DNA from: Limnohabitans sp.
GTDB lineage: Bacteria; Pseudomonadota; Gammaproteobacteria; Burkholderiales; Burkholderiaceae_C
Assembly (NCBI GenBank): GCA_018882835.1
Contig: VERE01000002.1
Coordinates: 1 to 64,000 of the forward strand
DNA length: 64,000 nt
Reading direction: 5' to 3'
Part shown: positions 1 to 64,000 of the stretch, in pieces
How the letters are laid out: each line of letters opens with the position of its first letter
Position numbering within the stretch: position 1 is the stretch's first letter
Notes under the pieces: generated by a model
Database searches by the model: none
The model's input: only the letters and a program-made list of their open reading frames with translations
Told to the model about the DNA's origin: nothing
Position numbers and translations under genes: made by a program

Positions 1-135
1 GCCCTGTACTGCATGCTTCGGTTTATGAAAGCACCAGATCAGCGAGTTCACGGCAGCGAGCAAAACTGCGCAGCTCATGCGCTCAATTTTCTGACTCGAG
101 TGTGGGAAAAATCCCGCAAAAACCAGACTAAGTAA
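1..135 (+). CDS. 3' end of an unidentified gene (partial, enters from left edge)
   Basis: The first base of the window is in an open frame that runs 44 codons to a TAA at 133-135, only 10 bases before the recombinase start at 146. The peptide is basic towards its end (it finishes RVWEKSRKNQTK). That spacing suggests it is cotranscribed with the recombinase, but 44 codons are too few to identify a family. It could also be a chance open frame. The start lies outside the window. Confidence 0.4.
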   Translation, partial: ALYCMLRFMKAPDQRVHGSEQNCAAHALNFLTRVWEKSRKNQTK

Positions 136-145
136 GGTCAAGAAT

Positions 146-1660
146 ATGCTCTTCGCTTATTGCGCCAACATCCCTCGCAACACCGTGATTGCGTCTTCTG
201 TCGAAGACGACTCACGCATCGATGAGTTGATGGACTTTTTGCACACCCACAATATGCTTGATCACTACGCCAAGAGCAGTGGATTGGACATGGCACAGTG
301 GGAAGCGAGCAAGAAAGCCGCGCGAGACATCCAGTCAGCGTTTGCCTGCGATGTGTCCAATGGCATTTTTGAAGCAGACACGCAGGAGCAGCATGAATCG
401 TTGATGCGGCATCTGCACAGGCTGCATAAATTTGGAATGCTCGATCACCAGTCGATGGCCTGCGCTGAAAATTCTATTGTCTGCAAGGATTCTGCCCCGG
501 CCACCCCATCGCTGCCCATCGATGCGCCAACACCGGCGCAAAGTCCATTGCCGACTGCGCATACCCCGGCTCTGGCTCCAGTTGCTGCAGTGACCACGAT
601 CCTCACGCCGGAGCAGATGCGAGAGGAAATCATTCGAGACATTAAGTCCCGCTACAACTCTGGTATCCCTCTACGCCTGAGCGATGCGCTTGTGCATTAC
701 TGCGCACTTGTCAACCGCAAGGTCTCCAAGGATGAGCGATCACGCATCAAGGTTTTGAGTGAGCACATCGGCGATCTTTTCCTCCACGACTATTCAGATA
801 CGCACTTCACCAAATACAAGAACGCGCAGATGTCGGAGCGCGATGTCCGGACCCTTGACGAGCAAATTGCCTTGGTGCGCAGGATCTACAAGGTGCTCAT
901 AGAGCAGCGTGTCTATTTCGGCATGAACCCGCTTCAGACATGGAGGCCGTCTGTTACTGCCAAATCGCGCAAGCTCAAGGCAGCAAGCTCTATTGTTACG
1001 GTTGATCGCATTGCGAGCGTATTTGGCTCCAAGGCATTTGCAGATTTTGGTCGGTCCCATCCAGCCTACTATCTCATCATCATGACCGCAGTCGTTACGG
1101 GCATGCGTATCACCAGCATCTGCCGTCTTCAAAGTGCCGACCTGCTGGTCACCTTGGATGGCATTCCTGTCATCGACATTTTCCACATGGACAAGACGCT
1201 CGCCGGCAAGCGTCAGGTTCCTATTCCTCAGGAACTGTTCACGGCTTTGAAGACATTCCTCGAAATGAACGATGGCTTTGGAATTGATGATCGCGGCGAA
1301 AAGGGTTGCTCTGACGCAATCCGAGATCTCAACGAGGATTTTTTCAAGCTCAACCCCAAACTGTCCCACACTGCACTCACGCCACATGGCTTGCGCACAT
1401 CGCTGAACAACTACTTGATCAAGAATTGTGTTCCGATGGACATCCGCTGTGCGCTGCTTGGCCACTCATTGGGGCATGTGAACAATCGAGCCTATTCCTC
1501 AGGTGTTCCGACACCAGTTCTGGTCGCTGGCCTTTGCGGCCTGCAAGACAAGATCTTGGCCGGGTTGAACTTCGACCAAGACATTGCGCTTGAAGCCGGT
1601 TACCTCATCGCGGGCAGCACGCATCAGCTCCATCATTGTTCACCACCAATCTTGCAATGA
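146..1660 (+). CDS. Tyrosine recombinase / phage-type integrase (int1)
   Basis: A 504-residue site-specific recombinase. The C-terminal catalytic domain shows the family's active-site set: Arg in GMRITS (about residue 321), a Lys in the DKTLAGKR beta-hairpin region, HGLR (about 414-417), His in LLGHS, and the nucleophilic Tyr in NRAYSS. The central part (about residues 160-260) is the SAM-like core-binding domain. The first 150 residues are unusual and contain a Pro/Ala/Thr-rich linker at about 115-150. The ATG is preceded by AAGGT. The catalytic half is clearly related to the convergent recombinase at 1711-3072 (shared TGMR, DKT-AG-R and VPIP/DIPVP blocks). It probably catalyses integration or excision of the element whose edge lies here; its exact target is unknown. 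Confidence 0.88.
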   Translation: MLFAYCANIPRNTVIASSVEDDSRIDELMDFLHTHNMLDHYAKSSGLDMAQWEASKKAARDIQSAFACDVSNGIFEADTQEQHESLMRHLHRLHKFGMLDHQSMACAENSIVCKDSAPATPSLPIDAPTPAQSPLPTAHTPALAPVAAVTTILTPEQMREEIIRDIKSRYNSGIPLRLSDALVHYCALVNRKVSKDERSRIKVLSEHIGDLFLHDYSDTHFTKYKNAQMSERDVRTLDEQIALVRRIYKVLIEQRVYFGMNPLQTWRPSVTAKSRKLKAASSIVTVDRIASVFGSKAFADFGRSHPAYYLIIMTAVVTGMRITSICRLQSADLLVTLDGIPVIDIFHMDKTLAGKRQVPIPQELFTALKTFLEMNDGFGIDDRGEKGCSDAIRDLNEDFFKLNPKLSHTALTPHGLRTSLNNYLIKNCVPMDIRCALLGHSLGHVNNRAYSSGVPTPVLVAGLCGLQDKILAGLNFDQDIALEAGYLIAGSTHQLHHCSPPILQ

Positions 1661-1710
1661 TCGTTTGTTGCAGCTAGGCTAGGCCTGAAGCAAGCTCCCT
1701 GAGTAAACCC

Positions 1711-3072
1711 TCAGTGCCATTCAAAGCCCATGTACTCCAAGATGGCCAATTGGTGCTTTCCAATGCGATCGGCCAGAGTTTCGACCGATGGTGTGCGCGC
1801 ATAGATGCCCGTTGTCATCGTCTCGTCCACATGCCCTAGCACTGCGCCGCAGATGTACTGCTCCACACCCTCGCTCAACAGGTGGTTGTTGAACGATTTT
1901 CGGAAGGCGTGGAAACTCAGCTTGGGCACGGCATCTTCCAGCCTGTGCTCTTTGAGAAAGGCGCGGATCGGCTTGTTCACGGCGTCAGAGTACCCTTTGC
2001 CGCCGTCACGCTTTGTCAGGCCAAAGCTGCCATGTTTGCGGAGGTGGCTTTTGAGGGCATCGAATAGCTTTTGCGGCACAGGGATGTCGCGGTTGCCCGC
2101 GACCGTTTTATCGGCGCTGATGTCGATATATGGCGTCCCCTTCATGGAGACCTTCAACTCGTCGGGCCCCAAGCGCGCAAGGCTCGATACCCTCATACCG
2201 GTTACAAGGCCGGTCATCACGATCAGGTAGATGCTTGGCTTTTGTTCGCGGAGCTTGGCGAACCGGCTGTCGCCAAAGATGCGCTTGAGATCGTTATAGG
2301 CAATGGGCTTGGTGCCGCTTTGCCGACGCTCACGCTTGCTGACCAGATTTTTGCCGGAGGCCGGATTGGCACCATTGAACTGGCCCTGCTTTTTGAGGTG
2401 GTTGATGACCGCTCGCAGGAAACCGATCTTGTTGTCTACGGTCCGCGCATCGTTGCCCATGGTTGTGCGCAGGTGCACGATCAAATCGCTGACATCGGCC
2501 TCTGTCAGCCTGCGGATGTCGCGGTTCTTGAAGTACGGGGTGAGCTCTTTGGCATAGGTGGTGTAGTCCACTTTGGTCACCTCGCCGATGCGTCGCACGG
2601 AGATGTATTGACCAAAGACCCTAGCCATCTTGAACTTGTCCGCATCCTCCAAGGCCTTTTTGGGGGCAAAAAGGCTGGGCAGGGTGTGTGCCTGCCTTGC
2701 TACCGTTTGGGGCTCAATAGGTACCACGAGTTCTACGGTTTCCCCTGCCATCAGCGCTGGCACAGTTGCTGGGTCTGGGCACGAGATATTTGCCATGGGT
2801 GCCAGAGGCATGTGCAATGCCTGCGGGTCAGAGGACTGCGCATGGGGCACATGGACCCACTGCTGCGCTGGAGCTGCGGCCATGCCGCGTCCCCAGCCTG
2901 TGCTGGGCACAAGGGCAGCGTTGTAGGCCATTTGACCCATGAGCTGCATGGCTCGCAATTTGGCGAGATTGGGATCAAGCGTGCCAAGGGATCGCTTGAT
3001 TTGCCTGCCTGCGACACGCAGGTGCAGGACGAAGGTATTGTTTCGTTTGTAGATGGGAAGGGTCAGGGCCAT
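1711..3072 (-). CDS. Tyrosine recombinase / integrase next to tRNA-Asp (int2)
   Basis: A 453-residue recombinase with a complete active site: Arg in VTGMRVSS, Lys in DKTVAGNR, HAFR, His in VLGHVDE, and Tyr in TTGIYAR. The N-terminus (KRNNTFVLHLRVAGRQIKRSLGT) resembles the beta-stranded arm-binding module of integrases. It is read in the same direction as tRNA-Asp and begins 105 bases beyond that tRNA's 3' end, the usual place for the integrase of an island inserted at a tRNA. A perfect tandem 12-bp repeat sits directly upstream of its ATG, where a ribosome binding site would be expected, and no good Shine-Dalgarno is visible. The gene faces int1 and the two end 50 bases apart. Confidence 0.9.
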   Translation of the reverse strand: MALTLPIYKRNNTFVLHLRVAGRQIKRSLGTLDPNLAKLRAMQLMGQMAYNAALVPSTGWGRGMAAAPAQQWVHVPHAQSSDPQALHMPLAPMANISCPDPATVPALMAGETVELVVPIEPQTVARQAHTLPSLFAPKKALEDADKFKMARVFGQYISVRRIGEVTKVDYTTYAKELTPYFKNRDIRRLTEADVSDLIVHLRTTMGNDARTVDNKIGFLRAVINHLKKQGQFNGANPASGKNLVSKRERRQSGTKPIAYNDLKRIFGDSRFAKLREQKPSIYLIVMTGLVTGMRVSSLARLGPDELKVSMKGTPYIDISADKTVAGNRDIPVPQKLFDALKSHLRKHGSFGLTKRDGGKGYSDAVNKPIRAFLKEHRLEDAVPKLSFHAFRKSFNNHLLSEGVEQYICGAVLGHVDETMTTGIYARTPSVETLADRIGKHQLAILEYMGFEWH

Positions 3073-3079
3073 GGTTCAG

Positions 3080-3103
3080 ATCTGCTACCAAATCTGCTAC
3101 CAA
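3080..3103. repeat. Tandem 12-bp direct repeat upstream of int2
   Basis: ATCTGCTACCAA occurs twice, back to back and without a mismatch (3080-3091 and 3092-3103), 7 bases upstream of the int2 ATG. On the coding strand of int2 each copy reads TTGGTAGCAGAT. Direct repeats in this position are typical arm-type or autoregulatory binding sites of integrases; that role is inferred. Confidence 0.75.
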
Positions 3104-3134
3104 CTCGAAAATCACTCTACGGACTCCAGAAGGA

Positions 3135-3171
3135 AAAAAGCCTTCTAAATCAATGACTTAGAAGGCTTTTT
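3135..3171 (-). terminator. Rho-independent terminator after the tRNA cluster
   Basis: A perfect 14-bp stem (3135-3148 with 3158-3171) with core AAGCCTTC/GAAGGCTT and a 9-base loop. It carries A/T runs on both sides, so it could work in both directions. It lies 6 bases after the encoded CCA of tRNA-Asp, and so probably ends the gltX-tRNA transcript. Confidence 0.85.
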
Positions 3172-3177
3172 ATCTTT

Positions 3178-3254
3178 TGGCGGAGTGGACGGGGCTCGAA
3201 CCCGCGACCCCCGGCGTGACAGGCCGGTATTCTAACCAACTGAACTACCACTCC
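3178..3254 (-). tRNA. tRNA-Asp (GTC)
   Basis: A 77-base cloverleaf with acceptor GGAGTGG/CCACTCC, discriminator G and an encoded CCA. The anticodon loop CTGTCAC gives GTC, and the T-arm reads GGTTCGAGCC. It closely matches E. coli tRNA-Asp. Last of three tRNAs downstream of gltX and the probable attachment site of the element to its left. Confidence 0.97.
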
Positions 3255-3309
3255 GCGTGGTGCAACGTTCGCAACCGGCTTTTCAACCGATTGCCAAGTG
3301 CTGCAAACT

Positions 3310-3385
3310 TGGCGACCCTACGGGGATTCGAACCCCGGTACTCACCGTGAAAGGGTGATGTCCTAGGCCTCTAGACGATAGGGTC
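3310..3385 (-). tRNA. tRNA-Glu (TTC)
   Basis: A 76-base cloverleaf with encoded CCA and anticodon TTC in the loop CTTTCAC. The D-arm TCGTCTAGAGGCC is typical of tRNA-Glu. It lies downstream of glutamyl-tRNA synthetase on the same strand, so enzyme and substrate tRNA may share a transcript. Confidence 0.97.
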
Positions 3386-3417
3386 AAAACCTGGACTGTT
3401 TCCAACTCGACGCTTTC

Positions 3418-3493
<76 letters not shown>

Positions 3494-3528
3494 GTTTGGG
3501 CGTCGAGAAAAAGATTGTAACCTAATTT

Positions 3529-4914
3529 TCAGGCTTTTGCCAATCGACTCAAAACCATTTCGCGATGGCACAAGGCCAGTACCGCATCCAGCGAGGGTGT
3601 CTGGGCTGTGCCCATCAACAACACGCGCACCGGCATGGCCAATTGCGGCATTTTCAAGCCGGTGGCCGTCAGTACCTCTTTGATGGTTGCCGCAATGGAT
3701 GCCTTGTCCCAGGCAACACTTTGCAAACGCTCGGTCAGCAAAGCCAAAGCTGGCATGACCGCAGGGGTCACATGTTGTGACAGCTCTTCTGCAGAGGCTT
3801 GCACTTCGCCATAAAAAGCGGTGGCCCAATTGGCCAATGCCACCAGGGTATCGCAGCGGTCTTTGAAGAGCGCGCAAATGGCTTGCAGGCGCTCATCAGG
3901 TGTGATGCCGCGTTGCGCCAGGAAAGGTGTGACGGCAAGGGCCAAGTCCTCATCGGGCATGGCCTTCAAGTGCTGGGCATTCACCCAGCGCAGCTTGGCA
4001 TCGTCAAACTGCGCGGCACTGCGACCCAAGTGGTCAAGGTTGAACCACGACAAAAATTGTGCGCGACTGAAAATTTCATCGTCGCCGTGGCTCCATCCCA
4101 AACGCGCCAGGTAGTTCACCATGGCCTCGGGCAAATAGCCTTCGTCGCGGTACTGGGTGACGGGCTTGGCGCCGTTGCGCTTGCTCATCTTCTCGCCCTG
4201 CTCGTTCAGCACGGTGGGCAAGTGCGCGTACACCGGGGGCACATGTCCCAGCGCTTGGAAGATGTTGATTTGCCGCGGGGTGTTGTTCACATGGTCGTCA
4301 CCGCGGATCACATGGGTGATGCGCATGTCGATGTCGTCCACCACCACACAGAAGTTGTAAGTGGGCGTGCCGTCGGGCCGCGCGATCACCAAATCGTCGA
4401 GTTCTTGGTTGCTGATTTCAATGCGGCCTTTGACCTTGTCGTCCCAGGCCACTACGCCATCGATGGGATTGCGAAAACGCAGCACAGGTTGGACACCGGT
4501 AGGGATGGCAGGCAAGGTCTTGCCGGGCTCGGGGCGCCAGGTGCCGTCGTAGCGCGGCTTTTCTTTCGCGGCCATCTGTCGCTCACGCAAGGCATCTAGC
4601 TCTGCCACGCTCATGTAGCAGGGGTAAACATGGCCAGCGGCCTGCAACTCGGCCAGCACTTGCTTGTACCGCTCGATGCGCTGCATTTGGTAGAACGGCC
4701 CCTCATCTGGGTCCATGCCCAGCCAGCGCATGCCTTCCAGAATGACGTCCACTGCGGCTTGGGTGGAGCGATCCAGGTCGGTGTCTTCAATGCGCAAAAT
4801 GAAGGTGCCCCCGGTAGCGCGCGCAAAGGCCCAAGGGTACAAAGCCGAGCGGATGTTGCCCAGGTGAATGAAGCCCGTCGGTGACGGGGCAAAACGGGTG
4901 CGAACAGCGGTCAT
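3529..4914 (-). CDS. gltX: Glutamyl-tRNA synthetase
   Basis: Charges tRNA-Glu with glutamate in the cytoplasm (class I synthetase). At 461 residues it has normal length. The HIGH-type signature is [17 protein letters not shown] at about residues 8-24 and the KMSKS-type loop is [10 protein letters not shown] at about 240. The anticodon-binding region fills the C-terminal third. It starts 4 bases after metZ stops on the same strand and is followed by tRNA-Ala, tRNA-Glu and tRNA-Asp, so it probably belongs to the folC-metZ transcription unit or its downstream part. Confidence 0.97.
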
Positions 4915-4918
4915 GTGC

Positions 4919-6136
4919 TTACAGTGTGTCCAGGCCGCGCGACAAGTCGGCCTTCAAATCGTCAAGGTGCTCGAGGCCCACGGCCACGCGAATCAGGTGT
5001 TGCTGAATGCCTGCTGCCACGCGCTGCTCTTCGGTCAAGCGGCCATGCGAGGTGCTGGCCGGTTGGGTGATGATGGTTTTCACGTCGCCCAGGTTCGCAG
5101 TGACCGACATCAACTGCGTGCTGTCAATCACATGCCAGGCATTGCGCCGCCCCACCTCCGGCGAGTCGCCAAAGACATCAAACGACACCACTGCCCCACC
5201 CTGGCCCGATTGCTGTGCCATGGCCAAGGCATGCTGCGGGTGACTGGGCAAGCCCGGGTAATAAACCCGTGCCACACGAGGATGCGACTCGAGCCAACGC
5301 GCCAACGCCAACGCGCGCTGCGACTGCGCCTCCATGCGAATGCCCAAGGTCTCCAAGCCCTTGAGGACCACCCAGGCATTGAACGGCGACAAGCTCATAC
5401 CCGCACTGCGCATGACCGGAATGAACTTCTCGCGCACCATGGCCTCGCTGGCACACAAGGCACCAGCAATCACGCGGCCCTGCCCGTCCAGGTATTTGGT
5501 GCCAGAGTGCACCACGACGTCTGCGCCCAGCGCAATGGGCTTTTGCAAGGCGGGGGTACAGAAACAATTGTCAACGGCCAGCACTGCCCCCCCCGAATGG
5601 GCAATATCTGCCAGCAAGCGAATGTCACACACTTCCGTCAAGGGGTTGGTGGGTGTTTCGGCAAACAACAGCTTGGTGTTGGGCTGCATGGCACGGCGCC
5701 ATTCGTCCGGGTCGGTTTGGCTGACAAAGGTGGTCTGAACGCCAAATTTGCCAAACTCTGAACCAATCAGCTTCAGAGTCGAGCCAAACACCGAGCGCGA
5801 GCACACCACATGGTCGCCACTCTTGAGCAAGCCCATGCACAGCAAGAGCACCGCGGCCATGCAGCTGGCGGTACCAATACAGGCTTCTGAACCCTCGAGC
5901 GCGGCCAGACGCTTTTCCATGCTGGCCACGGTGGGGTTGGTGAAGCGTGAGTAGATGTAGCCCTCTTCCTCTCCCGAAAAACGGCGCGCGGCGGTTTCGC
6001 AATCGGGCTGGGTGAAACTGGAGGTGATGAACAAGGCCTCGGAGTTTTCACCGTACTGGGTTTTGTCCACGGCCGCGCGAACGGCCAGGGTGTCGAGGTG
6101 CAGGCCTTGCGGCAAATCGGGTTTGTTGGAGCTCAT
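4919..6136 (-). CDS. metZ: O-succinylhomoserine sulfhydrylase
   Basis: A PLP enzyme of the Cys/Met metabolism family, 405 residues. It forms homocysteine from O-succinylhomoserine and sulfide in methionine synthesis. The PLP lysine lies in [12 protein letters not shown]; upstream are the YSRFTNPT motif and the cofactor-binding stretch ETPTNPL...AVDN. Assignment as metZ rather than metB or metC rests on the characteristic N-terminus ([18 protein letters not shown]) and on its place after purF, the standard order in this group. The purF stop and the metZ ATG are 10 bases apart. Confidence 0.92.
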
Positions 6137-6146
6137 GAAAGGGCCA

Positions 6147-7661
6147 TCAATCAGCAGTGTTGGGCAAGGCCAGGCGCGAGTTGTCGTCCTCGCCCTCTTC
6201 TTGTCCCACGCGGTTTTGGTTCAAACGGACAATGTCTTCCAGGGACACGTCACCAGTTACATACTGGCCATCAAAGCAAGAAGCATCAAAGCCATCGAGT
6301 TTGGGCGAGCCGTTCAGCGCGGCTTGGCGAACGGCCAGCTTCATGGCGTCCACATCCTGATAAATCAGGGCATCGCAGCCAATCAATTCGCGCACCTCTT
6401 CGACTGTGCGGTCGTGTGCCACCAACTCAGTGGGGGTGGGCATGTCAATGCCGTACACATTGGGAAAGCGCACCGGTGGCGCGGCACTGGCCATGTACAC
6501 CCGGCGGGCGCCAGCGTCACGCGCCATTTGCACGATCTCGCGGCTGGTGGTGCCGCGCACAATAGAGTCATCGACCAGCAGCACATTGCGGCCTTTGAAC
6601 TCGCTGGCAATCACGTTGAGTTTTTGCCGCACCGAGCGCTTGCGAACACCCTGCCCTGGCATGATGAAGGTGCGGCCCACATAGCGGTTTTTCACAAAAC
6701 CTTCGCGGTAGGGCTTGCCCAGCAAATGGGCCAGTTGCGTGGCGCTCGGACGGCTCGATTCCGGAATGGGAATGACCACATCGATGTCTTGCGGCGGCAC
6801 GGTGGAGATGACGCGCTTGGCCAGGGTTTCGCCCAGATTCAGGCGGGCCTGGTAAACCGACATGCCATCGAGCGTGGAGTCGGGGCGCGCCAGGTAAACG
6901 AATTCGAATATGCAAGGATTCAGGCTGGGCTTTTCAGCGCATTGTTGCGCGTGGACCTGGCCCGCCAAATCGATGAACACAGCCTCGCCGGGGGCGATGT
7001 CACGCTCGAACACATGACCCGTGCCTTCCAGGGCCACCGATTCGCTGCCCACCATGACCGTACCGTCTTTGCCGCGGCCCATGCACAGCGGGCGAATGCC
7101 ATAGGGGTCACGAAACGCCAGCAAGCCATGACCGGCAATCAGAGCGATCACCGCATAGGAGCCGCGGATGCGCTGGTGCACGCCGCGCACGGCGGCAAAA
7201 ACATCTTGCGGTGCCAGGGGCAAGCCACGGGTTGTTTTTTCAAGTTCATGCGCCAGCACATTGAGCAGCACTTCCGAGTCGCTCTCGGTGTTGATGTGAC
7301 GGTGATCGGTGGAGAACAACTCGGCTTTCAAGGCTTGCGCGTTGGTCAGGTTCCCGTTGTGCACCAGCACCAGGCCGAAAGGCGCATTCACATAAAACGG
7401 CTGCGCTTCTTCTTCGCTGTAAGCATTGCCGGCCGTGGGGTAACGCACTTGGCCCAAGCCGGTCGGTCCAGGCAAGGCCCGCATATTGCGGGTGCGAAAC
7501 ACATCGCGCACCATGCCCTTGGCCTTGTGCATGAAAAACTTGCGATCTAGCTGGGTCACGATGCCAGCGGCGTCCTGCCCCCGGTGCTGCAACAGCAACA
7601 GGGCGTCATAAATCAACTGGTTCACTGGTGCGTTGCTGACAACGCCGACGATTCCACACAT
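6147..7661 (-). CDS. purF: Amidophosphoribosyltransferase
   Basis: Catalyses the first committed step of purine synthesis: PRPP + glutamine to phosphoribosylamine. 504 residues. The N-terminus MCGIVGVV supplies Cys2, the glutaminase nucleophile, with no propeptide. The phosphoribosyltransferase domain carries the PRPP loop VLLVDDSIVRGTTSRE at about residues 362-377. The ATG shares its A with the cvpA stop (TGATG), so the two are translationally coupled. A conserved cvpA-purF pair. Confidence 0.97.
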   Translation of the reverse strand: MCGIVGVVSNAPVNQLIYDALLLLQHRGQDAAGIVTQLDRKFFMHKAKGMVRDVFRTRNMRALPGPTGLGQVRYPTAGNAYSEEEAQPFYVNAPFGLVLVHNGNLTNAQALKAELFSTDHRHINTESDSEVLLNVLAHELEKTTRGLPLAPQDVFAAVRGVHQRIRGSYAVIALIAGHGLLAFRDPYGIRPLCMGRGKDGTVMVGSESVALEGTGHVFERDIAPGEAVFIDLAGQVHAQQCAEKPSLNPCIFEFVYLARPDSTLDGMSVYQARLNLGETLAKRVISTVPPQDIDVVIPIPESSRPSATQLAHLLGKPYREGFVKNRYVGRTFIMPGQGVRKRSVRQKLNVIASEFKGRNVLLVDDSIVRGTTSREIVQMARDAGARRVYMASAAPPVRFPNVYGIDMPTPTELVAHDRTVEEVRELIGCDALIYQDVDAMKLAVRQAALNGSPKLDGFDASCFDGQYVTGDVSLEDIVRLNQNRVGQEEGEDDNSRLALPNTAD

Positions 7662-8146
7662 CAGGGAAGGTACTTTCCAAAATCAGCCGGCAGCACCGGC
7701 TTCAAAAAATGCAACAACTGCGTCAACGCTCGGGCGCCTTCAGACTGCCGCCATGTGGCGGTGTCTTGTATGGGCGTCATACCTGCGATCACCGTGATGA
7801 CCAGCAACACAATCACGCCGCGCAGGCTTCCAAAGACAGCCCCCAGCATACGGTCCAAAACACCCAGGCCCACTGCGGCCACCAACTTCTGCAACACCCA
7901 CCCGGACACAGCCGTCAGCACCAGCACCGCGATGAACACCACCACAAAACCCGCCAGATAACGCAAGCCCTCGCTGGCGCCTTCCATGGGCATGCGCTGC
8001 CCCACCTCGGGCGCAAACATCTGCGCCAGCAAGAAGCCTGCAATCCAGCCCGCCAGGGACAGCACTTCACGCACCAGCCCCCGCCAAACCCCCAACAGCA
8101 TGGACGCCGTCAGAATGGCCAGCAGGATCCAGTCCAGTGCAGCCAT
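7661..8146 (-). CDS. cvpA: CvpA family inner-membrane protein
   Basis: 161 residues with four predicted membrane segments (about 4-22, 28-45, 65-88 and 100-120) and the family N-terminus LDWILLAILTASMLLGVWRG. In E. coli CvpA is needed for colicin V production and envelope stress tolerance; its molecular role is unclear. Its stop overlaps the purF start by one base, and the SPOR gene ends 4 bases upstream of its start. Confidence 0.9.
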   Translation of the reverse strand: MAALDWILLAILTASMLLGVWRGLVREVLSLAGWIAGFLLAQMFAPEVGQRMPMEGASEGLRYLAGFVVVFIAVLVLTAVSGWVLQKLVAAVGLGVLDRMLGAVFGSLRGVIVLLVITVIAGMTPIQDTATWRQSEGARALTQLLHFLKPVLPADFGKYLP

Positions 8147-8150
8147 GCGT

Positions 8151-8813
8151 TCAGAAAGTCAAAAGAGTCGCTTGCAATTGCATGCTCTTGACCTTGGCCA
8201 ATGCTTTTTCAGCCTCTGCTTTGTTGGTATAGGGCCCCATGCGCACACGCGTGCGTTTGCCTTCTTTGGTCTCTGCCAACTGGGTGTAGGTTTTCAAGCC
8301 AGCTTTTTCAAGTTTGGCGCGCACTTCTCGCACCTTGGCGTCTTCTGCATAGGCCCCCACTTGCACCACATAGCGCGGGCTGGCCTCTTCTTTGGTGGCA
8401 GGCGGCGCTTCTGTGGGCTGGGCAGGGGCCAGTGCCACGGTGGGCGCATCTTTGGGGATGGCTGGCGCGGCTGCAATGACTTCTTCTTTGGGGCCCAAGC
8501 TGGCAGCAGGTGCCAGCTCAGCGGGCCTGGTCTCTGCCTCCGTGGGCGCTTTGACCAGCGCAGGCGGCACGGCGCCAGGCGCAAGCTTGTTCTTGTCGGG
8601 AATGTCGATGGGAATATCCACCGAAATGGGGCGCGGTTGGGTGTCAAAAAGTAACGGAAAACCCACCACCGCCAACAAGACCAGAACCGCAGCACCCATC
8701 AAGCGCTGGCGGGCCCGACGCCGCAAGGCTTCAAGGCTCTCTGCAGGGGACGCACTGGCCAGCGCTTCATCGCTACCCACCCGACCCGGCAATCGAAATT
8801 TGAAAAAAGCCAT
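8151..8813 (-). CDS. SPOR-domain membrane protein (DedD-like)
   Basis: 220 residues: a short basic cytoplasmic N-terminus, one membrane anchor (about residues 40-58, LMGAAVLVLLAVVGFPLLF), a long Pro/Ala/Glu-rich periplasmic linker (about 70-140), and a C-terminal SPOR domain (YVVQVGAYAEDAKVREVRAK to the end). SPOR domains bind denuded septal peptidoglycan, so a cell-division role like DedD is likely. It sits between folC and cvpA, as dedD does in E. coli. Confidence 0.88.
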   Translation of the reverse strand: MAFFKFRLPGRVGSDEALASASPAESLEALRRRARQRLMGAAVLVLLAVVGFPLLFDTQPRPISVDIPIDIPDKNKLAPGAVPPALVKAPTEAETRPAELAPAASLGPKEEVIAAAPAIPKDAPTVALAPAQPTEAPPATKEEASPRYVVQVGAYAEDAKVREVRAKLEKAGLKTYTQLAETKEGKRTRVRMGPYTNKAEAEKALAKVKSMQLQATLLTF

Positions 8814-8817
8814 GAAC

Positions 8818-10104
8818 TTAAGTATTCAGATGAGGCGCATCCAAACGGGGGATTCCCCCTAAGAGAATGCCGCCTACCGTGTAGAAGGAACCGAAGACGA
8901 CGATTCTATCAGCGGGGTTTGCCGCAGCAACGGCTGCTTCAAGCGCAGCTTGAGGGTTCGCATGACATGACACGCGGGCATCGGGCCTGAGGCTCAATGA
9001 GTCCCAAGCGCTTTTCAATGCCTCTGCCGAGGCAGCGCGCGGCGTTGGTAAATCGGTGAAGTACCAGGCATCGGCGAGCGGCGCAATGCGGGCCAGCATG
9101 GGTGCCACATCTTTGTCAGCCATGGCCCCCATCACCAGGTGGGTGCAGGGGTAAAAGCCCATCGCGTCCAGGTTCTCAGCCAGCACCGCCACGGCATGCG
9201 CGTTGTGCGCCACATCCAGCACCAGCGCCGGCTGCCCTGGAACGATTTGAAAACGCCCAGGCAAGGACACCATGGCCAGGCCATTGCGAACCGCTTGCGC
9301 GGTGACAGGGATTCGCGACCGCAGGGACTCCAGGGCAGCCAATGCACCAGAGGAATTCATCAGCTGGTTGGCCCCTCGCAAAGCCGGGTATGCCAGACCG
9401 CTGTAGCGGCGACCGCGGCCACTCCATGACCACTGTTGTTTGTCACCCGCGTAGTTGAAGTCGTGGCCCATGCGCCAAAGATCGGCCCCGATCGCCATGG
9501 CACGGTCCAGCACACTTTGGGGTGGCACAGGGTCACTCACGATGGCGGGGCGACCCGTGCGAAAAATACCGGCCTTCTCGCGGCCAATCGTCTCGCGATC
9601 GTTGCCGAGGTAAGCCATGTGGTCCAGGTCCACGCTGGTAACGATGGCGCAATCGGGGTCGATGATGTTGACCGCGTCCAGTCGCCCCCCCAGCCCCACT
9701 TCCAGGATGATCACATCCAGTTGTTTGTCTGCCAACAGACTCAGGATTGCCAAGGTGGTGAACTCAAAGTAGCTCAGCGACACGTCTGCGCGCGCCTGGT
9801 CCACGCGTTCGAAATGCGGCACCAGCACCTCGGGCTCGACAATCTCGCCAGCCACCCGGCAACGCTCCTCAAAATGCACCAGGTGTGGCGAGGTGTACAC
9901 CCCCGTGCGGTACCCGGCCTCTGACAAGATGGCCTCCAGCATGGCGCAGGTCGAGCCTTTGCCATTGGTGCCGGCGACCGTGATCACCGGGCCCTCAAAC
10001 TTTAAAGCCAGTCGGTCCGCCACCGTCTGGACGCGTGCCAACCCCATGTCGATGGCAACAGGATGAAGGCGTTCACAATGGGCAAGCCAGTCGTCAAGAT
10101 TCAT
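8818..10104 (-). CDS. folC: Bifunctional folylpolyglutamate / dihydrofolate synthase
   Basis: A Mur-ligase-type ATP-dependent enzyme of 428 residues that adds glutamate to dihydropteroate and tetrahydrofolate. The P-loop is VAGTNGKGST at about residues 43-52. Further family blocks are YTSPHLVHFEER and DHMAYLGND (metal and substrate binding), with DVAHNAHA in the C-terminal domain. First gene of the minus-strand run ending in gltX; the upstream region is shared with the divergent ArsC-like gene at 10160. Confidence 0.95.
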   Translation of the reverse strand: MNLDDWLAHCERLHPVAIDMGLARVQTVADRLALKFEGPVITVAGTNGKGSTCAMLEAILSEAGYRTGVYTSPHLVHFEERCRVAGEIVEPEVLVPHFERVDQARADVSLSYFEFTTLAILSLLADKQLDVIILEVGLGGRLDAVNIIDPDCAIVTSVDLDHMAYLGNDRETIGREKAGIFRTGRPAIVSDPVPPQSVLDRAMAIGADLWRMGHDFNYAGDKQQWSWSGRGRRYSGLAYPALRGANQLMNSSGALAALESLRSRIPVTAQAVRNGLAMVSLPGRFQIVPGQPALVLDVAHNAHAVAVLAENLDAMGFYPCTHLVMGAMADKDVAPMLARIAPLADAWYFTDLPTPRAASAEALKSAWDSLSLRPDARVSCHANPQAALEAAVAAANPADRIVVFGSFYTVGGILLGGIPRLDAPHLNT

Positions 10105-10159
10105 GCGGGAATTGTCGCCGAGTCTGCGCCTGTGCGCTGAAATCGGGCATCATTGCAGC

Positions 10160-10525
10160 ATGAAAGATACTGCAATTCACGTCTATGGCATTCCCAACTG
10201 TGGCAGCGTCAAGAAAGTGCGTGTGTGGCTGGAAAGCCAAGGCCAAGCCTACCTGTTCCATGACTTCAAAAAAGAGGGCGTCGACCCTGTTGCGCTGGAC
10301 CACTGGCTGCACCAGGCGGGTTGGGAAACGCTGGTGAACCGCAAGGGCACGACCTGGCGTCAACTGGACGCCAACGCGCAAGCCAAGGTCTCCGATGCCG
10401 CCAGCGCGCGCAGCCTGATGCTGGCCCATCCCAGTGTGATCAAACGGCCGGTCTTGGTCGCTGGCGCGGACCGCCAGGTCATTGTGGGAGTCAACGAAGA
10501 AGCCTGGTCCTGCGTTATTTCCTAA
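10160..10525 (+). CDS. ArsC/Spx-family thioredoxin-fold protein (YffB-like)
   Basis: 121 residues starting at the ATG at 10160, where the family's first strand begins (IHVYGIPNCGSVKKVRVWL). The frame is open upstream to 10103 but that part overlaps the folC promoter region. A single N-terminal Cys (NCGSV) replaces a CXXC pair. The fold matches the arsenate reductase/Spx group, and YffB-like members are often glutathione-dependent reductases of unknown substrate. Arsenate reductase activity should not be assumed; a genuine LMW-PTP-type ArsC is encoded at 45418-45933. Confidence 0.8.
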   Translation: MKDTAIHVYGIPNCGSVKKVRVWLESQGQAYLFHDFKKEGVDPVALDHWLHQAGWETLVNRKGTTWRQLDANAQAKVSDAASARSLMLAHPSVIKRPVLVAGADRQVIVGVNEEAWSCVIS

Positions 10526-10623
10526 AACAAACGCAAGATTTTTTTCTTTACTTACTTTGACGCGCACAACCATTTCTCAAACGCTGAAGTGCTTAAACTC
10601 ACATCCTCAATGAGGACATCTTC

Positions 10624-11199
10624 ATGAAAAAACTTACCCTCGCCCTGTCCGTTTTCACGTTGGCTTCGGCTGCCAGCTTCAGTTCACAAGCCCAAGAGGT
10701 GGGTCGGGTCATTTCCAGCACCCCCGTGATCCAGCAAGTGGCTGTGCCGCGCCAGGTTTGTAGCAACTCTCAGGTTGTCACCCCCGGCCAAAAGTCCGGC
10801 GCAGGTGCTGCCATGGGGGCCATCGCAGGGGGCGCCATTGGCAACAGCATGGGTCAAGGCTCGGGCCGTGCCGCCGCCACCGTGTTGGGCCTTTTTGGGG
10901 GTGCTTTGCTTGGCGACAAGGTAGAGGGCGCCCCAACCCCCGAAGTGCGCAATGTTCAAAACTGCACCAACCAGGTGTTCTACGAGAACCGCACGGCGGG
11001 CTATCACGTGGTTTATGAGTTCGCCGGCAAACAGTACACGGTTCAAATGCCCTCCGACCCGGGCCCCACAGTGCGCTTGCAAATCACGCCCATGGTGCCT
11101 GCGCCGTCCGCCACACCTGTGACCTTGCCCTCAAACCCTGTGCCCATGCCCATGGCACCTGCCGGCGTGCCTCCCGTCGGTTCTGCGCCCCAAAGCTGA
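10624..11199 (+). CDS. Exported glycine-zipper (2TM) envelope protein
   Basis: 191 residues with a cleavable signal peptide (MKKLTLALSVFTLASAASFSSQAQ). The glycine-zipper 2TM segment lies at about residues 58-100 (AAMGAIAGGAIGNSMG...GLFGGALLGDK), as in the Rickettsia 17 kDa antigen/YcfJ/SlyB families. A Pro/Ala-rich C-terminal tail follows. No lipobox Cys is present at the cleavage site, so it is probably periplasmic or outer-membrane-associated rather than a lipoprotein. Single gene, closed by the terminator at 11225. Confidence 0.82.
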   Translation: MKKLTLALSVFTLASAASFSSQAQEVGRVISSTPVIQQVAVPRQVCSNSQVVTPGQKSGAGAAMGAIAGGAIGNSMGQGSGRAAATVLGLFGGALLGDKVEGAPTPEVRNVQNCTNQVFYENRTAGYHVVYEFAGKQYTVQMPSDPGPTVRLQITPMVPAPSATPVTLPSNPVPMPMAPAGVPPVGSAPQS

Positions 11200-11224
11200 T
11201 CAACCGTCCACACCTGACCCTGAA

Positions 11225-11257
11225 GGGCGCCAAGCGGTCATCGCTTGGCGCCCTTTC
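11225..11257 (+). terminator. Rho-independent terminator
   Basis: A perfect 12-bp GC-rich stem (GGGCGCCAAGCG at 11225-11236, CGCTTGGCGCCC at 11242-11253) with a 5-base loop, followed by TTTCCCTTTC. It lies 26 bases after the glycine-zipper gene. Confidence 0.88.
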
Positions 11258-11318
11258 CCTTTCAGTCAACTGGCTGCGTGTGTCCTAGAATTGAGGGTTT
11301 CCAAACGACACATTCATC

Positions 11319-12641
11319 ATGACGAAAGCAACTCAAGCCGCGAAATCCGGCAACGGTCCGAAACGTGTGGTCCTGGCCTACTCGGGTGGCCTCGACACCT
11401 CGATCATCCTCAAGTGGCTGCAAGATGAATACGGCTGCGAAGTCGTGACCTTCACCGCAGACATCGGTCAGGGCGAAGAAATTGAGCCTGCACGCGCCAA
11501 AGCCATCAAGATGGGCATCAAGCCGCAAAACATCTTCATCGAAGACTTGCGTGAAGAGTTTGTGCGCGATTTCGTGTTCCCCATGTTCCGCGCCAATGCA
11601 CTCTACGAAGGCGAATACCTGCTGGGCACCTCGATTGCGCGCCCGTTGATAGCTAAGCGCCTGGTGGAAATTGCCCGCAAGACCAAGGCCGACGCCATCA
11701 GCCATGGCGCCACGGGCAAAGGCAACGACCAGGTGCGCTTCGAGCTCGGCGCCTATGCGCTGATGCCCAACGTCAAGGTCATCGCCCCCTGGCGCGAGTG
11801 GGATCTGCTGTCACGTGAAAAGCTGTTGGCTTACGCCGACGAGCACGGCATTCCGGTGGACTTCAAGAAACGCAAGGGCGGCGCACCTTACTCGATGGAC
11901 GCCAACCTGCTGCACATCAGCTACGAAGGCGGCATTCTTGAAGACCCGAACTTTGCTCCCGAAGAAAACATGTGGCGCTTGACTGTCAGCCCTGAAAAGG
12001 CGCCGGGCAAGCCCCAAATCATTGAGCTGAGCTACGCCAAAGGCGATATCGTGGCCATCGACGGCAAGAAGATGAGCCCTGCCCAAGTGTTGTCGCACCT
12101 GAACGAGGTGGGCGGTCGCCACGGCATTGGCCGCCTGGACAAAGTGGAAAACCGCTATGTCGGCATGAAGAGCCGCGGCTGCTATGAAACCCCCGGCGGC
12201 ACCATTCTGTTGGCCGGCCACCGTGCCATCGAGTCCATCACGCTCGACCGCGAAGTGCTGGCCCTCAAGGACGACCTGATGCCGCGCTATGCACGCCTGG
12301 TTTACAACGGCTATTGGTTCAGCCCCGAGCGCGAGTTGTTGCAAGGCCTGATCGATGCCTCGCAAGCCACCGTCAACGGCAAGGTTCGCCTCAAGCTCTA
12401 CAAGGGCACCATCATGTGCGTGGGCCGCGAAAGCGCCACCGACAGCCTGTTCGATACCCGCATCGCCACCTTCGATGACGATGGCGGCGCCTACAACCAA
12501 GCCGACGCTGGCGGCTTCATCAAACTCAACGCTTTGCGCATGCGCATTGCCGGCAACCTCAAGGCTGCCCGTGCCAACGCCGCCAAAAAGCCGGCTGCCA
12601 AAGCCAAGAAGCCCGCAGCCAAGCCTGCCAAAAAGAAATAA
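11319..12641 (+). CDS. argG: Argininosuccinate synthase with a Lys/Ala-rich tail
   Basis: Joins citrulline and aspartate with ATP in arginine synthesis. 440 residues. The ATP-binding P-loop-like motif is [15 protein letters not shown] at about residues 17-31 and further family blocks include [15 protein letters not shown]. The enzyme core is complete by about residue 415. The last 25 residues are almost only Ala, Lys and Pro ([20 protein letters not shown]), which I do not recognise as part of the enzyme; the tail resembles histone-H1-like nucleic-acid-binding tails. The reading frame is uninterrupted, with a normal TAA. ppnP follows after 12 bases. Confidence 0.95.
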
Positions 12642-12653
12642 GCGAGCCTGTTC

Positions 12654-12971
12654 ATGACCACTGACAAAATTGACGGCATCAGCGTCACCACAAAAGCCAA
12701 TGTCTATTTCGACGGCAAGTGTGTGAGCCACGGCGTCACCTACCCCGATGGCACGAAAAAGAGCGTTGGCGTGGTGCTGCCCTCCACCCTGACCTTCAAC
12801 ACCGGCGCCCCCGAAATCATGGAGTGCGTGGCCGGCGCTTGCGAGTACAAGCTCAAAGGCAGCGATGCCTGGCTGCGCTCAGGTCCAGGCGACAAGTTCA
12901 GTATTCCTGGCAACTCCTCGTTTGACATTCGGGTCACCGAGGCCTACCACTACATTTGCCACTTCGGCTGA
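12654..12971 (+). CDS. ppnP: Pyrimidine/purine nucleoside phosphorylase (YaiE/PpnP family)
   Basis: A 105-residue single-domain cupin of the DUF1255 family. E. coli PpnP (YaiE) splits a broad range of nucleosides with phosphate. Family blocks visible are ANVYFDGKCVSHGV, GVVLPSTLTFNT and PEIMECVAGACEYKL, with the C-terminal YHYICHFG. Twelve bases after argG on the same strand and followed by a strong hairpin terminator, so it is probably cotranscribed with argG although no metabolic link is evident. Confidence 0.9.
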   Translation: MTTDKIDGISVTTKANVYFDGKCVSHGVTYPDGTKKSVGVVLPSTLTFNTGAPEIMECVAGACEYKLKGSDAWLRSGPGDKFSIPGNSSFDIRVTEAYHYICHFG

Positions 12972-12977
12972 AAACAG

Positions 12978-13014
12978 CCGTCATCGCCAGCGAAGTGCGG
13001 CGATGACGGTTTTT
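12978..13014. terminator. Bidirectional terminator between ppnP and the NMO-like gene
   Basis: A perfect 11-bp stem (CCGTCATCGCC at 12978-12988, GGCGATGACGG at 12999-13009) with AAAA before and TTTTT after, so it can end both convergent transcripts. The stem sequence recurs at 60308-60337. Confidence 0.85.
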
Positions 13015-13015
13015 G

Positions 13016-13969
13016 TCACAGCGCCAGGCGCGTGCGGGCTTCCTGGTACTCGCGCTTGAGGCGCGCCACCAGTTCGGCCGTAGGCACCACTTTCTTCACG
13101 GCGCTGATGCCCTGGCCGCAGCCCCAGATGTCTTTCCAGGCTTTTTTGGCGTCGCCGCCGAAATTCATCTTGCTAGGGTCGCTCTGCGGCAAGTTCTCGG
13201 GGTCGAGGCCAGCGTTGCGGATCGACGGTGCCAGGTAGTTGCCGTGCACGCCGGTGAACAAGTTGCTGTACACAATGTCGTCCGAGGTAGAGTCGACCAC
13301 GCATTGCTTGTAAGCGTCGAGCGCACGCGCCTCTTCGGTGGCAATAAAAGCCGAGCCAATGTAGGCAAAATCAGCGCCCATGGCCTGGGCTGCCAAAATG
13401 GCGCCGCCGTTGGCAATCGAGCCGCTCAAGGCCACGGGGCCGTCGAACCACTCGCGAATTTCCTGAATCAAGGCAAACGGGCTCTTCACGCCCGCATGGC
13501 CGCCGGCACCGGTGGCCACGGCAATCAGGCCATCCGCTCCTTTTTCAATCGCCTTGTGCGCGAACTTGTCGTTGATGATGTCGTGCATCACCACCGCGCC
13601 ATAGCTGTGCGCAGCCTGGTTGATTTCTTCGCGCGCGCCCAGCGAGGTGATGATCATCGGCACCTTGTACTTGACGCACATTTCCATGTCGTGGTCCAGG
13701 CGGTCATTGCTCTTGTGCACGATCTGGTTGATGGCGAAAGGCGCCGCCGGGTTGTCCGGGTGAGCGCGGTCGTAGGCTGCGAGGGTCTCGGTGATTTCTG
13801 CGAGCCACTCATCCAGCTGCGAGGCAGGCCGTGCATTCAACGCAGGCATGGAGCCAATGACGCCGGCCTTGCATTGCTCGATCACCAGTTTGGGGTTGCT
13901 GATGATGAACAGCGGCGAGGCAATCACCGGGAACTTGAGTTGACGCAGGGTCTGCGGCAGATTGGACAT
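13016..13969 (-). CDS. Nitronate monooxygenase family protein
   Basis: An FMN-dependent TIM-barrel protein of 317 residues. Recognisable blocks are FPVIASPLFIISNP near the N-terminus, GADGLIAVATGAGGHAG (phosphate/flavin-binding Gly-rich loop, about residues 140-156), and AIANGGAI...AMGADFAYIGSAFIATEEA. The family oxidises nitronates or, in some members, has enoyl reductase activity, so the true substrate is open. Last gene of the etfB-etfA-acyl-CoA dehydrogenase set, which hints that it acts near acyl-CoA oxidation. Confidence 0.87.
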   Translation of the reverse strand: MSNLPQTLRQLKFPVIASPLFIISNPKLVIEQCKAGVIGSMPALNARPASQLDEWLAEITETLAAYDRAHPDNPAAPFAINQIVHKSNDRLDHDMEMCVKYKVPMIITSLGAREEINQAAHSYGAVVMHDIINDKFAHKAIEKGADGLIAVATGAGGHAGVKSPFALIQEIREWFDGPVALSGSIANGGAILAAQAMGADFAYIGSAFIATEEARALDAYKQCVVDSTSDDIVYSNLFTGVHGNYLAPSIRNAGLDPENLPQSDPSKMNFGGDAKKAWKDIWGCGQGISAVKKVVPTAELVARLKREYQEARTRLAL

Positions 13970-14007
13970 GGTGTCTCCTGAAATATTTTTATGGGGAACA
14001 AGCAGAT

Positions 14008-15798
14008 TTAGAAGGCTTCCAGCGCCATGGCAGTAACGCTGTCGGCGCCCTCCACGATGCTGTCGCGCAGGCCGGGGATCTTGCTCAGCAGATGGTCGGC
14101 ATAAAAGCGTGCGGTGGTGATCTTGGCCTCAAGGAAGGCCTTGTCTTCACCAGTGGCCAGCAAGTCCTCGGCGACGCTCAGGGAGCGTGCCAGCTGCCAG
14201 CCTGCCATCAAGTTGCCAGCCAGCATCAGGTAAGGCACGCTGCCTGCGAACGCTGCATTGGGATCGGTCGAGGCGTTGGCTGCAATGAAGTCCACAGTGG
14301 CTTCAAAGGCCTCACGCGCGGCCTTCAAACGCTTGGCCACGGCCTGGCTGTGGGCGCTGCTGCGCTGGGCCAGGGCGGCTTCGGTTTGGGCAATTTGCCG
14401 GGCAATGCCTTTGGCGGTTTGGCCACCATCGCGCGCGGTCTTGCGACCCACAAGGTCGTTGGCCTGGATGGCGGTGGTGCCTTCGTAAATGGTCAAAATC
14501 TTGGCATCACGGTAGTGCTGCGCGGCACCGGTTTCTTCAATGAAGCCCATGCCCCCGTGAATCTGTACGCCCAGCGAGGTGACTTCCAGGCTCATCTCGG
14601 TGCTGTAACCCTTGACCAGGGGCACCATGAATTCATAGAAGCTCTGGTTCTGGCGGCGCACTTCCGCATCAGGGTGATGGTGGGCAGCGTCGTAGGCCGC
14701 CGCCGCCACCGCAGCCATCGCACGACAGCCTTCGGTGTAGGCACGCATGGTCATGAGCATGCGACGTACATCGGGATGGTGAATGATGGGCGCCGAGGCC
14801 TTGATCGAGCCGTCCACCGGGCGCGACTGCACCCGGTCACGCGCATACTGCGCGGCGCGCTGGTAGGCCCGCTCGGCCACGGCAATGCCCTGCACGCCCA
14901 CGGCGTAACGGGCCGCATTCATCATGATGAACATGTATTCGAGGCCCCGATTTTCCTGGCCCACCAAGTAGCCCACCGCGCCACCGTGGTCGCCGTACTG
15001 CAACACGGCGGTGGGGCTGGCTTTGATGCCCATTTTGTGCTCGATACTGACGCAGTGCACGTCGTTGCGTGCGCCAAGAGAGCCATCCTTGTTCACCATG
15101 AACTTGGGCACCACAAACAAGCTGATGCCCTTCACGCCTTCAGCCGCGCCGCTGACGCGGGCCAGCACCAGGTGCACAATGTTTTGCGCCATGTCGTGCT
15201 CACCGTAGGTGATGAAGATTTTGGTGCCAAACACTTTGTAGGTGCCATCAGGCTGCGGCTCGGCGCGCGAGCGCACCATGGACAAATCGGAGCCGGCTTG
15301 CGGCTCGGTCAGGTTCATGGTGCCGGTCCATTCACCGCTGATCAGCTTTTCCAGGTAGACGGCCTTGAGTTCGTCGCTACCCGCCGTCAACAGCGCTTCA
15401 ATCGCGCCGTCGGTCAGCAAGGGGCAAAGGGCAAAGCTCAGGTTGGCCGCGTTCAGAATTTCGCCGCACGCCGCGCCAATGGCCTTGGGCAAGCCCTGGC
15501 CGCCAAACTCTGCCGGATGCTGCAAGCTCTGCCAGCCGCCTTCACAGTACTGCTTGTAGGCCTCTTTGAAGCCCGGCGTCGTGGTCACCACGCCGTCTTT
15601 CCAGCTCGAAGGGTTTTTGTCACCTTCCCAGTTCAACGGGGCGACCATGCCCTCGTTGAATTTGGCACATTCCTCGAGCACCGCTTGTGCGGTTTCCAGG
15701 CCTGCATCCTCGAACCCAGGAATGGCGGCAATTTCATCGATGTTGGCGAGATGCTGCAAATTAAACAGCATGTCTTTGACGGGCGCGGTAAAGCTCAT
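14008..15798 (-). CDS. Acyl-CoA dehydrogenase, large (about 600-residue) type
   Basis: An FAD enzyme that introduces a 2,3 double bond into an acyl-CoA, passing electrons to ETF. 596 residues: ACAD N-terminal, middle (TMNLTEPQAGSDLSMVRSRA, flavin contact) and C-terminal domains, then the extra C-terminal domain typical of this longer subfamily. The expected catalytic Glu is in ILTIYEGTTAIQ. It is 28 bases downstream of etfA on the same strand, so ETF is its obvious acceptor. The chain length it prefers cannot be read from sequence. Confidence 0.93.
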   Translation of the reverse strand: MSFTAPVKDMLFNLQHLANIDEIAAIPGFEDAGLETAQAVLEECAKFNEGMVAPLNWEGDKNPSSWKDGVVTTTPGFKEAYKQYCEGGWQSLQHPAEFGGQGLPKAIGAACGEILNAANLSFALCPLLTDGAIEALLTAGSDELKAVYLEKLISGEWTGTMNLTEPQAGSDLSMVRSRAEPQPDGTYKVFGTKIFITYGEHDMAQNIVHLVLARVSGAAEGVKGISLFVVPKFMVNKDGSLGARNDVHCVSIEHKMGIKASPTAVLQYGDHGGAVGYLVGQENRGLEYMFIMMNAARYAVGVQGIAVAERAYQRAAQYARDRVQSRPVDGSIKASAPIIHHPDVRRMLMTMRAYTEGCRAMAAVAAAAYDAAHHHPDAEVRRQNQSFYEFMVPLVKGYSTEMSLEVTSLGVQIHGGMGFIEETGAAQHYRDAKILTIYEGTTAIQANDLVGRKTARDGGQTAKGIARQIAQTEAALAQRSSAHSQAVAKRLKAAREAFEATVDFIAANASTDPNAAFAGSVPYLMLAGNLMAGWQLARSLSVAEDLLATGEDKAFLEAKITTARFYADHLLSKIPGLRDSIVEGADSVTAMALEAF

Positions 15799-15826
15799 GG
15801 CGATTCCTCAATCAAACGTTTTTCAC

Positions 15827-16759
15827 TCAGAGTTTGCCCACCAGCTCGGGCACAGCGGCAAACAGGTCGGCTTCCAGGCCGAAGTCGGCCACGCTGAAGA
15901 TCGGCGCTTCGGGGTCCTTGTTGATCGCCACGATCACCTTGGAGTCCTTCATGCCGGCCAGGTGCTGAATGGCACCGCTGATGCCGCAGGCCACATAGAG
16001 CTGGGGCGCAACGATCTTGCCGGTCTGACCCACCTGCCAGTCGTTGGGCGCATAGCCCGCATCGACAGCGGCACGGCTGGCACCGAGTGCGGCGCCGAGC
16101 TTGTCGGCCAAGGGCGTCATCACTTCGTTGAACTTTTCAGAGCTGCCCAGGGCGCGTCCACCGGAGACAATGATCTTGGCAGCGGTCAACTCGGGGCGAT
16201 CGCTCTTGGCGATTTCGCTGCCCAGGAAGCTGCTCTTGCCACTGTCAGCCACAGACGCGGCGCTTTCAACGGCCGCGCTGCCACCTGTGGCTGCCGCGGC
16301 ATCAAAACCCGTGGTGCGTACCGTGATCACCTTGATGGCGTCGGTGGACTGCACGGTGGCAATGGCGTTTCCCGCGTAAATCGGGCGCTCGAAGGTGTCG
16401 CCGCTCTCGACCTTGGTGATGTCAGAGATTTGCCCTACATCCAACTTGGCCGCCACGCGAGGGGCGACGTTCTTGCCGCCAGCCGTAGCGGGAAACAGGA
16501 TGTGGGTGTAGTGCGCAGCGATGGCCAGCACCTGGGCTGCCACGTTCTCGGCCAACCCATGCGCCAGCGCATCGCTGTCGGCATGAATCACTTTGCTCAC
16601 GCCCGCTATTTGGGACGCGGCTTGGGCCGCGGCGCCAGCGTTGTGGCCCGCCACCAGCACATGCACATCGCCGCCACAGGCCAGCGCTGCGGTCACGGTG
16701 TTGAGGGTTGCGCCCTTGATGGACGCATGGTCGTGTTCAGCAATCACGAGAGAGGTCAT
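15827..16759 (-). CDS. etfA: Electron transfer flavoprotein, alpha subunit
   Basis: 310 residues. The FAD-binding C-terminal half contains VSGGRALGSSEKF, GASRAAVDAGYAPNDWQVGQTGK and the end block YVACGISGAIQHLAGMKDS. It receives electrons from acyl-CoA dehydrogenases and passes them to ETF-quinone oxidoreductase. Directly downstream of etfB (17 bases) and upstream of the acyl-CoA dehydrogenase. Confidence 0.96.
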   Translation of the reverse strand: MTSLVIAEHDHASIKGATLNTVTAALACGGDVHVLVAGHNAGAAAQAASQIAGVSKVIHADSDALAHGLAENVAAQVLAIAAHYTHILFPATAGGKNVAPRVAAKLDVGQISDITKVESGDTFERPIYAGNAIATVQSTDAIKVITVRTTGFDAAAATGGSAAVESAASVADSGKSSFLGSEIAKSDRPELTAAKIIVSGGRALGSSEKFNEVMTPLADKLGAALGASRAAVDAGYAPNDWQVGQTGKIVAPQLYVACGISGAIQHLAGMKDSKVIVAINKDPEAPIFSVADFGLEADLFAAVPELVGKL

Positions 16760-16776
16760 GTCAATTCATCCTTGGC

Positions 16777-17526
16777 TTAAATCACTTTGGCATCGTTCTT
16801 GAGTTTGTCCACCAGGGTGGCCACATCGGGCACCTTGATGCCAGCGCTGCGCTTGGGCGGCTCGGTGACCTTGAGGGTCTTGATGCGCGGCGCTACATTC
16901 ACGCCGAGGTCTTCGGGCTTGAAGGTGTCGAGCTGCTTTTTCTTGGCCTTCATGATGTTGGGCAAGGTGACATAGCGCGGCTCGTTCAGGCGCAGGTCGG
17001 TGGTGATGATGGCAGGCATGGACAGCGACAAGGTCTCCAGTCCGCCGTCAACCTCGCGTGTCACCCTGGCTTTGCCGTCGGCGACTTCCACTTTGGAAGC
17101 AAAGGTGGCCTGCGGCAGGTCGGCCAGTGCGGCCAGCATTTGGCCGGTCTGGTTGCAGTCGTCGTCAATCGCCTGCTTGCCCAGAATCACCAGGCCTGGC
17201 TGTTCTTTGTCGATCAGCGCCTTGAGCAACTTGGCCACGGCCAAAGGCTGAAGCTCTTCTGCCGTCTCTACCAAAATGGCGCGGTCAGCGCCAATGGCCA
17301 TGGCCGTGCGCAAGGTTTCCTGGCATTGCGTGACGCCACAAGAAATAGCGATCACCTCGGTGACCACGCCCTTCTCTTTCAGGCGCACCGCTTCTTCCAC
17401 GGCAATCTCGTCGAACGGGTTCATGCTCATCTTCACATTGGCGATGTCCACGCCTGTGTTGTCCGATTTGACGCGCACTTTGACGTTGTAGTCGACCACG
17501 CGTTTGACAGGTACCAAGACCTTCAT
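16777..17526 (-). CDS. etfB: Electron transfer flavoprotein, beta subunit
   Basis: 249 residues beginning [20 protein letters not shown], with the family block [19 protein letters not shown] and the AMP-binding region. It heads the minus-strand operon etfB-etfA-acyl-CoA dehydrogenase-NMO. Its upstream region holds a perfect 24-bp palindrome ending 78 bases before the ATG. Confidence 0.97.
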
Positions 17527-17580
17527 GGGTTAGCTCCAAAGTTTAAAAATAAGGACCATCGGTCAGAGCGCAAAGCCCCA

Positions 17581-17604
17581 ATTGACGTTTACGTAAACGT
17601 CAAT
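17581..17604. promoter_or_regulatory. Perfect 24-bp palindrome upstream of etfB
   Basis: Half-site ATTGACGTTTAC (17581-17592) is followed without spacer by its exact reverse complement (17593-17604). The core ACGTTTACGTAAACGT resembles, from memory, the motif described for the MerR-family regulator LiuR of branched-chain amino acid and acyl-CoA catabolism. That fits the genes it precedes. The identity of the regulator is inference. Confidence 0.7.
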
Positions 17605-17730
17605 TTTAGAACAAGTTCGGGGTTTTTGCGAACGACCGTGCTTTTTTATGGTTCTGCCCTCTAGTGTAGAGGGAGATGCCCCTGTTTTTGCGGGGGATTG
17701 CCCGAACTTTCTGAGGGAATGAGTTCACTG

Positions 17731-17744
17731 ACCGTTTGGTCGGT
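17731..17744. promoter_or_regulatory. Candidate TetR-type operator between etfB and dctP
   Basis: ACCG-TTTGGT-CGGT, an inverted repeat with 4-bp arms, in the 297-base divergent intergenic region, 80 bases upstream of dctP. It resembles ACCG..CGGT operators of TetR proteins. Short arms make this weak evidence. Confidence 0.35.
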
Positions 17745-17823
17745 TAATTCGGGAAAGTCATGAGGGCGACAGGCCTGGATTGCCTATACATTTGATGGCA
17801 CATTGCCTATCTCTGGAGTTCTC

Positions 17824-18831
17824 ATGAAACGTTTCGTCCTTTCAACCCTGGCCCTTGCAGGCGCCTTTGCCGCCCAGGCCCAAACCGTGCTGACGGTATC
17901 AAGCTGGGTAGGCCCCACGCACACGCTGTCACTGGCGCAAAAAGAATGGTGCGAAACCCTGGAGCAAAAGACCAATGGCAAAGTCAAGTGCAACATTTTG
18001 CCGCGTGCGCCCACCGCCGCACCTGGCACCTTTGATGCAGTGAAGAACGGCCTGGTTGACGTTTCGTTCACGGTACACGGTTACACCCCGGGCCGTTTCC
18101 TGCACACGCAAATGGCCGAGTTTCCTTTCCTCGGCAACTCCGCCGAATCGTTGTCAATTGCCTTCAACAAGGTGGCCAGCAAATACCCGCAATTCACCGC
18201 CGAACACCAAGGCGTGAAAGTGCTGGCCTTCTTCACCCATGGCCCCGGCATCGTCTTCAACACCAAGCGTGAAATCACCAAGGTGGACGACCTCTCCGGT
18301 CTGAAATTCCGCGTTGGCGGTGGCATGGTCAACGAGATCACCAAAACCCTCAACATGAACGTCACCCTCAAGCCCGCGCCCGACTCTTATGAGTTGTTGT
18401 CGGGCGGCGTCATGGACGGCACCCTGTTCCCGGCCGAGTCCACCGAATCGTTCCGCATCGACAAAGTGATTCGCTACGCCACCACCTTCCCGGGCGGCCT
18501 GTACAACACCAGCTTCGTCTTCATGATGAATCCGGCCAAGTACGACAAACTCGGCCCCGAGGAAAAGAAAGTGATTGACTCGATGTCCGGCGAGTACGTG
18601 GCACGCCTGTTCGGCCGTGGCTGGGACAAAGTGGACCGCCGCGCTTTTGCGCTGATGCAAGCCAACAACGTGACCGTCACCAAGGCGGATGCCAAGTTTG
18701 TGGCTGACGTCAAAGCCAAAACTTCATCCCTGGAGTCGAAGTGGGCTGCCGATGCAGAAGCCAAGGGCCTCAAGGACGCCGCCAAGGTGTTGGCAGAGTT
18801 CCGCTCGGAAATCGCCAAGCTGGAAAAGTAA
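17824..18831 (+). CDS. TRAP transporter periplasmic substrate-binding protein
   Basis: 335 residues. The ATG at 17824 is preceded by CTGGAG and opens a signal peptide (MKRFVLSTLALAGAFAAQAQ), so it is preferred to the upstream in-frame ATG at 17803. DctP-family features are the PRAPTAAPGTFDAVKNGLVDV region and GLKFRVGGGMVNEI at about residues 157-170, where the substrate-carboxylate Arg is expected. It captures an organic acid for the DctQM permease encoded next. The substrate cannot be told from sequence. Confidence 0.92.
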   Translation: MKRFVLSTLALAGAFAAQAQTVLTVSSWVGPTHTLSLAQKEWCETLEQKTNGKVKCNILPRAPTAAPGTFDAVKNGLVDVSFTVHGYTPGRFLHTQMAEFPFLGNSAESLSIAFNKVASKYPQFTAEHQGVKVLAFFTHGPGIVFNTKREITKVDDLSGLKFRVGGGMVNEITKTLNMNVTLKPAPDSYELLSGGVMDGTLFPAESTESFRIDKVIRYATTFPGGLYNTSFVFMMNPAKYDKLGPEEKKVIDSMSGEYVARLFGRGWDKVDRRAFALMQANNVTVTKADAKFVADVKAKTSSLESKWAADAEAKGLKDAAKVLAEFRSEIAKLEK

Positions 18832-18850
18832 ACTACAGGGTTGCGACAGG

Positions 18851-18876
18851 ACGGCCTCCGCGTGAGGCCGTTTTTT
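18851..18876 (+). terminator. Terminator hairpin between dctP and dctQ genes
   Basis: ACGGCCTC (18851-18858) pairs perfectly with GAGGCCGT (18864-18871), followed by a T run to 18876. It lies inside the TRAP operon, so it may act as a partial terminator that keeps the binding protein more abundant than the membrane subunits. Confidence 0.8.
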
Positions 18877-18911
18877 CTGGCTCGGCCAGCCAGCCTTTGA
18901 GGATTTGAATT

Positions 18912-19397
18912 TTGAAGAAACTGCTCGAACATTTGTGCGGTGCGCTTTGCGCGCTCGCATTGTTTGCCATCATGGCGCTGACATTCTTTGACGTCGGCGG
19001 TCGCAAACTGCTCAGTCACTCCATTCCTGGCTCGTTGGAGCTGACTGAATTGTTGATGGTGGTGGTCATTTTTGCCTCTCTGCCCTTGGTGTCCAACCGT
19101 GGCGAGCATGTGGTGTTTGACTCGCTGGACAGTGTCTGGCCCGAGTGGGTGTTGAAGCTGCAGAATGTATTGGTCCACCTGCTGTGTGCTGCGTGCATGC
19201 TAGGTTTGGCCATGCTGATGTGGCAAACCGGCAGCCAGTTTTTGGCGACGGGTGAAACCACGGCACAGCTCAAAATTCTGAAGGCGCCCTTCATCTATGG
19301 CATGAGCCTGCTGTGCGGCATCACGGGGGTCTTGCACCTGGGCCTGATGATCAAACCGCCAGCTGCGCTGCAAGAAGGTGAAGGGGTGGCACTGTGA
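18912..19397 (+). CDS. TRAP transporter small permease (DctQ type)
   Basis: 161 residues with four membrane segments, starting at a TTG (MKKLLEHLCGALCALALF) preceded by TGAGGA. The family block SIPGSLELTELLMVVVIFASLPL is visible at about residues 36-58. It stabilises the large permease. The reading frame overlaps the next gene by 4 bases (GTGA). Confidence 0.88.
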   Translation: MKKLLEHLCGALCALALFAIMALTFFDVGGRKLLSHSIPGSLELTELLMVVVIFASLPLVSNRGEHVVFDSLDSVWPEWVLKLQNVLVHLLCAACMLGLAMLMWQTGSQFLATGETTAQLKILKAPFIYGMSLLCGITGVLHLGLMIKPPAALQEGEGVAL

Positions 19398-20686
19398 TTG
19401 AAGCACTCATTGGCTTTGCCGCTATTTTTGCCCTTGCGCTGCTGCGCGTGCCGCTGGCCTTTTCCATGGGCCTGGTCGGTATTTTTGGCATTGGCCTGAC
19501 CATCGGCTGGCAAGCCGCCTTTGCAGGCGCTGCCCAAGTGGTCTACGAGACCGGGTTCGCATACACCTTGTCCGTCATCCCCCTGTTCATTTTGATGGGC
19601 AACTTTGTGGCACGCGCTGGGCTGGCGCATGAATTGTTTCAGGCGGCTTATGCCTTCATTGGCCATTTCCGGGGTGGCTTGGCTCACGCCACTGTGGCGG
19701 CCTGTGCCGGCTTTGGCGCCATTTGCGGCTCGTCCATTGCCACCGCAGCGACTATGAGCAAGGTGGCCTATCCCTCGATGAAGCGGTTGGGCTACAGCGA
19801 CGAGTTGTCCACCGGCGTCATGGCCGCAGGTGGCACGCTGGGCATCATGATTCCACCCTCCACCATTATGGTGATTTACGGCATCATTACCGAAACCAAC
19901 ATCGGAAAGCTGTTTGCCGCCGGCGTCATCCCAGGCGTGCTCACCGCCTTGCTGATGATGCTGGGTATTGTTCTGATGACCCGCCACGACCCCGAACATG
20001 CCCCAGCGGGCGAGCGCACATCTTGGCCCGACCGCTGGCGCGCCCTGAGCGGCATCTGGGGCGTGGCCCTGCTGGTGGTAGTGGTGCTGGGCGGCATCTA
20101 TGGCGGCCTTTTCACTGCGACAGAAGGTGCTGGCTTTGGCGCGTTCGGCGCCTTTTTGTTTGCCCTGGCTCGGCGTCGTCTCACCTGGCTGTCGCTGTAT
20201 CAAATTCTGGTGGAGTCTGCGCGCACCACGGCCATGCTGTTCACCTTGTTGATTGCCGCCTCCATCTTCGCCAACTTCGTGAACTACACCACGATGCCTA
20301 CGGACCTGAAGGAATGGATCACCCACCTGGGCTTGTCACCCATCATGATTGTGGTGGCCATGATGGGCATCTACATTTTGCTGGGCACGGTCATGGAAGA
20401 GCTGACCATGGTGCTCCTGACCATCCCCTTGTTCTTCCCCATCGTCACGTCTCTGGGCTTTGACCCGGTGTGGTTTGGCGTGCTGATTGTGATGATTGTT
20501 CAGATTGGACTGATCTCACCGCCAGTGGGCATGAACCTGTTCGTGCTGAACTCATTGTTGCCGGGTGTGAGCCTGGGCCAAATTTTCCGCGGCTGCTGGC
20601 CCTTCGTGGCCATCATGGTCGGCGTGCTGGGCTTGCTGGTGGCCTTCCCCGGCCTCAGCTTGTGGCTGCCCTCGATGATGAATTGA
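19394..20686 (+). CDS. TRAP transporter large permease (DctM type)
   Basis: 430 residues and about 12 membrane segments; the transport channel of the TRAP system, driven by an ion gradient. It starts at a GTG overlapping the dctQ stop. Family blocks include FVARAGLAHELFQAAYAFIG, GGTLGIMIPPSTIMVIYG and LISPPVGMNLFVLN. Its stop codon abuts the stop of the convergent mscS gene with no intergenic base. Confidence 0.94.
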   Translation: MIEALIGFAAIFALALLRVPLAFSMGLVGIFGIGLTIGWQAAFAGAAQVVYETGFAYTLSVIPLFILMGNFVARAGLAHELFQAAYAFIGHFRGGLAHATVAACAGFGAICGSSIATAATMSKVAYPSMKRLGYSDELSTGVMAAGGTLGIMIPPSTIMVIYGIITETNIGKLFAAGVIPGVLTALLMMLGIVLMTRHDPEHAPAGERTSWPDRWRALSGIWGVALLVVVVLGGIYGGLFTATEGAGFGAFGAFLFALARRRLTWLSLYQILVESARTTAMLFTLLIAASIFANFVNYTTMPTDLKEWITHLGLSPIMIVVAMMGIYILLGTVMEELTMVLLTIPLFFPIVTSLGFDPVWFGVLIVMIVQIGLISPPVGMNLFVLNSLLPGVSLGQIFRGCWPFVAIMVGVLGLLVAFPGLSLWLPSMMN

Positions 20687-21940
20687 TCACACCCCAGGCG
20701 CCCCTGACTGGTGGCGCCAGTCTGTGGGAGGCGATGTGATGGTCACATGCGCCTGCCGAAGGGCATTCAAAATTGCCACATTGACTGCAGAGCGCACATT
20801 CAACTGGCCGTTGTCGGGGTCATTGATCCAGAAGGCCACCGAGAATTCCAAACCGTCGTTGCCCAACAAAGCCAGGTGCGCTGCAGGCGCGGGGTCGGCC
20901 AGCACGCGCGGGCAACTGAGCGCGGCCTCGCACAACAACTTTTGCAGGTGCGGCACGTCGCAGTCGTAAGACACAGTGACCGTGCAATTCAACAGTATTT
21001 TGGAATCGACCAGCGACAGGTTTTCCACCCGCTGCGTGATCAAGGCCTCATTGGGCACGATCGCTTCGCGGCCATTGGCCGCCCGAATTTGCGTGTAGCG
21101 CGTTTTGATGTCGGTGATCTTGCCTTCAAAGCCATCGATCTTCACATGGTCGCCAATGCGCAAGGAGCGCTCGATCAGAATGACAAAGCCGCTGACGTAA
21201 TTGGCCGCCAACTTCTGCAGGCCAAAACCCAAACCGACGCCCAAGGCACCGCCCAGAACTGACAAGGCCGTCAAATCGACGCCCACGGCTGACAGGACGA
21301 ACAGCAAGCCGAGCAACAACAACAAGGCACGCAAGGCATTGGAGGCCACTTTGCGCATAGACAAATCTTGCACAGTCTGCACCAGCACCTTGCGCTCAAT
21401 CGTTGCCGACAACCAGAGCGCCAACACCAGCACCAGGGAAGACGACAAAACGCCCTCTAACAAAGTGCGCAAATCCAGATGGGTTTTGCCAAAGGACAGA
21501 TGAATGGCCTCCAGCTCGGCCAGGACGATGGGCAGTCCTCCCGTGATCCAAAGCACCGCGATGACCCAGGCCACCCAGGAGAACCCCTGCTCAATCAGCC
21601 GCACGCCATGAGATAAAGGGAAAACGGCTGTCATGACGCGCGCCATCAAACGAATGGCCGCCAGCGACAGAAGAATGGGCACCGCCACTTTCAACACCGA
21701 CGCGCTCGCATGGTGCTGCACCCAAGCCAACTTGGCGCCATAGGTCAGCACCAGGGCAAGCGCGGGAAACATCAGGCCATCGACAATGGATCGCCCAAAC
21801 CAGACCGATTCGGGGCGTGCGCCCTGTCCTAACCAGCGGGATACCAGCCATGCCACGCTCAATGCCAAAAGCAACAAGCCACACTCCGGCAAAACGCCCG
21901 GACTGCGCAAGTCTTGTAAAAGTTGCAGCAACTCGCTCAT
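20687..21940 (-). CDS. Mechanosensitive ion channel, MscS family
   Basis: 417 residues from the ATG at 21940 (MSELLQLLQDLRSPGVL); the frame is open further upstream but that part lies inside the preceding gene. Several membrane helices fill the N-terminal half. The pore helix is GGALGVGLGFGLQKLAANYVSG and the beta domain follows (LIERSLRIGDHVKIDG...VPNEALI). It releases solutes on hypo-osmotic shock. The deacetylase-family gene upstream ends 2 bases before this start, so the two are probably cotranscribed. Confidence 0.93.
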   Translation of the reverse strand: MSELLQLLQDLRSPGVLPECGLLLLALSVAWLVSRWLGQGARPESVWFGRSIVDGLMFPALALVLTYGAKLAWVQHHASASVLKVAVPILLSLAAIRLMARVMTAVFPLSHGVRLIEQGFSWVAWVIAVLWITGGLPIVLAELEAIHLSFGKTHLDLRTLLEGVLSSSLVLVLALWLSATIERKVLVQTVQDLSMRKVASNALRALLLLLGLLFVLSAVGVDLTALSVLGGALGVGLGFGLQKLAANYVSGFVILIERSLRIGDHVKIDGFEGKITDIKTRYTQIRAANGREAIVPNEALITQRVENLSLVDSKILLNCTVTVSYDCDVPHLQKLLCEAALSCPRVLADPAPAAHLALLGNDGLEFSVAFWINDPDNGQLNVRSAVNVAILNALRQAHVTITSPPTDWRHQSGAPGV

Positions 21941-21942
21941 AT

Positions 21943-22896
21943 TTACAAATCTGCCAGCGCGCGCAGATGTGCCTCCACGCTGCGCGCCAGTGCGCTGAGG
22001 TTGTAGCCCCCCTCCAGGCAAGACACAATGCGTCCGCCAGAATGCCTCTTGGCCACCTCGCGAATGCGCCAGGTGATCCAACTGTAGTCCGCTTCCGTCA
22101 GGCCGAGTTGCCCCATGTCGTCTTCTCGGTGCGCATCAAAACCCGCGCTTATGAAAATCAACTCGGGCCGATGCGCCTCCAGGCGAGGAATCCAGAAAGT
22201 CTCCACCAACTCGCGAATTTCCATGCCTCGCGTGTAAGCCGGCACCGGCACATTCACCATATTGGCTGCAGGATTCTCTGCTCCGTTATAAGGATAGAAC
22301 GGGTGCTGAAAAAAACTGACCATCAACGCCCTGTCATCACCCGCCAGAATGTCTTCGGTGCCATTGCCATGGTGCACATCGAAGTCCACCACCGCCACAC
22401 GTTTGAGGCCGTGGCGGTCTAACGCATGTTTCGCCGCAATGGCCACATTGTTGAAAAAGCAAAAGCCCATGGCTTGTTGCCGGGTGGCATGGTGACCCGG
22501 CGGGCGTGTGGCGCAAAACGCATTCTCCAGTTCGCCGTCAATGACCGCATCGGTTGCGGCAATGGCTGCGCCGGCAGAGTGCAAGGCCGCTTCCCAGGTG
22601 TGCAGGTTCAAAGAGGTGTCGGGGTCCACTTGCAAATGCTCGGGACCGCCAGCCATCAGGTCTTCGCGCAATCGGTCACTCAGGCCGCGCAAGGCTGCCA
22701 CATGCATGCGGTCATGCGCCAACTCGATATCGCTGAGCGCTGCGGGGGCGGCCTGCATGGGCGTGAGCCCCATGCTGACGCCGGAAATCAGCAAACGGTC
22801 CTGGATGGCGTCCAGCCGCTGGGGGCACTCGGGATGCCCGCTGCCCATGTCGTGCTTCCAGCACGTAGGATGTGTGTAGTACCCAGTCCTGCTCAT
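21943..22896 (-). CDS. Histone-deacetylase-family hydrolase (acetylpolyamine amidohydrolase-like)
   Basis: 317 residues with a full zinc-hydrolase active site: RPPGHHAT (tandem His), VDFDVHHGNGTEDI (Asp/His zinc ligands), SAGFDAHREDDMG (second Asp), and the Gly-rich EGGYN near the C-terminus. Bacterial members deacetylate acetylpolyamines or other small acetyl compounds. It is upstream of mscS, nearly overlapping, and divergent from mltB. Confidence 0.9.
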   Translation of the reverse strand: MSRTGYYTHPTCWKHDMGSGHPECPQRLDAIQDRLLISGVSMGLTPMQAAPAALSDIELAHDRMHVAALRGLSDRLREDLMAGGPEHLQVDPDTSLNLHTWEAALHSAGAAIAATDAVIDGELENAFCATRPPGHHATRQQAMGFCFFNNVAIAAKHALDRHGLKRVAVVDFDVHHGNGTEDILAGDDRALMVSFFQHPFYPYNGAENPAANMVNVPVPAYTRGMEIRELVETFWIPRLEAHRPELIFISAGFDAHREDDMGQLGLTEADYSWITWRIREVAKRHSGGRIVSCLEGGYNLSALARSVEAHLRALADL

Positions 22897-22963
22897 GCTT
22901 TCAGCTTACCATGGGCTCGCTCTGGACTTACATACACTTGCGCAAAGACTGACGGGAATCAAT

Positions 22964-24058
22964 GTGAAATTTGCGCTTCGAAAAAACCTGGGATTGTGGG
23001 TTCTGACAGTATCTGTGGCTTCAGCGGTTTTGTCAGCTTGGACGCCTGCGGCCTTGGCTTCCAACAAGGCGGCCACGGCCACGCCCCGCAAACCTCAAAC
23101 CCCCACAGGCCCCCCCTTTGGCCAGCGCGCCGATGCCATGGCCTTGGCCGATACCTTGGCGCAGCGTCATGCATTGCCTGTGCAATGGGCTCGCAAACAA
23201 TTGAGCCAAGCCCGCGAAATCAGCAGCCTTCCCAAATTGGTCTTGCCCCCACCCGTGGGCGTTCCCAAGAATTGGGCCGCATACCATGACCGGTTTGTGG
23301 AACCGCGGCGGATTGAGGCAGGTCGCGCGTTTTGGGAAAACCACCGCTCCGCACTGGCCCGCGCCGAGTCGCAGTTCGGGGTGCCGGCGGCCATGATTGT
23401 GGGCGTCATCGGCGTCGAAACCTACTATGGTCGGCACATGGGCAACTACCGTGTGATTGACGCCTTGACCACCCTGGGTTTGAATTTTCCGGCGGCGCAT
23501 CCGCGTGCGGCCGAACGACAAAAATTCTTTCAAGATGAGTTGGGTCACTTGCTGGTGCAAATGCGCAAGTCCCCAAAAATGACGTTTTCTGGCAGCTACG
23601 CAGGCGCCATGGGCTGGCCCCAGTTCATGCCCTCCAGCTGGGCGCGTTTTGCTGTGGACTTCGATGGCGACGGCCGCATCGACCTGATCAACAGCCCCAT
23701 TGACGCCATCGGCTCGGTGGCGCGTTACTTCCAGGCCTTTGGCTGGAAGACAGGCATGCCCACACATTACGAGGTGAACCTGGACAGCCCAGACTTGCAA
23801 AAGGAGGTCTTGCTCGCCCCCGACATTTTGCCCAGCTTCAGCGCCGCGCGCTTTCAAGAGCTGGGCGCACAACTTGGGCCTGAAGCGCAAACTCACCCGG
23901 GCCTTCTGGCGCTGGTGGAGTTGCAGAATGGCGAGCAACCTGCTTCTTATGTGGCGGGCACGGAGAATTTTTATGTGGTGACGCGGTACAACTGGAGCAG
24001 CTATTACGCGATGGCGGTGATCAAGCTGGGTGAGGCTATCAAAGCCGCCCGACCTTGA
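22964..24058 (+). CDS. mltB: Lytic murein transglycosylase B
   Basis: Cuts peptidoglycan glycan strands to 1,6-anhydro ends in the periplasm. The GTG at 22964 gives 364 residues with an immediate signal sequence (KNLGLWVLTVSVASAVLSAWTPAALA); the upstream ATG at 22895 would start inside the promoter shared with the divergent gene. The catalytic Glu is in IVGVIGVETYYGRHMG, followed by YAGAMGWPQFMPSSW. No lipobox Cys is seen, so it is probably a soluble form. A degenerate copy of its 3' end lies at 24932-25001. Confidence 0.9.
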   Translation: MKFALRKNLGLWVLTVSVASAVLSAWTPAALASNKAATATPRKPQTPTGPPFGQRADAMALADTLAQRHALPVQWARKQLSQAREISSLPKLVLPPPVGVPKNWAAYHDRFVEPRRIEAGRAFWENHRSALARAESQFGVPAAMIVGVIGVETYYGRHMGNYRVIDALTTLGLNFPAAHPRAAERQKFFQDELGHLLVQMRKSPKMTFSGSYAGAMGWPQFMPSSWARFAVDFDGDGRIDLINSPIDAIGSVARYFQAFGWKTGMPTHYEVNLDSPDLQKEVLLAPDILPSFSAARFQELGAQLGPEAQTHPGLLALVELQNGEQPASYVAGTENFYVVTRYNWSSYYAMAVIKLGEAIKAARP

Positions 24059-24180
24059 CCCTCCGAGATTGCGAGGTCCCAAAGGGGCCGCGGCAATCGC
24101 AAGCCGAAAAAAATCGCCGCACTTCGCCCGCGACGACGGATACATTCGCGGGGACGGAAATTCCGAGCGGTAGCGGAGAC

Positions 24181-24681
24181 TCACCCCCCATTTCGAGCTC
24201 GACAAAGCGCTTGCAAGTCATTGTCGCGAATGAAGCCGCATTGCCCACTGCCAGCGCCGGTTGATGCTCGGCACATGGCCTGCAGATCTGAGTCACGAAT
24301 GAATCCACACTGCCCGCTTCCGGATCCCGTTGATGCGCGGCAATAAGCCTGCAAATCACCATTTCTGATAAAGCCACATTGCCCGCCGCCACCCCCAGTG
24401 ACAGCACGGCACATGGCTTGCTGGTCGTTGTCGCGGATAAAACCGCACTGCCCCGATCCACTGCCTGTGGTTGCACGACAAAATGCTTGCATATCCTGGT
24501 CACGAATAAAGCCGCACTGACCTCCACCACTGCCCGTGCTGGCACGGCATTGGGCTTGTAAATTTGGGTCTTTGATAAAACCACATTGACCGCTTTGTGC
24601 TGCAACACCGCTCATGAAAAATGCGGCTATCCAGCAAAAATGAAAAACAAGTCTCATGGGCACCCGCTGGGATGATTTCAT
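24181..24681 (-). CDS. Exported protein of six 23-residue Cys-containing repeats
   Basis: 166 residues. The first 29 or so form a signal peptide (core LVFHFCWIAAFFMSGVAAQ). The rest is six tandem repeats beginning QCGFI, each with two Cys 12 apart (QCGFIRDxDLQAxCRA) and a Gly/Ser/Thr linker; repeats 1-5 are 23 residues and the last stops after 20. Cys are invariant in all six, suggesting one disulfide or metal site per repeat. I do not know a function. It faces mltB and lies between mltB and a degenerate copy of the mltB 3' end. Another frame is also open over this DNA but lacks this regularity. Confidence 0.78.
   Translation of the reverse strand: MKSSQRVPMRLVFHFCWIAAFFMSGVAAQSGQCGFIKDPNLQAQCRASTGSGGGQCGFIRDQDMQAFCRATTGSGSGQCGFIRDNDQQAMCRAVTGGGGGQCGFIRNGDLQAYCRASTGSGSGQCGFIRDSDLQAMCRASTGAGSGQCGFIRDNDLQALCRARNGG
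24184..24588 (-). repeat. Six tandem 69-bp coding repeats
   Basis: Five full units of 69 bp plus a final 60-bp unit encode the QCGFI repeats. Copies differ at many third positions, so the array is not a recent expansion, but the residue pattern Cys-N11-Cys is kept throughout. Confidence 0.85.
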
Positions 24682-25036
24682 AGCCAGATACTATGTCAGG
24701 TTTCCATAGCGATGAAGTGTCGGTTGAACCCTATTGTTCATCTGCTCCATGAACTCGCTGTGCTGCCTGTCGAAGCCAGGGCGCTGATGACTTCAGCGCA
24801 TCGGTGATTTTTAGTTAAGTTAATATGTCCTTCAGGCGCATGGTGTTGTAGCCTTCCCCGACAATGACAGCAATCATTCTTAAAATAAATACATTTTTGA
24901 ATGAAGCTAAATTTCTAAGCACGCTTTTATGCTGGACCAGTCATTACGCAATGGCAGTGATCAAGCTGGGCGAGGGGGTGAATGTCACCTTGTCACACTG
25001 AACACACCCCCCACTTAAACTACATCCAAATTAACA
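24682..25036. other. 355-base gene-free stretch
   Basis: A comparatively AT-rich gap between the repeat-protein gene and the alpha/beta hydrolase. It should contain the promoters of both. I found no RNA gene or strong terminator in it. Its right part contains the mltB relic at 24932-25001. Confidence 0.6.
24932..25001 (+). pseudogene. Relic of the mltB 3' end
   Basis: From CTGGA at 24932, 38 of 44 bases match the end of mltB (about 23992-24035). In frame it reads SHYAMAVIKLGEG, against SYYAMAVIKLGEA in MltB, and ends at a TGA at 24999-25001. No upstream mltB-like sequence remains. It is either the leftover of a duplicated mltB or a duplication produced when the intervening 0.9 kb was inserted. 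Confidence 0.75.
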
Positions 25037-25933
25037 ATGTTTGCCCTGGCAAATGCCCCCACGGAACCCATCGAAAGGCAACTAAAAGCCGCTGACGGCT
25101 ATGTGTTGCACGCGATGCAATACATCGCCAGCGGCCAACCTAAAGGCTACTTGATCGTGGCCGGCGCAACCGGCGTGCCGCAACGCATTTACAAGCGATT
25201 TGCGCAATTCGCTGCAGCCGAGGGCGTAGAGGTGTGGACTCTGGACTACCGTGGTATTGGCCTTTCCAAGCCGGCCAGCCTGCTCGGATTCGAAATGGAC
25301 TACCTCGACTGGGCGAAGCAAGATTTGGCAGCGCTGCTGGCACACCTTGCGGCTCAAGGGGACATGCCTATTTGGATGGTCGGTCACTCTTATGGGGGTC
25401 ACGCTTTTGGCTTGTTACCCGGCAAAGAGCGCGTCAAGCGCTTTGTCACATTCGCCACCGGTACAGGTTGGCATGGCTGGATGCCACCGTTAGAGCGCTT
25501 GCGCGTCTTGTTCATGTGGCGGGTGCTGGGGCCGTTGATTGTGCGAGCCAAGGGTTACTTGGCTTGGAGCCTTCTAGGCATGGGGGAAGATTTGCCGCGA
25601 GGGGTCTACACGCAGTGGCGGCAATGGTGCCAATGGCCTCGCTATTTTTTTGATGACCCTGAGCAAAAGCATCTCGCCGCTGAATTTGCGAAAGTGGACA
25701 TCCCCATTCGGGCCATCAATGCGAGCGATGACGCCTGGGCGCCACCTGCATCACGCGATGCGTTCATGTCGGCCTACAGCCGCGCCAGCGTCGAAGCCAT
25801 CACCCTGGAGCCCGCCAGCCTTGGCATGCCTGCGATTGGGCACATGGGCTATTTCCGACCTCAAGCGCAGGCCTTGTGGAAAGAAACCTTGGACTGGCTG
25901 ACCCAAGATGTGACAGCAAGCTCGATCGCATAG
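25037..25933 (+). CDS. Alpha/beta hydrolase family protein
   Basis: 298 residues with the alpha/beta-hydrolase fold. The nucleophile elbow is VGHSYGGHAF (Ser about residue 118), preceded by the strand-turn LDYRGIGLS, and a C-terminal His is probably in AIGHMGYF. No signal peptide. Substrate unknown; serine esterases, lipases and thioesterases share this form. No clear ribosome binding site before the ATG at 25037, so the exact start is uncertain. Confidence 0.83.
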   Translation: MFALANAPTEPIERQLKAADGYVLHAMQYIASGQPKGYLIVAGATGVPQRIYKRFAQFAAAEGVEVWTLDYRGIGLSKPASLLGFEMDYLDWAKQDLAALLAHLAAQGDMPIWMVGHSYGGHAFGLLPGKERVKRFVTFATGTGWHGWMPPLERLRVLFMWRVLGPLIVRAKGYLAWSLLGMGEDLPRGVYTQWRQWCQWPRYFFDDPEQKHLAAEFAKVDIPIRAINASDDAWAPPASRDAFMSAYSRASVEAITLEPASLGMPAIGHMGYFRPQAQALWKETLDWLTQDVTASSIA

Positions 25934-25969
25934 ATTGCGATTGCAGCTAGCCCCTCCCCTGTTGACCTG

Positions 25970-26611
25970 TCAATCAAAGTCAACCGCCGGCAATTTCAAA
26001 TTCAACCAAAGCGTCACCAGCCTTGTCCCGGTGGTCACGAACGTGCAAGCTGCGAGCGCCACCCATTCTGGCATTGCCATCCAGGCCAATACAACGTAAA
26101 CACTCGCCCCAAACAGTGCACAAATAGCGTACGGGCGATGATCCCTGAAGAGGCTGGGAATTTCATTGCAAGCCATGTCTCTCAACACGCCCCCAAAGGT
26201 ACCGGTCACGACGCCCATCATGACGGCCACGGCGGGGGGTTGCCCCATCGTCCATGACAAGTGCAGCCCCGTGGTGCAAAACAATCCCAAGCCAAGCGCA
26301 TCCGGAATGGACAGCAATTTTTCGCTTGTCTCCAGCTGGTGGTGTTTGAAAAAAGTAGCGCAGGCAGCACACAACAGCAAGATGCCCAACAACGCTTCTT
26401 GATGCTCGACCCAGAAAAAAGGGCGCCGGTCGATAAGCACATCGCGCAAGGTTCCACCGCCAAAGGCAGCCAGAAAGCCGCAGACGCAAATACCCACAAT
26501 GTCCATGCGCTTTCGTATGGCCCCCAACACCCCTGAGACAGCGAATGCAGCGGTCCCCAGGTATTCCAACGCGACCAGCGTATGCAGGCGAAACGATTCG
26601 ATGTTGCTCAC
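25970..26611 (-). CDS. TRIC/UPF0126 family cation channel (YicG/YadS-like)
   Basis: 213 residues from a GTG at 26611, which matches the family's length; an upstream in-frame start at 26680 would overlap the preceding gene. Seven membrane segments in a duplicated arrangement with the signatures AVSGVLGAIRKRMDIVG, AFGGGTLRDVLI and GTFGGVLRDMACNE. Prokaryotic TRIC proteins form trimeric cation channels. It starts 19 bases after the stop of the upstream Bug receptor. Confidence 0.88.
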   Translation of the reverse strand: MSNIESFRLHTLVALEYLGTAAFAVSGVLGAIRKRMDIVGICVCGFLAAFGGGTLRDVLIDRRPFFWVEHQEALLGILLLCAACATFFKHHQLETSEKLLSIPDALGLGLFCTTGLHLSWTMGQPPAVAVMMGVVTGTFGGVLRDMACNEIPSLFRDHRPYAICALFGASVYVVLAWMAMPEWVALAACTFVTTGTRLVTLWLNLKLPAVDFD

Positions 26612-26630
26612 AGCCAAAACCGATGTGTCA

Positions 26631-27617
26631 TTACTCGGGTTGCAAATTGATGGCTTTAGCGATGGCGCGGTAACGCGCAATGTTGTCGCTGTACACCTTG
26701 TTCATTGCCGTCAGGGGTTGGGGGCGAGGCACCACCATGGCCTGCGCCTCCAGCGCCGCGCGCACGGCGGGGTCATTGGCAACTTCACTCAAGGCTTTGT
26801 GCAATGCCTGGACAACAGATTCGGGGGTGTCCTTGCGCACGAAATAGCCTGACCACATTTCAAACACAAAGCCTTTGAGTGCTTTGCTTTCGTTGAGCGT
26901 GGGCGCTTTTTTGAACATGGCTTGACGCTCAGACGACAGAACCCCAACGACCTTCAGCTTGCCATCGTCAACCAACTGGCCATGACTTTTGCCAAAAGGC
27001 GTCATGAAGATATCCACCAACCCGCCCATCAAGTCCTGCTGCGCAGGCGCGCCACCTTTGTAAGGGACATGCGTCATGGCGATGCCCGTTTGCTTGGACA
27101 TGTGTTCGCCCAGCAAGTGGTACATGGATCCTGGCCCCACACTGGCATAGGTCATCGGTGTACCAGCATCTGCGGCTTTTTTGGCGTAAGCGATGAGCTC
27201 ATCGCCATTGTTCACTGGCAGATCCTTGCGTGCAAGCACCGCCATGGGATTGATGGTGATCATTTGAACCAGGCGGAACTCCTCGCTCTTGTACTTCACG
27301 GCAGAGTTTGACAATGGCGCCAGGATCAGTTCGTTGGGACCGCCTTGAAAAATGAGATGGCCATCAGCGGGAGAATGGAGGACCTTTTGTGCAGCGATGG
27401 CGCCACCGGCGCCGCCCAAGTTCTCGACGATCACGGGCTGGCCCAAATGCTTGGCCAGTGTCACATTCAAGGTTCGCGCAATCACATCCGATACCCCGCC
27501 TGCGGGATAGGGCACCATCAAAGTCACGGGTTTGGCGGGAAATGTTTGTGCCAGGGATGTCGTTAAAAGTAACAGGCTGACGAATGCGCCGCAAAAGGGT
27601 TTCAGAGAAAACTTCAT
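26631..27617 (-). CDS. Bug-type tripartite tricarboxylate transporter receptor (1)
   Basis: A 328-residue periplasmic binding protein of the TctC/Bug family: signal peptide (FCGAFVSLLLLTTSLAQT), then FPAKPVTLMVPYPAGGVSDVIART and the paired loop VIVENLGGAGGAIAAQKV that clamp a carboxylate. No TctA or TctB permease is encoded nearby, so it is an orphan receptor. The nearest neighbour on the same strand is the TRIC channel. A 10-bp inverted repeat lies upstream at 27680-27721. Ligand unknown. Confidence 0.9.
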   Translation of the reverse strand: MKFSLKPFCGAFVSLLLLTTSLAQTFPAKPVTLMVPYPAGGVSDVIARTLNVTLAKHLGQPVIVENLGGAGGAIAAQKVLHSPADGHLIFQGGPNELILAPLSNSAVKYKSEEFRLVQMITINPMAVLARKDLPVNNGDELIAYAKKAADAGTPMTYASVGPGSMYHLLGEHMSKQTGIAMTHVPYKGGAPAQQDLMGGLVDIFMTPFGKSHGQLVDDGKLKVVGVLSSERQAMFKKAPTLNESKALKGFVFEMWSGYFVRKDTPESVVQALHKALSEVANDPAVRAALEAQAMVVPRPQPLTAMNKVYSDNIARYRAIAKAINLQPE

Positions 27618-27679
27618 GGGTGTCTGCTTGGTAGATAGAAAATTTCAAGCAGATGCTAAGCGTACTAATTTATGACGTC

Positions 27680-27721
27680 CAATGCATTTTAAATAGTTTA
27701 AATATGATCTTAAATGCATTG
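27680..27721. promoter_or_regulatory. Inverted repeat upstream of Bug receptor 1
   Basis: CAATGCATTT (27680-27689) and AAATGCATTG (27712-27721) are exact reverse complements separated by 22 AT-rich bases, between the tetR stop and the Bug start. The symmetry and position suggest a two-site operator; the binding protein is unknown. Confidence 0.5.
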
Positions 27722-27771
27722 ATTATTTTATGAACCCATTGCCTCAGTCTCGCCATGAGGCACCGGGCAAA

Positions 27772-28437
27772 TCAACGAAGCAAAACTGACCTGAAGAAGA
27801 TGGTTGTGAATTGGTCTATGGGCTGCAGACTGCGCATAAGTTTTGACCGCAGGATTGCGCCTTCCCACCCCACCCAAAAAAATCGCGACAGCGCTTGGGG
27901 ATCTTGGTCCTGAGCCAATTCTCCAACGTCGATGGCCTCGCGAAGGCAGTCTGCCACACGTTTTTCCCATGACAACAAGACCCCTTCGAGTCGCTCGCGA
28001 AATTGTGTGTCAAGGGCCGCAAGCTCTTGGCCTAAATTGCCGATAAGACAACCCCGCCTGAAGTCAAATTTCACCATGCCATTTTTAGCGTTCACCGTGA
28101 AATTGGACAAGCGCTGAAGTGGCGACTGCGTGGTATCACCAAAAATGCGGTCCATTTTTTTGGCGTAGTAGGCTTCGTAGTTATCGATGACGGCATGTCC
28201 AAAATGATCCTTGCTTTTAAAGTAATGGTAGAAGGAGCCTTTGGGCACGCCCACGCGCTTGAGCACCTCATCAATGCCTGTTATTTGAAAACCACGCTCA
28301 GTCAACAACTCGGTACCGCACCACACCAAAGCGTTGCGCGTGTCTGATCGTGAAGCTGCGCGAACACCGCCTTTGCCGACGGGCAATGAAACAGAATGGG
28401 CATGGTTTTCTGACACGTGACATTCTCCTACTGACAT
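27772..28437 (-). CDS. TetR/AcrR family transcriptional regulator
   Basis: 221 residues. The helix-turn-helix is TERGFQITGIDEVLKRVGVPKGSFYHYFKSK (given here from about residue 46), a strong TetR signature. The rest is a ligand-binding domain of the AcuR/NemR-like type. It is the last gene of the liv/acyl-CoA operon, 17 bases after the ligase. An internal GTG at 28416 is better spaced from a GGAGAA sequence and may be the real start. It probably represses the operon through the site at 35991-36005 and is released by an acyl-CoA or the transported acid; this is inference. Confidence 0.9.
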   Translation of the reverse strand: MSVGECHVSENHAHSVSLPVGKGGVRAASRSDTRNALVWCGTELLTERGFQITGIDEVLKRVGVPKGSFYHYFKSKDHFGHAVIDNYEAYYAKKMDRIFGDTTQSPLQRLSNFTVNAKNGMVKFDFRRGCLIGNLGQELAALDTQFRERLEGVLLSWEKRVADCLREAIDVGELAQDQDPQALSRFFWVGWEGAILRSKLMRSLQPIDQFTTIFFRSVLLR

Positions 28438-28454
28438 TCGGTCTGACCCATGGC

Positions 28455-29987
28455 TTATTGGGGCCAGTAACGCTGTTTGACCAATTTTTTATAAAGCTTG
28501 CCCGTCGGCAATCGCGGGAGTTCCAAGTCGAAATCAACCGACTTGGGACATTTGAAGTCTGCTAATTTTTCACGGCAAAAAGCCTGCAACTCATCCACCA
28601 ATTCGGGCCCCACATCGCTGGCGCGAATGGGCTGCACAACGGCTTTGACTTCTTCACCCCAATCACTGTTGGGAACGCCCACCACAGCAACATCCAAGAC
28701 TTTGGGATGCTGCAGCAAAACATTTTCAATTTCTTGCGGGTAAATGTTGACGCCTCCGCTGATGATCATGAAGGCTTTGCGATCCACCAAGTAAAGATAG
28801 CCCTCGGCGTCAAGGTAGCCAATGTCTCCCAAGCTCGTCCAACCCAGGGCATTGCGTGTTTGCGCAGTCGCCGCAGGATCATTGTGATAGGTGAATTGCG
28901 GACCGTCAGAAAAATACACAGCACCCACTTGTCCGATACCCAAGGGAGCGCCCTCTTCGTCACAAATATGCAATTGGCCTTGCGAGGCACGCCCCACCGA
29001 TCCTTTGTGGGCCAACCACTCCGCTGGGGTGATGCTGCAAAAGCCATTGTTTTCAGTGCCTGCATAATATTCATGCACGATGGGCCCCCACCAATCCATC
29101 ATTTTTTCTTTGACATCGACGGGGCAAGGCGCTGCAGCGTGGACGGCCATTTTCATGGAAGAGAGATCGAATTTCCCGCGTGTCACTGGGTCAAGTTTGA
29201 GCATTCGCACAAACATGGTCGGTACCCATTGGCTGTGGGTAATACGACAGCGCTCAATGGTCTGTAGGGCCAACAAAGGATCAAATCGCTCCATGACTGT
29301 CACAGTGCCTCCCTTTTTGATGACCGTCATGCTGTGACGCAAGGGTGCGGCATGGTAGAGCGGAGCTGTAGAGAGGTAATGGCTTTCGGCATCGTAGCCA
29401 AACAGTGGTGACAGCAATTTCACCAACATGGTTTCCTGGCCTGCGGCTGTCTTGGGCAATGGCCACAGCACCCCTTTGGGCCGCCCGGTGGTCCCCGACG
29501 AGTAAAGCATGTCGCTGCCTTGCCATGCTTGTGGGGTTGGCGTCGTGGGCTTTTGGGCGCACTCAAATCGCCAATTACCATGGGCAGGCTGTAAATGACA
29601 CTCTCCAACACTCATGCATTGAAGCGTACTGGGGAGCTTGTCAAACAAGCCTTGATCAACCGCTTCCAAGGTGGGTGTGTACACAAACAGGCGTGCTCCA
29701 CAATCCTGAACGATGTAAGCGATCTCGTCAGTCGTCAGACGGGTGCTGATCAGGGTGTAATACACACCGCTTCGATCCAAACCAAAGCACAGCTCTAACA
29801 ACTCACGACAATTGTTCATCAGCACGGCCACATGCTCGCCGGGCAGAATGCCCGAGTCCGCAACCCAATGTGCAACTTGGTTAGCGCGGTCTTCGAGTTG
29901 TGCAAAAGTAACTTGCTCGCCGCTTTCGCACATCTGAAATGCAATTTTTTCGGGATCAACGCGCAGTGGATGGATAGGAATCAGCAT
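28455..29987 (-). CDS. AMP-forming acyl-CoA synthetase (acid-CoA ligase)
   Basis: 510 residues from the ATG at 29987, which has GAGGG five bases upstream; the open frame begins earlier only through a TTG. The AMP-binding motif is YSSGTTGRPKGV, with YYAGTE (A5-type) and the C-terminal hinge LVDRKAFMIISGGVNIYPQE. The catalytic Lys is in PTGKLYKK. It activates an organic acid to its CoA ester. It lies between an acyl-CoA dehydrogenase and a TetR regulator, downstream of a complete Liv-type transporter, and should act on the imported acid. Confidence 0.9.
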   Translation of the reverse strand: MLIPIHPLRVDPEKIAFQMCESGEQVTFAQLEDRANQVAHWVADSGILPGEHVAVLMNNCRELLELCFGLDRSGVYYTLISTRLTTDEIAYIVQDCGARLFVYTPTLEAVDQGLFDKLPSTLQCMSVGECHLQPAHGNWRFECAQKPTTPTPQAWQGSDMLYSSGTTGRPKGVLWPLPKTAAGQETMLVKLLSPLFGYDAESHYLSTAPLYHAAPLRHSMTVIKKGGTVTVMERFDPLLALQTIERCRITHSQWVPTMFVRMLKLDPVTRGKFDLSSMKMAVHAAAPCPVDVKEKMMDWWGPIVHEYYAGTENNGFCSITPAEWLAHKGSVGRASQGQLHICDEEGAPLGIGQVGAVYFSDGPQFTYHNDPAATAQTRNALGWTSLGDIGYLDAEGYLYLVDRKAFMIISGGVNIYPQEIENVLLQHPKVLDVAVVGVPNSDWGEEVKAVVQPIRASDVGPELVDELQAFCREKLADFKCPKSVDFDLELPRLPTGKLYKKLVKQRYWPQ

Positions 29988-30013
29988 CGGTCCCTCATGT
30001 TGAAGACACGCAA

Positions 30014-31174
30014 TCAACCAGCGTCTGGCTTGAACCGCAGGTCATGTGACACGCGTTCGAGCAGCATTGCCGTTGAACCATCAGTCAATGAAGCGGCATG
30101 CGCTGCCGTGAGATGCCTCAAGAAGGCGTAATGATCCAAGAAACCCTCTGCCCCCATGGCGTGCAACAAGATACCCAATTGCGTCTGAGCCACGCTTGTG
30201 GCGTACAGCTTGGCCTGAGCCGCGGCAGATTGAACATCCAGCCCCCTGTCGATGCGGTCGCAGGCCTCCCTCACCATCAGCTCAGCAGCTTGCAAAGCTG
30301 TGGCTGCTTGCGCCACCTGCCATCGCCAACCTTGAAACTGTTCCAAAGGCTGGCCAAATGCAGCTCTCTTGTGTCCATACACCCGCACATCATGCAAAGC
30401 TCGGAACACCATTCCGCAACACATGGCCGCCACATAGGTTCTCGCACGATTGATCGCTGCCATGATGTCAACAAATGCTTCGCCAGGTGCATAGACCAGG
30501 TGAGAGGCATCGCAGTAGACATTCCTCAAGCGAAATCCTCCAATGCCCATGCTGCTCAGCGCAGTGTGCGTTGTGACGGCCACACGCTCGAACCCCGGCG
30601 AGTCGGCAAGCACCCAAAAAGCGGCAATCCCTTTCACACCAGAGCCTGTTTGCGTTTGGGCATACACCACGACAGCGTCGGCATGCGCCGCATTGATGAC
30701 CCAAGTTTTTTCGCCATTCAGCAGCCAACCATCTCCTTGCCGGATGGCTGTGGTTTGAATTTGACCCAAGTCCGAGCCCGCACCTGGCTCCGTCAGGGCC
30801 GTGCATGCCACCGTCAGGCCACGCATCAAATTTCCTGCGTAAAGGGGTGCCAGGGCATGTGGCGATGCCTTCGCCAATTGCGCGGCAACATTGTGTGAAT
30901 TCACTAATGCCATGGCCGCACTGAAGTCAATTTGCGCCAGCTTGTGCAGCACCCTGGCGGTGTCGGTGAAAGGCAAAGCCATACCGCCCCATGCAAGCGG
31001 AACTTGCAAACCCAGCAAACCTGCATCGCCCGCGGGCTCAAATAATGCCTTGCGGTCAAAAAGTCCCCGTCCCCATTGGGCAGCATTTGGCACCAGGTGC
31101 CGTTGAGCAAACTCATCCGCAGCCTGGATGACGTTGTCAGAATTGGATGGCAGTTGATCGGTGCTTGGGGTCAT
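30014..31174 (-). CDS. Acyl-CoA dehydrogenase with atypical active-site block
   Basis: 386 residues with the family flavin block TALTEPGAGSDLGQIQT at about residues 120-136 and GEKTWVINAAHAD. Where the canonical catalytic Glu stands (YEGT), this protein reads ASLTDGSTAML, so Asp may replace Glu, or the base may sit elsewhere as in isovaleryl-CoA dehydrogenase. Upstream gap to livM is 4 bases; the ligase starts 26 bases later. Probably oxidises the CoA ester made by the ligase. Confidence 0.88.
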   Translation of the reverse strand: MTPSTDQLPSNSDNVIQAADEFAQRHLVPNAAQWGRGLFDRKALFEPAGDAGLLGLQVPLAWGGMALPFTDTARVLHKLAQIDFSAAMALVNSHNVAAQLAKASPHALAPLYAGNLMRGLTVACTALTEPGAGSDLGQIQTTAIRQGDGWLLNGEKTWVINAAHADAVVVYAQTQTGSGVKGIAAFWVLADSPGFERVAVTTHTALSSMGIGGFRLRNVYCDASHLVYAPGEAFVDIMAAINRARTYVAAMCCGMVFRALHDVRVYGHKRAAFGQPLEQFQGWRWQVAQAATALQAAELMVREACDRIDRGLDVQSAAAQAKLYATSVAQTQLGILLHAMGAEGFLDHYAFLRHLTAAHAASLTDGSTAMLLERVSHDLRFKPDAG

Positions 31175-31178
31175 TTCT

Positions 31179-32189
31179 TCATGCTTTGCGGGTGGATTTG
31201 TGATCCACGACGACGGGCTGGCTGACGTGCATGCGCCGCCACAAAGTCGCCATCAAGGGCACCAAGCCTTTGGGTAGGAATATCGTTGCTACCACCAGAA
31301 TCAAGCCGTAGGTGATCAGGCGAAAACTGTCGGCAAAGCGCAGCAGCTCAGGTAAAAATGTGACCGACACTGCGCCTACTATGGGCCCCGACAGCGTCCC
31401 GCTGCCACCCAAAATCACCGCCAGGATGATGTTCAACGATTGGTCTACCCCAAAAGGTTCTGGGTTCAAAAAGCCGATGTAATGCGCATAAAGCGAACCC
31501 GCCAACCCCGCCAAAACAGAGCTCATCACGAATGCAAACAATTTGTACCGAGAAGTCATGACGCCCATGGCCTCTGCCAGGTCTTCGTTTTGACGAATGG
31601 CCAGCATCACACGCCCAACTCGGGAGTGCAAAACGAAAGCGCAACACAGGGTCGCCAGGGTCGCCGCTGTCAACGCCAGCGCGTAATAGTTGAGGTTGCT
31701 GCGCCCTTGGAAACTGAAAACGTGGCCCCCCAGCGTCAATTCCGATGGTCGAGGCACATCCGGTATGCCCGCTTCACCGCCAGTCAGCGCACTGAACGTC
31801 ATCAACACAATGAAGATGACCATGTTGTAGGCCAGGGTGACAATGGAAAAGTAGTGCCCTTTGACACGCAAGCTGGGATAACCCGCCACGATGGCCATCA
31901 CGCCTGTCAGCAAAGGGGCAATCAGCAGCATGGCCCAAACCGAAACGCCAAATTTCATGGTCAAAAGCGTGGAGATGTAGGCACCGATCCCCATGAACCC
32001 AGCTTGGGCAATCGACACATAGCCCACAAACCCCTGCGTCAAATTTTGTCCCTGCGCCAGCACTACCCAAATCAATGACAAGGTCATCAAATGGATGTAA
32101 TAAGGCGATTTGAAAACATGGGGTAACGCCAAGGCAACGGCCACCACAGCGACGCTCAACATCCAACGATGACTCATCTGGTGCCTCAT
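31179..32189 (-). CDS. Branched-chain amino acid-type ABC permease, LivM
   Basis: 336 residues with about nine membrane segments. The LivM signature GYVSIAQAGFMGIGAYIS is at about residues 54-71. Its ATG overlaps the livH stop (ATGA); an in-frame ATG four codons later (32177) has a better-spaced GAGG. It forms the membrane channel together with LivH. In this context the substrate is more likely an organic acid than an amino acid. Confidence 0.9.
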   Translation of the reverse strand: MRHQMSHRWMLSVAVVAVALALPHVFKSPYYIHLMTLSLIWVVLAQGQNLTQGFVGYVSIAQAGFMGIGAYISTLLTMKFGVSVWAMLLIAPLLTGVMAIVAGYPSLRVKGHYFSIVTLAYNMVIFIVLMTFSALTGGEAGIPDVPRPSELTLGGHVFSFQGRSNLNYYALALTAATLATLCCAFVLHSRVGRVMLAIRQNEDLAEAMGVMTSRYKLFAFVMSSVLAGLAGSLYAHYIGFLNPEPFGVDQSLNIILAVILGGSGTLSGPIVGAVSVTFLPELLRFADSFRLITYGLILVVATIFLPKGLVPLMATLWRRMHVSQPVVVDHKSTRKA

Positions 32190-33043
32190 TTCTTTCCCAT
32201 CAAGCCTTGGGGCATGACCAGCAAGACCAGGATCATGATCAGGAAGGAAATCACGTCCTTGTAGGCTGACGATAAAAATCCTGCCGCCAAGGACTCGCTG
32301 ACGCCTAGCACCAAGCCACCCAAAATAGCGCCCGGCAAAGACCCCAGCCCGCCCAGTATCAGGACCGCGAAGCCTTTCACCGCAAAACTTTCGCCGACAC
32401 CTGGCGCGAGTGCCAGCAAAGCCCCAATCAGGGCGCCCGCTGCAACGCCAAGGGCTGAAGAAATCCCGAACACAACCGATGAGACAAAATTCACATTCAC
32501 GCCCATGAGTACCGCAGCATGGCGGTTTTGAGCCACGGCGCGCACAGACTTGCCGGTTTTTGTTTTCAGAAGAAGCCAGGTGACTGCCGCGACCAAGCTA
32601 ACTGCTGTCACGATGACCACCAGACGCAACTGCGCGACGAAGATGCCACCCACATCAAACACCTGCTGGTAGGGCGTTTGAATGATCACCTGATCGGCAC
32701 CAAACAACAACAGGTTACCGCCCTCCAACATCATGGTCAGGCCCAGCGCAATGATGAAGGCATTGATGTGGGGTGCATCGCGCACAGGCCGATAGGCCAA
32801 GCGCTCGATGAGCATGCCCATCACCGCTCCCACCGGCATGGCCAATGCAATGCTGGCAAAGAAGGAGAGGCCCATTGAGGTCGAGAATACAAAAGTCAAA
32901 TAGCCCCCGAACATGGCCAGCGAGCCATGCGCGAAATGCGCGATGCCTAAAATTCCAAAAACAACGGTCAAGCCAAGTGCAACCAATGTGTACACAGAAC
33001 CAATGGCCAGGCCATTGAGTATTTGTTGCAGTAATTCATTCAT
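32186..33043 (-). CDS. Branched-chain amino acid-type ABC permease, LivH
   Basis: 285 residues and eight or so membrane segments. Family blocks are LNGLAIGSVYTLVALGLTVVFG near the N-terminus, HFAHGSLAMFGGYL, and GFAVLILGGLGSLPGAILGG, the cytoplasmic coupling loop region. Partner of LivM. The receptor gene ends 90 bases upstream. Confidence 0.93.
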   Translation of the reverse strand: MNELLQQILNGLAIGSVYTLVALGLTVVFGILGIAHFAHGSLAMFGGYLTFVFSTSMGLSFFASIALAMPVGAVMGMLIERLAYRPVRDAPHINAFIIALGLTMMLEGGNLLLFGADQVIIQTPYQQVFDVGGIFVAQLRLVVIVTAVSLVAAVTWLLLKTKTGKSVRAVAQNRHAAVLMGVNVNFVSSVVFGISSALGVAAGALIGALLALAPGVGESFAVKGFAVLILGGLGSLPGAILGGLVLGVSESLAAGFLSSAYKDVISFLIMILVLLVMPQGLMGKK

Positions 33044-33133
33044 CGCTTTTCACCGTTGGGAGAGGCCGCTCAGCAAAGGCAGAGGCCCTTGCGACTCAGC
33101 GCGTGACTGAGTCGCAAGTTGGCCGCCCGTTCG

Positions 33134-34354
33134 TTATTTGCGAATACTGCGCAAAAATTGCGAATAAGCCTTGTTGTCCGATGGCAACTCAGACACAAAA
33201 ACCCACTTGCCCTTTTGCCACTGAAAAGCGCCATTGGAGGTGTAGGCCTGCCCGTTCTGGTCGAACATGGCATTGCCATCGTTGGCGATGTACTTCATCA
33301 CTGCCTCTTTGGGAATTGGCAGCGTGCGAACCGCATCGGCGACTTTCTTCGCATCGTTGGCGCTGCCAGCGCGCTCGATCGCATTTTTCAGCACATATAC
33401 CTGGTCATAGGCGTAAGGCGAACTGGGTGTGGGCGATTGGTTGAATTTTTTTCTGTAATTGGCATCGTAGGCTTTGGCCTGGGGACCTAATGCTTCCACA
33501 GTGAGCTCGGTGGGACGCAAATCCCAGACGCCTTCCATTTGCGCACTGGTCACCACCTTCAAAAACTGCTCTTCACTCCCGCTGGTGAAACCGTAGCGCG
33601 GAACGTTGAGCCCCAGCTCCACCGCTTGGCGGTAGACAAAAGCGGCAGGTTCAACATAGCCCACAACCAGGATGGCATCGGGCTTGAGTCCGCGGATTTT
33701 GGTCAATTGCGGCGTCATGTCGCGGTCACGAAGCCCAAAGGCCTCTTTGGCGATGATCTTGCCGCCTGCCTTGTTCAACTCTTTTTCGAATGCGTCCACA
33801 TACTGGGTGTAAAAGCCCACTTCCAATGCACCAATCACCGCAACATTGCGGGCGCCTTTTTGTGCGACAAATGTGCCTGCGGCAGCGCCCGTAAAGTCTG
33901 CTGGCGGACGTGTGCGAAAGACATTGGGAATACCCTGGGCAGTGATGGCACGCTCTGCAGCATTACCCACCAACATGACGGTATCCTCTTTGGCAATGAA
34001 TGAAGCAACCGCACTGGTGGAGCCTGAGCAGCAGAATCCCAACAGGTATTTCACATTGTCACGGTCAATCAGCTTTCGCACGCTGTTGGTCGCCTCTGTG
34101 GGGTTGGCTTTGTCGTCAGAAGTGATGACTTTGAGTTTGTAATTGGTTGAGCCCGCCTTGATACCCCCTGCGGCATTGATCTCGTCGGCAGCCATTTGAA
34201 CGGCATTGGCCTGCGGCAAGCCGTAGACGGCGCCACCTCCCGTCAGGGCATCGTTCACGCCGATCACCAACACTTCATCCGCTGCATGTGCGACAGGCAT
34301 CAAGGCCGCACTCAAGGCAAGTGCAGCCCAAGTCAAAGGTGTCTTCAGTTTCAT
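33134..34354 (-). CDS. ABC transporter substrate-binding protein, LivK/Peripla_BP_6 type
   Basis: 406 residues from the ATG at 34354, which has GGAGAC eight bases upstream and opens a clear signal peptide (MKLKTPLTWAALALSAALMPVAHA). The mature part has the two-lobe fold: VIGVNDALTGGGAVYGLPQ, KVITSDDKANPTEATNSV, FCCSGSTSAV. Periplasmic receptor of the liv system. The position between ligand-binding and ligase genes suggests an aromatic or branched organic acid as ligand. Confidence 0.9.
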   Translation of the reverse strand: MKLKTPLTWAALALSAALMPVAHAADEVLVIGVNDALTGGGAVYGLPQANAVQMAADEINAAGGIKAGSTNYKLKVITSDDKANPTEATNSVRKLIDRDNVKYLLGFCCSGSTSAVASFIAKEDTVMLVGNAAERAITAQGIPNVFRTRPPADFTGAAAGTFVAQKGARNVAVIGALEVGFYTQYVDAFEKELNKAGGKIIAKEAFGLRDRDMTPQLTKIRGLKPDAILVVGYVEPAAFVYRQAVELGLNVPRYGFTSGSEEQFLKVVTSAQMEGVWDLRPTELTVEALGPQAKAYDANYRKKFNQSPTPSSPYAYDQVYVLKNAIERAGSANDAKKVADAVRTLPIPKEAVMKYIANDGNAMFDQNGQAYTSNGAFQWQKGKWVFVSELPSDNKAYSQFLRSIRK

Positions 34355-34418
34355 TTGTTGTCTCCGGTTTGTAAAAATCGTCGTTACAGCAAACACTTTT
34401 TAGGCGGCTGCTTTGACC

Positions 34419-35123
34419 TCAATAGCCCAAATAGGCCTTACTCACTTGCGGATCGTTTTTCAGTTCCTGGCCCGTGCCATGCAACACCACCTCGCCCGCT
34501 TCCAATACATAAGCGCGATCAGCCAAACGCAGAGCCATGGCCGCGTTTTGCTCGACAAGAACGATGGTCGTTCCCATCGACTTGATGCGCATCAGGATTT
34601 GCTCGACCTCTTCGACAATTTTGGGCGCCAAGCCCAGCGAAGGCTCATCAAAAATACAGAGCTTGGGCCTGGCCATCAAAGCCCGTGCAATGGCCAGCAT
34701 TTCTTGCTCGCCGCCCGACAGTGTTCCTGCGCGCTGTTTTGCTCTTTGCCTCAGCACCGGAAACAGGTCAAGCATGCGCTCGATGTCACCGAGTTGCTCG
34801 CTGTCCTTGCGTGTGTGCGCTCCCATTTCGAGATTTTCCAGAACGGACATCTCGGCGAAGACTTGGCGCCCTTCAGGGCACATGGTGATGCCTTTGCGCA
34901 CAATCGCATGGCCGCTCAATCCGGTGAGCGGTTCACCCATGAATTCAATTTGACCTGTGCGCGCTTCATTGAGGCCACAAATGCAACGCAGCGTGGTGGT
35001 TTTGCCAGCGCCATTGGCCCCGATCAGCGCAACACATTCACGCTCGTACACATCCAGGCTGATGCCATGCAAGACATCGACCTTCCCATAACCAGCGGTC
35101 AGGCTCCGAATGTGCAGCATCAA
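34419..35123 (-). CDS. Branched-chain amino acid-type ABC ATPase, LivF
   Basis: 234 residues. Walker A is GANGAGKTTT, the signature LSGGEQEM and Walker B LCIFDEPSLGL, all in normal order. LivF type by length and by the N-terminus LTAGYGKVDVLHGISL. Its start overlaps the livG stop by four bases. Confidence 0.94.
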   Translation of the reverse strand: MMLHIRSLTAGYGKVDVLHGISLDVYERECVALIGANGAGKTTTLRCICGLNEARTGQIEFMGEPLTGLSGHAIVRKGITMCPEGRQVFAEMSVLENLEMGAHTRKDSEQLGDIERMLDLFPVLRQRAKQRAGTLSGGEQEMLAIARALMARPKLCIFDEPSLGLAPKIVEEVEQILMRIKSMGTTIVLVEQNAAMALRLADRAYVLEAGEVVLHGTGQELKNDPQVSKAYLGY

Positions 35124-35920
35124 TGCACCCCACCCAGATAGGCTTCAATGACAGCCGTGTCGCGCTGAATTTCAGCGGGTTTACCTTCGGCTATTTTTTC
35201 ACCGAAGTTCAGCACCACAATGCGGTCACAGACTTCCATGATCAGCCCCATGTGATGCTCGATGACCAAGACAGCCAGGCCGCGGGCCCGTATGCGCAGA
35301 ATGACCTCAGCCAGTTCTTTGCGCTCTTTGGCCACCATGCCTGCAGCAGGCTCATCCAGCAGTATCAGTCTGGGGTCGCAGGCCATCGCGGTGGCGATCA
35401 TCAACAACCGCTGCTGCGCCGATGAAATCGTGGAAGTGGGGTCATTCATCACCTCACCCAAGCCAACAAATTCCACCAACTCTTGCGCTTTCGCGAGTTG
35501 CTCTGCGTCCTGCGCTCTGGCGTCTTTCGTTCTGAAAATTGAGCGCCAGGGAGAAACCCGGTAACTTGTATGACAGGACGTCAAGACTTGGTCCAGCACA
35601 CTGAACTCTGCCAGCAAACTGGTGGTTTGAAAAGTCCGCGCCAACCCCAGTGGCACACGTTGGCTGATCGGCAGATGGTTGACTTTTTGGTTGCGCCAGA
35701 CAATCTCGCCAGAGCTTGGCGGTACAGCCCCTGAGATGAGATTCACCGAAGTGGATTTGCCAGACCCATTGGGACCAATCAAACCCACAATCTCGTGTGC
35801 GCACACATCAAAGCTCAAGTTCTTGACAGCTTGCACGCCACCGAAATTTTTGCTGACTTGGCGCAAAGTTAACAGTCGCTCGAACTCAGGCATTTGATCT
35901 GTGGCTTTCCGTAACGGCAC
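35120..35920 (-). CDS. Branched-chain amino acid-type ABC ATPase, LivG
   Basis: Up to 266 residues. Walker A GPNGSGKSTS, Walker B LILLDEPAAGM, and the LivG-type N-terminus LRQVSKNFGGVQAVKNLSF. The signature position reads TISSAQQRLL rather than the usual LSGGQ, so it is degenerate. The GTG at 35920 lies in a 14-bp palindrome; the ATG at 35893 gives a more usual 257 residues, and neither has a strong ribosome binding site. First gene of the eight-gene operon ending in tetR. Confidence 0.9.
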   Translation of the reverse strand: MPLRKATDQMPEFERLLTLRQVSKNFGGVQAVKNLSFDVCAHEIVGLIGPNGSGKSTSVNLISGAVPPSSGEIVWRNQKVNHLPISQRVPLGLARTFQTTSLLAEFSVLDQVLTSCHTSYRVSPWRSIFRTKDARAQDAEQLAKAQELVEFVGLGEVMNDPTSTISSAQQRLLMIATAMACDPRLILLDEPAAGMVAKERKELAEVILRIRARGLAVLVIEHHMGLIMEVCDRIVVLNFGEKIAEGKPAEIQRDTAVIEAYLGGVH

Positions 35921-35929
35921 TTAAGTGCC
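35916..35929. promoter_or_regulatory. Perfect 14-bp palindrome at the livG start
   Basis: GGCACTTAAGTGCC covers the possible GTG start codon of livG. It could be an operator or a hairpin affecting translation. Nothing in the window identifies a protein for it. Confidence 0.45.
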
Positions 35930-35990
35930 TGGAGGTACTTTTGTGCAGCAGGCCGCTTTCAGCACAAAACCATGTGAATCAGTTTAATAT

Positions 35991-36005
35991 TAGACCGGTC
36001 GTCTA
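35991..36005. promoter_or_regulatory. Candidate TetR operator of the liv/acyl-CoA operon
   Basis: TAGAC-CGGTC-GTCTA has perfect 5-bp arms and a CGGTC centre, typical in size and composition for TetR operators. It is 71 bases upstream of livG, the first gene of an operon whose last gene is a TetR regulator. Confidence 0.6.
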
Positions 36006-36125
36006 GTGTTGGGGTATTCCCTGTTATTTGGATGGCGTGCGTTGGAAACTACCCGCTCCGCACCTGGTGCGGCACAGAGTCTGTATGAGCGTGAATGCTC
36101 ATTTTTAGCTGTGTTCGGTCAGATA

Positions 36126-37100
36126 TCAATCGACCTTGATTTTGTTGCGCGCTATGACATCACCATAAATCGCCGTGTCCTGCGCAATCCTGGCTGAAAG
36201 TGCCTTTGCATCCACCTCATCGACTCGCCACCCCTGCAAGAAAAGCTTTTGCCGCATCTCACGGTTGGCAATGATTTTTTCCAGCTCAGTGCGCAGGCGT
36301 TGCACCTGCGCTGCAGGCATTTTGGCGGAAACCATGACCGCATTCCAAACTTCGATATTCACGCCTTTGACACCCAACTCCTCCATGCCCGGCAAGGTGG
36401 GGGCCAGCGGTGAACGCTTTGCCGAAGTGACCGCAATGGCGTCCAGCTTCCCTGCCTGAACCAGCGGCATCACAGTGGAAGTTGGCAAAAGCGTCATCTG
36501 CACCTGGCCTCCGAGAATGGCGTTCAAAATGGCAGGCCCGCCCGTGAATGGCACATGCAATGGCGCAATTCCCAAGCGCAACTTGAGAAGCTCCATACCC
36601 AAATGACCGCCAGAGCCAGCCCCTACAGAGCCGTAAGCCAAGCGATCCCCCTCCATGCGTGCCTGCTCCACAAACTGCGCGGCGGACATGGCGCCCTGGG
36701 GTGGCTTGGCAACCACCCAAACCAGGGGGGCAGACCCGATCAAAGCAACAGGGGTCAAATCTTTGAGGGGGTCATAGGGCAGCTTCGGGTTCAGATGTTT
36801 GGCGCTGGTCAAAGGGCCATTGCCAACGATGCCCAACGTGTGCCCGTCATCGGCTTTGGCAATCTGATCCGCACCGATGCTGCCACCACCCCCTGGTTTG
36901 TTCTCAATCACGACGGGTTGACCCAAGGCTTTGGACAAAGGCTCGGCCAACAAGCGCGCTTGCACGTCTGGTGATGAACCACTTGGGTAGCCCACAATCA
37001 TGCGAAGCGGCCGATGGGGCCAAACCTCTGCCGCCTGGACCGCTATGGCGAAAGCCACCCCTCCAAACAGGGAGACGCAGCCAAATGCAATTTTCATCAT
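36126..37100 (-). CDS. Bug-type tripartite tricarboxylate transporter receptor (2)
   Basis: 324 residues with signal peptide (CVSLFGGVAFAIAVQAAE). The carboxylate-binding loops are RMIVGYPSGSSPDVQARLL and VIENKPGGGGSIGADQI, and VPFTGGPAILNAILGGQV is the domain-interface block. Orphan receptor with no permease nearby. It lies upstream of, but separate from, the liv operon: a 205-base gap contains the TetR-like site. Ligand unknown. Confidence 0.9.
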   Translation of the reverse strand: MMKIAFGCVSLFGGVAFAIAVQAAEVWPHRPLRMIVGYPSGSSPDVQARLLAEPLSKALGQPVVIENKPGGGGSIGADQIAKADDGHTLGIVGNGPLTSAKHLNPKLPYDPLKDLTPVALIGSAPLVWVVAKPPQGAMSAAQFVEQARMEGDRLAYGSVGAGSGGHLGMELLKLRLGIAPLHVPFTGGPAILNAILGGQVQMTLLPTSTVMPLVQAGKLDAIAVTSAKRSPLAPTLPGMEELGVKGVNIEVWNAVMVSAKMPAAQVQRLRTELEKIIANREMRQKLFLQGWRVDEVDAKALSARIAQDTAIYGDVIARNKIKVD

Positions 37101-37266
37101 ATTTTTTCCTTTGCCGTCACAAAGCGCTGGCCACTCCTGGGCGACCTTGCAGCCTTGCCTACCACCTGTGAAATGCCCATCAAAATAACTGAACTTTGTG
37201 GCCCTTTTGACAGGCGCGGACTGAAGCCAAGTGGGTCAAGGACATCATGGCTTCCTTCGATTTATT

Positions 37267-37704
37267 TCACATCAACTTACGGTACTGAACAAAACCGCTT
37301 TTGTCCGCGATACGGTCGTACAGCAACATCGCGTCTGAATTGGTTTCATGGGTCAACCACCAGACACGCGACCCCCCCGTCTTGGCAGCATGTGCATAAA
37401 CGTGCTCAATCAGCGTCCTTCCCACGCCCTTGCCACGACTATCTGGCGCCACAAACAAGTCTTGCAGATAAACGTAATCACCGGTGGTCCAACAACTCCG
37501 GTGGTGGATGTAGTGCACGATGCCAATGAGTTTTCCGTCCGTTTCGGCCACTGCACAGTGCATGGGTTCAGAGGGGTCAAGAAAGCGAGACCAGGTGGTC
37601 TCTGTTGTGGCTTGCGGAATGTCGGTTTTGTAAAAAAGCTGATAGCCCTTCCACAGCGGCAGCCATTGTGCGAAGTCTGTTTCGCGCGCCAAGCGTATGT
37701 TCAT
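37267..37704 (-). CDS. GNAT family N-acetyltransferase
   Basis: 145 residues, one GNAT domain. The acetyl-CoA pyrophosphate-binding motif is VAPDSRGKGVGRTLIEH at about residues 87-103, preceded by the strand DYVYLQDLF. Target unknown; such single-domain proteins modify small amines, antibiotics or protein N-termini. Stands alone between a Bug receptor and the cupredoxin gene. Confidence 0.86.
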   Translation of the reverse strand: MNIRLARETDFAQWLPLWKGYQLFYKTDIPQATTETTWSRFLDPSEPMHCAVAETDGKLIGIVHYIHHRSCWTTGDYVYLQDLFVAPDSRGKGVGRTLIEHVYAHAAKTGGSRVWWLTHETNSDAMLLYDRIADKSGFVQYRKLM

Positions 37705-37808
37705 GTGGTTCCTGCAGGGTGAAGAGATTGCAACATCCGCATATTACAAGGCGTCATTTCGAGGCTCAAAATACACTCGCTAACGCGAAGACGGTTTCGC
37801 GGGCGCGA

Positions 37809-38774
37809 TCAGTGTTTGTGCTGACTGTGGTCGTGCGGCGCAGGGGGCTTGGATGAGACGCCCGACTTCTCTGACGCGCTCTGCACATCTAACGTCCCGC
37901 GCATGCCGGCCTCATAGTGGCCAGGGATCAGGCAGGCTATTTCCAATGTGCGTGCCTGGTCAAAGTTCACCACGAGTTCGCCGCGCTGACCCGCAGCCAC
38001 AGAGATGGCAGCGCCACCAGCGGCGCCGTGTGTGCTGCCATGACTTGCTCCCTTTTGCATGGCCAAGGCATGCGCCTTGATGTCGTCTGCACTGCCGAGC
38101 ACCATCTCATGCTCGGTCTTGCCGTCGTTGTGAACCACAAAGCGGATCGTCTCTCCCGCCTTCACTTCAATGCGGTTGGGCGTGAAGCGCATTGAGTCGT
38201 CCATACGGACTTCCACACTGCGTTGCACCACCCAGGCGCGCAGCTCTGGCGCGTTGCCCTGTAAGGTCGCTTCGCCATGGGAATGACCATGCGCGTCACC
38301 GGCTGCACCCCACTCGGGATGCTGTTCCAGCCACTGCCAGGCACCATAGCTGCTCAGACTGACCAGCACCCCGGCCACCAGCACATATGCGCGCGAACTG
38401 CGGCGCCAAACGTAACTGCTGCTGAGCGCCAAAGCAAAGACAGACACAACAAAACCCAAAGGCACGACCCAAGCGCTGCGCGCTGGCGAGTCTGGGAAAT
38501 GCTGCAAACCGCCCGTGAAAAACCCCAACCCAATGGAAAGCAAGGCACCGATGGCAAGCGTTCGAAGCAAGCCCGACTCGGCAGACTCTTGCTGACTGTC
38601 GCTCAGACGGTGCTCCAACAGGGCACCTGTGACAAACAATGCCATGCCAATGGCCGCAGTCCACAGCGAGCGTTCGCCACTGAAAAAGCCGTGATTCACC
38701 GCACCTGAAATAAAGCTGATGCCGCTGTACTTGAGCAGCATGGCCGCATGATGGTGATGGAAAGCGAACGTCAT
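37809..38774 (-). CDS. Membrane-anchored cupredoxin (four- or five-helix domain fused to a type 1 copper domain)
   Basis: 321 residues in two parts. The first 135 or so hold several membrane helices preceded by a His run (FHHHHAAML). A His-rich linker (about 155-170) leads to a C-terminal cupredoxin domain (about 180-300) with type 1 copper ligands: His in TEHEMVLG, then Cys, His and Met in IACLIPGHYEAGM. A His-rich tail ends the protein (PHDHSQHKH). Likely a periplasmic copper-binding or electron-transfer protein tied to the inner membrane. The membrane domain is not one I recognise. Confidence 0.78.
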   Translation of the reverse strand: MTFAFHHHHAAMLLKYSGISFISGAVNHGFFSGERSLWTAAIGMALFVTGALLEHRLSDSQQESAESGLLRTLAIGALLSIGLGFFTGGLQHFPDSPARSAWVVPLGFVVSVFALALSSSYVWRRSSRAYVLVAGVLVSLSSYGAWQWLEQHPEWGAAGDAHGHSHGEATLQGNAPELRAWVVQRSVEVRMDDSMRFTPNRIEVKAGETIRFVVHNDGKTEHEMVLGSADDIKAHALAMQKGASHGSTHGAAGGAAISVAAGQRGELVVNFDQARTLEIACLIPGHYEAGMRGTLDVQSASEKSGVSSKPPAPHDHSQHKH

Positions 38775-38851
38775 GATGTTTCCTTGATGTTCTCAGTTTA
38801 GCCCGATTGCGTCTGAGCCTAGGGTTTGCGATAGTCTCCATAAAAATGATT

Positions 38852-38880
38852 TTGTGCACAATTTATAAATCGTGCAAAAT
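38852..38880. promoter_or_regulatory. Candidate GntR autoregulatory operator
   Basis: TTGTGCACAA (38852-38861) is a perfect palindrome; next to it ATTTATAAAT (38861-38870) is also palindromic and a half-site TCGTGCAAAA follows, overlapping the GTG start of the GntR gene. FadR/GntR operators have comparable TTGT..ACAA arms. Confidence 0.55.
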
Positions 38881-39561
38881 TCAACAACGCCCACCACTGT
38901 TTCCGAGCAAGCATGTTTGGCCCTGCGCCAAGATGTTTTATCGGGTCGGCATGCGCCAGACGGCAAACTCAAGCTGGACACGCTGCAAGCCATGTACGGC
39001 TTCTCCAGCAGTCCATTGCGTGAGGCCTTGAACCGTCTGGTCCAGGAGGGACTGGTCATTGCCGATGAGCGGCGGGGCTTCAGGGTCACCCCGATTTCGC
39101 CGGCCGACCTGGCCGACATCACCAAGATGCGCTTGATGCTGGACATTCCTGCTTTGACGGAATCCATCCAGGCGGGTGACGATGCCTGGGAAGCCGATAT
39201 CGTGGCGGCATTCCATCGGCTGGAAAAAATCGAATCCCGGCTGCCACAAGGCCCGGTGGTACTCGATGCCGAGTGGAGCCAGCGCCATCGAGACTTTCAT
39301 TTGTCCATGATTGGTGCCTGCCCGTCCGAGCGTCAACGCGCATGGAGCATCAGTCTGTTTGATCAGGCCGAACGCTACCGCCACTTTGCGGCACGCCATC
39401 GCACCGTCCCCAAAAAGAAAGACGATGAGCACCGCGCCCTGATGAATGCCGTGCTGCGACGTGACGCCAAAACTGCAACCGTGCTGCTGTCTGAACATAT
39501 TTCAAGCACACAGGCCAATGTCCTGGCGGCGTTCAAACGCCAAGCCCAGGCACGCGCCTGA
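38872..39561 (+). CDS. GntR family regulator with FCD domain
   Basis: 229 residues from a GTG. The winged helix-turn-helix is at about 10-75 (LKLDTLQAMYGFSSSPLREALNR, RGFRVTPIS) and the FCD effector domain at about 90-215, with metal/ligand His positions in RHRDFHLSM and the helix SEHISSTQ. It heads and probably controls the VOC-FAH-MDR-Bug operon in response to an organic acid. A candidate operator overlaps its start. Confidence 0.92.
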   Translation: MQNSTTPTTVSEQACLALRQDVLSGRHAPDGKLKLDTLQAMYGFSSSPLREALNRLVQEGLVIADERRGFRVTPISPADLADITKMRLMLDIPALTESIQAGDDAWEADIVAAFHRLEKIESRLPQGPVVLDAEWSQRHRDFHLSMIGACPSERQRAWSISLFDQAERYRHFAARHRTVPKKKDDEHRALMNAVLRRDAKTATVLLSEHISSTQANVLAAFKRQAQARA

Positions 39562-39588
39562 ATGCAGCCCAGCCTTCAAAGGAATGCC

Positions 39589-40128
39589 ATGCTGAAAGTC
39601 AGTCACCCCACACCCTCTCATTTCGGGATTTATGTCACCGACGTCGAGAAGATGGTTCACTTTTACAAAACCGTTTTTGGCCTGGTGGAAACCGACCGGG
39701 GCGTTGGCAAGACATTCAAAGCGCCCCTGGTTTTTCTAAGCGCCAGCCCGCACCAGCACCATCAACTGGTGATCGCTGGTGGCCGCCCCGCCGAGGCGAC
39801 CTTCAGCACGGTCATGCAATTGTCGTTTGCGGTGCCCTCGATACAGTCACTGCGTGACCTCAAAGACAAGGCCGTTGCATTGGGAGCCAGCAAATTGCTG
39901 CCACTCAACCATGGCAATGCCTTGTCGGTTTACTTTGCTGACCCAGAAGGCAACACGGTGGAGATCTACCTTGACATGCCTTTTTACATCTCGCAGCCGC
40001 ACGGTGATCCCCTGGACCTGAGCCAGGATGATGAAACCATCCTGCGTGAGACCGAAGCCATTTGCAGAAGCGACCCCAGCTTCATGCCCATCGACCAATG
40101 GCAAGCGAAATTTGGCAACGCCCACTGA
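39589..40128 (+). CDS. VOC family protein (glyoxalase/extradiol dioxygenase fold)
   Basis: 179 residues from the ATG at 39589, chosen for AAAGGA five bases upstream. Two betaalphabetabetabeta modules: HFGIYVTDVEKMVHFYKTVFG and LSFAVPSIQSLRDLKDKA, with a probable metal Glu in DPEGNTVEIYLDMP. The fold covers dioxygenases, isomerases and lyases. Catalytic role not predictable beyond metal-dependent chemistry on a ring or keto acid. Second gene of the GntR-led operon. Confidence 0.85.
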   Translation: MLKVSHPTPSHFGIYVTDVEKMVHFYKTVFGLVETDRGVGKTFKAPLVFLSASPHQHHQLVIAGGRPAEATFSTVMQLSFAVPSIQSLRDLKDKAVALGASKLLPLNHGNALSVYFADPEGNTVEIYLDMPFYISQPHGDPLDLSQDDETILRETEAICRSDPSFMPIDQWQAKFGNAH

Positions 40129-40152
40129 CACCCCATTCATCAAGGAACTTTC

Positions 40153-41019
40153 ATGAAACTGCTTTCATTCATCCATCAAGGACGCGAAACCTGGGGCGCC
40201 CTGGTCGGCAGCGATGCCATTGTCGATCTTGGCAAAGCCATGCCGCAATACCCCACGCTGACCGATTACATCGCCTCGGGCGCCTACCTCAAGGCCAGTG
40301 CAGACGTGGCCAACAAGCCCGCCGATGTGAAACTGGCCGATATCACCTTTTTGCCCGTCATTCCCAAGCCTGAAAAAATTGTTTGCGCGGTGCGCAACTA
40401 CATGGACCACCATCAGGAAGTTCTGGCCGCCGGTATGCAACGCGAGTTATCAGAAGAGCCGCCCATCTTCTTGCGGGTATGGCGCTCGCAAGTAGCCCAT
40501 GGCCAACCCATTGTTTGCCCCAAGGTGTCTGCCTCGCTTGACTGGGAGGGCGAATTGGCCGTGATCATTGGCAAGGAAGGCCGCAACATCGCCGAAGCCG
40601 ACGCCTTCGACCACGTGGCCGGCTACTCTTGCTACAACGACGGCAGCATCCGTGAATGGCAGTTCCACGCCAAGCAAATTGCCTCGGGCAAAAACTTTGA
40701 GTCCACCGGCGGGTTCGGCCCTTGGATGGTCACCGCTGATGAAATTGCGCCGAACCAGCAACTGAAGCTGGTCACCCGGTTGAATGGGGAGGTCGTGCAG
40801 TCCAGCCACACGGGCCACATGATTTTCTCGATCGCCAAGCTCATCAGCTATGCCTCCGCCATCTTCACGCTGGTGCCTGGCGACGTGATCGCCACGGGCA
40901 CTCCTGCCGGGGTGGGCTGGAGTCGCAAGCCCGCCTGGTTCATGAAGCCAGGCGATGTCTGCGAAGTTGAAATCGAAGGCATTGGCACCCTGGTGAACCC
41001 GATCACTGCCCAAGCCTGA
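40153..41019 (+). CDS. Fumarylacetoacetate hydrolase (FAH) family protein
   Basis: 288 residues. The FAH catalytic domain covers about 80-285, with metal ligands in LDWEGELAVIIGKEG (Glu pair) and the following Asp, and the family blocks AVRNYMDH and GDVIATGTPAGVG. Members hydrolyse C-C bonds of acylpyruvates or act as hydratases or isomerases in aromatic meta-cleavage routes. It sits between a VOC protein and a reductase, consistent with breakdown of a ring-derived dienoate. Confidence 0.92.
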   Translation: MKLLSFIHQGRETWGALVGSDAIVDLGKAMPQYPTLTDYIASGAYLKASADVANKPADVKLADITFLPVIPKPEKIVCAVRNYMDHHQEVLAAGMQRELSEEPPIFLRVWRSQVAHGQPIVCPKVSASLDWEGELAVIIGKEGRNIAEADAFDHVAGYSCYNDGSIREWQFHAKQIASGKNFESTGGFGPWMVTADEIAPNQQLKLVTRLNGEVVQSSHTGHMIFSIAKLISYASAIFTLVPGDVIATGTPAGVGWSRKPAWFMKPGDVCEVEIEGIGTLVNPITAQA

Positions 41020-41023
41020 GCGC

Positions 41024-42016
41024 ATGAAGGCCATTCAAGTCCAGGTGCCAGGTGGCCCTGAAAGCCTGATGGAAGTGGATCTGCCAGATCCTTTGCCAGG
41101 CCCTGGACAAGTCCGCGTCAAAGCCAGCGCCATTGGCGTGGGCCGTCCCGATGTCCTGATACGCAAAGGGACCTACAAATGGATGCCCCCACTCCCTGCG
41201 ATTCCTGGCGCTGAACTGGCCGGCGAGATAGATGCCATTGGTGATGGTGTGCAACAGTGGCAGGCAGGCGACCGGGTACTGATCAGCGCCCGGGAACTCG
41301 CCCAGCGCGGCGGTTGTTACGCACAAGCCATCGTGGTGCCTGAAGGCGCGCCTTACCGCTTGCCCGCTTCAATTTCTTTTGACGATGCCGTCAGCCTGCC
41401 CAATTTGCAACTGACCCTGGCACTCATGCGTGTGGCCGAGGTGAAAAATTCCAGCCCGTATGCCCTGATCACGGGTGCTTCGGGGGGCGTGGCCGGCATG
41501 CTTTGCCAAGTGGCCAAGCACAAAGGACTGACCACCATCGGCACCAGCCGAACCCCTGACAAATGCAGCTTTGCCCTGGAGCAGGGGTTTGACCATGTCA
41601 TCTGCACAGCGCAAGCCGATTTGAAAGAGCGCTTGCAGGAGATCACGCAAAACCGTGGCGTGGACCTCGTGTTTGACCATCTGGGTGGGCAAAGTCTGAT
41701 TGACGGCCTTCACAGCCTGGCGCCGCTGGGCACCCTGGTGTCGTACAACATCATTCAGGGCATGCCGACCGAAGATGTTTTTCAGGCCATGCGTCATTTG
41801 CTGGGCAAGAGCCTGGCGGTGCGTTGCTTCTCGATGCATACCTTTGATGAGGACATTGTCATCAGGCGGGCATTGATGCAAGAAGCCATCGAGCTCATGG
41901 CGAACGCACAGGTCAAGGCGCCAGAATGCCAGGTTTTTAAATTCAGCGAGGTTCGCCAAACCCATGCCCTGCTAGATCGTGGCATGGTCAGGGGAAAGCT
42001 GGTCATGCACCCGTGA
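41024..42016 (+). CDS. MDR-superfamily NADPH:quinone-reductase-like oxidoreductase
   Basis: 330 residues. GroES-like N-terminal domain (IPGAELAGEIDAIGDGV) and a Rossmann domain with ITGASGGVAGMLCQVAKH. The catalytic zinc Cys/His set of alcohol dehydrogenases is absent, so a quinone or enoyl reductase type is likely. It starts 4 bases after the FAH gene, so they are probably cotranscribed. Confidence 0.88.
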   Translation: MKAIQVQVPGGPESLMEVDLPDPLPGPGQVRVKASAIGVGRPDVLIRKGTYKWMPPLPAIPGAELAGEIDAIGDGVQQWQAGDRVLISARELAQRGGCYAQAIVVPEGAPYRLPASISFDDAVSLPNLQLTLALMRVAEVKNSSPYALITGASGGVAGMLCQVAKHKGLTTIGTSRTPDKCSFALEQGFDHVICTAQADLKERLQEITQNRGVDLVFDHLGGQSLIDGLHSLAPLGTLVSYNIIQGMPTEDVFQAMRHLLGKSLAVRCFSMHTFDEDIVIRRALMQEAIELMANAQVKAPECQVFKFSEVRQTHALLDRGMVRGKLVMHP

Positions 42017-42074
42017 GATCCGGGCCTGCCAGCTTGCACAGACAAGACGCAGGGCCACCCTTCAGGAGACAAAC

Positions 42075-43043
42075 ATGCTTCGTCGCTCTTTACTTATTGC
42101 CTTGGCTGCAAGCCCTTTGCTGGCAGCACCGCCACTGGCTGCACAAACCTACCCTGATCGGCCCGTCAAGATCCTTCAGGGCTTTGCACCGGGTGGCAAT
42201 GCCGATGCGATAGCCAGAGCCGTTGGCCAGGAAATGGGCAAAGGACTGGGCCAATCCATGGTGGTCGAGGCACAGGCGGGTGCCGGAGGAACGATTGCGG
42301 CCAACACCGTGGCCAAAGCCAAACCTGATGGCTACACCTTGCTCCTAGCCACCGGAGGACATGCCGTTGCAGGCGCGCTCTACAACAATTTGCCTTACCG
42401 CACAGTGCAAGACTTCGAGATGGTCAGCACCATCACCTACTTTCCATTCCTGGTGGTAGTGCCCGCCAGCAGCAAGTTTGACAGTCTCTCCAGCCTGCTG
42501 GCTGCAGCCAAGGCGAACCCCGAACAAATCAGTTATGGCACAGCAGGCATCGGCTCGACGCATCACCTTGCGGGAGAACTGTTGGCCAGCATGTCGAAAA
42601 CACAGCTTCTGCATGTGCCGTATCGAGGTGACTCCGGTTCGCTCGCAGCCTTGCTGGCGGGTGACATTCCCATGATCATTGCGCCCCCCACTGCCGTGAT
42701 GGCCAACATCAAGGCGGGCAAATTGCGCGCCCTGGCCTCCACGGGGCCGCAGCGCTGGTCGGTGCTGCCAGAGGTGCCCACCGTTTCCGAGCAAGGCGTG
42801 TCAGGTTATGACGTGCGCTCTTGGGCCGGACTGATGGCACCCGCTGGTACGCCACGGGCTGTCATAGACCGGCTCCATGGCGAAGTACAGAAAGCATTGG
42901 GTGTGCCGGCTGTCAAAACCCGTCTGGAAGAGATGGGCGGTGAAGTGCGTGGCAGCAGCCCAGAAGAGATGAAAAACCTGGTGGCCAGTCAAACCCAAAA
43001 ATGGATCCAGGTTGTCTCCGAAGCCAAAATTCCGAAGCAATAA
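42075..43043 (+). CDS. Bug-type tripartite tricarboxylate transporter receptor (3)
   Basis: 322 residues from the ATG at 42075 with TTCAGGAGAC upstream; the earlier open frame is inside the previous gene. Signal peptide with LLIALAASPLLAAPPLAAQ, then DRPVKILQGFAPGGNADAIA and MVVEAQAGAGGTIAANTV. The interface block is VPYRGDSGSLAALLAGDI. Last gene of the GntR operon, so its ligand is probably the compound that the VOC, FAH and MDR enzymes degrade. Confidence 0.92.
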   Translation: MLRRSLLIALAASPLLAAPPLAAQTYPDRPVKILQGFAPGGNADAIARAVGQEMGKGLGQSMVVEAQAGAGGTIAANTVAKAKPDGYTLLLATGGHAVAGALYNNLPYRTVQDFEMVSTITYFPFLVVVPASSKFDSLSSLLAAAKANPEQISYGTAGIGSTHHLAGELLASMSKTQLLHVPYRGDSGSLAALLAGDIPMIIAPPTAVMANIKAGKLRALASTGPQRWSVLPEVPTVSEQGVSGYDVRSWAGLMAPAGTPRAVIDRLHGEVQKALGVPAVKTRLEEMGGEVRGSSPEEMKNLVASQTQKWIQVVSEAKIPKQ

Positions 43044-43098
43044 ACCTGGCCTGCCAAGGACCGTCCAGGTTGGTTTCATCTTTGGGTGTGCAACAGGC

Positions 43099-43311
43099 TC
43101 ACTGCTGATCGTTGTTCTCTTGTAGTTTGACAGGACAAGTGTTGAAACCAATCAGGGTATAGGCACCACAAAAGCTGAACACGCCCGTGGCCAAAACCAC
43201 GACACCCAGCCAGCCCCAAGCCCCAACTTGTCCGGTTGCCGCCAAAGCGATCAAGGCAAGGCCTGCAATGATGCGAATCACGCGGTCAATTCCGCCCACA
43301 TTTTTTGTCAT
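43099..43311 (-). CDS. YgaP-like small membrane protein (DUF2892)
   Basis: 70 residues from the ATG at 43311 (GGAG ten bases upstream). Family pattern: NVGGIDRVIRIIAGLALIAL, a second membrane helix, and the C-terminal GFNTCPV motif. It corresponds to the transmembrane part of YgaP without the rhodanese domain. Last of a three-gene minus-strand set with an AhpD-like and an HMA protein. Confidence 0.85.
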   Translation of the reverse strand: MTKNVGGIDRVIRIIAGLALIALAATGQVGAWGWLGVVVLATGVFSFCGAYTLIGFNTCPVKLQENNDQQ

Positions 43312-43352
43312 GATCCATGATCTCCATTGAGTGAATTCAAACAAACGATCCA

Positions 43353-43706
43353 TCAAGCCTGGGTCGGGTCAAATGCATCCCAAGCCGCAATGGCTTCGGA
43401 GGCATACATCAAGGCAGGGCCACCCCCCATGTAAACGCAGACTGCAAGCATTTCCTCAAATTCTGCGCGTGTGCATGCCAGCCGATGCAAGGCTTTGACA
43501 TGAAAGCCAATACAGCCCGAGCAATGTTGTGTGATGCCGATCGCCAGAGCCATCAGCTCCTTGTGTTTTTCGCTGACGGCACCGCTTGCCATGGCTGACT
43601 TGGCAAGTTGTCCAAAGCCTTGCATGGCCTCAGGTTGTGATTTTCGCAAAGTCGCCATGGACTTGCTGATGTTTTGAATCAGGGTGGGGTGGTCAAAAGA
43701 ACTCAT
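43353..43706 (-). CDS. AhpD-like carboxymuconolactone decarboxylase family protein
   Basis: 117 residues from the ATG at 43706, preceded by GGAGAG. The redox CXXC motif is HCSGCIGFHVKALHRLACTRAE at about residues 61-64 for the two Cys, as in AhpD-type peroxidase partners. It is therefore more likely a peroxide or disulfide reductase than a decarboxylase. Middle gene of the HMA/AhpD/YgaP-like set. Confidence 0.88.
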   Translation of the reverse strand: MSSFDHPTLIQNISKSMATLRKSQPEAMQGFGQLAKSAMASGAVSEKHKELMALAIGITQHCSGCIGFHVKALHRLACTRAEFEEMLAVCVYMGGGPALMYASEAIAAWDAFDPTQA

Positions 43707-43745
43707 GGGTCTCTCCTGGGTTATCAATGCTCTGCACGGGGCAAG

Positions 43746-44024
43746 TCAAGAAATGCGGCCAACCGCGCAACTCAGGAACGATTTGGCGTTCGCCACGCCA
43801 GCGCTCACTCCGTGCAGTGTGCCGCGCTCGGGGTACCCCATGGCGCGCAACTTGTCGGCAACTTGGGGGCGCGTATCTTCAGCGCCCTCGAACTTCACCG
43901 ACTGTTGGGCCATGTCAACCTCGGCGTTCGTGACGCCAGGCAATTCAGCCAATCCCTTCAAGATAGAGCGAACGCATCCCCCGCACTTGAGGTTTTCAAT
44001 TTCAATCATCATTTGCTTGGTCAT
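43746..44024 (-). CDS. Heavy-metal-associated (HMA) domain protein
   Basis: 92 residues from the ATG at 44024 with GGAGG eight bases upstream. One ferredoxin-like HMA domain with the metal motif KCGGCVRSI (CXXC about residues 14-17) and the loop GYPERG. It carries an extra 25-residue C-terminal extension with a Cys (SFLSCAVGRIS). Probably a soluble copper or other soft-metal chaperone. Divergent from the Crp/Fnr gene, 97 bases apart. Confidence 0.88.
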   Translation of the reverse strand: MTKQMMIEIENLKCGGCVRSILKGLAELPGVTNAEVDMAQQSVKFEGAEDTRPQVADKLRAMGYPERGTLHGVSAGVANAKSFLSCAVGRIS

Positions 44025-44106
44025 TTCAGTATCCTCCAGTGGCATGCCTCATGGAAAAATTTCACGTCGGCATGGGAGAAGTATCCTGCTGCATCGGGAA
44101 TCGTCC

Positions 44107-44122
44107 TATGATCTAGGTCATA
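44107..44122. promoter_or_regulatory. Candidate Crp/Fnr-type operator at the regulator start
   Basis: TATGA-N6-TCATA has perfect 5-bp arms with the spacing of Crp-type sites (TGTGA-N6-TCACA), and its last base is the A of the regulator's ATG. Suggests autoregulation. Confidence 0.5.
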
Positions 44123-44727
44123 TGAAACAGGTAGTTCTGCCGCCCCCACTCAAGGCCCTTTTGCCAGCGGAAATTCAATCCCACTGCGAAGGTGCCTTTT
44201 TTAAGAAAAATGAGCTGGTTTTCCAGGCTGGCAAGAAACCTGTATGGATGTTTTATGTGGTCTCAGGCGAGTTGATTCTCGAGCGAACTGGCTTGCATGG
44301 GGAGTCGGTTGTGCTGCAGCGAATCCGCCAAGGCTTCATCAGCGAGGCCAGTTTGAAGGTCCCGGCCTACCATTGCGACGCCCTCGCGATGGTGGACTCC
44401 ATCGTCATTCAAATTCCGGTGAAAGCGCTCACGCAATCTTTAGAGCACGACCCCGAGTTCGCCGGCAGATGGATCAGCATGCTCAACCAGGAGGTCCGAC
44501 GGCTTCGCCTGCACCTTGAGCGGCTGAGCATGAAGTCCATCCGGGAACGGATCATTCACCTGATTGAAACCGAAGGCCAGGCGGGGCAATACGCTGCCCC
44601 CTCGGGTCTTAAAACGCTTGCCGGCGAATTGGGCGTGACACACGAGGCTTTGTACAGGGCCGTTGCACTCTTGGAATCGGAAAAGGTGCTGCGCAGAGAG
44701 CACCCCTATCTCATCCTGAATCGCTAG
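44122..44727 (+). CDS. Crp/Fnr family transcriptional regulator
   Basis: 201 residues from the ATG at 44122. Cyclic-nucleotide-binding-type beta roll at about 25-110 (NELVFQAGKKPVWMFYVVSGEL, which is shortened here), dimer helix, and a C-terminal HTH (GLKTLAGELGVTHEALYRAVALLE). No Fnr-type N-terminal Cys cluster is seen. The first Cys is at residue 22 only, so the protein is unlikely to sense oxygen by an iron-sulfur cluster. Divergent to the HMA/AhpD/YgaP-like set, which it may control. Confidence 0.9.
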   Translation: MKQVVLPPPLKALLPAEIQSHCEGAFFKKNELVFQAGKKPVWMFYVVSGELILERTGLHGESVVLQRIRQGFISEASLKVPAYHCDALAMVDSIVIQIPVKALTQSLEHDPEFAGRWISMLNQEVRRLRLHLERLSMKSIRERIIHLIETEGQAGQYAAPSGLKTLAGELGVTHEALYRAVALLESEKVLRREHPYLILNR

Positions 44728-44750
44728 GCAAACCAGGGGGCTGTTTGCCT
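44726..44750. terminator. Hairpin between convergent crp-type and aqpS genes
   Basis: AGGCAAAC (44726-44733) pairs exactly with GTTTGCCT (44743-44750). The arms overlap both stop codons. No T run follows, so termination is inferred only from position. Confidence 0.5.
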
Positions 44751-45421
44751 CAATGCTTATCGTCTTGTCCTTGTGATGGACCACCCTGCAAAAGACCATG
44801 CAGCAACCAGCCCAACAGGCCGCCCACCAGTTGTGCCAGCATGAACGCCGGGACATCCGCAGGGGAGATGCCGGCGAAAGTATCAGACATCATCCGACCG
44901 AAAGCTGCCGCAGGATTGGCAAACGAGGTGCTGGCGGTAAACCAATACGCTGCGCCAATGTAGCAAGCCACAAGGGCCGATGCTTTGCCCGCTGGCGAGC
45001 GCAAGATCACGAACAACAAGCCCGCGGTGGCCACAACTTCGGCAAACCACTGCGCTGGCCCCGTTCTGACTTTTTCAGACCACTGCCAAACCTCCAACCC
45101 AAACATGGCATGGGCAACCCATGCCCCCAGCACGGCCCCCATCAATTGCGCCAGCACATAGCCAGGCAAGAGCGGTGGCGCCAAATCCTTGCGGTATGCC
45201 ATGACCATGGACACAACAGGATTGAAATGCGCGCCACTGACAGGGCCCAGTGTTTCAATCAAGACGTACAAGGCAAACACCGTTGCCAGCGTGTTGGCCA
45301 GCAGTGCCACGGCGATGTTGCCGCCCGCCAGCTGCTCGCCCATGATGCCCGAGCCGATCACAGCGCATAACAATGCTGCTGTGCCGACAAGCTCCGAAAA
45401 GTAGCTGCGCCAAGCACTCAT
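44750..45421 (-). CDS. aqpS: Aquaglyceroporin of the ars operon (AqpS-like)
   Basis: 223 residues, six membrane segments and two pore half-helices: first NPV in SGAHFNPVVSM, second NPA in SFANPAAAFGR. After the second NPA the Arg found in nearly all aquaporins is Ala here, which should widen the selectivity filter. The start overlaps the arsC stop (ATGA). In Sinorhizobium meliloti AqpS releases arsenite formed by ArsC; the same job is likely here since no ArsB or Acr3 pump is encoded nearby. Confidence 0.88.
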   Translation of the reverse strand: MSAWRSYFSELVGTAALLCAVIGSGIMGEQLAGGNIAVALLANTLATVFALYVLIETLGPVSGAHFNPVVSMVMAYRKDLAPPLLPGYVLAQLMGAVLGAWVAHAMFGLEVWQWSEKVRTGPAQWFAEVVATAGLLFVILRSPAGKASALVACYIGAAYWFTASTSFANPAAAFGRMMSDTFAGISPADVPAFMLAQLVGGLLGWLLHGLLQGGPSQGQDDKH

Positions 45422-45933
45422 TGTTGGGCCAGCTCTCGTGCCGTTTTCTGTAGCGTCATCTTGCCCAGGCTGGACAACGGAAGGTTCACAAAAACCTCCA
45501 GTCGCTTGCCAATCAGGTGTAGCGTCTGCAGGAACGCTTTGCGCTTGTGATCGTCATCGGCATCGCCCGCCGAGGGATCGGCGTAGCCCCAGTGCGCCGT
45601 CGCGGGCTGTCCGGGCCAAAACGGACACACTTCTCCGGCGGCGTTGTCACAGACGGTGATGACCAGGTCCATGTGGGGCGCATCCGGCTTGGCAAACTCA
45701 TCCCAGCTTTTGCTGTACAGCCCTTCGGTTGAGATACCCGCCTTGGCCAGCGTTTCAAGGGCCAGCGGGTTGGGCTTTTGGTTGTCGCGCGGACTGCTGC
45801 CCGCAGAGTAGGCCTTGAAACGGCCTTGGCCCAAGTGGTTCAGCATGGCCTCGGCAAGAATGCTGCGGGCCGAGTTGTGGGTGCACAGGAACAGGACGTT
45901 CAAAGGTTCGGTATGGGGGGTCATGGTGTTCAT
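45418..45933 (-). CDS. arsC: Arsenate reductase, LMW-PTP type
   Basis: 171 residues. The phosphatase-like P-loop is LFLCTHNSARS at about residues 16-26 with the nucleophilic Cys, and the general-acid Asp block is YADPSAGD. Further Cys (TVCDNAAGEVC) suit the thioredoxin-coupled mechanism. It reduces arsenate to arsenite. The ATG at 45933 is one base after the arsR stop; the frame open upstream is inside arsR. Confidence 0.93.
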   Translation of the reverse strand: MNTMTPHTEPLNVLFLCTHNSARSILAEAMLNHLGQGRFKAYSAGSSPRDNQKPNPLALETLAKAGISTEGLYSKSWDEFAKPDAPHMDLVITVCDNAAGEVCPFWPGQPATAHWGYADPSAGDADDDHKRKAFLQTLHLIGKRLEVFVNLPLSSLGKMTLQKTARELAQQ

Positions 45934-45934
45934 T

Positions 45935-46258
45935 TCAGCAGCAAGATGTTGCGGTGGCGTCGAGGCAGTCTTCAGCGCCTTGGCAACAGTTCTCGGTGAG
46001 ATAAGAGAGCAGGCCATTCATCTGGCCAAACGCCACACGGTAGATCAGGTGACGACCGTTTCGCTCCTGACTGATCAAGCCGGCGTTCATCAACTCCTTC
46101 AGGTGGAAAGACAAGGTGGCATTGGGCACGCCCAAGGCTTCCCCCAACGCACCAGGCGTAGCGCCCGCTGGCCCTGCAGTCACCAGGCTGCGAAACACCT
46201 GAAGACGGTTGGCTTGCGCGAGCGCAGCCAGTGCTTTGACAACTTCTTTTTCTTCCAT
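45935..46258 (-). CDS. arsR: ArsR-type arsenite-responsive repressor
   Basis: 107 residues with the winged HTH GALGEALGVPNATLSFHLKELMNAGLI. It lacks the CVC motif of the E. coli protein but has Cys91, Cys92 and Cys98 in ENCCQGAEDC, the same CC-N5-C spacing as the C-terminal sensing site described for Acidithiobacillus ferrooxidans ArsR, plus a terminal CC. It heads arsR-arsC-aqpS. The candidate operator overlaps its start codon. Confidence 0.92.
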   Translation of the reverse strand: MEEKEVVKALAALAQANRLQVFRSLVTAGPAGATPGALGEALGVPNATLSFHLKELMNAGLISQERNGRHLIYRVAFGQMNGLLSYLTENCCQGAEDCLDATATSCC

Positions 46259-46280
46259 ATTTCCATCTTAATAGAAATAT
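46257..46280. promoter_or_regulatory. Candidate ArsR operator
   Basis: ATATTTC (46257-46263) and GAAATAT (46274-46280) are perfect 7-bp arms around 10 bases, overlapping the arsR start codon. AT-rich inverted repeats of this size are usual ArsR/SmtB sites. Confidence 0.55.
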
Positions 46281-46337
46281 ATGACAGAACGTTGACACAC
46301 GACCTCCTCCCAGGTCAGCTGCGCCGTGCGCCTTGCT

Positions 46338-47612
46338 TCAAACCACAGGCACGTCATCCCAATCTGTGGTGTAGTTGGGTGATTTGCGCTCTTGCCGCAT
46401 CTGCCAGCCCTGGTAAGCCCCTTGCGTGGACACCTTCACGGCACCCCGCCCGTAGCGCGCGTTCAAGTGGTCCAGCGCCTGCATCAGCTTGCTGTGGCCT
46501 GGGGGCGAGGCCTCCAGCCAATCGCCCTGCTGATGGGTCACGGGGCTGAGCTCACTCAGCATGACCCCGGCTTTCTTGTACTGGTAGCCCTCGCGAAACA
46601 TTCGCTCACACAAGGCGTCGGCCCACCGGTTGACCACCAGGGTGTCATGGGTGGGCTGCGGCAGGGGGACCGCCATGCTGGGCGAGTACTGCGCAAGGTC
46701 TTTTCGGAAACGGTTCGTCTGCAGAAACACTTGAATGACGGCAGCCTGGCTGTTTTGAGCGCGAAGTTTTGCGCAGGCATTGGCGACAAAGGTGGACAGC
46801 GCATCTTTCAAGACCGGCAATTCTGTGACCATGCTGCCAAACGATCGGCTGGCGATGATGTTCTGCTTGTCGGCTGGCACCTCCTCCAGCTCGATGCACG
46901 GCGTTTCTTGCAATTCCCTTTGCGTTTTTTCCATGACAACGCCAAACTCGGCGCGCAAACTGGGGATGTGCGCTTCTCGCAAATCCCAAACGGTTTCCAC
47001 GCCATGCGCAAGCAGCCGCTGCGTCAATTTGCGCCCCACGCCCCAAACTTCGCTGACGGGGATGCGTTTCAGCAAGGCGGTTTTCTGCGCATCATTCAAG
47101 GCGTTGTAATTGAAGACACCTTGGGATCGGGGGTGTTTCTTGGCTACGTGGTTGGCCAGCTTGGCCAGCGTCTTGGTGGGGCCAATGCCCACGCACACGG
47201 GCATGCCGGTCCACATCCTCACGCGCTCGCGCATGGCGTAGCTCAGCGCGCGCAGGTTCGGCGCGCCCGTGAGGTCGACAAAGCTTTCGTCAATGGAGTA
47301 CACCTCCTGATGCGGAGAAAACTCACCCAGAATGCGCATCACCCTGTTGGACATGTCGGCATACAAGGCGTAGTTGCTGCTCAGCGCCAGAATGCCATGC
47401 GCTTTCGCCAACGACTGGCACTCAAACCACGGCTGGCCCATCTTCACGCCCAAGGCTTTGGCTTCGTTCGAGCGTGAAACCACGCAGCCATCGTTGTTGG
47501 ACAGCACCACCATGGGCACGCGCGCCAGGTCGGGCCGAAAAATTCGCTCGCAGCTGACGTAAAAATTGTTGCAATCTACCAACGCCAGGGCCTGGACGTG
47601 CGCGCGCGCCAT
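46338..47612 (-). CDS. umuC: Error-prone DNA polymerase V catalytic subunit
   Basis: A 424-residue Y-family polymerase. Catalytic residues are in [13 protein letters not shown] near the N-terminus and [12 protein letters not shown] at about 100-111; the steric-gate Tyr is in NNFYVS. It copies damaged DNA after UmuD cleavage. It starts 4 bases after umuD stops and is controlled by the SOS box at 48069. Confidence 0.96.
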
Positions 47613-47616
47613 GACA

Positions 47617-48057
47617 TCAATAAAGCTTGTGCAGGTTGCGTGTGACCACGCCCCAGATGAGCAACTCTTCGCCGTCCTTGAGTGTGATGGGCGGGTACAA
47701 CGGGTTTTCTGCGATCAGCTTGACCACCCCGCCACGACGGTACAGGCGCTTGACCGTGAAGTCGTCGTTCAAGACGGCCAGCACGATGTTGCCGTGCTTG
47801 GCCTCGATGGAGCGGTCGACCAGCAGCTCGTCACCTTCGTAAATACCAATGCCGTTCATGGAGTCGCCCTTGACCCGGAAAATAAAGGTGGCCTCCTTGT
47901 TGCGAATCAGGTGCTCGTTGAGATCAATGCGTTTGCGCGTGTGGTCGGCGGCGGGCGAAGGGAAACCGGCCCGCACCGTCCATGCGCACATGTCCAGCCA
48001 GACCTTGGTGTCTGGCAAAAATACGGGTTGGGGTGTGGAAATGGCAGGTATCGTCAT
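47617..48057 (-). CDS. umuD: UmuD, self-cleaving SOS mutagenesis protein
   Basis: 146 residues of the LexA/UmuD (S24) family. The cleavage site is Ala-Gly in [12 protein letters not shown] at about residues 30-31; the catalytic Ser is in GDSMNG and the Lys in DFTVKRL. RecA-induced cleavage gives UmuD', which pairs with UmuC. The SOS box lies 12 bases upstream of the ATG. Confidence 0.96.
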
Positions 48058-48068
48058 CTCGTCAAATA

Positions 48069-48088
48069 TACTGTATTTATATACAGTA
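48069..48088. promoter_or_regulatory. LexA (SOS) box of umuDC
   Basis: TACTGTATTTATATACAGTA differs from the classic E. coli consensus TACTGTATATATATACAGTA at one base. It is 11 bases upstream of the umuD start codon. Confidence 0.93.
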
Positions 48089-48107
48089 TATCAAGCATAT
48101 GCTTTCC

Positions 48108-48743
48108 CTAAGGCCTTGGCGCAGCCTCTGCCCGAAGCTGCGGCATGTGTTCCCAGCGCATGAGCTCTGCGGCCTTGGCATGATCCGCACTGAGCCAGGC
48201 CGCGTGCAGCTCTGGCGCAATGATCACGGGTGTGCGCTTCTCGTCACCTGGCTTGTGGAATTGGCACATCACAGGATGCGCGTCTGCGTTCACGGTCAGC
48301 ATCGAAAAGCTGACCACCCCCTCGCCCGTTGCAGGGTGCGTCCAACGGTCCCAAAGGCAAGCAATGCCGAAGGGCTCACCGCAGGCCAATTCAATTTTCC
48401 AGCGCACCGCCTTGCCTGACGAGTAGCTCGGTTCGAAGAAATGATCGACCAGCACCAAGCCCCACTGGCGATGCCTCCACGGTGAGCGGTAGCTGGGTTT
48501 TTCGGCGGCGGTCTCACTGCGCGCGTTGTAGGTGTGCCGGGCAATCTTGTCGTCTTTCGCCCAAGCTGGAATCAGCCCAAACCGGGCCAAGCCACACGCA
48601 ACGCGGCCTGACTGATGGCTTTTGACAACCAAGGGCGCGGGAAAGCCGGGATAAGACTCTGCGGGGTAATCTGTGGGCAAATCGACCCCCAGCTTCTCCT
48701 TGACCCATTGGGCACGTTGCGTTGGCGTGAAGTTAGTGCACAA
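48108..48743 (-). CDS. SRAP-family protein (YedK/HMCES-like abasic-site shield)
   Basis: 211 residues. The catalytic Cys must be residue 2 because it becomes the N-terminus and crosslinks to abasic sites: MCTNF. This fixes the start as TTG at 48743. Further active-site blocks are YNARSETAAEKPSYRSPW, FFEPSYSSGKAVRW and HPVMCQFHKPGDEKRTPVII (the His and Glu sites). It protects single-stranded DNA with abasic lesions. It is upstream of umuD on the same strand, a common neighbourhood for damage-tolerance genes. Confidence 0.92.
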   Translation of the reverse strand: MCTNFTPTQRAQWVKEKLGVDLPTDYPAESYPGFPAPLVVKSHQSGRVACGLARFGLIPAWAKDDKIARHTYNARSETAAEKPSYRSPWRHRQWGLVLVDHFFEPSYSSGKAVRWKIELACGEPFGIACLWDRWTHPATGEGVVSFSMLTVNADAHPVMCQFHKPGDEKRTPVIIAPELHAAWLSADHAKAAELMRWEHMPQLRAEAAPRP

Positions 48744-48839
48744 GCTGTTGACTCACATCTAGCGAGATGGGTGACATGCGTCCGGTGTCGGGCGCACTGG
48801 CCCTGTCTGTCATGGATAGGCTCGCAAGCTTACAGTGCC

Positions 48840-49706
48840 TCAGGTCTGCCCTTCAGGCTCCAGGGGCATCGGATACTCTTCGGCATTGCAGACCATGCCT
48901 CTTTTGGAGAAGTCCCAGCGGGGCGGTGCAAATATATCCACCAACACCCCCGGCGTATCGGTGTTGCGACTGGTGTGCACGACCTTGGGCGGCACAATCA
49001 ACAACGAGGGGCTGCCCATTTGCTGGGCTTCGTCCTCGCGCCACAAGGTCATGTCAGGTCCCCAGGGGTAGCGAAGGTGATGGACGTAGGTGCCAGACAA
49101 GGCCAAAGAGCCTTGCTCGAAATCATCATGGCTGTGAGGGCTGAGCTTTCGCACATCACGCGGCACGGTGCGCTTCATCAAGGGATTCACCATCAGCTTG
49201 CAACTGCGAAAGACACGCATTTGGCTGCCCTCACTGGCGTAATTCGCCAGTGGGTAGTGGCGCAATCGATATCCACCGACGGGCTCGGGCCAGGCCACCA
49301 AGGGGCTGACATCGGGATTAGGCACTTGGTATGTGGCATGGTTATCGGCAAGCATGAGCACATCGGTCACATCGCTGGAGAAGATGCGCACGAGCAAGCC
49401 CGCGCCCGTGGCAACCTCCACGCGACTGTTGCCGGGCGGGACAATCGTCAGGCTGTCGGCCTCGGCCTTGAGTGTCTCGCGCCCCGCTTGTATGTTGACG
49501 CACAGGCCAGGGGTCTCGGGGACCAACAGCACATACTCATCCAGGTTGTCGCGCACCAGGACATCGCCCGCTTGGGCTTGCGACACCACAACCACAAAAT
49601 TGGCGCCACGTGTGACCCAACCGGGGCAGGTATCTCCTGGCAGCGAACGAGGCGCACTGGCATGGTGACGGGCATAAGTAGGTTGTTGCGATGGCAGCAA
49701 GGTCAT
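48840..49706 (-). CDS. Cupin-fold protein with two cupin-like modules
   Basis: 288 residues from the ATG at 49706 (AGAGGAATTGTC before it). The N-terminal half looks like a degenerate cupin (LVPETPGLCVNIQAG, IVPPGNSRVEV) and the C-terminal half is a clear one with metal His/Glu: SPHSHDDFEQGSLALSGTYVHH ... LLIVPPKVVHTSRN. The family is unknown to me; a dioxygenase or isomerase is possible. Last gene of the nine-gene minus-strand cluster. Confidence 0.68.
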   Translation of the reverse strand: MTLLPSQQPTYARHHASAPRSLPGDTCPGWVTRGANFVVVVSQAQAGDVLVRDNLDEYVLLVPETPGLCVNIQAGRETLKAEADSLTIVPPGNSRVEVATGAGLLVRIFSSDVTDVLMLADNHATYQVPNPDVSPLVAWPEPVGGYRLRHYPLANYASEGSQMRVFRSCKLMVNPLMKRTVPRDVRKLSPHSHDDFEQGSLALSGTYVHHLRYPWGPDMTLWREDEAQQMGSPSLLIVPPKVVHTSRNTDTPGVLVDIFAPPRWDFSKRGMVCNAEEYPMPLEPEGQT

Positions 49707-49722
49707 GACAATTCCTCTGGAT

Positions 49723-50442
49723 TCATGCGGTGATGGCAATGGCTTGCGCAGCCTGGCGCAACAAGGTTTGGTCTGATGCAACGATGAACCAATTGGCTCC
49801 CAGCGGCTCAAATTGCGCGCGCTCTGCTGTGCCGGCCACATGCATGCCAGCAATCTTGCCGGCGCGATGGGCGACGGCCAGGACATGCTGTGTGGCCGCA
49901 GTCACTTGGTCGTCCCGGGAGTTCTCCAGGCCCTTGGACAAGGCCAGGTCGGCGCGCCCCACGAACAATCCGGCCACACCAGGCTCGGCCGCAATGGCTT
50001 GTGCCTCTTGCACAGCCGCTGCCGATTCGATCTGGCAAATGACCTGTGCTTCATCACCGACCCGCAAAGCGTCTTTCATGCCCATGCTGCCGTAGGCTGC
50101 AAAGCGCGGCGAGCCGGAATAGCCTCTGTTGCCGCCACGGTAACGCGCCATGGCTACCACTTCGCGAGCCTGCGCGGCACTGTCCACATGCGGCACCAGC
50201 AAGCCATGCGCGCCGATATCCAAGGCAGAAAGGATCACCGAGGGGTTGATCTCGGCAATCCGGATGAACACCTTCAAATGACTGGCCCGGCCAGCCATGA
50301 CCATCAAGTCCAGCATGGCGCGATCCAAGGGCGCATGCTCTGCGTCCAGGCAAACGAAATTCAGAGCGGTGGTGCCCAGCACTTCGACCACATGCGGCGA
50401 GGCAGTTTTGACAAAGGTGCCAATCTGGCTTTGAAGACTCAT
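49723..50442 (-). CDS. HpcH/HpaI-family class II aldolase
   Basis: 239 residues with the family core: FVCLDAEHAPLDRAMLDLMV (catalytic His region), ALDIGAHGLLVPHV, VICQIESAAAV and GLFVGRADLAL. Members use a divalent metal to split 4-hydroxy-2-oxo acids into pyruvate (or oxaloacetate) and an aldehyde. In the cluster it probably makes the C-C cleavage. Confidence 0.9.
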   Translation of the reverse strand: MSLQSQIGTFVKTASPHVVEVLGTTALNFVCLDAEHAPLDRAMLDLMVMAGRASHLKVFIRIAEINPSVILSALDIGAHGLLVPHVDSAAQAREVVAMARYRGGNRGYSGSPRFAAYGSMGMKDALRVGDEAQVICQIESAAAVQEAQAIAAEPGVAGLFVGRADLALSKGLENSRDDQVTAATQHVLAVAHRAGKIAGMHVAGTAERAQFEPLGANWFIVASDQTLLRQAAQAIAITA

Positions 50443-50460
50443 GGCGGTGCTTTCAGGAGG

Positions 50461-51087
50461 TCATTTGGGTGGCTTTTGAAGTTGCACCCGCGTGTGCAGC
50501 GTGCCCAGTTCGGCATAAAGGGGCCCGCCCAAGCGGGCAATCGGTCGCATCTTGACACTGTCGATGTAGCGACCATCAAAGACCGACGAAGCGATGTGAA
50601 AGGTCAATATTTCCCCAATGTAGAGGGTGTTCAAACCACGCCCAAGGGGAATGGAGCGCTCCAGCCGGCATTCCATCTGAATCGGCGATCGCGCCACACG
50701 CGGCACCGCAACACTTTGGCCCGGCAACAGTTCGATGCCCAAGGCTTCCACCTCGCTCACGTCTGGCGGATACTCCGCGCTGGACGCGTGCATGAGGTCC
50801 ATGTTGTCCACGGTAGAGACATTCACCACAAACTCACCCGTCTCCAAAATGTTGCGTGCAGTGTCCTTGAGCACGCCCTCCCTGTTGCCAATGTTGACGG
50901 CCAGCATGGGCGGGCTGTGTGCCACATAGTTGAACGAACTGAAGGGCGCGACATTGACGACGCCGGCATTGCTTCGCGTGGTGATCCAGGCGACAGGCCG
51001 GGGCACGACGGCGCCCACCAACAACCGATAGGCTGTGGTGGTGTCCATCGTGGTCGCATCCAACGAGGTGAAGTGTGTGTCAGACAT
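50461..51087 (-). CDS. Flavin-reductase-domain protein
   Basis: 208 residues from the ATG at 51087. FMN-binding flavin-reductase-like fold: LLVGAVVPRPVAWITTRSNAGVVNVAPFSSFN at its start, TFHIASSVFDGRYID at its end. The type with the PRPVAWITT motif commonly reduces or modifies a small-molecule substrate rather than supplying flavin to a monooxygenase; which is true here is unknown. Confidence 0.85.
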   Translation of the reverse strand: MSDTHFTSLDATTMDTTTAYRLLVGAVVPRPVAWITTRSNAGVVNVAPFSSFNYVAHSPPMLAVNIGNREGVLKDTARNILETGEFVVNVSTVDNMDLMHASSAEYPPDVSEVEALGIELLPGQSVAVPRVARSPIQMECRLERSIPLGRGLNTLYIGEILTFHIASSVFDGRYIDSVKMRPIARLGGPLYAELGTLHTRVQLQKPPK

Positions 51088-51103
51088 GGCGTGTTTTTTA
51101 AAC

Positions 51104-52048
51104 TCAAGGTTTGTGATGGGTGCCACCCTTGACGAAAACACGCCGTCCGGTGTCATGGAAAAGGGCTTGCTTTTCCGCATCATTGAGCAGTTTTGCGGAG
51201 TCCAGTGCGCGCTGCACCATGTCTTCGTAAGTCCCCGACGAGGTGCCAATGTCCGAACCCCACATGATGCGGTCGGCACCGTACATGTCCGTGGCACGTC
51301 GCAACACTTTTTCCGCGGGGATACCCGCTTCGCGGCAAATGTCCAGGTTGATCGAGGTCCATTTGAACGACATGTTGGCAATGGGCGCGAGCGTTTCGTA
51401 GCGCTCATCCAAACCAAAATGATCCCCCTCCTCCATTTCTGGCTCCAGAAGATGGTCCAGCACAATGCGCACATTGGGAAACGCCTTGGAGAGCTCAATC
51501 AAGGTGGGAATGGAAGGCCCGCCGCCCCCCGTCGCCAAGACCTCCAGGTCCATGACCAGGCCGTAGTCGTTGGCGACAGCCCAGGTTTTCAAGGCCTGCG
51601 TCGAATTGAGCCAAGGCATGCTGCCATCGGGCTCGCGGCCGCCGAACAAACGCACACCCGCAAGCTGGTTCTTCTCAATGTAGTGCTTGACCAGATCGGG
51701 CGTGTCAGCCGCTTCGGCATCCAGGATCACCACGGCCGAAAAAATGTCAGGGTAGCGGTCGGAAGAATCCAGAATGTAGCTGTTGTCGTAGCGGTAGATC
51801 ATCCGCTTTTGCACCGCCACAGCCCCGTCGACATTCTGCGCTTGCATCCAGGTCAGCATGCGCGAAACATCGGGAATTTCGTTGATCGGGTTGGGGCCGT
51901 GGTGCCCGCCGGGCTTGCCGATGACGCCTGGCGCGCGGTAAGGGGCATTGGCTGCCCGTTGCATGGGGTTGCGAGGGTAGGCCTGTTGGTCATCAGCGAC
52001 CAAATGGGCGTGGGCATCAAACAGCAAGGGGCGTTGAGAATCGGTCAT
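51104..52048 (-). CDS. Amidohydrolase-2 family TIM-barrel hydrolase
   Basis: 314 residues from the ATG at 52048. Metal-binding motif DAHAHL near the N-terminus, HLLE and the terminal Asp in MWGSDIGTSSG. The family includes 2-pyrone-4,6-dicarboxylate lactonase and nonhydrolytic decarboxylases. The context (aldolase, dehydratase, tricarboxylate receptors) favours a lactonase or decarboxylase on a polycarboxylic acid; that is inference. Confidence 0.87.
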   Translation of the reverse strand: MTDSQRPLLFDAHAHLVADDQQAYPRNPMQRAANAPYRAPGVIGKPGGHHGPNPINEIPDVSRMLTWMQAQNVDGAVAVQKRMIYRYDNSYILDSSDRYPDIFSAVVILDAEAADTPDLVKHYIEKNQLAGVRLFGGREPDGSMPWLNSTQALKTWAVANDYGLVMDLEVLATGGGGPSIPTLIELSKAFPNVRIVLDHLLEPEMEEGDHFGLDERYETLAPIANMSFKWTSINLDICREAGIPAEKVLRRATDMYGADRIMWGSDIGTSSGTYEDMVQRALDSAKLLNDAEKQALFHDTGRRVFVKGGTHHKP

Positions 52049-52067
52049 ATGAATGGCGGGAAAGTAC

Positions 52068-53063
52068 TCAGTTGGCAACGACTTTGGCAGCGGCAATCAC
52101 CTTTTGCCATTTCAAAGAATCTTCCTGGATCATCTGGTGCAGCAACTCGGGCGAACCCAAATTGACCACAGCGCCATAGGTTTGAAGTTTGGCCCGCCCG
52201 TAGGTGGACCCTACGATGGCATTGATTTCCGTGTTCAATTTTTTGGCGATCTCGGTCGGTAGCCCTGCGGGCCCCACAATGCCAAACCAGACCGTTGCAA
52301 CCAAATCAATGCCCTGTTCTTTGGCCGTTGGAATTTCTGGCAAACCAGGATAGCGAGCGGAAGAGGTGACGGCCAGCCCGCGCAACTTGCCAGCACTCAA
52401 ATTGGGAATAAAGGCTGTGATCGGGGCCGACAAAGCCTGGATGTTGCCGCCCAAAAGATCGGTCATGGCTGGCGTGTCACCCCGAAAGGGGATGTGGGTG
52501 AGCGGCGTCTTGGTCACGATCGACAGCTGTTCCAAGGCCAAATGGCCAATCGTGCCATTGCCGGGCTGCCCCACGGTGAACGACTGGGGGTTGGCCTTGG
52601 CCTGGCGCAAGAATTCTTTCAAATTCATGGCGCTCACCTTGGCTGGGTTGCTGGTGATGACCAACGGAATTTCGCAAACCAGGGCGATGGGTGACAAGTC
52701 CTTGTCCGAATCGAACGGCATGGTCTTGTACAAAAATTTGTTGTTCACCAGGGGGCCTGACGTGGACAACCCAATGGTGTAGCCATCGGCTGGCGCTTTG
52801 GCAACGGCGTCGGTCCCAATGTTGCCCCCTGCCCCTGCGCGGTTATCGACGATAAATTGCTGGCCGAATTTCTCGCTCAGGCCTTGCGCTATGAAACGCG
52901 CGACCAAATCAGTGCTGCCCCCTGCTGGAAAGGGCACCACGATGCGCACAGGCTTGCTGGGCCATGGCATGTTTTGAGACCACGACTGCAAAGGCCAGGA
53001 ACAGAGCAAGCTCAAGGACACGACAAGCTTGGTCAGGGTCCGGCGAGGGAATTGGATGTGCAT
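52068..53063 (-). CDS. Bug-type tripartite tricarboxylate transporter receptor (4)
   Basis: 331 residues from the ATG at 53063 (the frame is open further upstream). Signal peptide with LVVSLSLLCSWPLQSWSQ; ligand loops RIVVPFPAGGSTDLVARF and IVDNRAGAGGNIGTDAV; interface block IPFRGDTPAMTDLLGG. One of two receptors in the cluster. No permease is encoded here, so the transporter's membrane part must be elsewhere or the receptor serves as a sensor. Confidence 0.92.
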   Translation of the reverse strand: MHIQFPRRTLTKLVVSLSLLCSWPLQSWSQNMPWPSKPVRIVVPFPAGGSTDLVARFIAQGLSEKFGQQFIVDNRAGAGGNIGTDAVAKAPADGYTIGLSTSGPLVNNKFLYKTMPFDSDKDLSPIALVCEIPLVITSNPAKVSAMNLKEFLRQAKANPQSFTVGQPGNGTIGHLALEQLSIVTKTPLTHIPFRGDTPAMTDLLGGNIQALSAPITAFIPNLSAGKLRGLAVTSSARYPGLPEIPTAKEQGIDLVATVWFGIVGPAGLPTEIAKKLNTEINAIVGSTYGRAKLQTYGAVVNLGSPELLHQMIQEDSLKWQKVIAAAKVVAN

Positions 53064-53094
53064 AAGCAGCCTTTTCTGATGAGGGGCAGATGTG

Positions 53095-53739
53095 TCAGCC
53101 CAATGAACCCACGACTCGTGCCTTGGCCATCTGCGCCAGGATATCTGGCATGCGGGCTTGGGCGCGGGTCGCAACGGATTGATAAATGCTCTGCCCCTGT
53201 GCATCAATCGCCACGGTCGCAGGGCCCAAAGATTGAACATCCAATGTCAGCAATCGAAATTGCGAAATGTATTCGGTCCAGTGCATGCTGTGTACGCCAC
53301 GCAGGGCCCGTGACAGCAAAGGGCTGCCACCGCCCAGAAACGAAAGGTATACGCAACCACATTCTTGGAGGGTTGCCACGCTTTCATCGTTCAGGCCGCC
53401 CTTGCCACCCACGATGCGCGGACCCAGACCACGCACAATTGCAGGCATCCAGGCGTTGTAGCGGGTGCTGGTGCTGGGGTTGAGGTACACGGGCTCACAC
53501 AAGCCGTCACGCTCTCGGACATAGGTACTCAAGTGCAAAAAAGCGCCGCCTCGAATGTCCACTGGCAAGGGCTTTCCTTGCACAGCGGCCTCGGCCATGC
53601 GCTGGTGCGTCGGAATGCCAATGCTCACGGTCACCCTGCCACTGAGGCACACCAGTTCGCCGACACGCAATGCGCGCACACGGTGCTCGTCAAGGGGCAA
53701 TGCCAACTCATGAACAGCGCTGTGCGGCAACTTATTCAT
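53095..53739 (-). CDS. Tartrate dehydratase / class I fumarase-type beta subunit
   Basis: 214 residues from the ATG at 53739, overlapping the alpha subunit by 8 bases. Matches the C-terminal domain of class I fumarases and TtdB: GELVCLSGRVTVSIGIPTHQR, GPRIVGGKGGL and FLGGGSPLLS. It completes the active site formed by the alpha subunit. Hydratase of a dicarboxylic acid such as tartrate, fumarate or mesaconate; the specific substrate is not determinable. Confidence 0.87.
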   Translation of the reverse strand: MNKLPHSAVHELALPLDEHRVRALRVGELVCLSGRVTVSIGIPTHQRMAEAAVQGKPLPVDIRGGAFLHLSTYVRERDGLCEPVYLNPSTSTRYNAWMPAIVRGLGPRIVGGKGGLNDESVATLQECGCVYLSFLGGGSPLLSRALRGVHSMHWTEYISQFRLLTLDVQSLGPATVAIDAQGQSIYQSVATRAQARMPDILAQMAKARVVGSLG

Positions 53740-54604
53740 AGAGCATTTCCACCCGCCCGTCATGGTGAATGCGGGCTGCTGTGCGCCGGTTGATCCAGCA
53801 ATTCATGCTGACCGCTATGGGCACAAAGCCATGCCCTGCCGAGTAGTCCACGTTCACTGCCATGGCACTGCAGTCGCCCGAGGTCCCCATGGCGCCCAGG
53901 CCCATTTGGTTGATCGCCTCCAGCAACCTGCGCTCCATGCCTGCCAGCATGGGATCGGGATGGGCGAGGCCATGCGGTCTTAGCATGGCTTCCTTTGCCA
54001 GCTTGGTGGCATGGTCGAGCGAACCGCCAATGCCCACCCCCACCACAATCGGCAGACAGGGTTGGGAGCCCGCACGCAAAATCACATCGAGCACATATTT
54101 TTCAACCTGCTCGATGGTCGGATACACAAAGGTCTCGGCCGCCTCCCACCGTCCAGTGCCCATGGCCTTGGGAGAACAGACAATGTCCATGTAATCTGCA
54201 TCGTCAATCAAGTCGAATGCAACGATCGGAATGTCTTTGCCCGCATAGCTGCGTGCATGCGTCAATGGATGGGTGACCATTTTCAAAATGGGAGGCTGGA
54301 TGTTGGCTACCAACTCCGCAAACCCGTCTGTGATGGCCTGGCGTACCTTGCCAGAAAATTGGACACGCGTGCCGATCTTGACGCTGTAGGTGGGAATGCC
54401 GACATCGCTGCAAACCAGGCTGCCTTGCTGGTGCGCCAGATCGGCGCTTTCAACCATCATCATGATGGTGTGACGCGCGGTCGCGTCTGTTTCGCGATGC
54501 TGCGCCTGGGCCAAGACGCTGCGCGTGTCATCGGGTATTTTTTTCAGCGCCCTCTCATACAACAAGGCGCTCACCGACTTGATGGTGTCCGCTTCAATGG
54601 GCAT
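53732..54604 (-). CDS. Tartrate dehydratase / class I fumarase-type alpha subunit
   Basis: 290 residues from the ATG at 54604 (another in-frame start at 54664 is less likely). Three Cys suited to a 4Fe-4S cluster lie in LVCSDVGIPTY, SQPCLPIVVGVGIGGS and TSGDCSAMAV, with the substrate block MGTGRWEAAETFVYPT. With the beta subunit it forms an oxygen-sensitive hydro-lyase. A perfect hairpin separates it from matB. Confidence 0.88.
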   Translation of the reverse strand: MPIEADTIKSVSALLYERALKKIPDDTRSVLAQAQHRETDATARHTIMMMVESADLAHQQGSLVCSDVGIPTYSVKIGTRVQFSGKVRQAITDGFAELVANIQPPILKMVTHPLTHARSYAGKDIPIVAFDLIDDADYMDIVCSPKAMGTGRWEAAETFVYPTIEQVEKYVLDVILRAGSQPCLPIVVGVGIGGSLDHATKLAKEAMLRPHGLAHPDPMLAGMERRLLEAINQMGLGAMGTSGDCSAMAVNVDYSAGHGFVPIAVSMNCWINRRTAARIHHDGRVEMLYE

Positions 54605-54673
54605 GAAAAACACTGCGTGTGAGAGCCATGGGAGGATGATCTCTACTTTCAGCCCAAGCATCAAGCGGTATTT

Positions 54674-54702
54674 CCATACTTTTCAATGGGTGAAAAGTAT
54701 GG
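54674..54702. other. Strong hairpin between matB and the dehydratase genes
   Basis: CCATACTTTTCA (54674-54685) and TGAAAAGTATGG (54691-54702) are exact complements around a 5-base loop, in the 159-base gap inside the cluster. No T run follows on either strand, so it is more likely an mRNA-processing or stability element than a terminator. Confidence 0.6.
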
Positions 54703-54763
54703 CAATGCTGACAGAGGATCGCCGCGCTGCGCTCGCGCAACCGGCAGGGGCCAGGCAGGCAGG

Positions 54764-56305
54764 CTAGGCGAAAAGAGATTTGTGCTGTTCTCGCAGCAGG
54801 TTCTTCTGAACTTTGCCCATGGTGTTGCGAGGCAACTCCGGCACCACAAAACAGCGCTTGGGAATTTTGAAGTTGGCCAGGCGTGACTTGAGATCGGCAA
54901 CGATGGCATCGGGATCGAGCTTGGCCCCTGGCTTGGCAATCACCACGGCCACGCCCACTTCGCCAAAGTCGGGATGAGGCACGCCCACCACCGCACTTTC
55001 AGCCACGCCGGCCATGTCATTGATGAAGCCTTCAATTTCAGCTGGATACACGTTGTAGCCCCCGCTGATGATCAAGTCTTTGCTGCGGCCCACGATGGTG
55101 ACATAGCCGCGCGCATCGATCTTGCCCACATCGCCCGTCTTGAAATACCCATCTGCGGTGAACTCTTCGGCCGTTTTCTCTGGCATGCGCCAGTAACCTT
55201 TAAAGACATTGGCACCCTGAACTTGAATGCCGCCAATTTCGTCAACGCCCAGCGGTTGGCCTGCGTCGTCAAGCACGCGCAAACGCACCCCAGGCAAAGG
55301 GAAGCCGACCGTACCGCCGCGTCGTTCGCTTTGGTTGTTGTAGCGAGCGTCCGCGCGGTAAGGGTTGGACGTCAGCATGGCCGTTTCGCTCATGCCATAA
55401 CGCTCCAAGATCGTATGGCCTGTGCGCTGCTGCCATGCCTGAAATGTTTCGATCAGCAAGGGCGCAGAGCCGGCAATGAACAAACGCATGCGTGCAGCCG
55501 CCTGCTGGTTAAGCGCGGGCTCGGCCAGCATGCGCACATACAAAGTGGGGACGCCCATGAAGACGGTGGCACGGGGCAAATCTGCAATCACACGCTTGGG
55601 ATCGAATTTGGCATGCCACAGCATCTTGCTGCCGTTGAGCAAGGCACCGTGAATGGCCACGAACAGTCCATGCACGTGGAAGATAGGCAAAGCGTGAATC
55701 AACACATCACCTGGCTGCCAGCCCCAGTATTCTTTCAACATCACGGCGTTGCTGAGCAGGTTGTCATGCGTCAGCATGGCGCCTTTGCTGCGCCCGGTGG
55801 TTCCGCTGGTGTACAGAATCGCGGCAAGGTCATCGGCTTGGCGCAGCGCCACTGTGTGGCGATCGTCGCAGTGCGAGGCACGCTCCAGCAATGAGCCGGT
55901 GCGGTCGTCGTTCAAAGTGAAGACATGGCGGGTGCCGGCCTTGAAGGCGATTTTGCTGACCCAACCGAAATTGCGGCCCGAGCACACCACCACCGCAGGT
56001 TCCGCATTGCCAATGAAATACTCGATTTCCGCGCTTTGGTAAGCGGTGTTGAGTGGCAAAAAAACGTGCCCAGCCCGCAAGGTTGCCAAATACAGAATCA
56101 GGGCTTCAACCGATTTTTCGACTTGAACAGCGATCCTGGCGTGGGCGGGCACGGCCAATGCGTCAAACAAATTGGCCATCATGGCACTGGCCCGGTCCAG
56201 ATCACGCCAGCTGTAGCACAGGCCGTCCTCTGTTTCTACAGCGACGGCGTCAAGGTCTTTCGGAAAAGCCGCAAGCAAGGCGGCAAACAGGTTGTGGTTA
56301 CGCAT
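54764..56305 (-). CDS. matB: Malonyl-CoA synthetase (MatB-like acyl-CoA synthetase)
   Basis: 513 residues. AMP-binding signature ILYTSGTTGRSKGAMLTH, the MatB-type stretch ALPIFHVHGLFVA, then ERYGMSETAMLTSNPY and the C-terminal catalytic Lys in RNTMGKVQKNLLRE. MatB makes malonyl-CoA (or a methyl homologue) from the free acid, CoA and ATP. In this cluster it suggests malonate or a close analogue as an end product. Downstream of Bug receptor 5. Confidence 0.85.
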   Translation of the reverse strand: MRNHNLFAALLAAFPKDLDAVAVETEDGLCYSWRDLDRASAMMANLFDALAVPAHARIAVQVEKSVEALILYLATLRAGHVFLPLNTAYQSAEIEYFIGNAEPAVVVCSGRNFGWVSKIAFKAGTRHVFTLNDDRTGSLLERASHCDDRHTVALRQADDLAAILYTSGTTGRSKGAMLTHDNLLSNAVMLKEYWGWQPGDVLIHALPIFHVHGLFVAIHGALLNGSKMLWHAKFDPKRVIADLPRATVFMGVPTLYVRMLAEPALNQQAAARMRLFIAGSAPLLIETFQAWQQRTGHTILERYGMSETAMLTSNPYRADARYNNQSERRGGTVGFPLPGVRLRVLDDAGQPLGVDEIGGIQVQGANVFKGYWRMPEKTAEEFTADGYFKTGDVGKIDARGYVTIVGRSKDLIISGGYNVYPAEIEGFINDMAGVAESAVVGVPHPDFGEVGVAVVIAKPGAKLDPDAIVADLKSRLANFKIPKRCFVVPELPRNTMGKVQKNLLREQHKSLFA

Positions 56306-56326
56306 GAAAGGGCTAAAGAGTAAAGT

Positions 56327-57310
56327 TCAATCGAGCTTGGCGCCTGAGGCTTTGACCACCGCTGCCCAGCGCTTGATTTCGTTGCTGACAAAACTGCCAA
56401 ATTGTGCGCCCGTGATGCTGGGAAATTCTGCACCGTTGCTGGCCCAGATGGCTTTGATCTCGTCGGTGGCAGCCAGGCGCTTGGTTTCTTCCAACAGGCG
56501 CGCCTGAATGTCGGCGGGTGTTCCCCGGGGCGCCCACAAACCATACCAGGTGGTGACGGTGTAATCCGGCAAACCCAATTCGGCCGCGCAAGGCACATCC
56601 GGAAAAGAAGGATTGCGCTTGCTACCAGACACCATCAGGGCCTTGATGCGCCCTGCCTTGATGTGCTGCGCAGACGAGCCCAGGCCGTCAAACATCATGT
56701 CGACGTTTCCGGCAATCAAGTCTTGCAAGGCAGGGCCCGCGCCACGGTAAGGGATGTGGGTGATGAAGGTCTTGGTCTGCAGTTTGAACAACTCACCGGC
56801 CAAATGGTGCGATGTGCCCCCCCCTGCGGATCCGTAATTGAAACGCCCCGGGCTTTTGCGTACCGCCTCCATGAAGGCCTTGTAGTCACCTTGCAAGTTC
56901 TTGGGGTTCACCACCAGAACTTGCGGCACCATGGCTACCAAAGCCAGGGGCACAAAGTCTTTCTCCAAGTCGTAATCGAGCTTGGCGTACATGGCTGGCG
57001 CAATCGAGTGGTGAACCGCCCCCATGAAAAAAGTGTAGCCGTCTGGCGCAGCTTTGGCAGCCACGCCGGCGCCCAAATTGCCGCCCGCGCCGCCCCGGTT
57101 GTCAATCACCAGTTGTTTGCCGGTGAGTTTGGAAAACTGTGCGGAGTAGGGTCGGGCAAAAGCATCTGTCCCACCGCCCGCAGGGAACGGAACCACCAGC
57201 GTCACGGCCTTGTTGGGCCAGCCAGGCTCCGCACGAACGCTCCACGCCTGAGTGGCGGCCCCCAGGGCCGCCCACCGCAAAACAGCACGTCGTTGCATTG
57301 GACTCTTCAT
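56327..57310 (-). CDS. Bug-type tripartite tricarboxylate transporter receptor (5)
   Basis: 327 residues from the ATG at 57310, which has AAGGAGAC nine bases upstream. The signal has a twin-arginine look (QRRAVLRWAALGAATQAWSVRA), then TLVVPFPAGGGTDAFARP and LVIDNRGGAGGNLGAGV; interface block IPYRGAGPALQDLIAG. First gene of the nine-gene cluster, 46 bases after lgt. Ligand unknown. Confidence 0.92.
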   Translation of the reverse strand: MKSPMQRRAVLRWAALGAATQAWSVRAEPGWPNKAVTLVVPFPAGGGTDAFARPYSAQFSKLTGKQLVIDNRGGAGGNLGAGVAAKAAPDGYTFFMGAVHHSIAPAMYAKLDYDLEKDFVPLALVAMVPQVLVVNPKNLQGDYKAFMEAVRKSPGRFNYGSAGGGTSHHLAGELFKLQTKTFITHIPYRGAGPALQDLIAGNVDMMFDGLGSSAQHIKAGRIKALMVSGSKRNPSFPDVPCAAELGLPDYTVTTWYGLWAPRGTPADIQARLLEETKRLAATDEIKAIWASNGAEFPSITGAQFGSFVSNEIKRWAAVVKASGAKLD

Positions 57311-57356
57311 GGATGTCTCCTTGTAATGCCCCGAATTCTGCCTCGGGAACGGGTTT

Positions 57357-58175
57357 TTAGGAAACACCCCCGACAGAGGCCCTTTGCGCATGCCGCCACA
57401 ACAGGGCACCACACAACATCATTGGGACACACAGCCATTGGCCCATGCTCATGTTCAGGGCCAATAATCCAAGAAAGGCATCTGGCTCCCGAAAATACTC
57501 GGCGACAAATCGCAAAAGTCCGTAGCCCAGCAAGAATAAGCCTGAAAGGGCTCCCAAGGGACGCGGCCTTTTGCCGTACCACCACAGCATGCAAAACAGC
57601 AGCAACCCTTCCAGTAAAAACTGGTAAGCCTGTGAAGGATGGCGCGGCAACAGCGTACCGCTCTGGGGAAACACCATTGCCCAAGGCAAACTGGGATCGG
57701 CCACGCGGCCCCAAAGCTCCCCGTTGATGAAATTACCCACCCTGCCAGCGGCCAAGCCAGTGGGGACACAGGGCGCTATGAAGTCGGTCACCTGCAACCA
57801 CGGTTTTTTCTGTCGCCGAGCCCACAGGACCATGGCGGCGATCACCCCCAGCATCCCGCCGTGAAAGCTCATCCCCCCCTGCCATACGGCAAACACCTCT
57901 AACGGGTGCTGGGCGTAATAGCCGGGCTTGTAAAAAAGGCAATAGCCCAGCCGCCCACCCAAAATAACCCCTAAAACACCGTAAAAGAGCAGATCTTCAA
58001 CGATCTCCCGCGACCAAGCCTGACCTGCCCAAGCCGGCTGCCGGCTTCGGCGCAGCGCCAGAATGAAAAACAAAGCAAATGCTGCCAGGTAGGAAATGCC
58101 GTACCAATGCACTGCCAAGGGCCCTAGCTGCAAGGCAATGGGATTCCATTGAGGGTGTATCAACATGGTGACCAT
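57357..58175 (-). CDS. lgt: Prolipoprotein diacylglyceryl transferase
   Basis: 272 residues from the ATG at 58175 (AGAGG five bases before it). Seven membrane segments. The signature [14 protein letters not shown] is at about residues 145-158, with YGISYLAAF and the essential His in [12 protein letters not shown]. It attaches diacylglycerol to lipobox Cys at the inner membrane. Divergent from ilvD (64-base gap). Confidence 0.96.
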
Positions 58176-58239
58176 TGTCGCCTCTTTCGGGGAGGTAAAC
58201 TTGTGCCTTATCACCACGCTTTGGACCCACGCCAATCCC

Positions 58240-59955
58240 ATGGACATCAAAAAAATTCAGATCAACCGACGCTCGGCCAACATCACCGAGGGCAAGTCGC
58301 GCGCGCCCAACCGTTCCATGTACTACGCCATGGGCTACGAAGAGGGCGACTTCGGTAAGCCCATGGTTGGCGTGGCCAATGGCCACAGCACCATCACACC
58401 TTGCAACAGCGGCTTGCAAAAGCTGGCGGATGCCGCGATCGCGGGCATTGAAGAAGCGGGTGGCAACGCCCAGGTGTTTGGCACGCCCACTATTTCAGAC
58501 GGCATGGCCATGGGCACCGAAGGCATGAAATACAGCCTGGTGAGCCGCGAGGTGATTTCCGATTGCATTGAAACCTGCGTGCAAGGCCAGTGGATGGACG
58601 GCGTGCTGGTGGTGGGCGGCTGTGACAAAAACATGCCCGGCGGCATGATGGGCATTCTGCGCGCCAATGTGCCCGCCATTTATGTCTATGGTGGCACCAT
58701 CCTGCCCGGCTCTTACAAGGGACAGGACCTGAACATCGTCAGCGTGTTTGAGGCCGTGGGCCAAAACGCCGCCGGCAATTTGAGCGACTTCGACTTGAAA
58801 GAAATCGAAAAGCGCGCCATTCCCGGCACCGGCTCGTGCGGCGGCATGTACACCGCCAACACCATGTCCAGCGCGTTTGAAGCCATGGGCATGTCCCTGC
58901 CCTACTCATCTACCATGGCCAACCCCCATGACGAGAAGCAGAACTCGGCCAAAGAATCGGCACGCGTGCTGATTGAAGCCATCAAGAAAGACCTCAAGCC
59001 GCGCGACATCGTGACGCGCAAGGCGATTGAAAATGCGGTGGCAGTCATCATGGCCACGGGCGGCTCGACCAATGCGGTGCTGCACTTCCTGGCCATTGCG
59101 CACGCAGCAGGGGTCGATTGGTCCATCGACGACTTCGAGCGCATGCGCAAAAAAGTGCCGGTCATTTGCGACCTCAAGCCCAGCGGCAAGTACCTGGCGG
59201 TCGACCTGCACCGTGCTGGCGGCATTCCTCAAGTGATGAAGGTTCTGCTCAATGCTGGCCTGTTGCATGGCGACTGCCTGACCATCACCGGCCAGACGAT
59301 TGCCGAAGTGCTGAAAGACATTCCGGACCAACCGCGTGCCGACCAAGACGTGATCCGGCCCATCAGCGATCCGATGTATGACGAAGGCCATCTGGCGATT
59401 CTCAAAGGCAACCTCTCACCCGAGGGCGCTGTGGCCAAGATCACCGGCTTGAAGAACCCGGTCATCACCGGTCCGGCCCGCGTCTTCGACGATGAGCAGT
59501 CGGCCCTGAAAGCCATTCTGGACGGCAAGATCAAGGCCGGTGACGTGATGGTGCTGCGCTACCTCGGCCCGAAAGGCGGCCCGGGCATGCCTGAAATGCT
59601 GGCCCCCACCGGTGCGCTGATTGGCGCCGGCCTGGGCGAAAGTGTGGGCCTGATCACCGATGGCCGCTTTTCGGGGGGCACCTGGGGCATGGTCGTGGGC
59701 CACGTAGCGCCCGAAGCCGCTGCCGGTGGCAACATCGCCTTCGTCCATGAAGGCGACAGCATTACCATCGATGCCCACAAACTGCTGCTGCAACTGAATA
59801 TTTCAGATGCAGAACTGGCCAAGCGCAAAGAGGGCTGGGTTGCGCCGGCACCACGCTACTTGCGCGGCGTGCAGGCCAAATTTGCCTTCAACGCCTCCAG
59901 CGCCAGCAAAGGTGCGGTGCTGGACCTGTACACTCACGACAGCGTGAACCGTTAA
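58240..59955 (+). CDS. ilvD: Dihydroxy-acid dehydratase
   Basis: 571 residues from the ATG at 58240; the frame is open further upstream, overlapping lgt, and no clear ribosome binding site decides. Catalyses the third step of valine and isoleucine synthesis. Iron-sulfur Cys are in [17 protein letters not shown] and [14 protein letters not shown], with the substrate Ser block GRFSGGTWG near the C-terminus. Confidence 0.96.
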
Positions 59956-59998
59956 ATCATTGGACTATTTCATTTTTTTCAACTTCTGGAGATTCACC

Positions 59999-60304
59999 GT
60001 GAAACGTTTTGTATTCGCATTGCTTGCAACCGCCGCTTTTTCCGCACCGGTCCTGGCTGACCAAGCCTTGGCACAGGCGAAAAACTGCCTGGCTTGCCAT
60101 GCAGTCGACAAAAAGGTTGTGGGCCCCTCTTACAAAGAGGTCGCCAAGAAGTACGCTGCCGACAAAACGGCTGCTGACAAACTCGCCACCAAGATTCAAA
60201 AGGGTGGCTCTGGCGTTTGGGGTGCTGTGCCCATGCCCGCCAACCCCCAAGTCAACGAAGCTGAAGCCAAGAAATTGGCCGCTTGGATTCTGACCCAGAA
60301 ATAA
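59999..60304 (+). CDS. Class I cytochrome c (c551/c552 type)
   Basis: 101 residues from a GTG at 59999, chosen because TGGAG precedes it and the signal peptide begins at once (KRFVFALLATAAFSAPVLA). Haem motif KNCLACHAVDKK and axial Met in GAVPMPANP; the KKVVGPSYKEVAKKY block is typical of cytochrome c8. A small periplasmic electron carrier. Ends at the terminator hairpins before acs. Confidence 0.93.
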   Translation: MKRFVFALLATAAFSAPVLADQALAQAKNCLACHAVDKKVVGPSYKEVAKKYAADKTAADKLATKIQKGGSGVWGAVPMPANPQVNEAEAKKLAAWILTQK

Positions 60305-60307
60305 GCA

Positions 60308-60337
60308 CCGTCATTGCGTGCATGCTCGCGATGACGG
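60308..60337. repeat. REP-like hairpin
   Basis: CCGTCATTGCG (60308-60318) pairs with CGCGATGACGG (60327-60337) with one T-G wobble. The stem shares CCGTCAT and GATGACGG with the terminator stem at 12978-13009, suggesting a dispersed element family. Confidence 0.55.
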
Positions 60338-60340
60338 CGG

Positions 60341-60374
60341 CATGAAAAAAGGACCCTCGGGTCCTTTTTTCATG
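60341..60374. terminator. Bidirectional terminator between cytochrome c and acs
   Basis: A perfect 16-bp stem, CATGAAAAAAGGACCC (60341-60356) with its complement at 60359-60374. A and T runs on the two sides make it active for both convergent genes. Confidence 0.88.
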
Positions 60375-60385
60375 GGCCGGACGCC

Positions 60386-62362
60386 TCAGTTCACTTCGGA
60401 CAATTGATCCAGGATGGCGGGGTTTTCCAAAGTGGAAGTGTCCTGCGTGATGGCTTCGCCCTTGGCGATCGAGCGCAACAGGCGGCGCATGATCTTGCCC
60501 GAGCGGGTCTTGGGCAGGTTTTCGCCAAAGCGAATGTCCTTGGGCTTGGCGATGGGGCCAATTTCCTTGCCCACATGGTCACGCAGAATCTTGGCGATTT
60601 GCTTGGCCTCGTCGCCCGTGGGGCGTGAGCGCTTCAACACCACGAAGGCGCAAATCGCCTCGCCGGTGGTGTCATCGGGCCGCCCCACCACGGCGGCTTC
60701 CGCCACCAGCTCGGTGCAGCTGACCAGGGCCGACTCGATTTCCATCGTGCCCATGCGATGGCCCGATACATTCAGCACATCGTCGATGCGACCGGTGATG
60801 GTGAAGTAGCCGGTTTTTTCGTCGCGAATGGCGCCGTCGCCTGCGAGGTAATACTTGCCCTTGAAGTCTTCGGGGTAATAGCTTTTCTTAAAACGCTCGG
60901 GGTCGCCCCAGATGGTGCGAATCATGGAAGGCCAGGGGCGCTTGACCACCAGAATGCCGCCTTGGCCGTTGGGCACGTCTTTGCCGGTCTCGTCAACGAT
61001 GGCCGCCTGGATGCCCGGGAAAGGCAAGGTGCATGAGCCAGGCACCAGCACCGTGGCACCAGGCAAGGGGGTGATCATGTGGCCACCGGTCTCGGTTTGC
61101 CAGAAAGTGTCTACGATGGGGCAACGGCCACCGCCCACATGCTGGTGGTACCACTCCCAGGCAGCCGGGTTGATCGGCTCGCCCACCGAGCCCAGCAAGC
61201 GCAGGCTCTTGAGGTTGTAGCTTTTCGGATGGACAGCGTCATTGGCTTCGGCCGCCTTGATGAGCGAGCGAATGGCCGTCGGCGCGGTGTAGAAGATGGT
61301 CACTTTGTGTTGCTCGATCATCTTCCAGAAACGGCCGGCGTCAGGGTACGTGGGCACGCCTTCGAAGACGATTTCGGTGCCCCCCAAAGCCAGGGGGCCA
61401 TAGGTGATGTAGGTGTGACCCGTGACCCAACCGATGTCAGCGGTGCACCAGAACACATCGTCCTTCTTCAGGTCAAAGGTCCATTCGGTGGTCAGGGCCG
61501 CATGCAAAAGATAGCCGCCGGTGGAATGCTGAACGCCTTTGGGCTTGCCCGTTGAACCCGAGGTGTAGAGCAAAAACAGCGGGTGCTCGGCACTGACCCA
61601 CTCCGGCTCGCAGGTGGTGGGCTGCTTTTCTGCGACTTCGGCCATCCACAAATCGCGGCCGGCCTTCATGGCCACTTCAGCGCCGGAGCGCTTGACCACT
61701 AGCACATTTTTGACAGAGTCGCATCCGCCCAAGGCGAGGGCTTCGTCGACAATGGATTTCAGGGGCAATTGCTTGCCACCGCGGACCTGGTGGTCCGCCG
61801 TGATCACAGCCTTGGCACCAGTGTCTTCAATGCGGTCGCGCAAGGATTGCGCCGAGAAGCCACCAAACACCACCGAGTGGGTGGCGCCAATGCGCGCGCA
61901 AGCCTGCATGGCCGCGACGCCCTCGATGGACATCGAAATGTAAATCACCACGCGGTCGCCCTTGCCAATGCCCAGCGATTTCAAGCCGTTTGCAATTTGG
62001 CAAGTTTTGGCCAGCAGCTGCGCATAGGTGGCCTTGGTGACTTCGCCGCCGTCTGCTTCGAAAATAATTGCCGTCTTGTCGCCCAGGCCGCGCTCGATGT
62101 TGCGGTCCAGACAGTTGTAGGAGGCATTCAGGGTACCGTCTTCAAACCACTTGAAAAACGGTGCATCGCTTTCATTCAGGACCTTCGTGAAGGGCGTTTT
62201 CCAGCTGATCAGTCGGCGCGCCTGTTCGGCCCAGAAGCCTTCGTAATCGGTTTCCGCTTTTTTGCACAATGCATCGTAGGCTGCCATCCCCGAAACGGCG
62301 GCATGAGAGGCAAAATCAGCGGGTGGTTGGTACAGGGCTGCAGCGGTTTCTGGGTGGCTCAT
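60386..62362 (-). CDS. acs: Acetyl-CoA synthetase
   Basis: 658 residues, the standard length. AMP-binding signature [16 protein letters not shown], the Acs blocks [14 protein letters not shown] and [13 protein letters not shown], and the catalytic Lys (acetylation site) in [14 protein letters not shown]. Converts acetate to acetyl-CoA. Single gene, ending against the shared terminator. Confidence 0.97.
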
Positions 62363-62498
62363 GACAGGTGTCTCCTCAAATTTGGAAAAGCGGCGAACTT
62401 CCGAAATGTCGCGCCCAGCTCTTACGAGCTGCTGACTGGCATAAAGCTTACAAAAAATCGGTTAAACCCCCTCCTCATGGTTTCCCTAAAATAGGCCC

Positions 62499-63098
62499 AT
62501 GACTAACCCTCTGCCCGGCCGCTCCCACAGCAGCACCTTGCCTCGCGTGATCTTCGCCAGCCGCTGGCTGCAACTACCGCTTTATTTGGGACTGATTGCA
62601 GCTCAAGGCTTGTATGTCTTTCATTTCTGGGTTGAGCTGACGCACTTGCTGGAAGCCGCTTTTGGCAATCAGGCGGCGCTGCAAGCGCTGATCACCGGCA
62701 TGGGCTACAAAAGTGAAGCGCCTGTGACCTCGCTCAATGAAACCATCATCATGCTGGTGGTCTTGGGTCTGATCGATGTGGTCATGATCTCCAACCTGCT
62801 CATCATGGTGATCGTGGGCGGCTATGAAACCTTTGTCTCCCGCATGTACCTGGAGAACCACCCGGACCAGCCCGAGTGGCTCAACCATGTGAATGCCTCT
62901 GTGCTGAAAGTGAAACTGGCGACCGCCATCATTGGCATTTCATCCATCCACCTGCTGAAGACCTTCATCAATGCGGCCAACTACGATGTCAAGGTGTTGA
63001 TGTGGCAGACCCTGATTCACCTGACCTTTCTCCTTAGCGCGCTGGCCATTGCCTACGCCGACAAGCTTTTGCACCCCCCCTCCAACTCGGACCACTGA
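62499..63098 (+). CDS. UPF0114/YqhA family membrane protein
   Basis: 199 residues with three or four membrane segments. Recognisable YqhA blocks are [47 protein letters not shown] and [21 protein letters not shown]. Function unknown. It ends one base before the fumarase start, so the two are probably cotranscribed. Confidence 0.9.
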
Positions 63099-63099
63099 C

Positions 63100-64000
63100 A
63101 TGACCACCATCCGACAAAACGACCTGATCGAATCGATTGCCGCTGCCCTGCAGTACATCAGCTATTACCACCCCAGCGACTACATCGAGCATCTGGCGCG
63201 CGCTTACACCCTGGAACAGTCGCCGGCGGCCAAAGATGCCATCGCCCAAATTTTGACCAACAGCAAGATGAGTGCGGTTGGCCATCGTCCCATTTGCCAA
63301 GACACGGGCATCGTCAACGTGTTTCTGAAAATCGGCATGGATGTGCGACTCGAGGGCTTCTCCGGCAGCCTGGAAGATGCCATCAACGAAGGTGTTCGCC
63401 GTGGCTACAACCACCCCGATAACACGCTGCGCGCCAGCGTGGTGGCAGACCCGCAGTTCGCGCGCAAGAACACGCAGGACAACACCCCGGCTGTGATCTT
63501 CACCGAGATCGTGCCGGGCAACAAACTGGACATCACCGTCGCCGCCAAGGGCGGTGGCAGCGAGAACAAGTCCAAAATGGTCATGCTCAACCCCAGCGAC
63601 AGTGTGCTCGACTGGGTGCTGAAAACCGTGCCCACCATGGGCGCGGGCTGGTGTCCTCCCGGCATGCTGGGCATTGGCATTGGCGGGACCGCCGAGAAAG
63701 CGGTTCTGATGGCCAAAGAAAGCCTGATGGAGGACCTCAACATGTATGAGCTTCAGCAAAAGGCCGGCAAAGGCGAGAAGCTGACTCAGGTGGAAGAGCT
63801 TCGCTTGGAACTGTACGAAAAGGTCAACGCGCTGGGCATTGGCGCGCAAGGCCTGGGCGGTCTGACCACCGTGCTCGATGTGAAGATCAAGATGTACCCC
63901 ACCCACGCTGCCAGTAAGCCCGTGGCCATGATTCCCAACTGCGCCGCAACACGCCATGCCCACTTTGTGATGGATGGCTCAGGCCCGGTTTATTTGGACG
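63100..64000 (+). CDS. Class I fumarate hydratase (partial, runs off right edge)
   Basis: Open from the ATG at 63100 to the window end, 300 codons. The alpha domain shows RPICQDTGIVNVFLK, PTMGAGWCPPGMLGIGIGGT and IPNCAATRHAHFVMDG; the three Cys match 4Fe-4S ligands of FumA-type enzymes. Converts fumarate to malate in the citric acid cycle. The beta domain should lie beyond the edge. It is distinct from the split dehydratase at 53.1-54.6 kb. Confidence 0.93.
   Translation, partial: MTTIRQNDLIESIAAALQYISYYHPSDYIEHLARAYTLEQSPAAKDAIAQILTNSKMSAVGHRPICQDTGIVNVFLKIGMDVRLEGFSGSLEDAINEGVRRGYNHPDNTLRASVVADPQFARKNTQDNTPAVIFTEIVPGNKLDITVAAKGGGSENKSKMVMLNPSDSVLDWVLKTVPTMGAGWCPPGMLGIGIGGTAEKAVLMAKESLMEDLNMYELQQKAGKGEKLTQVEELRLELYEKVNALGIGAQGLGGLTTVLDVKIKMYPTHAASKPVAMIPNCAATRHAHFVMDGSGPVYLD

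Follow-up and report, generated by a model that had tools for sequence, protein, structure and literature searches.

The window analysed here is a 64,000-nt stretch of a Limnohabitans sp. contig (VERE01000002.1), and at 48840–57310 nine genes follow one another on its minus strand. An ORF check found all nine where the preliminary description had placed them, as follows:

56327–57310, minus strand: bug1, TctC-type receptor, 327 aa (PF03401)
54764–56305, minus strand: matB, malonyl-CoA synthetase, 513 aa (NF005702)
54605–54763, unstranded: matB–ttdA junction between chromosomal block and module, 159 nt
53732–54604, minus strand: ttdA-like, class I fumarase/tartrate dehydratase alpha subunit, 290 aa (PF05681)
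53095–53739, minus strand: ttdB-like, beta subunit, 214 aa (PF05683)
52068–53063, minus strand: bug2, TctC-type periplasmic solute receptor, 331 aa (PF03401)
51104–52048, minus strand: amh, amidohydrolase-2 family, proposed lactone/pyrone hydrolase, 314 aa (PF04909)
50461–51087, minus strand: flav, flavin reductase-like protein, 208 aa (PF01613)
49723–50442, minus strand: hpaI, HpcH/HpaI-family aldolase, proposed retro-aldolase, 239 aa (PF03328)
48840–49706, minus strand: cupin, proposed hydratase of 2-oxo-dienoate type intermediates, 288 aa (two-cupin length)

When remeasured, the spacing was as first described, with gaps below 35 nt everywhere but between matB and ttdA (159 nt): 21 nt for bug1–matB, an 8-nt overlap for ttdA–ttdB, then 31 nt (ttdB–bug2), 19 nt (bug2–amh), 16 nt (amh–flav), 18 nt (flav–hpaI) and 16 nt (hpaI–cupin). 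The families originally named also hold for eight of the genes, which pass their Pfam cut-offs; the cupin gene has no such match. The scores are 254 bits for matB (AMP-binding), 204.6 and 201.9 bits for bug1 and bug2 (TctC, cut-off 27), 202 bits for ttdA (Fumerase), 62 bits for ttdB (Fumerase_C), 80 bits for amh (Amidohydro_2), 97 bits for flav (Flavin_Reduct) and 100 bits for hpaI (HpcH_HpaI, cut-off 25). There is nothing special about the borders of the cluster, which is flanked upstream by lgt, on its own strand and 46 nt away, and downstream, after 96 nt, by an SRAP-like gene.

The nine genes are two units, joined at the 159-nt gap. The bug1–matB pair is part of the ordinary chromosome of the family and stands outside the module: matB, which scores 863.7 bits against the malonyl-CoA synthetase MatB model NF005702 (cut-off 558), was present in 97 of the 120 family genomes sampled, its own included, and of the 29 other matB loci examined 23 have bug1 no more than 1.5 kb away. 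The genes ttdA-ttdB-bug2-amh-flav-hpaI-cupin form a separate module of patchy spread. Its seven members occur in the same order in three further records, and an orthologue of amh was detected in one of 84 genus genomes, namely the source genome. A scan of the contigs of the named genomes returned a single locus (L008). Ten other amh loci contained no close matB in the stretches seen (best identity 27–31%), and the module and matB are apart in all three genomes where both were located, on different contigs in G105 (C6 and C9) and G082 (C22 and C53) and about 1 Mb apart on C1 of G056. The seven genes look like a travelling set, and we infer that they were acquired. Plasmid relatives of the amidohydrolase were identified in 37 records, every one below 60% identity, and the best of them, in Sphingobium baderi (L028), shows none of the other module genes nearby when searched with the window queries. 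No sigma-70-like promoter was found in 54550–54850 or in 48700–48900. One terminator-like site was detected in 54550–54850 (0.4 expected), at 54783–54798 on the opposite strand and inside matB.

The preliminary description had read the nine genes as one pathway, with MatB capturing malonate or an analogue as a CoA ester. The genes do share a strand and lie close together, and 2-pyrone-6-carboxylate as substrate would yield malonate semialdehyde; same-strand spacing alone, however, can make unrelated operons look like one pathway. Capture by MatB is unsupported because matB and bug1 lie in a backbone block, paired across the family without the module, from which they are separate in the three genomes where both were located. 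On this backbone evidence both the unity of the nine genes and the capture of malonate were rejected, and a nine-gene pathway, already contradicted, is highly improbable. Of the synteny expected for nine genes, that of the seven-gene module is kept beyond chance, bug1–matB being no part of it. The source genome holds one malonyl-CoA decarboxylase match, on a different contig from the cluster, and ordinary malonate use can therefore explain matB.

Within the module, ttdA (64–76% identity to the other rows of its alignment) stands in order with its neighbours in L008, L009, L010 and L012, and ttdB shows 62–74% identity to the other rows of its own alignment. Against equivalog models the two score well below the cut-offs: 137 bits for ttdA with L(+)-tartrate dehydratase NF006084 (cut-off 365) and 78 bits for ttdB with NF006082 (cut-off 264). 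Relatives of bug2 (53–79% identity) were identified in L008, L009, L010, L011, L012, L013 and L022. Bug receptors were rejected as pointers to the substrate, bug2 being one of 108 PF03401 matches in the source genome. The nearest solved relatives of flav are 3bpk (NTA monooxygenase component B) and 4z85 (2-nitrobenzoate nitroreductase). The product of hpaI shares the HpcH_HpaI domain and its nearest solved structure, 1dxe, with the HpaI/GarL aldolases, but it falls under both equivalog cut-offs (GarL TIGR03239, 135.4 bits against 406.75; HpaI TIGR02311, 113.6 bits against 368.8).

Residues H13, H15, H199 and D266 of amh are invariant in all six rows of its alignment (70–81% identity to amh), and we take them, from what is known of the family, to have a metal role. 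On its sequence amh is distant from characterised lactonases: it scores 47.2 bits against L-fucono-1,5-lactonase NF052480 (cut-off 400), and its only PDB matches at E ≤ 0.01, both weak, are 4dlf ('Amidohydrolase 2', E 3e-4) and 2ffi, a putative pyrone-dicarboxylate hydrolase (E 8e-4). The pyrone dicarboxylate pathway runs through LigI, LigJ and LigK, and LigI is a lactonase of the amidohydrolase superfamily. The module would share with this system its lactonase-hydratase-aldolase logic and the superfamily of its opener. It could be the known 2-pyrone-4,6-dicarboxylate/4-oxalomesaconate route with its enzymes replaced, amh standing for LigI, TtdAB or the cupin for LigJ and HpaI for LigK, to give pyruvate and oxaloacetate; a polycarboxylate would also suit Bug-type uptake. 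The likeness of amh to the putative LigI-type protein is weak, however, and in the alignment with 2ffi the two diverge after the conserved His and Asp (DHFGRP against DHLLEP; GSDWPH against GSDIGT). The window aldolase is of the HpaI family and not of the LigK family, and if oxaloacetate were made the neighbouring beta-oxo-acid enzymes would be superfluous. We regard this route as improbable.

At 1e-3 the cupin matches nothing in Pfam or NCBIfam, and it scores 13.6 bits against Pfam Cupin_2 (cut-off 27.2), a family matched at E ≤ 1 by four of 17 cupin members (best E 2.4e-4). The metal motif of the cupin superfamily is HxHx(3-4)E followed by PxxxxH, and H191, H193, E197 and H244, invariant in all 17 members, conform to it. 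PF01557, the FAA-family hydratase domain of MhpD type, does not match the cupin at 1e-3 and is not among the families listed for the 17 members at E ≤ 1. An AlphaFold2 model for the double-barrel fold, built on a two-row alignment, has a mean pLDDT of 42, with only parts of residues 20–120 at 50–80, and was too poor for use. A scan of viral contigs with the cupin alignment returned no relative.

Gene neighbourhoods were compared at 32 cupin loci, which include Alphaproteobacteria and Actinomycetota among those pairing the cupin with an aldolase. At 27 of them the cupin has an HpaI-type aldolase no more than 10 kb away, and at 22 the two share a strand and are no more than 500 nt apart; the five with none within 10 kb are L026 and L027 (each with one short flank), L032, L057 and L064. 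Control DNA amounting to 286 kb (36 stretches) gave no match to either cupin or HpaI-type aldolase. Of the 28 loci that have no dioxygenase, 24 have a protein of amidohydrolase type (from the amh group or DUF6282) within 10 kb, and at L032, L052, L053 and L057 the queries used found neither such an opener nor a dioxygenase. In L031 (Parasedimentitalea) DUF6282, aldolase, cupin, flavin reductase (34% identity only to that of the window), ttdA and ttdB form a single run. The aldolase and opener counts stay the same when each locus is scored without the queries that it supplied.

At four loci (L039, L040, L051 and L058) the cupin-aldolase pair stands beside an extradiol-type dioxygenase, a count that is not blind, three of the four having supplied their own queries and only L051 being found with that of another locus. 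These dioxygenases belong to Pfam LigB, or to Glyoxalase with BphC_D1 or Diox-like_N; that of L051 is divergent, and a distance of 7 kb separates aldolase and cupin in L058. Three of the four loci also contain an alpha/beta hydrolase, and no amidohydrolase-type protein occurs within 10 kb of any. The meta-cleavage lower pathway consists of MhpB, MhpC, MhpD and MhpE, and its usual hydratase is of the FAA-hydrolase family. In L039 alpha/beta hydrolase and dioxygenase genes are followed by the cupin and the HpaI-type aldolase, which occupy the hydratase and aldolase places. A search of the plasmid records of these dioxygenase loci found no FAA-family member in two of them and, in the remaining two, members at distances of about 13 and 41 kb, so that the cupin fits an empty hydratase slot. 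The window module differs in having no dioxygenase, and in it the places of the MhpD and MhpE families would be taken by the cupin and the HpaI-type enzyme.

Alternatively, the cupin could be a tautomerase, isomerase or decarboxylase, with hydration in the window module falling to TtdAB, which belongs to a hydro-lyase family and travels in order with the module at the four loci given above. TtdAB is, however, near only seven of the 32 cupins, is absent from the 20 kb of L013 (which retains amh-flav-hpaI-cupin), and is not found within 10 kb at the four dioxygenase loci, where no FAA-family member lies within about 13 kb either. We regard this division of roles as unlikely.

A sugar-acid or aldarate route was also considered, in which amh would hydrolyse an aldonolactone, TtdAB and/or the cupin would dehydrate or isomerise the resulting acid, and the HpaI-type enzyme would make pyruvate and tartronate semialdehyde by cleaving a 2-keto-3-deoxy-aldarate. 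The best or only curated models past 1e-3 include fuconolactonase for amh, and GarL and 2-dehydro-3-deoxyglucarate aldolase for hpaI, tartrate dehydratase is among the fumarase-type models for TtdAB, and GarL, the closest aldolase model, works on sugar-acid products; every such equivalog is nevertheless far under its cut-off. The cupin of L032 stands among genes of sugar-acid type, with mandelate-racemase-family and RraA genes beside it and an aldehyde dehydrogenase whose nearest model is GucD, an alpha-ketoglutaric semialdehyde dehydrogenase (542 bits, cut-off 770). A dehydrogenase in L031 scores 111 bits with HIBADH and 106 bits with tartronate semialdehyde reductase, both below cut-off. Such a route leaves the coupling to extradiol-type dioxygenases at four cupin-aldolase loci without explanation, and is unlikely. 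Malonate-semialdehyde dehydrogenase was rejected: the aldehyde dehydrogenases close to the cupin in L013, L027, L032, L059 and L060 pass no cut-off among the best 25 models for each, and for this reason the product is not named from them.

The reading we favour, at a little short of an even chance, is that two units were joined here and that the seven-gene one is an acquired lower pathway. Its substrate, a small carboxylated lactone or pyrone, would be delivered by Bug2. Hydrolytic ring opening by amh would yield a 2-oxo-enoate/2-hydroxy-dienoate, which the cupin would hydrate to a 4-hydroxy-2-oxo acid; from this the HpaI-type enzyme would release pyruvate, by a retro-aldol reaction, together with a beta-oxo acid or semialdehyde. 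A side reaction specific to the substrate of the module may fall to TtdAB and the flavin reductase-like protein. What the analysis shows is gene content, linkage, spread and a pattern of replacement, whereas the substrate, each reaction and the order of the steps are inferred from them. Opening of a ring or lactone, hydration and aldol cleavage, as originally suggested, continue to be the best reading of the gene set, and a conserved catabolic set of uncommon composition is supported. The same open-hydrate-cleave series is described in PMC12746152 for LumW, LumY and LumX of the lumichrome/riboflavin lower pathway, where a carboxy-pyrone is opened by a cobalt-dependent hydrolase (the lactonase), hydration of the product falls to an enzyme annotated as a cupin, and a retro-aldolase gives pyruvate and acetoacetate. 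LumY is 16 kDa and smaller than the window cupin, and the likeness drawn here is one of step logic; the term 'flavin reductase' does not occur in the main text of that paper, whereas the module has flav. Among the papers listed by the literature searches none names the same set, as the earlier claim of novelty had it, and the passages seen of PMC6449761 and PMC8963497 do not describe it.

We further propose, tentatively, that the cupin family is a widespread hydratase replacing the FAA-family hydratase of meta-cleavage, and that with HpaI-type aldolases and amh or DUF6282 openers it may form an undescribed, interchangeable open-hydrate-cleave core for carboxylated pyrones and lactones in the bacterial order of the window, Alphaproteobacteria and Actinomycetota. 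If true, this would give a function to the cupin family and to DUF6282, would explain many 'hypothetical protein – aldolase' pairs beside TRAP, Bug or dioxygenase genes, and would make a cupin, not an FAA-family enzyme, the hydratase of several meta-cleavage operons, such as those on Rhodococcus opacus plasmids. No IclR gene lies within 10 kb of the window cupin; one was identified at that range at 23 of the 32 loci.

The nine minus-strand genes named in the preliminary description were recovered by ORF and family searches, in the same place and with the same family assignments:

48840-57310 (-), bug1, matB (malonyl-CoA synthetase), ttdA, ttdB, bug2, amh (amidohydrolase-2 family), flav (flavin reductase-like), hpaI (HpcH/HpaI-family aldolase) and cupin (288 aa), bug1 and bug2 being TctC-type receptors
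46338-48743, directly downstream, Y-family polymerase (umuC-like), S24-peptidase-like and SRAP-like genes (names are impressions from sequence)

From bug1 to cupin, the intergenic gaps are 21, 159, -8, 31, 19, 16, 18 and 16 nt. The same-strand run extends further, to lgt (46 nt above bug1) and to the SRAP-like gene (96 nt below cupin), so the borders originally drawn around the nine genes are set by neither strand nor spacing.

Judged by sequence comparison, the nine genes are two units, namely bug1-matB and a seven-gene module running from ttdA to cupin. Their treatment as one set was not borne out, as bug1-matB is kept without the module in relatives and amh loci occur without a close matB. 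Of 120 family genomes sampled, 97 have a matB gene (own genome included); thirty of these matches were taken as loci, and 23 of the 29 outside the window have a bug1 relative no more than 1.5 kb from matB (62-81% identity in the stretch covered). Among five 20-kb matB regions that were read, G105 retains the window order acs, cytochrome c, ilvD, lgt, bug1, matB and G080, from the window's genus, retains lgt, bug1, matB (lgt-bug1 spacing of 2.5 and 2.3 kb, respectively). G042 has the same chromosomal block as the window and G105 without bug1, G087 has bug1-matB and G047 has matB without bug1. Module genes are absent from all five regions, except for a 25% match to ttdA in G080, which is another gene. 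An ORF at 63025-63999 (+) of the window is 90% identical to this G080 stretch and is probably a chromosomal class I fumarase, of which TtdAB would be a separate paralogue. Module and matB lie apart in three genomes: on contigs C6 and C9 of G105, on C22 and C53 of G082, and about 1 Mb from each other in G056. No close matB was found in the seen stretch of ten other amh loci (best matches 27-31%). Base composition does not mark the join between matB and ttdA, with G+C of 56-61% per kilobase over 48-58 kb and GC3 of 0.66-0.74 per gene. As the genome is a draft with 5.15% estimated contamination, an assembly artefact at this join is possible. In this 3.28-Mb genome the TctC/Bug receptor family (PF03401) has 108 matches, which makes lone Bug genes poor substrate clues here.

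Ten loci outside the window possess amh with at least 66% identity over the aligned parts. All seven module genes occur in window order in L008, L009 and L012, and L010 follows this order up to a contig end inside the aldolase gene. L011 and L022 also possess all seven. In L011 the order differs, and a PanE-family gene separates cupin from ttdA; in L022 amh is inverted, and the set contains insertions of two MaoC genes and a CoA ligase. L013 (genome G056) has amh-flav-hpaI-cupin with a bug2 relative close by and no ttdAB within its 20 kb. Its amidohydrolase gene (about 9490-10406) is broken by a stop, as is the matB match of G056; the interruption may thus be a matter of sequence quality. Three of the ten give no support to the module: in L023 amh is next to two other Bug genes and is the sole module gene of the 12.6 kb, in L024 the contig ends within amh and an FAD-hydroxylase-type gene lies on the other side, and in L025 amh lacks its middle part, the contig ending 0.4 kb away.

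Orthologues of amh were identified in 6/250 sampled genomes of the family and 5/399 of the order (own genome included in each), and in 1/274 of the class, the own genome only. They occur in 2/7 genomes of the genus of G082, in the one genome of that of G105 and in 1/84 of the window's genus, where a looser threshold gives seven matches, the six others being distant (E about 1e-31 to 1e-34). Matches in the phylum sample (3/299) are the own genome and two at about 37% identity. Among the papers listed by literature searches for several of these gene families together, mostly outside subscription journals, none was recognised as describing the set.

The cupin gave 27 matches in plasmid records (38-49% identity among the 25 matches listed), of which 16 were taken, and ten places in nine genomes of a 299-genome sample. 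Adding the amh loci gave 32 cupin loci, all scored against a single set of queries; they are partly non-independent (e.g. a pair of Paracoccus plasmids, two genomes from the same genus, two places in G916). In 27 loci the cupin has an HpaI-type aldolase at a distance of up to 10 kb, and in 22 the two share a strand and are at most 500 nt apart. Amidohydrolases of the amh group are near 13 cupins (seven via the window amh, six via two other query subfamilies), DUF6282 near 15, flav near eight, ttdA near seven, an extradiol-type dioxygenase near four and IclR near 23; the 10 kb on either side of the window cupin showed no IclR gene. Some queries were drawn from scored loci, and the tally was repeated without these self-queries: the aldolase counts stay at 27 and 22 and the amidohydrolase-type count at 24, IclR drops to 21 and ttdA to six, and the dioxygenase falls to one locus because three of its four loci had supplied queries. 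Control sequence of 286,413 bases (36 stretches: 29 matB loci, five longer matB regions with some overlap, and the rest of the window) gave zero matches to the cupin, HpaI, amh, DUF6282, flav, extradiol and IclR queries; being from one family and smaller than the 585 kb of non-window cupin loci, it is a guide rather than a rate.

The order in Rhodococcus opacus strain 9 (L039) is flavin reductase, NTF2-like, alpha/beta hydrolase, BphC-type dioxygenase, cupin, aldolase. In R. opacus G13 (L051) the cupin-aldolase pair adjoins an alpha/beta hydrolase, with a divergent VOC-type dioxygenase; in Sphingopyxis granuli (L040) a LigB-type dioxygenase immediately precedes the pair; and in Pseudosulfitobacter (L058) dioxygenase and alpha/beta hydrolase are near the cupin, the aldolase being 7 kb away. 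Neither amh nor DUF6282 was found within 10 kb of the cupin at these four loci, and one or the other is present in 24 of the 28 cupin loci without a dioxygenase; L032, L052, L053 and L057 have none of the three within that distance. The FAA-hydrolase family (PF01557) includes the usual meta-pathway hydratase. Within the plasmid records covered, it has no match in L039 and L058; in L040 and L051 the member closest to the cupin lies about 13 and 41 kb away, respectively. Parasedimentitalea (L031) has a set close to that of the window, with DUF6282 standing where amh is (DUF6282, aldolase, cupin, HIBADH-family dehydrogenase, flavin reductase, ttdA, ttdB; flav 34% and ttdB 39% identical). In an alignment of seven DUF6282 proteins, an HxH and further His and Asp positions are invariant, a pattern we take to be amidohydrolase-like. 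This exchange around the cupin suggests that the intermediate formed by amh or DUF6282 would be of the kind that dioxygenase and hydrolase produce together, and that it would be hydrated by the cupin ahead of retro-aldol cleavage.

Neighbouring enzymes at several cupin loci would suit pyruvate and a beta-oxo acid as products and do not name the substrate; the main rival to the reading above is a sugar-acid route. A 3-oxoacid CoA-transferase in L034 scores above its subfamily cut-off. L055 encodes, in a DUF6282-aldolase-cupin gene run, a beta-keto acid cleavage enzyme (11749-12675) that passes the 3,5-dioxohexanoate model's cut-off. Ring opening of triacetic acid lactone gives 3,5-dioxohexanoate, which again points to pyrones. 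Such an enzyme is below the cut-off in L038 and present by annotation in L040 and L058. The L031 HIBADH-family dehydrogenase is below equivalog cut-offs, and five aldehyde dehydrogenases scored at cupin loci reached no cut-off among the models shown. Pyruvate and a beta-oxo acid are also the products of the LumW/LumY/LumX series (PMC12746152).

In L036, L067, L068 and L069, TtdAB of the same clade has no cupin in the seen stretch; its neighbours there are oxidoreductases of 2-hydroxyacid, Ldh or other NAD(P)-dependent type. TtdAB may therefore act in a separate branch. No partner monooxygenase for flav was found within the module. Two Roseomonas plasmids (L036, about 4188-10515; L068, about 4434-10517) possess a flavin reductase gene, an aconitase-family gene, a Bug receptor and TtdAB, with no cupin or aldolase in the seen stretch. 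The reductase is 62% identical to flav in L036 and assigned by annotation in L068; flav and TtdAB may form a branch of their own.
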